A stretch of 27,483 nucleotides of DNA, taken from IMG/VR virus record IMGVR_UViG_3300047554_000461, positions 1 through 27,483 of that record. The stretch is one strand, 5' to 3'. The notes below the pieces were generated by a model. The model worked only from the letters and a program-made list of their open reading frames with translations, did no database searches and had not been told where the DNA came from. The stretch is from a virus. This document shows, piece after piece, positions 1 through 27,483 of the stretch. The translations under genes and the position numbers were made by a program. Positions within the stretch are counted from its first letter, which is position 1; the number at the start of each line of letters is the position of its first letter.

Positions 1-309
1 GTTTTAAAAAAGCAAAAGTTTTTTGAAAGAAGACAAATTAATAAAATAAAATCTATGCTGTATAAAAGACATAGACGTAGCCTAGAAAAACAAGCTACTC
101 CAAAATGGTTAACTAAAGAACAAAAAATACAAATTTTAAATATATATATATATAAAGAAGCTGCATCTTTAACAAAACAGACAGGTATTTTATATGAAGT
201 AGATCACATTATCCCTATAAACAACAAATTTGTTTGCGGTTTACATGTACCTTGGAATTTAAGAGTTATTACTCAAACTGAAAACAGAAAAAAGGCAAAT
301 ACTATTTAA
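1..309 (+). CDS. HNH endonuclease, 5'-truncated by the window edge
   Basis: This looks like a small phage HNH nuclease that would nick or cut double-stranded DNA. The frame is open from base 1 (beginning V-L-K-K-Q), so the gene starts outside the window and the ATG at 55 is probably internal. Counting from that ATG, the HNH core is YEVDHIIP (His51), then GLHVPWNLRVI (Asn68) and a final N-x-K-K-A-N. This is the usual layout of short phage HNH proteins with a VDHIIP/VCGLHVPWNL signature. A (TA)n run near 141-154 encodes part of Y-I-Y-I. The stop overlaps the helicase start by one base (TAATG at 307-311), which suggests co-translation. It could be a free-standing homing nuclease or a packaging-associated HNH; the window does not decide. 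Family assignment is firm, role is not. Confidence 0.85.
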   Translation, partial: VLKKQKFFERRQINKIKSMLYKRHRRSLEKQATPKWLTKEQKIQILNIYIYKEAASLTKQTGILYEVDHIIPINNKFVCGLHVPWNLRVITQTENRKKANTI

Positions 310-1625
310 TGGAATTAACGATTAATAACAGCTACTCCAGTATTAAAGGCTTAAAATCACCTGAGTTTAACAAGCTTAGGAAAATACTATCGTATCAGAT
401 AGATGATCAAGCTGCTTACTTTAGTAAAAATATATTCCATACAACTAAATATCTTATTGATAACAAAGGTAACTTCCCTACCGGCCTTATAACGTTTGTT
501 TATGATTTTTTAAAAGATAATAACATTAAAGCTAAAGTAACCGATTTAAGAAAAATACCTAAATCTAATCCAAAGATTAATAAAGCGACGTTTTTACATA
601 AACCTTACGCATCACAACAAAAAGTCGCAGATTTAATCAATACTCGCTATGTTCGAGGGACCATATCAATGCCCACAGGTACAGGTAAATCGATGGTTAT
701 AGCTTTAATAGCCGCTAAATTACAGGTTAAAACATTAATCGTAGTACCAAACCTTGAAATTAAGAAACAATTAAAAGAATCTTTTAGTCAAATCTTTCAA
801 AACATGGATAATATTGACATTGAAAACATTGATTCAGCTGCTTTAATGTTTAAAAATGATTACGATTGTTTAATTATTGACGAAGCTCATCATGTGGCGG
901 CTAAAACTTATCAAATTTTAAATAAAATTAAATGGAATAACATTTATTATAGGTTTTTTGTTACAGCTACGCCGTTTAGAAACAAAAACCAAGAAGCTTT
1001 GTTATTTCAAGCCGTTGCAGGTCAAGTTATATACAGATTAAATTACCAACAAGCAGTAAATGAGGGTTATATAGTGCCTGTGGACGGATATTACATTGAA
1101 ATACCACGTCAAGATGTGGATTTAAACGGTTGGCAACAAGTTTACTCTCAACTAGTAGTTAATAACATAACTAGAAATCAAATAATATCGGGTCTATTAC
1201 TTGATTTAGAAGATCAAGGCAAGTCTACCCTATGTTTAGTAAAAGAAGTTAATCACGGCCTTATATTAAGCGATTTAACAGGATTACCATTTGCTAATGG
1301 TAAAGACGAATCGTCTAGGGATTACATTAAACAATTTAATGAAGGTAAAGTTAAGGTATTAATAGGCACCGAAGGACTACTATCCGAAGGTGTTGACACT
1401 AAACCTTGTGAATATGTGATTATAGCTGCCTTAGGTAAAGCTAAATCATCTTTTATGCAAAAGGTTGGTAGAGGTGTTCGAAGATATAAAGATAAAGACT
1501 CTGCTAAAATAATATTATTTAAAGATTTAAGTCATAAATACACCGCTAGTCATTTTAAAGAACAATGTAAAATACTAAAAGACGAATACAATGTAATACC
1601 TTTAAAATTAGATATTGACATATAA
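309..1625 (+). CDS. SF2 DEAD/DEAH-box helicase (UvsW-like type)
   Basis: A 438-aa ATP-dependent nucleic acid helicase or translocase of superfamily 2. Visible motifs in order are a Q-motif-like KPYASQQKVADLI (98-110), Walker A MPTGTGKS (121-128), motif II IIDEAHH (189-195), motif III VTATPFR (218-224), motif V-like LIGTEGLLSEGVD (351-363) and motif VI QKVGRGVRR (384-392). Both RecA-like lobes are complete. About 95 N-terminal residues precede the helicase core, as in phage UvsW-type helicases that unwind branched DNA during replication and recombination. That specific role is inference; the superfamily assignment is direct from the motifs. The start ATG overlaps the stop of the HNH gene (TAATG). 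No replication polymerase is visible nearby. Confidence 0.92.
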   Translation: MELTINNSYSSIKGLKSPEFNKLRKILSYQIDDQAAYFSKNIFHTTKYLIDNKGNFPTGLITFVYDFLKDNNIKAKVTDLRKIPKSNPKINKATFLHKPYASQQKVADLINTRYVRGTISMPTGTGKSMVIALIAAKLQVKTLIVVPNLEIKKQLKESFSQIFQNMDNIDIENIDSAALMFKNDYDCLIIDEAHHVAAKTYQILNKIKWNNIYYRFFVTATPFRNKNQEALLFQAVAGQVIYRLNYQQAVNEGYIVPVDGYYIEIPRQDVDLNGWQQVYSQLVVNNITRNQIISGLLLDLEDQGKSTLCLVKEVNHGLILSDLTGLPFANGKDESSRDYIKQFNEGKVKVLIGTEGLLSEGVDTKPCEYVIIAALGKAKSSFMQKVGRGVRRYKDKDSAKIILFKDLSHKYTASHFKEQCKILKDEYNVIPLKLDIDI

Positions 1626-1662
1626 CAATATCTGTGCCATTCTAATCTAAAAAGGTGGTTTA

Positions 1663-2421
1663 ATGAAACTTATTTTAATATTTTTAACAGTTCTTATCCT
1701 TAGCGTAATTACAAATGCACAATCTTTGCATATAAACCTTACGCAACAAAACACAGTAACAATTAGAAACGAAATTAACGACGAAGTAGTAACTAAAGCT
1801 GCTAAAGAGTTATCTAATTTAATTACTAAACGCGGAAAACAAAATTATAAAATTTACCTAGTATTAGACACTCCAGGTGGTAGCATTGATTCAGGATTAA
1901 ATTTTATTGAATTTGCTAAAACTCTACCTAACGTAGAAACTTTAACTATTTTTGCTGCTTCTATGGGTAGCGCAATTGTTGAAGCTTTACCTGGTAAACG
2001 TAACATTCTTCCAACAGGTATTTTAATGTTTCATCGCGCTAGAGGCGGAGTTCAAGGGCAGTTTGAAAGCGGAGAATTAGAGACTAGACTAGATTTATAT
2101 AAACGTTTAGTCAGAAGTATGGAGCAAACAAATTCTAGCAGAATGTCTATGAGTTTAGAAATGTATAAATTAGCTGTTAAAGATGAATTGTGGATTTTAG
2201 GAAGTGAAGCTATTAGAGCAAAAGCAGCTGATAATGTAGTTACAGTTTCTTGTTCTTCTGAATTAATATCTGAAAACAAAACTGAAACATTTTTAATTGG
2301 TGGAATGTTTGCTGTAAGAGTTGACTTTTCTGCTTGCCCTATTTTACGTGGTGGTAGCGTTCAAGATCCTAATATGTTATTTAAATATAAAGAATTTAAA
2401 GCTAAATGGAGCGTTAAATGA
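1663..2421 (+). CDS. Exported ClpP-fold serine protease
   Basis: A 252-aa protein with an N-terminal signal peptide (hydrophobic MKLILIFLTVLILSVITNA, probable cleavage after Ala19), so it should act in the periplasm. The mature part has the ClpP/crotonase fold signature: LDTPGGSIDSG (69-79), the nucleophile elbow AASMGSA with Ser100, MFHRA with His124, and KDELWI with Asp174, matching the Ser-His-Asp order of family S14. Periplasmic ClpP-like proteins (the COG3904 type) are known in bacteria; phage prohead proteases of this fold normally lack a signal peptide. The ATG follows a good AGGTGG site. Its stop overlaps the endolysin start (ATGA, 2418-2421), so the two are translationally coupled, hinting at a lysis or envelope role. 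A C-terminal extension with Cys197 and Cys225 could form a disulfide. Substrate unknown. Confidence 0.82.
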   Translation: MKLILIFLTVLILSVITNAQSLHINLTQQNTVTIRNEINDEVVTKAAKELSNLITKRGKQNYKIYLVLDTPGGSIDSGLNFIEFAKTLPNVETLTIFAASMGSAIVEALPGKRNILPTGILMFHRARGGVQGQFESGELETRLDLYKRLVRSMEQTNSSRMSMSLEMYKLAVKDELWILGSEAIRAKAADNVVTVSCSSELISENKTETFLIGGMFAVRVDFSACPILRGGSVQDPNMLFKYKEFKAKWSVK

Positions 2422-2816
2422 TTTCTATGAAAGAATTAATGGGTGATCATAATATTAGTGATATACCCATTAATCATCAGCATAATCTAGAAGAGCTTTT
2501 ACTTAAAATTAACAAAGTAAGGGCTTTATACAATAAACCAATGATTGTTACTTCTGGATATAGATCTGAACAAGATCATTTACGTATTTATAGATCCAAA
2601 GGCATACCTGATAATAAAATACCAATGGGTAGTGCTCATTTAAAAGGTTGTGCTGTTGATATTTTAGATAAAAACGGTAGTTTGTTTAAATGGTGTAAAG
2701 ACAATGTAAATCATTTAGAAGAAATTGGATTATGGTGTGAAGACGATCAAGCAGTACCAAGAGTTCATTTTCAAACTTACGCTCCAAAATCAGGTAATAG
2801 GTTTTTTAAGCCATGA
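2418..2816 (+). CDS. Peptidoglycan peptidase M15 family (endolysin)
   Basis: A 132-aa zinc peptidase expected to cleave peptide stems or cross-links of peptidoglycan during lysis. The M15A layout is clear: VTSGYRS (44-50), then SAHLKGCAVDI with zinc ligands His74 and Asp81, then RVHFQ with ligand His117. Length is typical for phage M15 endolysins that consist of the catalytic domain only. There is no signal peptide, so it should need the holin (3293-3709, opposite strand) to reach the wall. It overlaps the protease gene upstream by ATGA and the next gene downstream by ATGA (2813-2816), so the three form one translation unit. Family call is firm; endolysin role follows from context. Confidence 0.92.
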   Translation: MISMKELMGDHNISDIPINHQHNLEELLLKINKVRALYNKPMIVTSGYRSEQDHLRIYRSKGIPDNKIPMGSAHLKGCAVDILDKNGSLFKWCKDNVNHLEEIGLWCEDDQAVPRVHFQTYAPKSGNRFFKP

Positions 2817-3040
2817 AAAGTTGGGTATGGCAATCTTATGTAGATGCTGTAAATAACAATAAAGATCAAACAGAACTACCATTAGGTAAATCTTATGATG
2901 ATCATGTATGGCTAGGTGATTACGACCATTCACCAAGTAATAATACTAAAAAAGGTTGCCAACACGAATGGGTAAACGTAGGATTTCATCATGACAAATG
3001 GGTATGTAAAAAATGTAATAAAGATCAAGGGGATTTTTAA
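2813..3040 (+). CDS. Small protein with a zinc-knuckle-like C/H pattern
   Basis: A 75-aa protein that I do not recognise as a named family. The N-terminal half is acidic and polar, with W-rich segments (SWVWQSYVDA, HVWLGDYDH). The C-terminal half carries GCQHEW (Cys49, His51) and VCKKCNK (Cys65, Cys68), a CxH...CxxC pattern that could bind one zinc ion. It is coupled to the endolysin by an ATGA overlap and abuts the next gene with no gap (TAA then ATG at 3041). It could be an adaptor or nucleic-acid-binding protein; function is unknown. Confidence 0.75.
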   Translation: MKSWVWQSYVDAVNNNKDQTELPLGKSYDDHVWLGDYDHSPSNNTKKGCQHEWVNVGFHHDKWVCKKCNKDQGDF

Positions 3041-3292
3041 ATGTGCTATAATAAAAAATTAACTAAAAAAGAATTTTATAAACTATGTTATAGAATGTAT
3101 TTTGATTTGGAATTAAGAGAAGAGTTGTTTCATTTAAGACAACATTTTATTAAAGATAAATGGCCGTTAAATTTTGCTATTCAAGCTAATGAGTTAAAAC
3201 TTAAACAAAATGAGTTAAGAGTTGTATTAAAACTATTAGGGTATAAAATAACTAAAAGTAAAAAATATAATAATTTAGTTATTACTTTATAA
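3041..3292 (+). CDS. Small basic protein of unknown function
   Basis: An 83-aa lysine-rich protein, not recognised. It appears mostly helical, and a region around residues 45-72 (ANELKLKQNELRVVLKLLGY) resembles a small helix-turn-helix-like segment, so DNA binding is possible but unproven. It follows the previous stop directly. Its own stop TAA (3290-3292) touches the stop of the holin gene on the other strand (3293-3295), so the two transcription units converge with no spacer and no obvious terminator hairpin. Only a weak AT-only inverted repeat (TAATAA...TTATTA, about 3269-3285) lies inside the gene end. Confidence 0.7.
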   Translation: MCYNKKLTKKEFYKLCYRMYFDLELREELFHLRQHFIKDKWPLNFAIQANELKLKQNELRVVLKLLGYKITKSKKYNNLVITL

Positions 3293-3709
3293 TTAATCTT
3301 TTTTATCTACGTTTGCACTAGCTTTTAATTTATCTGCTAATTGACTAGCAACTGGTAACCCTAATTTACCTAAATTTTCTAATATACTAAGTAATTCGTA
3401 TATACCATATAAGCTGCATAACCACTTACCAGCTTGATGCTGTTCAATACCAAACTCAATTAGTAACGGATTTGACACTTTAGCAGCTGCTAACCCTAGT
3501 AAAAATAACCCAACTATAGGTATTTTTTTATACAAACCTCTAGAAGTAATGTCTTTACCCTCTTTTCTAGCAGCCATAATACCTGTTATAATGTCAATTA
3601 TAACTAATACGCCAATAGCTTTAACTAATAACATATAAGGTTCAAAAAACATCAATAATGGTGATAGTATCAAACTATAATACAATTTTAACCTCGTTTT
3701 TATGTCCAT
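3293..3709 (-). CDS. Phage holin (holin_4_1/TcdE-like)
   Basis: A 138-aa membrane protein with about three hydrophobic segments (roughly residues 10-28, 29-46 and 62-80). It carries the hallmark of the holin_4_1/TcdE family: a helix ending DIITGIMAARKEGKDITSRG followed by a basic LYKKIP turn. Holins of this family oligomerise in the inner membrane and release cytoplasmic endolysin at a set time. The ATG lies within the last codons of the upstream gene (10-base overlap) and follows an AAGGAAA site. It is the last gene of the long minus-strand late block, matching the position of T7 gene 17.5 downstream of the fibre genes. The charged C-terminal tail (KLKASANVDKKD) is expected to be cytoplasmic. 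Confidence 0.88.
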   Translation of the reverse strand: MDIKTRLKLYYSLILSPLLMFFEPYMLLVKAIGVLVIIDIITGIMAARKEGKDITSRGLYKKIPIVGLFLLGLAAAKVSNPLLIEFGIEQHQAGKWLCSLYGIYELLSILENLGKLGLPVASQLADKLKASANVDKKD

Positions 3710-4191
3710 AACCCATTTTCCTTTAATATTGTTTCTACATCACTTGGTGTGATATAGTCTCTTTTTATTTTTACATTAATTTTCATCCCATGTTCTAACG
3801 AACGTATAACATACTCTGAACAAATCATAGCTTTTTCTTCATTACTATAACTTAATTCTAATTTTAATAACTTTTTAATAGCTAATAAAAACAACTGTGT
3901 TTTACTATAGTAAACACCAAGTTTACTCATAGCATAATGCGTAATATTTTTATATTGAATATTGTGTAATTCTATTGAAACTGTATTACAGATAGTATTA
4001 TCTCTTAAAAAAGCATCTTCTGTAATCATATTTATGTAATTCCCAGAAGCCTGTAATACAAACTTACCGTGATCTGTAGATATTAATAAAGCAACATGCG
4101 AATAATCTCTTTTTTCAGATTCAGTAATTATCTTGCTTCCTATTTTATACCACGCTTTAGCTCTAGAAAATACTATAGTAATTGTTTTCAT
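3700..4191 (-). CDS. Permuted papain-like hydrolase (YiiX/NlpC-P60 type)
   Basis: A 163-aa protein that matches the circularly permuted NlpC/P60 (YiiX/YebB-like) pattern. The catalytic His is in DYSHVALLI (His32), and the Cys is near the C-terminus in AMICSEYVIRSLE (Cys124), followed by a helix. In this family the order is His first, then Cys. Members act on peptidoglycan peptides, lipids or other amide/ester bonds. There is no signal peptide. Sitting between appendage genes and the holin (overlapping both: ATGA with the upstream gene, 10 bases with the holin), it may be a second lysis enzyme or a virion-associated hydrolase. Fold assignment is from motif order; substrate is unknown. Confidence 0.72.
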   Translation of the reverse strand: MKTITIVFSRAKAWYKIGSKIITESEKRDYSHVALLISTDHGKFVLQASGNYINMITEDAFLRDNTICNTVSIELHNIQYKNITHYAMSKLGVYYSKTQLFLLAIKKLLKLELSYSNEEKAMICSEYVIRSLEHGMKINVKIKRDYITPSDVETILKENGLWT

Positions 4192-4682
4192 ATAGTTGGT
4201 AGCTCCAAATATACTAAAATTTTATTAACAAAAATTGTAAGTCTTGGTACTGTAACAAAAGGACTTAAATCAGCTGGTATATTATTAGCGTTTATTATAT
4301 TTAAAACTTGATCTTTACCTGCATATAAAGACCCTGAACTAACGTAATGTTCTACCCAATGTAGATAATCATGTACGGCTTTAGTTTTACCAGCTTGAGT
4401 AATACCCATTAAAATATTCTCTCGTTTAAATGCATCCATTATCTCTTTACCAAAATGTACAGCATCATCAATCTTAGCTTGAATAATAGCATCCATATCT
4501 ACAGGATTATGGTTAGTTATTACTGTTGTAATACTGTCAAGTTGCTCTTGTGTTAGTGTTGTAGAAACGTGGACTGTTAGCTCTGGATCAGAATACGATA
4601 ACCCGTCTATATTGACTAGTGGTAGTATTTCTTTTTGTAATTTAGATAAATTTATATTTGATTTAGTAAATATATAATCCAT
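4188..4682 (-). CDS. Virion appendage-associated protein, unknown
   Basis: A 164-aa protein, not firmly recognised. The N-terminal part (about 1-57) looks like an alpha/beta domain (SDPELTVHVSTTLTQEQLDS). The middle and C-terminal part is helical with MGITQAGKTKAVHDYLHWV (about 92-110); this recalls a P-loop superficially but lacks a proper GxxxxGK[ST] context. Such two-part proteins often lie just downstream of phage fibre genes. The start overlaps the stop of the preceding fibre gene by one base (TAATG) and its stop overlaps the hydrolase start (ATGA). A virion or assembly role is inferred from position only. Confidence 0.65.
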   Translation of the reverse strand: MDYIFTKSNINLSKLQKEILPLVNIDGLSYSDPELTVHVSTTLTQEQLDSITTVITNHNPVDMDAIIQAKIDDAVHFGKEIMDAFKRENILMGITQAGKTKAVHDYLHWVEHYVSSGSLYAGKDQVLNIINANNIPADLSPFVTVPRLTIFVNKILVYLELPTI

Positions 4683-5395
4683 TACGCACCCAGCCTAATT
4701 ATAGCTAAACATCTTAAATTGGCAGTAATTTGTGTACCACCTGAAGTATTCCATCTAATGTCAATAGTTTGTCCTGCTGTTAAAGAAGCTATAGTAAACC
4801 CTGCATAAGTCATTGGGTTGTTAGCATTACGGGCAAAAGTACCGTTAGTATTAGTCAATAATGTTCCTGCTCTATATAACCCAATAGTAGTAGTATTATT
4901 ACCAGAAGATACAAAAACTACATTTCCTTTTATTAAATATGTACCACTTACTGCTACAGTTAAGGTCATAGAAGTTAACACTACGGCAGTATTACTTGTA
5001 GTATTTGCTGCTGCTGTGGCATTTACTGATTGATTAGCTATAGTAGTGTCATGGATATGATCAGCTCTAACAAAACTCTCCGAAGTACCTTCTGAATTAG
5101 CTGTACCTGTGCTTTGTGGCGCTGCTGCTGGAATATTGTGTATATGATCGGCCCTTGCAAATGCATTAGCCGTACCTTCTGTATTAGCTACGTCAGGATT
5201 TAATGTACTAGGTACACCAGTTGCTAAAGGGTCGGTGCCGTTTGGTAAATGTGTTATACCGTGAGTCGGAAGTCCTGTAATTATGCCTGTTTGAATTTCA
5301 TCAATAGCGTCTTGTACCGTTGTTGCAGTAAGTCCTGTTATTGAGTTATCAAAAGGAGTCCCTCTTGCTGTCGAGTTTTGTACAATAAAAGACAT
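4682..5395 (-). CDS. Tail fibre-like protein with HxH repeats and a jelly-roll-like C-terminus
   Basis: A 237-aa fibre-type protein. The N-terminal part contains HGITHLPNGTDPL and two imperfect repeats, NTEGTANAFARADHIHN and NSEGTSESFVRADHIHD. This G-T-(x)-F-x-R-A-D-H-x-H pattern is common in trimeric phage fibres, where paired histidines can hold a metal ion along the axis. From about residue 120 on, the Thr/Asn-rich beta-strands (SGTYLIKGNVVF, TAGQTIDIRWN) resemble C1q/TNF-like trimeric heads used for receptor binding. The start shares TAATG with the gene upstream. Likely a small receptor-binding or fibre-tip protein; exact role is inferred. Confidence 0.75.
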   Translation of the reverse strand: MSFIVQNSTARGTPFDNSITGLTATTVQDAIDEIQTGIITGLPTHGITHLPNGTDPLATGVPSTLNPDVANTEGTANAFARADHIHNIPAAAPQSTGTANSEGTSESFVRADHIHDTTIANQSVNATAAANTTSNTAVVLTSMTLTVAVSGTYLIKGNVVFVSSGNNTTTIGLYRAGTLLTNTNGTFARNANNPMTYAGFTIASLTAGQTIDIRWNTSGGTQITANLRCLAIIRLGA

Positions 5396-5790
5396 TAAGC
5401 ACCTTCCGTTATTCTACTAGCCACTGTTGTAGTAGATATTAAATATATATCTACATTAGGTCCTACTGCCCACTGAGTAAATTGACCTCTTCCAATTGGA
5501 GTACCTGTGGATGTTGTAACTCCACTAGTGTATCCCCAATAAACAGTATTTGAAGTATCATGATAAAATGTGACTAATTTTCTATTAGCTAAATTAGAAC
5601 CGCCTACTCTTAACGGTGCAGCGGTTGTTGTAACTGAAAATGAACCTTGTGTTCCTGATACATTAATTATATCAGCTGTTTGCAGATCGCCATTTACGGT
5701 AGCATTGACAAAATTAGTTTCAGAACCAGAGCTATTAGCTCCAGTTAGTTTTGTAGTTAATGCTGATTGTAAATCGCTTAAATCTGCCAT
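5395..5790 (-). CDS. Small virion appendage protein
   Basis: A 131-aa Thr/Ser/Ala-rich beta-type protein. A short helical N-terminus (ADLSDLQSALTTKLTG) is followed by strands (APLRVGGSNLANRKLVTFYH, NTVYWGYTSGVT). The C-terminus (NVDIYLISTTTVASRITEGA) is of the kind found in small phage structural proteins that sit at the tail or fibre base. No enzyme motif was seen. It is embedded in a run of coupled fibre-like genes, with a 2-base gap from the preceding stop. Structural role is inferred from composition and context. Confidence 0.65.
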   Translation of the reverse strand: MADLSDLQSALTTKLTGANSSGSETNFVNATVNGDLQTADIINVSGTQGSFSVTTTAAPLRVGGSNLANRKLVTFYHDTSNTVYWGYTSGVTTSTGTPIGRGQFTQWAVGPNVDIYLISTTTVASRITEGA

Positions 5791-5792
5791 AA

Positions 5793-6491
5793 TTAGACTT
5801 CAATTCCTGAAATAGTTGAGTATAAATCCATTGCCGATAAATCTCTATTTGTCATAGTAACTCTAACTCTAACACCAGCTGCTACTGTGATAGGAGCATT
5901 TAATATTAATGACATATCCGGTGTTGCAGGTGAGTTAAATTGAGCTGCAATAGTAGTAAAAGTATTAGTTCCAACGCCTGTTTCAACGCTTAAAACCATT
6001 TTAGCTTTACCAGAAGCAGAGGATTCAATTTGTTTTAAAGTTAATGTTTTACCAGCTGTGACAGTGTAATCATGATTATCACTTGCTCCAGCTGCAATCG
6101 CCGCTGCGTCTTTGTAATCATTGATAGAATCACCTGCGGCTGCTGTAACTACATTAACGTTAATAGATCCATCAGCATTTACAGCTAATGTATCAGTACC
6201 ATCGCTAATAGCAACATTATCTTGTGTTGCACTAAGGTTTCTAATATCTAAATCAGTAGCGGTTACTGTTACAGAACCAGTGATTGAAACGCTTGATCCT
6301 GATACGTCTACTTTATCAGTTGCAAACGTTAAATCTCTAATATCTAAATTTGTAGCGGTTACAACCGCGTTTATACTACCATCGACATTAACGGCTAACT
6401 GTTGTGTAGTTGTTGTTGCATCTGCAATCTTAACTATCACATCACCAGGTAATTCCGTTCTTACGGGTAGTGAACTGTTAAAGTCACTCAT
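5793..6491 (-). CDS. Virion protein with internal LDIRDL-type repeats
   Basis: A 232-aa protein with two tandem blocks. LAVNVDGSINAVV (about 32-44) recurs as LAVNADGSINVNV (about 102-114). TATNLDIRDLTFATDKVDVSG (45-65) recurs as TATDLDIRNLSATQDNVAISD (77-97). This repeat family occurs in phage structural proteins of the tail region. The C-terminal about 110 residues form a beta-rich domain (TAGKTLTLKQIESSASGKAK and onward) typical of such proteins. It is coupled to the coiled-coil gene upstream by ATGA. It likely forms part of a tail appendage or fibre attachment; no enzymatic motif was seen. Confidence 0.68.
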   Translation of the reverse strand: MSDFNSSLPVRTELPGDVIVKIADATTTTQQLAVNVDGSINAVVTATNLDIRDLTFATDKVDVSGSSVSITGSVTVTATDLDIRNLSATQDNVAISDGTDTLAVNADGSINVNVVTAAAGDSINDYKDAAAIAAGASDNHDYTVTAGKTLTLKQIESSASGKAKMVLSVETGVGTNTFTTIAAQFNSPATPDMSLILNAPITVAAGVRVRVTMTNRDLSAMDLYSTISGIEV

Positions 6492-6682
6492 TTTTCATTC
6501 TCCTTTTTTGTTAATTCATCTAACTGAATTTTTAATTTTTGTTCTGTTTCTATTTGTTGTTGAATAGCAATTTCAAGACGTTTAATTTCGTCTAATCGCT
6601 CTTCAATTTTAAGTTCTAAATCAAATCGTGCAGTTTCAACACGTTTTAACTCTAATTGTTTTTTCTTTAGCTCTAATGACAT
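6488..6682 (-). CDS. Short coiled-coil protein
   Basis: A 64-aa highly charged protein that is predicted by eye to be one continuous coiled coil: LELKKKQLELKR, then DLELKIEERLDEIKRLEIAI, with hydrophobic residues at heptad spacing. It has no membrane segment or signal peptide. It lies between two appendage genes and overlaps the next one by ATGA. The start follows directly on the upstream stop (TAAATG). It could be a structural rod, a chaperone for the fibre proteins or a trimerisation helper; this is inferred from shape and location only. Confidence 0.6.
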   Translation of the reverse strand: MSLELKKKQLELKRVETARFDLELKIEERLDEIKRLEIAIQQQIETEQKLKIQLDELTKKENEK

Positions 6683-7120
6683 TTAATTTTCCTCGTCTAT
6701 TTGTATATTAGCTTCAAAATCACCTAGTGATGACATATTGTGTATTACTTTTAATACTAATATGTCTCCACCTGTTAAATATAAACCACTAAAATCCATC
6801 TTTGCGTTAAACTCTGTATAATAAACTCTTTGTACTGACAAAGGGTTACCGTTTAAATACATCGTAAACTTACTTACATTAGTACCTGACATATCAGACT
6901 TATGTAGTAAAACTTTTTTACCAACAGGTACTGTATAACTAACAATTGTAGTTTCAATACCACTTGCAACAGAGGTTATAGCATTAAATACAACCTTAGT
7001 TGTGTAAGTTGCACTAGGTACATTTGTAACAGGTAATGGTAATTGACTAGGCGATATAACGACATCAGGCATTTCCCTGATAATTACGTCCTCTATACCA
7101 GACCTGTAATCAAAAGCCAT
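6683..7120 (-). CDS. Beta-rich virion appendage protein
   Basis: A 145-aa protein. The N-terminus (SGIEDVIIREMPDVVISPSQ) is followed by a beta-sandwich-like domain with VSYTVPVGKKVLLHKSDMSG, KFTMYLNGNPL and YLTGGDILVLKVIHN. The 'tVPaGK...l' plus 'aGD.i.l.v...' arrangement is common in small phage tail or fibre accessory proteins. Only one base separates it from the preceding stop. No catalytic motif was seen. A structural role is inferred from the gene cluster. Confidence 0.65.
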   Translation of the reverse strand: MAFDYRSGIEDVIIREMPDVVISPSQLPLPVTNVPSATYTTKVVFNAITSVASGIETTIVSYTVPVGKKVLLHKSDMSGTNVSKFTMYLNGNPLSVQRVYYTEFNAKMDFSGLYLTGGDILVLKVIHNMSSLGDFEANIQIDEEN

Positions 7121-7121
7121 G

Positions 7122-7460
7122 TTATACGTCCTTAGTGCAAATAATAGCCGTCAACGTTCCTGTGCTACCCACATTTGGTACAAACTTACATCTAACCCAG
7201 TTATACATAATTTGTGGTCTATTCCACAACCTACCTTCATTACCAGCAGTATTAACAACAGTATCATTCATTTTTACCCAGATAATTTCTTCTGGTCTAG
7301 CTGTTCTATTACAAACGCTAGCTTCTAAATAGACAATACCGTCAACTGTAGCGTCCCAAAAGACTTCTACAGCATAGCCATAGCTAGAACCCACCATAAG
7401 TTCTTTACTCTCAATGGTGGTAGACGCATTTTGTCTATCAATTATTGTTACTGTACGCAT
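7122..7460 (-). CDS. Small beta-rich virion protein
   Basis: A 112-aa protein with an alternating beta pattern: RTVTIIDRQNAST, EVFWDATVDGIVYLEASVCN, MYNWVRCKFVPNVGSTGTLT. The tail segment 'W.RC.F.....stGtl.a.i' is like that of small phage structural proteins measuring deviations from a symmetric beta barrel. Cysteines are at about 50, 92 and 108. It begins 3 bases after the upstream stop. Likely an appendage component; function unproven. Confidence 0.62.
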   Translation of the reverse strand: MRTVTIIDRQNASTTIESKELMVGSSYGYAVEVFWDATVDGIVYLEASVCNRTARPEEIIWVKMNDTVVNTAGNEGRLWNRPQIMYNWVRCKFVPNVGSTGTLTAIICTKDV

Positions 7461-7463
7461 AAC

Positions 7464-8429
7464 CTAGTAGTTACCAATTTTTACTATATTAATATTAGAA
7501 GTTGAATCAGCTGATAACGCTCCTCCACCAACTGTAGTCGAAGCACTAGGTCTTATATCAATAAAGTCTCCTGCTAATAATCTAACAGTACCAGAGTAAG
7601 AGCCATCCATAGTAGTACTATCAAAACCTAAATGCTTATAAGCACTACCATTTTTATATAGTTTAACTCCTGCCGCAGAAGTTATAAAATTAATAGCTCC
7701 TGTTATTAAGTATAAACCTTGAGATGGTGCAGTAAACTTCCAAGCAGCGCCAGTAGTTACAGCTGCATTAGTATCAAATTCTTGAGTTGAAAAATCAATA
7801 GGCGCAGTAGGTCCATAAGTACCATTAGCTGGTAAATGATAAGCTGCTGATATTACAACAGGCGGTATTAAACTATCAACATAAGCTTTAGTAGCTGCAT
7901 CTTGTGGATTTATAGGATCAACAACATTAGTAATTAAATGAGTATTTAAACTTAAATCTGCATTAGCTGTTATTGTTGAAAATTGAACATTAAGAATTGC
8001 CGTACCTAGTACATTAACAACTGCACTAGTATTAGTATTTAAAATTAAATTTTCACTATCAGTTTGTACATCTTTATATACACCATTGGCATCGTCATAA
8101 GCATTAATTCTTAATCCAAAACTACCAGCTGCAAAATCAGATCTAAATATATCTGAATTTCCATATAAACGCATTGCAACACCGTCTACATTTGCTTTAG
8201 ATTGAAAAGCAAATGTGTTGTTTGCTGTGTTTACGCTTAATCTACCAATGTTACCGTTGTCAGTATATAGATTAGCCCAAAGCAAGGAAGAGTCACCAAG
8301 TGTTAGTGTACTAGAAGCATTTGGTAATAAATTTGTATTAATAGACGTAGTTGTTAAATTAGATAAAGCTGTGTTAGCTCCTCCGCCTCCACCGCCTTGA
8401 GCCGGATATTCTACATAAAAATCAGCCAT
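7464..8429 (-). CDS. Tail fibre-like protein with C1q/TNF-like head
   Basis: A 321-aa modular fibre protein. After a short N-terminal anchor (ADFYVEYPAQ) and a six-glycine hinge (about 12-17) come repeats typical of phage beta-helical shafts (LGDSSLLWANLYTDNGNIG). A shaft motif, LNTHLITNVVDPINPQDAATKAYVD (split here as LNTHLITNVVDP and NPQDAATKAYVD), is diagnostic of phage tail fibres. The C-terminal about 120 residues (APSQGLYLITGAINF, RLLAGDFIDIRPSAST) resemble the C1q/TNF jelly roll used in receptor binding. It follows the 123-aa gene after one base. Along with the 237-aa and 579-aa proteins it suggests several distinct host-recognition tips on one virion. Confidence 0.8.
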   Translation of the reverse strand: MADFYVEYPAQGGGGGGANTALSNLTTTSINTNLLPNASSTLTLGDSSLLWANLYTDNGNIGRLSVNTANNTFAFQSKANVDGVAMRLYGNSDIFRSDFAAGSFGLRINAYDDANGVYKDVQTDSENLILNTNTSAVVNVLGTAILNVQFSTITANADLSLNTHLITNVVDPINPQDAATKAYVDSLIPPVVISAAYHLPANGTYGPTAPIDFSTQEFDTNAAVTTGAAWKFTAPSQGLYLITGAINFITSAAGVKLYKNGSAYKHLGFDSTTMDGSYSGTVRLLAGDFIDIRPSASTTVGGGALSADSTSNINIVKIGNY

Positions 8430-8430
8430 G

Positions 8431-8802
8431 TTACATCACCTTAGCAACTACAGTTGCGTTTAAAGTACCTGTACCAGAAGTAAATGTATATTTTAGTCTA
8501 ATTGCAAAAGCTGGCATTTGATTTAAGTTAATCATTCCTTTACCTGTATTACCAGATATAGCAGCAGTTGCGCCCGTTACTTCACTCCAAGTACCAGCGT
8601 TTAATACTTTACCAGATGCATCAACTGAATAGTCATTCGAAGCTTCTACTGTTACAACACCAACGGGTGAAGTACCAGTCCAAGTAACTTGATAAGATAT
8701 CATTGATAAATTAGTTATGATTGTTGCAACTGAGGTTATATCGGCTGACATATCGCCGTCTTTGATTGCTTGAAACGGCTTTAAAAAGGGTCTTGAAGAC
8801 AT
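8431..8802 (-). CDS. Small virion protein at the head of the fibre cluster
   Basis: A 123-aa protein recognisable as a small phage beta-sandwich structural protein: QVTWTGTSPVGVVTVEASND, then WSEVTG, then INLNQMPAFAIRLKYTF and a GTGTLNATVVAK terminus. It is the first gene after a 58-bp gap that holds a putative promoter and a hairpin. Its ribosome binding site (AAGGAG, about 8809-8814) is embedded in the hairpin stem, so translation may depend on opening that stem. Structural role is inferred from family resemblance and context. Confidence 0.7.
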   Translation of the reverse strand: MSSRPFLKPFQAIKDGDMSADITSVATIITNLSMISYQVTWTGTSPVGVVTVEASNDYSVDASGKVLNAGTWSEVTGATAAISGNTGKGMINLNQMPAFAIRLKYTFTSGTGTLNATVVAKVM

Positions 8803-8863
8803 ATTATAGGCTCCTTATGGGTTTAAACGCTTGATTGCGTAGCTATAAGAGCCCAAATGTCTA
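8803..8863 (-). promoter_or_regulatory. Intergenic control site: degenerate late-promoter motif plus hairpin
   Basis: One of only four noteworthy gaps on the structural strand. At 8841-8863 a 23-bp segment matches the motif at 15468-15490 and 22804-22826 at 15 of 23 positions, including the full TAGACA block and a TCTT core. It is followed in transcription direction by a hairpin: GGCTCTTAT (8853-8845) pairs with ATAAGGAGCC (8817-8808) with one bulge, enclosing an inner GCGT/ACGC pair set. The stem contains the ribosome binding site of the 123-aa gene. It could be a late promoter followed by an RNase processing site, in the place of T7 phi-17. No U-run follows, so a terminator is less likely. 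Confidence 0.45.
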
Positions 8864-11800
8864 TTTCATTTTGTTTGTTTCTGACTTTTGTAACGGTGTC
8901 ATATAACTAGCGTTGATTTTACCTAGTTTAGCTGTGTTTTTACTAGCTCCAGGGGCCGGACCTTGTTGTTGATTAGTTATTTTTTGCTGATGTACAGCTT
9001 GTGCAGCTAATATTGAACTAGGTTGCATTGTAGTATCTAATGCTTGACCTAAGAATAACGATGTAGAAACTCGTTGTTTATATGGCATTTGTTTATCAGC
9101 AGCTTCTAAATTGCTTATTTCATTGGTAATATTAGTTACATATTTACTATAAAGGTATGGATATATACCGTTTAAATCTTCTATATCACTAGTTTGTAGT
9201 GTACCGTCTTTAATATGTTGTAATACAACTAAAGGGTTTTGAGCAATGTCTAAAGCTCTGTAATATCTTTGTTTTTGTGCTTCTGATGGTTCAATTGGCT
9301 TATCTAATACTGATGGTTTATACGGTTGTGGTTTTAACGCTTGTAAATATTGTACTGCACCTGTGGCACTAGCGGCTAATGATGCTTGATGATTAGGCAT
9401 ATAGTGAGCTAAGTCAGTATTACCTAAACTATCCATTAACGCATAAGGATTTTCTTCTAATTTTTTTAGTTTTTTAGCCAATTTATCTCTAGATTCTTGA
9501 TCAGGTATATCGTTTATAACAGTTTTAACACTAGCATTAAATAAGTTTTTAGTAGCTTTACCTAGTTTATTTTCGAATTTATATGTATCATGTATAGCTT
9601 CAACCATTGCTTTAAAAGCTGTAGATTGTACTGGTTTGTCACTAGCCATAAACTTTAAATACGCTAATCTAATTGCATCCGGTATATTACGTCCAGTTGC
9701 TTGTGCTACTTCACCAGCTAAATAACCTAATAATGGGTTTTGTCCCATTATTGCAGCTGCTCCAGCTAATGCAGATTGAGGCATTTTATCAAATACTTTA
9801 GTCATCCATCCAGCAGTACCAGATGATTTAGGACTAGGTATTCCAGTTAATACGTCTGTAGCTGATTTAACCATCGACATAGTATCAGGTGATATTAATG
9901 ATTCAACATATTCTTTTTTACCGGCTAAACCTTTATCTATTAGATCAGCAAGTTTTTTAACATTGATTTCTTGACCTTCTTTTGCACTTAAAAAAGCTGG
10001 TTTAACAAATTCTTTAAACTCTGCTTGTTTAACTTTGTTTAAAGTTTCAGGAAAGTTTTGTTGTAAGAATGGTATAAAGTCAGCATTATTTTTAATTGAA
10101 AATTTATTTAATAGTTGTTCAGCTGACAATTTATCTGTAAGTTTATTTTCTAATGTCTTAGCACCGTAGAAATCACCGACACCTAAGTGATTAGTTAACT
10201 CATCAGACATATTAGCAAAGTCTCTGTATTGTTTATTTAATAAGTTACGTTCTTCTATTAATTGATTAGCAATGTTTACATCGCTTACATCTTTGATTTG
10301 CTTAACTATTTCACGTTCTTGTAAATCAGATATAGCTTCTTTAATATCTCGTAATGCGTTGATTTCGTTATAATCGCCACCTACTTTTAAACCTTTTATT
10401 TTATCATTGATTTCAGTTTTAAGTTTATCTAAACCACCAACTGTATCTTTAGCTAATATACGATCAGCATATTGTTGATAAGTTTTAAAATAAGGGCTAT
10501 CAGCTCCTATTTTACTTACACCATTCTCTAACATACTGGTATAGTGTTCTAGTTTAGCGTCATCTGATAATTTAATTTCTTTAGCAAGCTCATCACGTTC
10601 TTTAAACTTTTGTTCAAATGGTGAGTATTTAGTATTGTATTCTTTTTTAAACGTTTCTAATAAATCATTACCAGCTTCTGATTTTGAATAATACATCATT
10701 TCATTAGGATCAACGTTTAATGTCTCTAATACAGCTTTTTCAGCTTGTTTATGTGCATTGTCAATTGATGCTAATACTTCACTGTTTTGCACTTCTTTTA
10801 ATACATTAAATTTATTAACTAAATTAGGATCTTTACTTACTGCCGCTCTTAGTAATGGATCACTGTCAACACCAATAGCTCTCATTGATGCTTCAAGTTC
10901 TTCTGGTAAGAATAAAGTTTTACCAGACATTCTGTCGTACATTGTATTTAACGTATCATCTAGTTTTTTACCAGCTGTAGCTTTCCATAACTCAGATGTT
11001 CCGCCCATTACGCCACCTAATGCACCACCCAGTACGCCAGCTAAGCCTATATTACCTATAGCTGATTGCATTGAAGCATCTGGATCTTTTAATATTACTT
11101 TAGATATTTCATCACTACCTTGTTGAACCATGTTTTCAACGGCTTCTTGAACAACTTTACTACCTATTTTACCTAATACAGATGTTTTTTCAGCTAAACC
11201 AGCAGCTTTAGTTATAGCTTGACCAGCTTTTGACATTACAGCTGCTTCACCTGTACCCGTAAACATACCTATACCTAAACCAGCTGCTTCACCAACACCC
11301 TTAGTAATAGGATTTAATGCCGCTCTAGCTCTTATATCATCAGGATTTTGTCCTAATTCAGTTTGTAATAATGGCGCTAATGGTCCAGCTATTCCCTCTG
11401 CAATACCTTCAACCGCTGTTAAAGCTATTTGACCAGGTGTTTCATATTTACTAGTGTCTTCTGTTTCATCAAATGCAGGTAATCTTTCTTGTGGAATATC
11501 CATTGTTTGATCAAACGAAGGCATATCTTGAACCATTCCACCTTCGGCATAACCTTCTAATGGTTGTTCAGGTTGTTGATCATTAGAAGGCATTAATAAT
11601 CCAGTAGCAGGTACCGCCGCAACTCCAGCAAGTTCAGTACCTTTTCCACCTACATGTTTATATCTAGGATCAAATGCTGCACCTGGTGCTCTATCTGCTC
11701 CTCCGCCTTTAATTACAGATCTAGATGCTTGTTGAGTGTTTGCTAATGTATTTAAAGCATCATCAGTTATTTGTTTTTGAAACGCAGGGTTAGCGTTAAA

Positions 11801-12352
11801 TAACTCTTCAGTTACATTTTTTGCAGCTTTAACAGCTTGAGTGTCTTTGTTAACTACTCTATGAGGTGCCCAATCTCTTTGTGGATGAGGACCAAACACT
11901 TTATCTAAAGCATCAAGAAATTTTGCAGCTTTTGGTCCACCAGCAGCTACAATATTATTAGCTTCTTGAGCACTTAAAACATTAGATACTATTTTTAACG
12001 GTTCTTCACCATGTTGTTTAACGACATTAGCTATTTCATTAAGTTTTAAACCTAGCATATTAGCGTAATCTTTAGATTTAACGCCTCCAGAAAAGTTTAA
12101 AGCCATGTTTTCAGGTAAGTTTTGAAATTGTTCTTCTCTATCGCCTTTAGATACCATCGGTATTTTATCAGATGTAGTATCTAAATTTAAATCAGGCATT
12201 ACTTTATTAATTAACTCTGCACTAACATTTATACCAGAGTTTAATGCCGCTCTTATTACGTTTGCTGGATCTTCATAATCATATTCGTTAAATAGTTTTG
12301 GATCTATTTCTTTTTGAAGCTCTAGTATTTGTTTTTTGGTTTTAGAATCCAT
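8861..12352 (-). CDS. Large internal virion protein (gp16-like position)
   Basis: An 1163-aa protein, the largest in the window. The position (after the 404- and 612-aa genes, before fibres) matches T7 gp16, which crosses the envelope during DNA ejection; homology is not evident. There is no lytic transglycosylase signature. Visible: a helical N-terminus, a GGGADRAPGAAFDPRYK stretch (216-232), a YAEGGMV motif (268-274) shared with its two neighbours, a Gly/Ala hydrophobic segment NIGLAGVLGGALGGVMGG (434-451), and a long Lys/Glu-rich coiled-coil zone (about 520-820). Two further Ala/Gly segments (GEAAGLGIGMF at 354-364; ALAGAAAIMGQNPLLGYL near 860) could insert in membranes. It starts after an AAAGGATAG site, 8 bases from the preceding stop. 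Virion/ejection role is inferred. Confidence 0.72.
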   Translation of the reverse strand: MDSKTKKQILELQKEIDPKLFNEYDYEDPANVIRAALNSGINVSAELINKVMPDLNLDTTSDKIPMVSKGDREEQFQNLPENMALNFSGGVKSKDYANMLGLKLNEIANVVKQHGEEPLKIVSNVLSAQEANNIVAAGGPKAAKFLDALDKVFGPHPQRDWAPHRVVNKDTQAVKAAKNVTEELFNANPAFQKQITDDALNTLANTQQASRSVIKGGGADRAPGAAFDPRYKHVGGKGTELAGVAAVPATGLLMPSNDQQPEQPLEGYAEGGMVQDMPSFDQTMDIPQERLPAFDETEDTSKYETPGQIALTAVEGIAEGIAGPLAPLLQTELGQNPDDIRARAALNPITKGVGEAAGLGIGMFTGTGEAAVMSKAGQAITKAAGLAEKTSVLGKIGSKVVQEAVENMVQQGSDEISKVILKDPDASMQSAIGNIGLAGVLGGALGGVMGGTSELWKATAGKKLDDTLNTMYDRMSGKTLFLPEELEASMRAIGVDSDPLLRAAVSKDPNLVNKFNVLKEVQNSEVLASIDNAHKQAEKAVLETLNVDPNEMMYYSKSEAGNDLLETFKKEYNTKYSPFEQKFKERDELAKEIKLSDDAKLEHYTSMLENGVSKIGADSPYFKTYQQYADRILAKDTVGGLDKLKTEINDKIKGLKVGGDYNEINALRDIKEAISDLQEREIVKQIKDVSDVNIANQLIEERNLLNKQYRDFANMSDELTNHLGVGDFYGAKTLENKLTDKLSAEQLLNKFSIKNNADFIPFLQQNFPETLNKVKQAEFKEFVKPAFLSAKEGQEINVKKLADLIDKGLAGKKEYVESLISPDTMSMVKSATDVLTGIPSPKSSGTAGWMTKVFDKMPQSALAGAAAIMGQNPLLGYLAGEVAQATGRNIPDAIRLAYLKFMASDKPVQSTAFKAMVEAIHDTYKFENKLGKATKNLFNASVKTVINDIPDQESRDKLAKKLKKLEENPYALMDSLGNTDLAHYMPNHQASLAASATGAVQYLQALKPQPYKPSVLDKPIEPSEAQKQRYYRALDIAQNPLVVLQHIKDGTLQTSDIEDLNGIYPYLYSKYVTNITNEISNLEAADKQMPYKQRVSTSLFLGQALDTTMQPSSILAAQAVHQQKITNQQQGPAPGASKNTAKLGKINASYMTPLQKSETNKMK

Positions 12353-12360
12353 TCTATCCT

Positions 12361-14199
12361 TTATTTATAACGTAAAGGCTGTTTAGTTACAGCGTCATAT
12401 ATGACTATTCTACCATCTTTGGTTACTCTTTCAATAGTTTTTTGTGTAGGAATTTGTGGTTTTAAACCGTTAGCTTGTAACATAGCGTTGTAGTTATTAG
12501 CCATTCTTTGTTCTAACGAATCTAATTTAGTCATACTGTTAGAATCTAAAGATGTCATACTTGTAACATCAGGTATTAAGTTCATTAATAATTCACGTTC
12601 ACCATCAGACATTGCACCTGGTCCAGTGATAGGCATTCTTAATCTACCAATTAGTGATTGTCTAATAGTATCTGCTTCTGCTCTTAAATTAGGGCTAAAA
12701 GATTTACCAGTTTTAGCTAATATTTCTCTAAGTCTATTAACATCTTGTTTAACTGTGTCAACCGCTGTTTTCATTTCTCTAACGCCTTTAGCACCTTCGT
12801 TAGTTGTAGCAAGACCGACACCTGGTACTGATCTTTCACGTAATTCTTTAGCTGACTTAGGATCTAAGTTTTCTAAAGCATTAATCATAGCGTCCATGTT
12901 TTGTGGATCTTTACCTATTTGATTTTTAATATCAGCTAGCGTTTGGTTTTTAGCAAGTTCTTGTAATTGACCTTGTTTTTCTAATTCAAGTTTACCAATT
13001 AATTGAACAGCTTGAGCTTGCGCCATTGGTGTTTTAGCTTTAGCAGCTGCAAGTTTTAATTTAGTTGTTAAAGAATCGTTAAGCATGATTCTAGTCATTG
13101 TTGTAGCATCTTGAACGTTTTTAAAATGTTCTAAATTAGCTTTAAGTAAATTATGTGAACTGTTTAGATTTGTTTTCATAGCTTCTAAACTTTCGTTCAT
13201 TTGATGTTTTAACATTTCAGCAGCGGCGTTTGGTCCATTTTGTGCTGGTTGAAATCCAGCTATAATCATACCAATAGCTGCCATTAATTTGCTATGACCT
13301 GGTACTTTATCACCATTTGGTAATGTGTATCCAGTCCAATATTTATCTGGGTTAATGTACCCAGCTTCAATGTCTTTTTGAAATGCTTGTCTATCAGCTT
13401 CTAATGATTGTAGTTTTTCATTATAAGCATTAGTAATATTTTTTTCTTGTATAGCGGCTTGTTGTAACGCTTGTACTTCTTCTTCACCTAACTGAGCTTC
13501 TGCTGCTGCTTGTTGTAATATACCAGCTTTAAGGATAGAGTCACCAAGGTTAACAGATGGAGCCATTGTTTGTGGCTGTTGTATTTCAGGTTGTTGTATT
13601 TGTTGTTCAACAGGTGTAGCTAATGACGGTTGTTGTTCAAGTTGTCCGTTAGCATTTGGTAATACAGGTTGTGTAGGTTCTGCTAATGGAGCTAAACCTA
13701 ATCTCGAACGTTGTTGATTTTCAGCTTGAATATTTTGTAATTGTTGTTGACGGTATTGTTCACGCTCAAGTGCACCAGCTTCTAATTGAGCTTTTTCTCT
13801 TTCCATTTCTGACAATGCAAATTTGTTTATTGCATCTGGAGTCATGTGTGGATATTGTTTACTAATCTGTTCAACTTTAGCTTGATATTGATATTCAGGT
13901 GATGGTTGAGTTAATACAGGTTGGTTAACATCGAAGTTTGTATTTGGAAATGGTTGCTCAGGTACGTCAGCTGCAATGTATGGTGGTATTTCTCCACCTT
14001 CGGCCATTTTAATAGGCTCTTTAACTTCTTTAGTTTCTTGTTTAGGAGCAAGTTCTTGTAATCTTTTAATATTGTCTTTTGACAATGTTTTATGATGTAA
14101 TATAATTTGATGCTTATCTTTTTTATGTTCTAATGTTGTGCAATTATCATCAGATGAAACATATTTAAAGTTTTTAAAATCAAGTTTTATATTACTCAT
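12361..14199 (-). CDS. Internal virion protein (gp15-like position)
   Basis: A 612-aa protein. The N-terminal about 50 residues form a small module (DFKNFKYVSSDDNCTTLEHK, then HQIILHHKTLS) that recurs at the start of structural proteins in many phages. It is followed by the shared MAEGGEIP motif (65-72), a Gln/Pro-rich linker (about 85-215) and helical regions with a hydrophobic patch SKLMAAIGMIIAGFQPAQNG (about 303-322). The C-terminal motif RLRMPITGPGAMSDGERE (about 519-536) is common in podovirus internal or core proteins. It lies 4 bases after the 404-aa stop. It likely forms part of the ejectosome with the 404- and 1163-aa products; assignment is by order and motif, not by clear gp15 homology. 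Confidence 0.7.
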   Translation of the reverse strand: MSNIKLDFKNFKYVSSDDNCTTLEHKKDKHQIILHHKTLSKDNIKRLQELAPKQETKEVKEPIKMAEGGEIPPYIAADVPEQPFPNTNFDVNQPVLTQPSPEYQYQAKVEQISKQYPHMTPDAINKFALSEMEREKAQLEAGALEREQYRQQQLQNIQAENQQRSRLGLAPLAEPTQPVLPNANGQLEQQPSLATPVEQQIQQPEIQQPQTMAPSVNLGDSILKAGILQQAAAEAQLGEEEVQALQQAAIQEKNITNAYNEKLQSLEADRQAFQKDIEAGYINPDKYWTGYTLPNGDKVPGHSKLMAAIGMIIAGFQPAQNGPNAAAEMLKHQMNESLEAMKTNLNSSHNLLKANLEHFKNVQDATTMTRIMLNDSLTTKLKLAAAKAKTPMAQAQAVQLIGKLELEKQGQLQELAKNQTLADIKNQIGKDPQNMDAMINALENLDPKSAKELRERSVPGVGLATTNEGAKGVREMKTAVDTVKQDVNRLREILAKTGKSFSPNLRAEADTIRQSLIGRLRMPITGPGAMSDGERELLMNLIPDVTSMTSLDSNSMTKLDSLEQRMANNYNAMLQANGLKPQIPTQKTIERVTKDGRIVIYDAVTKQPLRYK

Positions 14200-14203
14200 A
14201 TTA

Positions 14204-15418
14204 CTACTTTTTAATGTGTTGTTTGTTTAATATAGCGGCAACAAATTCAGCTGATTTTTTAGCTGCATCTTTACCATGAACTATAGATCTAGGGATAATT
14301 ATCCCGCCTTCTTTTAACATTGCTGGAACTGTGTCGTTAGCGTAACTGTCACCTTGAACTTTAGCTACACCTGGGATAGTTTTACCTACTGTTAATGGGC
14401 TAGCTCCACCTTTTACTTTAGCTAAATCTTCTGGAGCTATGTATTTTTCTCCAGGACTTACTAATGCAGGTACTTGACCACCTTCGGCCATTTTAACGGG
14501 GCTATTAAAATATTGTGCGATTCTTGACATGGGTTGTTCAGATTTAATTTCTCCACCTGATGCCATATTAATAGGTTGTTGCCTATGCATCATTCCACCA
14601 GATCCAGCAGAACCACCGCCTCCAGCAGTCATCATTCCTCCACCGCCAAAGCCTCCACCCATTCCGCCCATTGGGATACCAGTCATTGCTGAACTTACTC
14701 CACTGGCTACACCTTGAGCTATTTTAGCTTGTCTATCCAAATTTGCAGCGGCAATTCCAGAATTGTATTGATTAGCTTGTGAAATATTACCTACAGCTGC
14801 TTGGTTTCTATTACCTATTGCTTGTAGTATATTACCTTGTGAATTTAATGCAGTATTAGCTAATTGATTTTGAGCATTTAGCTGATTTTGAGCTTGTTGT
14901 CCTGCAATATTACCCATGTTATTTAAAGCTGCTAATTGTTGATTAGCTTGTAATGCAGCACCTTGTCCGACAGCTTGTTGTTGTAAGTTAGCGCCTTGTT
15001 GTGCAGCAAGTCTAGCTATTAACGCAGGATTAGTAGCAGCGCCTCTTTGTCCGGCCATTAATGCAGCTTGGTTAGCTATATTAGCACCTGTTTGTTGGTT
15101 TAACATAGCTTGAGCAGGATTTGGTCCTACTCCACTTGCTATATTTTGCATTTGATTGTAAACATTAGTTTGATTTTGTAATCCGTTTTGGGCTTGAATT
15201 GCTTGTAAAAAGGCTTGTTGTTGAGCAATTGTATCTTGAACGTTTTTGTATTGTTGATTAGCTTGTTCAGCTGTGGCAGGTTCTATTAATGAAGTTTGCT
15301 GAACTGAATCAGCGCCTTCATACAATTTTCTAGCTCCACCGAGTATATCAGTTCCTAATATACCGCCGCTTGTTATTTTTTTTAAACCTTTTTCTAACGT
15401 AGATCCTATATTACCCAT
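14204..15418 (-). CDS. Internal virion protein (gp14-like position) with PALVSPGE domain
   Basis: A 404-aa protein. Residues about 50-230 are Gln/Asn/Ala-rich helices (QQQAFLQAIQAQ, NQLNAQNQLANTALNSQGN). A Gly/Met-rich linker (GMGGGFGGGG, about 245-280) leads to MASGGEI and then MAEGGQVPALVSPGEKYIAP (from about 310). The last 95 residues form a compact module with GDSYANDTVPAMLKEGGIII and a basic helical end. This A-x-GG-x-VPALVSPGE module is frequent in internal structural proteins of podoviruses. It is the first gene after the strong 23-bp promoter-like motif at 15468-15490. Expected to be ejected with the DNA or form the internal core; inferred from synteny with T7 gene 14. Confidence 0.72.
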   Translation of the reverse strand: MGNIGSTLEKGLKKITSGGILGTDILGGARKLYEGADSVQQTSLIEPATAEQANQQYKNVQDTIAQQQAFLQAIQAQNGLQNQTNVYNQMQNIASGVGPNPAQAMLNQQTGANIANQAALMAGQRGAATNPALIARLAAQQGANLQQQAVGQGAALQANQQLAALNNMGNIAGQQAQNQLNAQNQLANTALNSQGNILQAIGNRNQAAVGNISQANQYNSGIAAANLDRQAKIAQGVASGVSSAMTGIPMGGMGGGFGGGGMMTAGGGGSAGSGGMMHRQQPINMASGGEIKSEQPMSRIAQYFNSPVKMAEGGQVPALVSPGEKYIAPEDLAKVKGGASPLTVGKTIPGVAKVQGDSYANDTVPAMLKEGGIIIPRSIVHGKDAAKKSAEFVAAILNKQHIKK

Positions 15419-15467
15419 TATTTGAATGTTTCCTTTATATAAAAGAATAACGTTGCGACAAACGACT

Positions 15468-15490
15468 TGTCAAAAGATACTATTTGTCTA
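15468..15490 (-). promoter_or_regulatory. Putative late phage promoter, copy A
   Basis: On the minus strand this 23-bp segment reads TAGACA, four bases AATA, then GTATCTTTTGACA. It is identical at 21 of 23 positions to 22804-22826; both differences are transitions. It lies 50 bp upstream of the ATG of the 404-aa gene and overlaps the last codons and TAG stop of the GNAT-like gene. Although TTGACA alone resembles a sigma-70 -35 box, no good -10 box stands 16-18 bp downstream here or at copy B, and the conservation extends upstream of TTGACA. That favours recognition by a phage RNA polymerase or a phage sigma factor. Confidence 0.65.
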
Positions 15491-15893
15491 ATAATGTTAA
15501 GCCTATAGCCGCTTCATTAATAGGTTTAAAGCCTATTTCTGAGGCTCGTTTAAATACACCGTTATCACTTGTTAACGCTAAAATACCTTTTAATTTCAAT
15601 CTTTTAGCTTCGTCTAATAATGATTCTACTACGACTTTAATACCTTCATGTCTTACTAAACTACCATAGTATTTGTTTGAACATAAGGTATCTATTTGAG
15701 CAAAACATGGTTCTAATCGTCTTAAAAACCCAGCTGCTATTGGAGTTTTACCCATATAAGCAATATAACCTATTTTAGGTAATGTTTTCATTTCTATTGT
15801 AGCTATGTCTTGGTAGCTTTGACTTTCTAATATCTCTAATAAATCTTTAAAATGCTTAAACTTAAATGCGTGAATAGTGATATTATTTTCCAG
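15480..15893 (-). CDS. GNAT-fold protein, T7 gp13-like position, non-ATG start
   Basis: The first in-frame ATG is at 15791 (103 aa), but the frame stays open upstream to a TAA at 15906-15908 and reads as sensible protein (NNITIHAFKFKHFKDLLEIL, then SQSYQDIATIEMK). An AAGGAG site (15907-15902) stands 8 bases before CTG at 15893 and 2 bases before ATT at 15899. I therefore place the start at CTG 15893 (137 aa); ATT is the alternative. The sequence looks like a GNAT acyltransferase fold: GYIAYMGKTPIAAGFLRR (strands), LKGILALTSDNGVFKRASEI and GFKPI at the end. Length and position between nozzle and gp14-like genes match T7 gp13 (138 aa). Enzymatic activity is uncertain. Confidence 0.72.
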   Translation of the reverse strand: MENNITIHAFKFKHFKDLLEILESQSYQDIATIEMKTLPKIGYIAYMGKTPIAAGFLRRLEPCFAQIDTLCSNKYYGSLVRHEGIKVVVESLLDEAKRLKLKGILALTSDNGVFKRASEIGFKPINEAAIGLTLLDK

Positions 15894-15908
15894 ATTAATT
15901 ACTCCTTA

Positions 15909-18884
15909 TTATCCAAAACTTTGTCCAGATTTATTAGTTCTGTATCCGCGTTTCATACCAACAATTAGGTTTAAACCAGATAAAGACAGTCCTTGTCCTG
16001 CTACTATATTATAGCTTGGATCATAAACTTCTTCAATTATAATTTGAAAAGTTTCACATTTTTGTTTTTCTGGAAATACTCTAGCTTTAAATATATTACT
16101 TGATCCGCCCCATGACTTACCATCACCGTATAGAGGATCTGCACCGTAGCTTGGAGCGTAATTATCCGGAATTACTAGTATATTTTGCTCTGGACTAGGA
16201 TTAAAGTCATAAGCTATTTGAACATTTAACTTAAATGGCGTAAAATACTCACCGAGTATGTACATTTCGTAAAATCTTTCAAGACCTTGTATTCCAGCTA
16301 ATGAAATCCATGATGTTCTAAACTTAATTAATACAGGTGTTGAACCATCTAAATAAGTACCTACTGTTTCTTGATAAACATTACCTAAATTACTTAAATA
16401 AGTGTCTTTACTATTATATAATGTTGCAGATACGACGTTTAAGTTTGTTCTACTACCCCATTGACCATAATAAAAGTCATAAACTAATATAGTTTTGTTA
16501 TTTAAATAAAATCTAACTTCATTTGTACCTGGTACAGTTTGAGCAGATACAACTTGATTAGCATTATAAGCTTCTACTGGTGCACCAATGTAAGATGTTT
16601 GTAAACCACGATCTAATAGCCATATACCTTTGTCAGATTGAAACATTAATCCTTGTGGTGTTAATACTATTGATTTAGGATTGTCGCATCCAACCGCTGA
16701 TGTTATAAATACTGGATCACTAAAATCGTTATTAGCTCCTGTAATGTCTGGTCCTGTACCTACAAAGTAATATATTGCATCTTTTTTAAATACAATTAAT
16801 TTATCGTCCATTGTTCCTAATGCTGTTACTTTACCAGTACTACCTTGTGCACCTGATGTAGGGGCTACGTATAATGTAAATGAATCAGACATTTCAACTG
16901 GCGTACTTTGTAATATAGGTTTTGAATACCATAGTAAGTTAGTTTCAGCGTCTATTAATACTAATCTATTTTTAAACAATACTGAGTGTATACATCCTGG
17001 GGCAGCAATGTTTTCAACTACTCCACCTGTTGTGTATAGTATTGTGTTACCTAATATTGCACTATCAGCTAATGTATCTGTAATTGTAACATTATCAATT
17101 GTTGTATCGTTTAGTGTTGGACTTGTTAAAGATGTAAATTGATAATATGTTTGTTGACCTTCACTCCATCTATAACCAACAATTCTTACACCTTCTTTTT
17201 TAGTTAAACGTAATGTAGGAACTTTTAATATAACTGATTTATTAGCACCAGTTGTAGTGATTTTAGTTGGGATTGATGGTGCAGATCTATGTAAATAACC
17301 TTGATTATCTGTCCATTCATAACAAAAACTATAGAAATATGTTTGTGGGTCAATATTTCCACCATTACTTTGAGTAGCAGTTATGTTTTCTGGATATATA
17401 AAAAATCCATGTTCAACAGGTTTAACGCTATCATATTGCCACAATATACCACCTGTAATGTGTAAACTGTTAGATACTTCTGACAATGCTCTATCTGGTA
17501 TGTTTAATGAAAATTTAACTAAATTAATACCTGTTTGCGTGTATATGGCGTTTACTGGTTCTGTAGATGTAGGATCTGTTTGTTTATTAACAGGTACTAA
17601 TTGCGTTTTAATTAGATAAGGTGTTAAATATTGTGTACCTATTAGCGTTATTTGAGGTAATACTTGTGAATCTAAGTATCCACCACCGTTAGAATAAGCT
17701 AATTTCATTATAATATTGCTATTACTATCAGTTAAAAAGTAGGTTGGTTGGTTAACTTCACCATATGTTACTAACATATAGCTTTTATTATTAGATATAA
17801 ATGGTTTAGATGCTAATCCAACTGATCTAAGCAATACATTTGTTGTAGTTGTTAAAGTGTTAAGATTTAATAAAGTTTTTTGGGTGTAATTAGTTTGATT
17901 ATTAGGCGTAAAATTGTAAGTATTACTAACTTCATAATAAACTTCTAAGTCTGTATTTACTATACTTGTTATTCTATTGATTGTTAAACCTGTAAATAAC
18001 GTAGTTTTAACTAATGTTTGAGCTGATAAATCTAAGTTATACCCTATAGCATAACCATTTGTTGAATTTGCACCAATTAAATAAACTGTGTTGTTTTTAG
18101 CTGTTACAGATATTACATTAGCTGTTGATGATGTTGTAAATATAGAAGTAGATACGATTAAACCAGTTGTTATGTAACACATTTTAACTACAGATGATGT
18201 AGCTTCATATCCAACATATAATCTATTATTAAATACATAAGCATCGTAACCAGAATTTATACTGTTTACATCAACACATAAGTCTTGTGGTGCTATTATG
18301 TTAGATGGGTTAAATGCTGATATAGCTGTAAACTTTATATGTATATTAGAACTTACTGTTTGTTTATATAATACTACAAAATAGTTACCTAAAACATATA
18401 CTCTAGCGTCTGATGATCCTGACGGTATTTGTGCTTTAGTTGTTATTGTTTCACCTGTTTGACTATTAAATACTTGGTAATAATATAAACCTGTATCTTT
18501 ATAAACTACACAAGCAGATCCATTAGGCATTATAGCTACATCTGCTGATGATTGACTAGTATTAATTCTCACTAATGATTGTGTGCTTAATGTAATAGGT
18601 TCTACAGTACCTCTGTCAATCCACTCATTTAAGTTTTGATTATAGGCGTAAAGATTTGTACCTGTGGCTAATAAGTTATTGTTTAATGTAGCTAATGTTG
18701 TTTGATTAGCGTTTGGTAATGATGATAGTTTTGGATACCCATCACGTTTAACCAATGCTCCAGCTTTTGTAAACTTAGTGTTTTCTAATTCTAAAAACTT
18801 ACCTATCTGAACGCGTTTGCTATCAGTTTTGGTTTCTAGACCTTCTACAAAAGCTAAATCAATAGGTTGTTTTTGTAAAGCCAT
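15909..18884 (-). CDS. Tail nozzle/tubular protein B-like structural protein
   Basis: A 991-aa beta-rich protein in the place of T7 gp12 (tail nozzle). The N-terminus (MALQKQPIDLAFVEGLETKT, then KFLELENTKFTKAGALVKRDGY) matches widespread phage proteins of this size. The centre has repeated beta-propeller-like strands (LNTLTTTTNVLL, NSLHITGGILWQYD). A conserved segment lies near residues 690-730 (GTMDDKLIVFKKDAIYYFVG, then SAVGCDNPKSIVL). The C-terminus FQIIIEEVYD, then LSGLNLIVGMKRGYRTNKSG is typical of these nozzle or DNA-stabilisation proteins. It starts 2 bases after the fibre gene stop with a CGGAGC site. It should close the distal tail and act as a conduit for DNA. Confidence 0.8.
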   Translation of the reverse strand: MALQKQPIDLAFVEGLETKTDSKRVQIGKFLELENTKFTKAGALVKRDGYPKLSSLPNANQTTLATLNNNLLATGTNLYAYNQNLNEWIDRGTVEPITLSTQSLVRINTSQSSADVAIMPNGSACVVYKDTGLYYYQVFNSQTGETITTKAQIPSGSSDARVYVLGNYFVVLYKQTVSSNIHIKFTAISAFNPSNIIAPQDLCVDVNSINSGYDAYVFNNRLYVGYEATSSVVKMCYITTGLIVSTSIFTTSSTANVISVTAKNNTVYLIGANSTNGYAIGYNLDLSAQTLVKTTLFTGLTINRITSIVNTDLEVYYEVSNTYNFTPNNQTNYTQKTLLNLNTLTTTTNVLLRSVGLASKPFISNNKSYMLVTYGEVNQPTYFLTDSNSNIIMKLAYSNGGGYLDSQVLPQITLIGTQYLTPYLIKTQLVPVNKQTDPTSTEPVNAIYTQTGINLVKFSLNIPDRALSEVSNSLHITGGILWQYDSVKPVEHGFFIYPENITATQSNGGNIDPQTYFYSFCYEWTDNQGYLHRSAPSIPTKITTTGANKSVILKVPTLRLTKKEGVRIVGYRWSEGQQTYYQFTSLTSPTLNDTTIDNVTITDTLADSAILGNTILYTTGGVVENIAAPGCIHSVLFKNRLVLIDAETNLLWYSKPILQSTPVEMSDSFTLYVAPTSGAQGSTGKVTALGTMDDKLIVFKKDAIYYFVGTGPDITGANNDFSDPVFITSAVGCDNPKSIVLTPQGLMFQSDKGIWLLDRGLQTSYIGAPVEAYNANQVVSAQTVPGTNEVRFYLNNKTILVYDFYYGQWGSRTNLNVVSATLYNSKDTYLSNLGNVYQETVGTYLDGSTPVLIKFRTSWISLAGIQGLERFYEMYILGEYFTPFKLNVQIAYDFNPSPEQNILVIPDNYAPSYGADPLYGDGKSWGGSSNIFKARVFPEKQKCETFQIIIEEVYDPSYNIVAGQGLSLSGLNLIVGMKRGYRTNKSGQSFG

Positions 18885-18886
18885 TA

Positions 18887-20626
18887 TTATAGCTCCGATG
18901 TGTATATAATTAATCTAATAGATGCGTAGTTACCTGCTCCAGCTGTTTGAGATACTACAAAATAAGCACTTTTATTATCTATTACTGTTACTGCTCCACC
19001 ATCAGCGTTATTATTACCAATTAAAGTAGATCCACTTGCTGTAGGTGTAGACCTCATAGGAACCATAAAAGTAATTGGTGTATATGTTTGTGCTCCTGCA
19101 CCTGGGTAAGCTGAACCGCCAGAAGCTACTAATGACATATAATATCTTTGGCACAGATCAAACTCTTCTGGTATTGTTTTACCTATTCTTGAAAAACCTT
19201 GGAAAGCTTGATTGTTTAATACTATGCCTGTAACACTTACATACCCTGGATTAGCTGATAAATCGTTACCAGTCCATTGTACAGAACCAGCAAAGTTAAA
19301 TGAACTCTCTAAAGTCCAAGAATCAAGATTAGATGTCGTTGTACCACCCGTAGGTGCTATGTCAACAAACATACTTAAACTATTAGTTCTAGAGAAATCA
19401 AAACCTGGTAATACTATTGTTTTTTGTATTTGCTCCCATGTATCAGCTGTTGTATTAGTGAATGAAGTTACGTAGTTTTGAAAAGTAACTCCAGTTGAAT
19501 CTACAATTCTCATTCTAATTGGAAATGATCCAACATGGTTTGATTTAAAATAAAAGCTTAAATATATTGTATCTGACGTTCCTATACCTAATGTAAATGT
19601 ACCTTCTACTCTGTGTGAGAACGGTATTACATAATTCGCGCTACCTGTTAATAAAGTGTTAAGATTAGATGTAGCTTTAGCACTATATACTACGTCTTTA
19701 GATATTGCCGATGGTACTGATGTATCTTGTGATATTGTTAAATCTATATTAGGTCCTGAACCTCTACCGTATAACGTTACAAATCTATCAGCTAAAAAGA
19801 AAGATCCTGTTGTAACAGTTGATACTACTACGTTTTGAGATGTACCACGTTGCCAAAAATCAAATCCACCGTTTATTATAATGTTTGATTGTTTAGCTGC
19901 TATTAATTGATTACCTACAATTTTGATTGTATTATCATCTACGTCCAAAGTAGATAACAATTGACCAGATGAATTTAATTGTACTATCTTAGTTGATACA
20001 GGTATGGAAGGCGTTTTAATGTCTGTGTTGATTGCACCTGTAGTTCCTATGCTTAATATAGATGTGCTAGCTGGTAATGTTGGTAGTGTAATTGAAAAGT
20101 CGCTAGATAAAGCAGCTGGTGGATTTAAAGTTAATGCAAAAGTTGAGTTTGGTAATAAATTTCTTAGTTTTATAGATCCAATGTCTAAATTAGCTGCTAC
20201 GTTTGTATTAGAACCAAAAACAAATGTAGATGATGCTGGTACGTAACTAACAAATGCAGGTGACAATAAATTGCTTATAGATCCTGGAGTACCATTTACA
20301 CCACTATCTTTAGTTAATCTAATTTCGCTTCCGTTTACATCTGTATAGTATAAATCAACGCCTTTTACAAATACTGTAGCAGGTGTTGAATTAGATGTTT
20401 GTACTGATAATGTTACGCTTTTTAAGTTAGTAAATCCATAGCCATTCATGTTTATATCACTTACTATTGTGATACCTTCTGAACTAATTGGCATACCTTT
20501 ACCTGGGCTATGGTCATGTTGATCTATTAAATTTAATGATTGGTTTATTTCAAACGCATATGTAGGGCCTACATCGACACCAACTGTAGGTATTATTAAA
20601 GACATATTAGGACTTGTTGTACTCAT
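18887..20626 (-). CDS. Tail fibre/spike protein
   Basis: A 579-aa fibre protein. The N-terminal anchor SLIIPTVGVDVGPTYAFEIN, then LIDQHDHSPGKGMPIS (to about 48) is a common attachment region of phage fibres. A beta-rich shaft follows with NGYGFTNLKSVTL. From about residue 248, INGGFDFWQRGTS marks a carbohydrate-binding-like domain found at the C-terminus of many fibres, ending with EEFDLCQRYYMSLVASGG (about 487-504) and a beta-rich tip. Unusually it sits between the adaptor/small protein genes and the nozzle gene, not downstream of the internal proteins. Receptor binding to surface glycans is inferred from the domain type. Confidence 0.8.
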   Translation of the reverse strand: MSTTSPNMSLIIPTVGVDVGPTYAFEINQSLNLIDQHDHSPGKGMPISSEGITIVSDINMNGYGFTNLKSVTLSVQTSNSTPATVFVKGVDLYYTDVNGSEIRLTKDSGVNGTPGSISNLLSPAFVSYVPASSTFVFGSNTNVAANLDIGSIKLRNLLPNSTFALTLNPPAALSSDFSITLPTLPASTSILSIGTTGAINTDIKTPSIPVSTKIVQLNSSGQLLSTLDVDDNTIKIVGNQLIAAKQSNIIINGGFDFWQRGTSQNVVVSTVTTGSFFLADRFVTLYGRGSGPNIDLTISQDTSVPSAISKDVVYSAKATSNLNTLLTGSANYVIPFSHRVEGTFTLGIGTSDTIYLSFYFKSNHVGSFPIRMRIVDSTGVTFQNYVTSFTNTTADTWEQIQKTIVLPGFDFSRTNSLSMFVDIAPTGGTTTSNLDSWTLESSFNFAGSVQWTGNDLSANPGYVSVTGIVLNNQAFQGFSRIGKTIPEEFDLCQRYYMSLVASGGSAYPGAGAQTYTPITFMVPMRSTPTASGSTLIGNNNADGGAVTVIDNKSAYFVVSQTAGAGNYASIRLIIYTSEL

Positions 20627-20627
20627 A

Positions 20628-20915
20628 TTAAAACACCCATAGCGACACTGTGCAATCTTTGTCGCTTGTTATTGTTAAAGTTTTATTGTTAAAAGGTTTT
20701 GATCTATATAATATTGCTGAATCATTTATATCAGTTATTATATAACCTAATTGTTTTCTGTTTAATAAATGATTTATAACGTTTACACCTGTTTTTATTT
20801 CGATGTTAGTTATATGTAAACCACCTCTGATTAATATAGAGTTAAGCATTGGGTCAATTTCTTTTGCCCAAGCTACTTGCATTAAATCTAGAGGTAATTT
20901 TTGTGGTAATGCCAC
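20628..20915 (-). CDS. Small conserved virion protein, GTG start
   Basis: A 95-aa protein. An upstream in-frame TTG at 20942 would give 104 aa, but the GTG at 20915-20913 is better: it overlaps the adaptor stop (TAGTG), has AGGTGG 6 bases upstream, and yields a product beginning with ALPQKLPLDLMQVAWAKEID, like related phage proteins. Other visible features are HITNIEIKTGVNVINHLLNR and GYIITDINDSAILYRS. Proteins of this type are found next to head-tail connector or fibre genes of podoviruses. Function is unknown; it may cap or connect the adaptor ring and the fibre. Confidence 0.75.
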   Translation of the reverse strand: MALPQKLPLDLMQVAWAKEIDPMLNSILIRGGLHITNIEIKTGVNVINHLLNRKQLGYIITDINDSAILYRSKPFNNKTLTITSDKDCTVSLWVF

Positions 20916-21964
20916 TAAAACCCACCTATTCCACTGTTCCAACCGCCATTAAATCCATTACCATAGTTTTTATGTACGTTTGAAATAGTGTTTGGTTGAG
21001 CTTCATCTCTATTAGCAGCAGCATCTTCAATTCTTTGTTTAAGGAATAAGATTTGAGCATCTAGCTTTTGTGTATCTGCTTCTTCTTTATCTAAAGCATA
21101 TTTAGCGGCTCTTACTATTACATATTCTATCCATCCGCTTATGCCAATGTCTGATGTATCTGTGTCTAGTAGTAATTCTGTTAATCTAGGGATGTACCAT
21201 ATTCTAATGATTTGCCCAGATGAAGGTGTAGGTATAAACTCTATTTTGTTTCCCATAAGTCTGTATTGTAGATTAAATACGCCGTATATTGTTGACGCTG
21301 TGTTAGGGAATACAAATCTATTTCTATCAGCAAAGTTAAATTTGTTTACTGTTACATAAGCGTTGTTAGCTGTTTGTAATCCTAAGTCAACACCTAGTAG
21401 TTTATAAAAAGCTTTTGGTGTAAATGTTTGATTACTTAATGCGTTTGTAAATGTGTTACTTCCGTTTGGTAATTCGTACATAAATGTAGTACCATCGGAT
21501 ATAAATGAAATTGGAGTGTGTACAAAGTAGTCTTCGTAAGTAGTTACTAATAGATCATATAGTTCATACATAGCTTGATTTATATATGTACGCCATTCTG
21601 ATTTACTTACAAAATTACTATTTACTCTGTCTGCTCTTTGTTGAGCGGCTAATCTTATTTGAGATAAAGTCATTTCTGCTGCATTAGTAGCCATTCCTGA
21701 TTGGGATATTGTAAATGAACTTTGTCCTGAACCATTAGCCGCAGCTACTATATAATAATACTGGGTACTTACTGCTATTGTTGTGTCTAAGTATTGTGTA
21801 GCTAATGGAGTACCTGATATTGTAGCGATTGTTGAAAATGTTATGTTATCTTCACTTCTTTGAACGATATATGATGTAGCACCAGCTACTAAATCCCAGG
21901 AAACTAGGATTTGTCTATTAGCATCTTGAACGATAAGGTTATTTGGAATCCCTGGTATAGCCAT
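20915..21964 (-). CDS. Head-tail adaptor (gp11/tubular protein A-like) with N-terminal FN3 domain
   Basis: A 349-aa protein. Residues about 3-95 form a fibronectin type III domain (ILVSWDLVAGATSYIVQRSE, then TQYYYIVAAANGSGQSS). From about residue 97, TLSQIRLAAQQRAD, SEWRTYINQAMYELYDLL and TTYEDYF give the adaptor core seen in podoviral tubular protein A/connector proteins. A strand region ends at IRIWYIPRLTELL and a helical part EEADTQKLDAQILFLKQRIE. The tail is Gly/Asn-rich. It is the first gene after a hairpin terminator, as gene 11 follows T-phi in T7. It likely bridges the portal and the nozzle; the FN3 domain would be displayed outside. Confidence 0.82.
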   Translation of the reverse strand: MAIPGIPNNLIVQDANRQILVSWDLVAGATSYIVQRSEDNITFSTIATISGTPLATQYLDTTIAVSTQYYYIVAAANGSGQSSFTISQSGMATNAAEMTLSQIRLAAQQRADRVNSNFVSKSEWRTYINQAMYELYDLLVTTYEDYFVHTPISFISDGTTFMYELPNGSNTFTNALSNQTFTPKAFYKLLGVDLGLQTANNAYVTVNKFNFADRNRFVFPNTASTIYGVFNLQYRLMGNKIEFIPTPSSGQIIRIWYIPRLTELLLDTDTSDIGISGWIEYVIVRAAKYALDKEEADTQKLDAQILFLKQRIEDAAANRDEAQPNTISNVHKNYGNGFNGGWNSGIGGF

Positions 21965-21982
21965 TTTGCCTTTGCTTAAAAT

Positions 21983-22006
21983 TAGCGGCTATATTTCAAG
22001 CCGCTA
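21983..22006 (-). terminator. Hairpin terminator between the 225-aa gene and the adaptor gene
   Basis: A perfect 8-bp inverted repeat, TAGCGGCT and AGCCGCTA, with an 8-base loop, 8 bases downstream of the stop of the 225-aa gene. In the minus direction the stem is followed by ATTTTAAG, a short U-run, so termination is probably partial. Its place between the first late gene and the adaptor gene is that of T-phi in T7, which lets gene 10 be made in excess. Confidence 0.65.
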
Positions 22007-22013
22007 GGTTATA

Positions 22014-22691
22014 TTATTGACCTTGAACTATAATAGATGAGTCAGATAAAAATAAAGTAATACTGATTAATGAACCAGCTGTAGGAGCTACTAAAGCACC
22101 TGCGTAATCGCGAGCTTGTAGTATGATTTGCGCTCCAAAACCTTGTCCTTTAGTTGCATCTGGTGCAATTGAAAGGTTAGAATCACCAACGATTTCTAAA
22201 GAAGCTACAGATGATCCTGTTGAAGCTGTCTCCATTACTCTAGAAGTTGATACGTTAGCTGTACCACCATTAGTTTTAGCTATAAAAGCTACACCAACTG
22301 CTGGAGTTACTCCATCTGGTACTCCTAAAGCGTGCCAAGTAGCAGCAGAAGCGTCTCCTAATGTAGAGATTATATAAGCTGTACCAACTGTTAAAGCAGC
22401 GTTATCTATTTGTAATGCTGATCCAGATGTAGGTGATACTATTGAGTGAGTAATTCCTAACAATCTGTTATAGTTATCTTGTAATCGGATTACGATTGTT
22501 CCATTTACTGGATCTGGGTTAAGTGCTCCAGGTGTATTTGCGTTCATGAATACGTTTTTAACTGTAGCGCCTTTTAAGCTGTTAATTCCGTTTTCATTAG
22601 TAGGGTCAACGATGAAGTTCATTGTGACCATTACTGGTTTTGTTTCCATGATGTATAATTTACCACCATTAGAAAAGTTTCTATTTGCCAT
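22014..22691 (-). CDS. Structural protein, possibly a head decoration protein
   Basis: A 225-aa protein of a type seen in many podovirus-like phages next to connector genes. Visible: ANRNFSNGGKLYIMETKPVM at the N-terminus, FIVDPTNENGINSLKGATVK, VNGTIVIRLQDNYNRLLGIT, a Gly/Ala-rich middle (PDGVTPAVGVAFIAKTNGG) and SISLFLS-like C-terminal strands. It is isolated by the strong promoter-like motif plus a 113-base leader upstream and by a hairpin terminator downstream, which predicts high expression. Too short for a typical HK97-fold capsid protein and lacking an obvious capsid signature, so decoration or head-fibre protein is my inference. Start ATG has AGAGG 8 bases upstream. Confidence 0.72.
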   Translation of the reverse strand: MANRNFSNGGKLYIMETKPVMVTMNFIVDPTNENGINSLKGATVKNVFMNANTPGALNPDPVNGTIVIRLQDNYNRLLGITHSIVSPTSGSALQIDNAALTVGTAYIISTLGDASAATWHALGVPDGVTPAVGVAFIAKTNGGTANVSTSRVMETASTGSSVASLEIVGDSNLSIAPDATKGQGFGAQIILQARDYAGALVAPTAGSLISITLFLSDSSIIVQGQ

Positions 22692-22803
22692 TGTGTTACC
22701 TCTTTTTATATACCCTCGTGTTTGTGCCTTACAGACGTATCTTCGGGCTCACCATTGCTTAGAGGGAAATAAGAAATGGGGGACTATTAAGGTAACCTCA
22801 ATA
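22692..22803 (-). promoter_or_regulatory. 5' leader of the 225-aa gene
   Basis: Non-coding stretch between promoter motif B and the ATG at 22691. It would be the 5' untranslated region of the late transcript. A modest stem can form between GTGAGCC (22752-22746) and GGCAC (22728-22724) with one bulge. The segment 22704-22697 carries the AGAGGTAA ribosome site. No tRNA, riboswitch or ORF was recognised in it. Confidence 0.4.
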
Positions 22804-22826
22804 TGTCAAAAGATACCATCTGTCTA
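22804..22826 (-). promoter_or_regulatory. Putative late phage promoter, copy B
   Basis: On the minus strand it reads TAGACA, four bases GATG, then GTATCTTTTGACA. It differs from copy A at 15468-15490 by two transitions only. It starts directly after the stop codon of the 77-aa gene and stands 113 bp before the ATG of the 225-aa structural gene, in the largest gene-free gap of the window. Shared conservation over 23 bp in non-coding sequence at the heads of two late operons is the main reason to call a promoter. Confidence 0.68.
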
Positions 22827-23060
22827 TTAATTGCAATATAATGATGGGGGAAGCTCTATAAAAGCTGCTATAGTGTCATTAAAATGTTTTAATGCTTCTG
22901 TAAAGTCTTCAAATGGCCCTTGAGGTTCTAAACATTCTAAATCGTTCCAATAATACTTTTTAACATAAATATTGTCAAAATACTCAGTTAAAACGTATAT
23001 TTCAAAATCTTTATATTCCATTAACGTTTTTTTAACAACTTTATTTGATAAATGTTTCAT
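22827..23060 (-). CDS. Small protein of unknown function
   Basis: A 77-aa protein, not recognised. It is acidic and rich in Tyr/Phe, with YKDFEIYVLTEYFDNIYVKK and FEDFTEALKHFNDTIAAF; the first part is likely a beta hairpin and the second a helix. It has no signal peptide, membrane segment or enzyme motif. It follows the upstream stop directly (TAAATG) and is the last gene of the small-gene block before promoter B. Confidence 0.65.
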   Translation of the reverse strand: MKHLSNKVVKKTLMEYKDFEIYVLTEYFDNIYVKKYYWNDLECLEPQGPFEDFTEALKHFNDTIAAFIELPPSLYCN

Positions 23061-23306
23061 TTAATTACCAAAATATTCGTGTTTTATAGGGTTTGCGCAT
23101 ATATCTATGGCTTCTAATGCTTTTTCTTCTGGCATATAGATTTTATAAAGATGATTAAAACATACTTTAGAGCATCTTTTAAAAGAATTTTCAAACGATA
23201 TTTTGTGTATTGTACCAACTTTTAAACCGTTTTTATATGTAAATTGTATAACTTCAGCTTTTAATAAGTGTGGTAAAAAAACAATAGTTAATAGTAATTT
23301 TTTCAT
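23061..23306 (-). CDS. Small exported protein with three cysteines
   Basis: An 81-aa protein with a clear signal peptide (MKKLLLTIVFLPHLLKA, cleavage expected after Ala17). The mature part of about 64 residues has Cys45, Cys49 and Cys70 (SFKRCSKVCFNHLYK; EAIDICANP), which suggests a disulfide-bonded periplasmic protein. It directly follows the 147-aa exported protein (TAAATG), so the two are probably made together. Family unknown. It could block or modify an envelope function of the host, for example in superinfection exclusion; that is inference. Confidence 0.7.
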   Translation of the reverse strand: MKKLLLTIVFLPHLLKAEVIQFTYKNGLKVGTIHKISFENSFKRCSKVCFNHLYKIYMPEEKALEAIDICANPIKHEYFGN

Positions 23307-23750
23307 TTAAAACTCCAATCCAAGTCCTAATGATAAGCTACCGTTTATATTCATACCTATTAGTGGTGTTAAACCGTTTTCAAATTGGTATTGATACGTT
23401 AATCCAGGTACTCTTTTACTTCTAGCTTCTGCTTTAGCTTGGTTATTACTAATGTTTTTAGCTTCTACTGTATAGATGTCTGGAGCATAAACTATTGATA
23501 TTAAATGGTATTTATGTACTTTTTTTATAGTTTCAAATTTATATACCACAGGTTTTTCTATAGTAACTTCTTTTATAATAGTTTTTTGATTTTTTAATTG
23601 TTTTTTAAGTTTAGCTATTTCAGCATAAGCTTGTTGTAGTTTTTCATCACATGTTTTTACAGGATTACATGTGTATGTAGTGTCTCCTTCTTTTATAGTT
23701 TTAGCGTTTATATTTAAAGCTATTAATAATGTTAATATCATTGTTTTCAT
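23307..23750 (-). CDS. Exported coiled-coil protein with a beta-type aromatic C-terminus
   Basis: A 147-aa protein with a signal peptide (MKTMILTLLIALNINA, cleavage after Ala16). The mature part begins with a segment holding Cys28 and Cys34, then a coiled coil (KLQQAYAEIAKLKKQLKNQ, about 37-55), then a beta-rich half ending INGSLSLGLGLEF. A C-terminal Phe in an amphipathic strand is the usual outer-membrane insertion signal, but the beta part is short for a barrel. It could form an oligomeric outer-membrane or periplasm-spanning structure, or work as a spanin-like lysis protein. No family was recognised with certainty. Confidence 0.68.
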   Translation of the reverse strand: MKTMILTLLIALNINAKTIKEGDTTYTCNPVKTCDEKLQQAYAEIAKLKKQLKNQKTIIKEVTIEKPVVYKFETIKKVHKYHLISIVYAPDIYTVEAKNISNNQAKAEARSKRVPGLTYQYQFENGLTPLIGMNINGSLSLGLGLEF

Positions 23751-23990
23751 TTATATCTCTCCTTTTTTTAAATTACTTAAACATAAATCAATAAATTCAC
23801 CGTTCCATCCATCCCACAAGATAATTGTGGTCATAGCTACATCATCTGAATATAACACATCATAAAATCCGTTGTTGTGATAACCATGCAAATTAAGAAG
23901 TTCTTCATATTGAGCATAGGTGTTTGGATCTAATTTTTCTAATGTCGTATCTAAATTTTTGTCTGATTGTCTAAAAAGATTTACTTTCAT
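23751..23990 (-). CDS. Small acidic protein of unknown function
   Basis: A 79-aa protein, not recognised. Visible: FRQSDKNLDTTLEKLDPNTY, YEELLNLHGYHNNGFYDVLY and TTIILWDGWNGEFIDLCLSN. It looks like a small alpha/beta domain with no export signal. It overlaps the end of the sigma-like gene by 20 bases and is followed at once by the exported 147-aa protein (TAAATG). Because of the overlap it is probably co-translated with the sigma-like factor; it might be a partner, but nothing in the sequence proves that. Confidence 0.62.
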   Translation of the reverse strand: MKVNLFRQSDKNLDTTLEKLDPNTYAQYEELLNLHGYHNNGFYDVLYSDDVAMTTIILWDGWNGEFIDLCLSNLKKGEI

Positions 23991-24465
23991 GTTTTAACTC
24001 TTTTCTGGCCTTTGTGACTATATGTCTAAAATTGGCCTTAACAGTATCATACTTCATATTTAGTATTTCACCAATCTCTTTAAAATTATTATCATTTAGA
24101 TACAATTCTAATATTTTTAACTGAGTTTTCAAATTTTTCCTGTTTTTAAGTAACTTTTTTAATTTTATTGCAAACATCTGTGCGTCTGTTTTAGTTAATA
24201 TAGGTTCATAACCTATTTCAAGTAAATTTTCTAAACTAGCCGTATTATAATCTTTACTTATAACAATATTAAATAGACAGCCTTTTAAATTCTCATAAAA
24301 ATAACCATCACCTGATTCAAAATCTTGATTACTTTGTAAAAAACGTAAACATAAATTATGCAATAAATCCTGTGGATCTACTCTAGGTGCTTTTCTAGCT
24401 ACTTTTTTAGCGTATCTATAGAATTTATTGTAGTTTTTTGCTAATTTATCTGAATTTAAACTCAT
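23971..24465 (-). CDS. Sigma-70-like (ECF-type) transcription factor
   Basis: A 164-aa protein with the two-domain layout of small sigma factors. Residues 9-70 resemble region 2: helices around YNKFYRYAKKVARKA and VDPQDLLHNLCLRFLQ, then YFYENLKGCLFNIV. Residues 112-157 resemble region 4: LKTQLKILELYLNDNNFKEI, GEILNMKYDTVKANF, HIVTKARKELK, a helix-turn-helix that would contact a -35 element. Length fits ECF sigma factors. Phage-encoded sigma factors redirect host RNA polymerase to late genes. Candidate targets are the conserved motifs at 22804-22826 and 15468-15490. It is coupled by ATGA to a 26-aa ORF upstream. Sequence divergence is high, so a sigma-like DNA-binding protein without polymerase contact remains possible. 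Confidence 0.7.
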   Translation of the reverse strand: MSLNSDKLAKNYNKFYRYAKKVARKAPRVDPQDLLHNLCLRFLQSNQDFESGDGYFYENLKGCLFNIVISKDYNTASLENLLEIGYEPILTKTDAQMFAIKLKKLLKNRKNLKTQLKILELYLNDNNFKEIGEILNMKYDTVKANFRHIVTKARKELKHESKSF

Positions 24466-24542
24466 TTAACAATACCTAGCTTTTTAGCCGCTTCTAAAGT
24501 TAGTTTGTATTTTTTACCTTTTATCATTACTTTAATATACAT
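24462..24542 (-). CDS. Short ORF (26 aa) coupled to the sigma-like gene
   Basis: A short reading frame, MYIKVMIKGKKYKLTLEAAK then KLGIVK, with a GAGG site 6 bases before its ATG. It overlaps the end of the 82-aa gene by 11 bases and the start of the sigma-like gene by ATGA. The product would be a tiny basic protein. Tight coupling at both ends and a good ribosome site support translation; it may act as a leader that couples sigma-like factor synthesis to the upstream gene. Confidence 0.55.
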   Translation of the reverse strand: MYIKVMIKGKKYKLTLEAAKKLGIVK

Positions 24543-24780
24543 TTATATCCTCTTCTTCTAATATTTTATGAAATAACTCTTCTAATACACTAATAGCTTC
24601 TAATACTTTTTCATCTTTACATAATTTTTGTAAATCTTCGTCAGAATAGCCATGTTTTCTATGAGGTCTAAATATTTCTTGATGTATCCTAGTTATAGCA
24701 TGTTTGTGTTTCCAAGCTTTAACAGCTATTTCATACTCTTCTTGTTCTTCTGGTAAGTTAAATTCTAATATAGCTTTCAT
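24532..24780 (-). CDS. Small conserved phage protein of unknown function
   Basis: An 82-aa charged protein. It starts MKAILEFNLPEEQEEYEIAV, a beginning that recurs in small proteins of many phages, followed by KAWKHKHAITRIHQEIFR and a helical acidic tail (EKVLEAISVLEELFHKILEE). Function is unknown in that group as well. A GGAG site stands 8 bases before the ATG; the start follows the stop of a 51-aa gene directly. The first 50 bases are duplicated exactly at 24958-25007. Confidence 0.75.
   Translation of the reverse strand: MKAILEFNLPEEQEEYEIAVKAWKHKHAITRIHQEIFRPHRKHGYSDEDLQKLCKDEKVLEAISVLEELFHKILEEEDINVY
24731..24780. repeat. 50-bp direct repeat, copy 1
   Basis: Exactly identical to 24958-25007 and in the same orientation, with a centre-to-centre distance of 227 bp. 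It covers the first 16 codons of the 82-aa gene plus two bases. The match stops sharply at the ATG on one side and continues weakly for a few bases on the other. Confidence 0.92.
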
Positions 24781-24936
24781 CTATAACTCTCCTAAACATA
24801 TATAATATAAACCTTGCTTTTTATATTTTTTTATAATTCTACTTAATATATTATCTAAGTCTAAAATTTCACCTGATTTAGCTGGAACCCAGAAAACTGT
24901 TAATTTATCTTGTTTAATATTATACCATACAGTCAT
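24781..24936 (-). CDS. Small protein (51 aa) of unknown function
   Basis: A 51-codon gene: MTVWYNIKQDKLTVFWVPAK, SGEILDLDNILSRIIKKYKK, then QGLYYICLGEL. It has an AGGAT site 8 bases upstream and its TAG touches the ATG of the 82-aa gene. Short phage proteins that start with a W-Y strand and end in a Y-x-x-G-E-L strand are common, so this resembles one of those. No export signal. It fills what would otherwise be an empty gap between the two copies of the 50-bp repeat. Confidence 0.68.
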   Translation of the reverse strand: MTVWYNIKQDKLTVFWVPAKSGEILDLDNILSRIIKKYKKQGLYYICLGEL

Positions 24937-24950
24937 TTTATTAATCCTTT

Positions 24951-25007
24951 TTATATCTCATACTCTTCTTGTTCTTCTGGTAAGTTAAATTCTAATATAG
25001 CTTTCAT
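24951..25007 (-). pseudogene. Truncated 18-codon copy of the 82-aa gene start
   Basis: Minus-strand ORF MKAILEFNLPEEQEEYEI followed by TAA. It is encoded by the second copy of a 50-bp direct repeat of the 82-aa gene's start. It has its own strong GGAGGG ribosome site upstream, unlike the site of the full gene. Either a leftover of a duplication (pseudogene) or a translated leader peptide. Confidence 0.6.
24958..25007. repeat. 50-bp direct repeat, copy 2
   Basis: Identical copy of 24731-24780. It gives rise to the 18-codon truncated ORF. The intervening 177 bp hold the 51-aa gene. Confidence 0.92.
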
Positions 25008-25021
25008 TTTACTGCCCTCCG

Positions 25022-25108
25022 TTAGAATAAATATCCAATCCAGTAAACAACTACTAGAATTGCGAATAAAAGTATAGTAAATGCTATAGCCATTAATAAA
25101 TGTCCCAT
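25022..25108 (-). CDS. Single-helix membrane peptide (28 aa)
   Basis: A 28-codon frame: MGHLLMAIAFTILLFAILVV then VYWIGYLF. Nearly all of it is one hydrophobic helix of about 22 residues with almost no charge. A GGGAG site lies 6 bases before the ATG and the ATG is 2 bases after the stop of the 121-aa gene, as for neighbouring real genes. Small membrane peptides in phages can act as antiholins, holin-like or superinfection factors; which applies is unknown. Confidence 0.65.
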   Translation of the reverse strand: MGHLLMAIAFTILLFAILVVVYWIGYLF

Positions 25109-25109
25109 C

Positions 25110-25475
25110 TTATTCTCCCTTGTATATTTTTAATTCATTAATTTCTTTATTATCTCGAGTCTTAAAGTATTCGTGTTCTAAATCAGTCATAACTAATTCC
25201 TTTGAATAATTATCTCTTTGCTCGATAGCTTTTTTTAATTTAGCACTAAGTTTTTCAATTTCATCGTCTTTGTTAGATGGTTCTAATAGTTCGACCCATC
25301 TTTTTTGAATAAGATACTTTTCAATCTGTTTTTGTGTATCAAAAGACAGAGAATATGAATCCCTAAATTTATTGCCTTTTGTAATAAGAAGGTCAAAAGG
25401 ACAACAACCACAAGCATTTTGTATTACCTCAATAATATCGTCTGATAATTCTCTATAAAAATATCTGACAATCAT
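25110..25475 (-). CDS. Protein of unknown function with coiled-coil C-terminus
   Basis: A 121-aa protein, not recognised. The N-terminal part (RELSDDIIEVIQNACGCCPF, then DLLITKGNKFRDSYSLSFDT) contains a CGCC cluster (Cys22, 24, 25). It is followed by a helical, charged region (DDEIEKLSAKLKKAIEQRDN) that should form a coiled coil. It overlaps the preceding gene by ATGA. The cysteine cluster could bind metal, but no standard motif is present. Confidence 0.65.
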   Translation of the reverse strand: MIVRYFYRELSDDIIEVIQNACGCCPFDLLITKGNKFRDSYSLSFDTQKQIEKYLIQKRWVELLEPSNKDDEIEKLSAKLKKAIEQRDNYSKELVMTDLEHEYFKTRDNKEINELKIYKGE

Positions 25476-25780
25476 TCAGGTCTGTCCCCAATCATTTCTT
25501 TTATTAATTCTGGTTTCCAAGGCTCTCCCATATTTTCTTGGGCAAACTTATCTAATTCAGCTTTTTTATAATCCCAAAATTCTTTCGTTAATGGAATGCC
25601 TCGAACAACCTTATTAAATATATGCAAAACATATTCATGTGACATACCACTATGACCTTCATCAAAATGAGTATCAACAAGTTTCATAACAGCGTCACCA
25701 ATCATGCCACCATAATCAGAATCTTTATCAAAAAAACCAGCCATTTCTAAATTCTTTTTTGCGTCTAATCTTTGACTCAT
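25472..25780 (-). CDS. Small conserved phage protein, unknown
   Basis: A 102-aa acidic protein. The stretch DKDSDYGGMIGDAVMKLVDT and HFDEGHSGMSHEYVLHIFNK is typical of a small conserved phage protein family of unknown role (the S-D-Y-x-G-M and G-H-S-G-M motifs recur in it). It is coupled by ATGA at both ends (with the collagen-like gene upstream and the 121-aa gene downstream). No export signal or enzyme motif was seen. Confidence 0.7.
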   Translation of the reverse strand: MSQRLDAKKNLEMAGFFDKDSDYGGMIGDAVMKLVDTHFDEGHSGMSHEYVLHIFNKVVRGIPLTKEFWDYKKAELDKFAQENMGEPWKPELIKEMIGDRPE

Positions 25781-26334
25781 TTTAAATTCTCCTTTTTATA
25801 TTCTTCATCGCTATCGTCGTCTTCTTTATCACAATCTTTATCATCACTGTTATCTTTATATTTTACCACTACCTGATTGCATAGTAAAGATTGTTGATAA
25901 CTAGTATCAATATTAGACGTATATTGACCGTTATTATCTACATCCAAAAAAGATACAATTAAAATACCACCATTAGCGCATTGTGCAGTAGTAGCAGAGT
26001 ACATTTTAATTAATGAACTTTTACCGTCGGCTCCGTTTAATCCATTACTTCCATTTTTACCTGGTGCACCTGGTAAGCCTTGGCTACCAGTATCGCCTTT
26101 AGGTCCTTGTATTCCTTGTAAACCTTGAGGTCCTGCCGCTCCTTGACTACCATCATAAACCAATGCTTTTGATCCGTCTTCACAAGAAATAGTAGTGGCA
26201 CTATTTACTTTAGATACGGTGCAAGATTTACCGTTTACTCCGTCTTTTGCCGATACAAAAGCTGTTTTGTGGTTGTTGCCGTCACATGATGTAAATGCTG
26301 CTAAAATTACTGTTAATAATACCAATGTTTTCAT
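25777..26334 (-). CDS. Collagen-like lipoprotein
   Basis: A 185-aa protein with a lipoprotein signal (MKTLVLLTVILAAFTSC; lipidated Cys17, Asp at +2). Residues about 62-105 form a run of Gly-X-Y triplets (GSQGAAGPQGLQGIQGPKGD and GSQGLPGAPGKNG), enough for a short collagen-type triple helix. A globular domain with Cys119 and Cys152 follows, then an acidic, Asp/Glu/Lys-rich tail. Collagen repeats in phages usually sit in tail fibres; here the signal and the distance from fibre genes argue for a host-envelope lipoprotein. An Asp at +2 is known in E. coli to favour inner-membrane retention. AAGGAG ribosome site 9 bases upstream. Role, such as blocking a receptor, is inferred. Confidence 0.82.
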   Translation of the reverse strand: MKTLVLLTVILAAFTSCDGNNHKTAFVSAKDGVNGKSCTVSKVNSATTISCEDGSKALVYDGSQGAAGPQGLQGIQGPKGDTGSQGLPGAPGKNGSNGLNGADGKSSLIKMYSATTAQCANGGILIVSFLDVDNNGQYTSNIDTSYQQSLLCNQVVVKYKDNSDDKDCDKEDDDSDEEYKKENLK

Positions 26335-26358
26335 TTATATTTCTCCTTTTTATATTGT

Positions 26359-26631
26359 TTAATAGCCATAGCTATAGCCGTCGCCGTAGCCGTTGCCGTA
26401 GCCGTAGCCGTAGCCGTCGCCGCTGCCGTCGCCGTCGCCGTAGCCGTTGCCGTAGCCGTAGCCGTAGCCGTCGCCGCTGCCGTCGCCGTCGCCGTCGCCG
26501 CTGCCGCTGCCGTAGCCATAGCCGTCGCCGCTGCCGTCGCCGTAGCCGTTGCCGTAGCCATAGCCGCTGCCGTAGGCACTGCTAACAGAAAACTTTTGAT
26601 GTTCAAAATTTATAGTTCTTTTTATTTCCAT
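26359..26631 (-). CDS. Gly-X alternating low-complexity protein
   Basis: A 90-aa protein. The first 20 residues (MEIKRTINFEHQKFSVSSAY) look normal. From there to the end every second residue is Gly, and the others are only Tyr, Asp, Ser or Asn (GYGNGYGDGSGDGYGYGSGS). The frame is chosen because of the normal N-terminus, the GAGG ribosome site 4 bases before ATG, and the 10-base overlap with the gene upstream. Gly is always GGC and partners mostly end in C, unlike the AT-rich codons of all neighbours. Such Tyr/Gly/Asp repeats are flexible and may phase-separate or stick to surfaces. No family function is known to me. Confidence 0.72.
   Translation of the reverse strand: MEIKRTINFEHQKFSVSSAYGSGYGYGNGYGDGSGDGYGYGSGSGDGDGDGSGDGYGYGYGNGYGDGDGSGDGYGYGYGNGYGDGYSYGY
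26372..26580. repeat. GC-rich hexanucleotide tract with 54-bp higher-order period
   Basis: On the plus strand the tract is GCC alternating with GTA, GTC, GTT, GCT or ATA. A 54-bp unit beginning GTTGCC at 26392 restarts at 26446, with identity over the next 49 bases before it diverges. It is the only GC-rich stretch in the window and encodes the Gly-X protein. Confidence 0.88.
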
Positions 26632-26942
26632 TTTTCCTCATTACAAGAAATAGTACAAACAACTGTTAAATAATCGAATTCAACTTCTCCATGACAAGGG
26701 TCTAATTTTGTACTATTTAAAGGACCTTTTAATGCCAATTCACCTAATCCTGCTGTAGTACCCCAATTTCTAATTACAGAAGCGTTTGTTAGTTTACATT
26801 CTGAACCATTTCTTTCAAATCTACCTACCATTACCCAGCCTCGTTGAAGTACAACTATTTTAAGATTACCTTTAAAATCTTGTTTTACTTCACTAGCTAA
26901 AACGTACTTAACGCCATCTAATATTATTTCTTTTAATCCCAT
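26622..26942 (-). CDS. Conserved phage protein, DUF6948-like
   Basis: A 106-aa beta-rich protein. Visible: LKIVVLQRGWVMVGRFERNG, CKLTNASVIRNWGTTAGLGE, LALKGPLNSTKLDPCHGEVE and FDYLTVVCTISC. The W-G-T-T/L-x-E-L-A arrangement matches a conserved small phage family related to DUF6948, whose function is unknown. The start ATG has an AAGGAG site 7-8 bases upstream, in a short A-rich gap from the 84-aa gene. Its end overlaps the Gly-X gene by 10 bases, and the two are probably co-translated. Confidence 0.72.
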   Translation of the reverse strand: MGLKEIILDGVKYVLASEVKQDFKGNLKIVVLQRGWVMVGRFERNGSECKLTNASVIRNWGTTAGLGELALKGPLNSTKLDPCHGEVEFDYLTVVCTISCNEEKWK

Positions 26943-26957
26943 TTTTTTCTCCTTTTT

Positions 26958-27212
26958 TTATAAATTTGGGTCTATTTCTTCTATTGCTGTTTTTCCGTTA
27001 ACTTCTTTACATTCTAAGCATCTTACGCTTGCCCACATTCTATTTCTAAGCTCTCGCCTTTCTTTTAAAGATAAAAGCTTGTGGTCTATATATACTGGTT
27101 GATCTTGCTTTACTTTGTCAATTATATTTTTTAAATCTTTTAAATTTGTATCAATTTTAGACGGACTACAATTTATTGTACTAACTATTAGTAGTAATTT
27201 TGCATAATTCAT
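26958..27212 (-). CDS. Small protein, possibly exported
   Basis: An 84-aa protein. It starts with a short hydrophobic stretch (MNYAKLLLIVSTINCSPSKI) that could be a signal peptide or a poor lipobox (TIN then Cys15), followed by a charged helical part (SLKERRELRNRMWASVRCLE) with Cys at about 65 and 68 (CLEC). It overlaps the preceding gene by 32 bases and has a GGAGAA site about 8 bases before the ATG. Not recognised; export is uncertain because the hydrophobic core is short. Confidence 0.6.
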   Translation of the reverse strand: MNYAKLLLIVSTINCSPSKIDTNLKDLKNIIDKVKQDQPVYIDHKLLSLKERRELRNRMWASVRCLECKEVNGKTAIEEIDPNL

Positions 27213-27483
27213 AATAACTATTCTCCGTTTCTATTGAATAAACTTCATCACTAATTTGCTCAAAATTTACAATACCAGAGGTTTTAAAAAACCCTCCACT
27301 ATCTTGATTTGTACAAACTAACCATACAAAAAAACCATCACTAAAAGTGTCTCCTGCAATTGTTACTGTACCGTTTTTAAAACACGTCATTTTAGCTGGA
27401 AGACCTACTATAGATTTATTTTTTTCACCTGTTTTAAATAAAGCATAATTGTTATTAAAATTTATTTTATTTAAACCTAATTT
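27181..27483 (-). CDS. Unknown protein, 5' end beyond the window
   Basis: The first ATG inside the window is at 27390, but the same frame is open to base 27483 and reads as ordinary protein (NNNYALFKTGEKNKSIVGLP directly before AKMTCFKNG). The gene therefore starts outside the window and at least 100 residues are present. The visible part is beta-rich (CFKNGTVTIAGDTFSDGFFV, then VNFEQISDEVYSIETENSYY). No family was recognised. It overlaps the next gene by 32 bases. Confidence 0.65.
   Translation of the reverse strand, partial: KLGLNKINFNNNYALFKTGEKNKSIVGLPAKMTCFKNGTVTIAGDTFSDGFFVWLVCTNQDSGGFFKTSGIVNFEQISDEVYSIETENSYYELCKITTNS

Follow-up and report, generated by a model that had tools for sequence, protein, structure and literature searches.

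Nearly the same 23-bp segment lies ahead of two structural operons in the phage DNA studied here, which raises the question of whether such segments are late promoters private to this phage and, if so, what reads them. The window, that is, the whole stretch of DNA that we analysed, is a complete IMG/VR virus record of 27,483 bases and represents a phage genome fragment. Whole-genome checks were therefore run in its relatives.

Three sites and their operons in the window

The minus-strand segments 22804-22826 (TAGACAGATGGTATCTTTTGACA) and 15468-15490 (TAGACAAATAGTATCTTTTGACA) agreed at 21 of 23 positions, as the original prediction had stated, and both differences were A/G transitions. The degenerate 23-mer, allowing up to three mismatches, matched exactly twice in the window and not once in 100 dinucleotide shuffles. 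A 13-bp core with three mismatches was not enriched in the window (18 found versus 14.85 expected), so the full length of the motif matters. A scan of the collection with the core TRGTATCTTTTGACA returned at least 119 stretches and was set aside, as a core of this length lacks specificity.

A third segment, 8841-8863, had been proposed on a 15/23 match upstream of the fibre cluster. This match was reproduced, but 15/23 matches are abundant elsewhere in the window, so the segment is unconvincing by itself and would be weak on the window alone. However, a motif derived without the window, from 26 other phages, ranked 8842-8866 first among 54,918 window positions (15.1 bits, the next scoring 11.8), while the other two sites ranked only 89 and 115. 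Both of these lack the C at column 16 of the family motif described below, and the pair noticed at the outset is therefore atypical, whereas the site judged weakest is the typical one. We refer to the three putative late promoters as P2 (22804..22829, minus strand, TAATAGACAGATGGTATCTTTTGACA), upstream of a connector/tail operon, P3 (15468..15493, minus strand, TATTAGACAAATAGTATCTTTTGACA), upstream of an internal virion protein operon, and P4 (8841..8866, minus strand, AAATAGACATTTGGGCTCTTATAGCT), upstream of the fibre cluster.

The sites had been placed in gaps upstream of structural operons. All three do precede minus-strand gene blocks, and each lies at the end of the gene before it. P3 overlaps the 3′ end of the ORF 15480-15791, its TAGACA part falling within the last codons of that ORF (TTA GAC AAA TAG), and the TAG of TAGACA in P4 is the stop codon of the preceding gene. 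P4 lies about 61-64 nt ahead of the start codon, in line with the relatives, in which P4 sites cluster 58-69 nt ahead of it. The statement that no -10 box follows held for 22804 but not strictly for 15468, which carries TTGACA-18-TATTCT (10/12). Sigma-70-like matches of that grade occur at chance frequency in the window (90 found versus 92.9 expected), and -35/-10 hexamers at 16-18 bp were not common to the sites, being chance-level matches only.

The operons were delimited from their ORFs. The P2 operon (15909..22691, minus strand), also supported by synteny in relatives, encodes a 225-aa protein, an SU10 adaptor-like protein (20915-21964; PF24175, E=4e-6), a 104-aa protein, a fibre-like protein and a 991-aa conserved tail protein. 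The P3 operon (8861..15418, minus strand) keeps its order in relatives, and its 404-, 612- and 1163-aa products are probably internal virion proteins, the 404-aa protein having no relatives in IMG/VR by single-sequence scans. The P4 operon (3293..8802, minus strand) comprises a 123-aa conserved protein, whose family is present in 15 of 15 compared genomes, fibre-like proteins and the genes after them. Elsewhere in the window, 26331-26631 on the minus strand holds low-complexity ORFs, with a Gly/Tyr/Asp-rich repeat in one frame and an Ala/Thr repeat in another on the same DNA. A gene for a ClpP-like protease with an apparent signal peptide lies at 1663-2421 on the plus strand (PF00574, E=1.8e-16), and four further genomes that we compared have related protease genes.

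Private motifs at matched positions in the relatives

A single-sequence search with the 991-aa tail protein (15909-18884) returned four relatives, and 171 stretches in IMG/VR matched when the same protein was searched as an alignment; 80 loci were retained from these. The tail protein had no match in GTDB (one genome per species), and neither it nor the capsid protein had a match among 50,697 isolate phage records, in which no cultured member was found. The window belongs to a large, widespread and uncultured phage family with about 170 relatives in IMG/VR. Genes in the relatives were assigned by PHROGs and Pfam matches together with synteny. The protein clustering set comprised 15 records, namely 14 genomes of 47-59 kb, whose completeness was judged by size and permuted gene order and not by CheckV, and the window. 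The gene order is podovirus-like, running from terminase, portal, scaffold and capsid through accessory genes to the operons found in the window. One relative, G001, has its major capsid gene in two pieces (L128 9093-11315) around an HNH endonuclease gene (9591-10145), an intron-like or otherwise interrupted arrangement. Two other loci carry near-identical 62-nt repeats containing TTGACA-17-TATTCT (L171 3077/3780 and L188 3233/3990), which are probably duplicated sigma-70-type early promoters.

An unguided repeat search revealed that G001 and G002 carry different 20-30 nt repeats at the same three operon starts (ACCTAATACGCTATATTA in G001, whose motif is ACCTAATACGCTATATTAAG, and GTGACTGAAAGTCATAATTGA in G002), and private repeats emerged in many further relatives when gaps were compared one by one. 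Inverted repeats within the G001 and G002 motifs had suggested hairpin promoters of the N4 virion polymerase type; this candidate was rejected, since by inspection the second window copy does not preserve the repeat. We then employed a triplet test, in which the three operon starts were anchored by protein homology and the best common 20-mer among the three upstream regions was scored. Shuffles gave a mean of 36.1 and a maximum of 41 (n=228), and triplets mixed from different phages a mean of 36.0 and a maximum of 40 (n=150). The window triplet of P2, P3 and P4 scored 45 of 60, above the null maximum of 41, and 15 of 38 distinct phages scored above all shuffle and mixed-phage controls; the anchors were picked after the repeats were known in the first relatives, so these are not independent and the remainder are. 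A good part of the relatives showed no clear private motif with the anchors used.

The strongest single result came from a position that was not used in fitting. Motifs learnt from P2, P3 and P4 only were scanned over the 47-59 kb genomes, and in eight of them (G001, G006, G007, G012, G024, G036, G038 and G041) they predicted a fourth site, P1, with 17-20 of 20 positions matching. P1 lies on the coding strand, in the gap that separates the terminase gene from the head operon downstream. The fourth copy was known before the scan in G001 and G006, and was first found by the scan in the six others; in G001 all four copies are identical across 18 bases. Matches of at least 17/20 beyond P1-P4 were rare, with one near-duplicate in G041. 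This bears on the concern that the motif might occur equally often at random positions inside genes: in the scanned relatives it occurred at operon starts and almost nowhere else at that threshold.

The private motifs share a common frame across phages, RGACA...C...TTAT-R. Expectation-maximisation over 168 upstream regions, with the window site at 22804 as one of ten seeds, gave a 25-column family motif in which C occupies columns 8 (0.82) and 16 (0.88), RGA precedes column 8, columns 17-22 are AT-rich and column 23 is a purine. When each of 61 phage groups was left out in turn, the best match of a locus fell upstream of a late-operon anchor, defined as 20-175 nt from the anchored late gene, in 13 cases versus 0.6 expected, and a top-five match did so in 28 versus 2.9 expected; the training sites had been chosen by a matrix that saw all phages, which leaves a small circularity in these counts. 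Identity at columns 5-7 and 9 was 0.84-0.93 within a phage and 0.39-0.52 between phages, and at columns 12-15 and 17 it was 0.84-0.93 within and 0.25-0.37 between, the within-phage values being raised because only sites resembling each other within a phage enter the comparison. Columns 8 and 16 were conserved both within and between phages. Recognition would extend over about 18 contiguous bp, in which the RGACA block is followed by about five positions private to each phage, the conserved C, an AT-rich stretch for melting and a purine as the start.

Taken together, the triplet test, the within- and between-phage comparison, the genome scans and the leave-one-out motifs bear out the original prediction that the motif marks late operons and is phage-specific. 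Judging from sequence comparison, we put the probability that the motifs are phage-specific late promoters at roughly 93%. Genomes that are long enough would then have four late promoters, P1 for the head, P2 for the connector and tail, P3 for the internal virion proteins and P4 for the fibres.

A structured leader downstream of P2

The 22692..22803 segment (minus strand), between P2 and the first gene of its operon, appears to encode a conserved structured RNA that is present in many relatives with a conserved GGUGAG. In relatives the leader from P2 to the first gene is 100-110 nt long (L003 6131-6229, L142 1252-1356, L182 5305-5404 and others), and GGTGAG was invariant in 14 aligned leaders. 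In the window GUUACCUU pairs with GAGGUAAC at the ribosome-binding site. The 5′ segment reads ATATCCTC in most phages and GTTACCTT in the window, and its partner at the ribosome-binding segment reads GAGGATAT or GAGGTAAC, with compensatory changes. In a rough test that did not restrict the pairs to a single homologous helix, the longest leader helix scored a mean of 7.7 within a phage versus 5.9 when the two ends came from different phages. No Rfam match was found at the leader in the window or in three relatives. The P2 leader is therefore a candidate new RNA family that may sequester the ribosome-binding site.

Candidate readers of the late sites

That the motifs are something other than promoters, such as sites of processing, of recombination at module boundaries or some other element between blocks, is suggested by their location at operon boundaries directly after stop codons. 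However, the motif strand is always the coding strand of the downstream operon, P4 keeps its distance of 58-69 nt from the start codon, the structured P2 leader begins just past the motif, and a sequence private to each phage would be useless for recombination between phages, all of which makes such an element very improbable. A second possibility is a phage-encoded RNA polymerase. The original prediction had likened them to T7-type promoters, and the resemblance stands, as a contiguous motif of about 17-23 bp is repeated upstream of late operons. T7 promoters are laid out as -17 to -13, -11 to -7 and -4 to -1 (PMC10138996), and a divergent, hard-to-recognise phage polymerase might use RGACA as the upstream contact, take its specificity from -11 to -7 and melt -4 to -1. 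If column 23 is the +1 purine, the column pattern fits: positions -11 to -8 and -6 hold the private block, -7 the fixed C, and -4 to -1 the AT-rich melting stretch. Individual sites such as GGCACTATTGAAG look T7-like. As in the T7-type Autographiviridae, some 18-23 contiguous bases precede the late operons in a code that differs from phage to phage. The single-subunit RNA polymerase gene to be expected from this likeness did not turn up: PF00940 had no match in 49 relatives or in the window itself, a fragment, and the T7 control was detected at about E=9.9e-110. Moreover, the 14 genomes of 47-59 kb held no unexplained large ORF. The large families common to the clustered records were DNA polymerase A, DnaB-like helicase, DEAD helicase, SbcC, terminase, portal, capsid, tail and internal virion proteins, and polymerase-sized common families were all otherwise assigned or structural. 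Judged by eye, the unshared ORFs of at least 400 aa resemble metabolic enzymes, fibres or internal virion proteins. Two large proteins of the last kind were also considered as hidden polymerases; profile comparison with T7 RNA polymerase gave nothing, by a method so insensitive that the DNA polymerase profile missed it too. The family further differs from T7-type phages in having RGACA where these have an AT-rich upstream block, in its four sites per genome with none found before early genes, and in tail and capsid proteins without a match among isolate phages. We thus regard a phage polymerase of this kind as unlikely; given the negative PF00940 search and the absence of an unexplained large ORF, a phage factor acting on the host polymerase is more likely.

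Phage factors of two known kinds were weighed. The window encodes an ECF-type sigma factor-like ORF of 164 aa upstream of P2 (23971..24465, minus strand), which matches TIGR02937 (E=4e-7 over residues 9-157, below the curated cut-off) and phrog_1740 (E=1.4e-4); single-sequence scans of IMG/VR found no relatives of it, and its AlphaFold model (pLDDT 52.5) is too poor for interpretation. This protein could read the promoters like phiEco32 gp36 or phage 7-11 gp47, and phiEco32-like podoviruses do use phage sigma factors on late promoters whose genome positions are conserved and whose sequences have diverged (PMC8948821). The family described here shares with them the podovirus-like gene order, late promoters at conserved positions with sequence differing between phages, and early genes apparently under sigma-70-type promoters. 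However, convincing two-domain sigma genes were present in only 3 of 50 records (G000, G046 = L223 and G050 = L224), with an ORF comparable to that of the window in only 2 of 49 relatives (G046 and G050), whereas the promoter architecture is family-wide. Because of this narrow distribution the ECF protein was rejected as a family-wide reader. Nor would 18 contiguous conserved bases be expected of a two-domain sigma, whose site should be bipartite. The late promoter of phiEco32 is the 9-bp single element tAATGTAtA and that of 7-11 is GTAAtg-16-aCTA, bipartite with a 16-bp spacer (PMC8948821); by inspection the family consensus TAAAGGACAAATTGCCAATTATAAA is of neither type, and most members here, unlike those phages, have no recognisable two-domain sigma factor. 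It is decidedly improbable that the ECF-type protein reads the promoters of the window. A MotA-like activator might instead bind the RGACA...C box while the AT stretch serves host sigma-70 as its -10 element. T4 middle promoters, with a MotA box centred near -30 in place of the -35 element and upstream of the -10 element, offer a precedent (PMC6755090), and here too a box lies close upstream of an AT-rich element, the box being bound in T4 by a phage DNA-binding protein in MotA/AsiA sigma appropriation. The 3′ end of the motif often carries TATAAT-like strings (CATAAT, TATATT, TATAGT), but on our reading of the site list these are not in a fixed register across phages. In contrast to T4, the bases between the box and the AT stretch are conserved as strictly within a phage as the ends, and a MotA-like reader seems to us rather unlikely.

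The candidate that we favour is a helix-turn-helix (HTH) protein of 120-160 aa, characterised by W-Y-x-K-L...G-F-x-D-I-E and a C-terminal HTH. Genes of this GFxDIE family occurred in one copy each in 42 of 50 records (L128 1196-1669 in G001, L249 15558-15980 in G024 and 40 others), just upstream of the terminase gene in the clustered genomes; the gene is absent from the window, a truncated record. In G028 (L272 5923-6720) the protein is fused to its neighbouring acetyltransferase-like protein. Its C-terminal part overlaps sigma region 4/ECF profile matches in several phages, and region 2 was not recognised. The structure model (pLDDT 78, confident in the helical part) weakly resembles sigma factors and regulators and had no Foldseek match at E below 0.001. 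In G006 the gene before the HTH-protein gene is preceded by TTGACA-17-TATATT, which is consistent with early expression by the host polymerase. Distances between HTH proteins correlated with those between promoters in 14 phages (Mantel r=0.40, p=0.0006; partial on the tail protein, r=0.34, p=0.003). With only the HTH domain considered, the correlation was weaker (r=0.25, p=0.03) and lost significance once relatedness was controlled for (p=0.17), so the link between reader and promoter is suggestive only. We propose that host RNA polymerase would make the late transcripts and that this small, early, sigma-region-4-like phage protein would confer specificity at the late sites; we see about an even chance that the host polymerase is redirected in this way. 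Against it counts the motif itself: 18 contiguous, fully conserved bp that include a fixed AT stretch are a more usual signature of a single-subunit polymerase than of a sigma factor. A further possibility, which we hold to be less likely than not, is that T7-like, rapidly diverging 18-bp promoters are read by something else than a known single-subunit RNA polymerase, either a polymerase of unrecognised type or a single small sigma-4-like protein that gives the host polymerase its contiguous 18-bp specificity.

If the small HTH protein is the reader, orthogonal expression could make use of a specificity factor of very small size. The promoters themselves would form a large natural set of orthogonal promoters, in which dozens of phages each use their own code at matched positions, and with a compact candidate reader the co-evolution of promoter and reader becomes directly testable. 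The finding would add a late-transcription strategy to a phage lineage in which no cultured member has been found.
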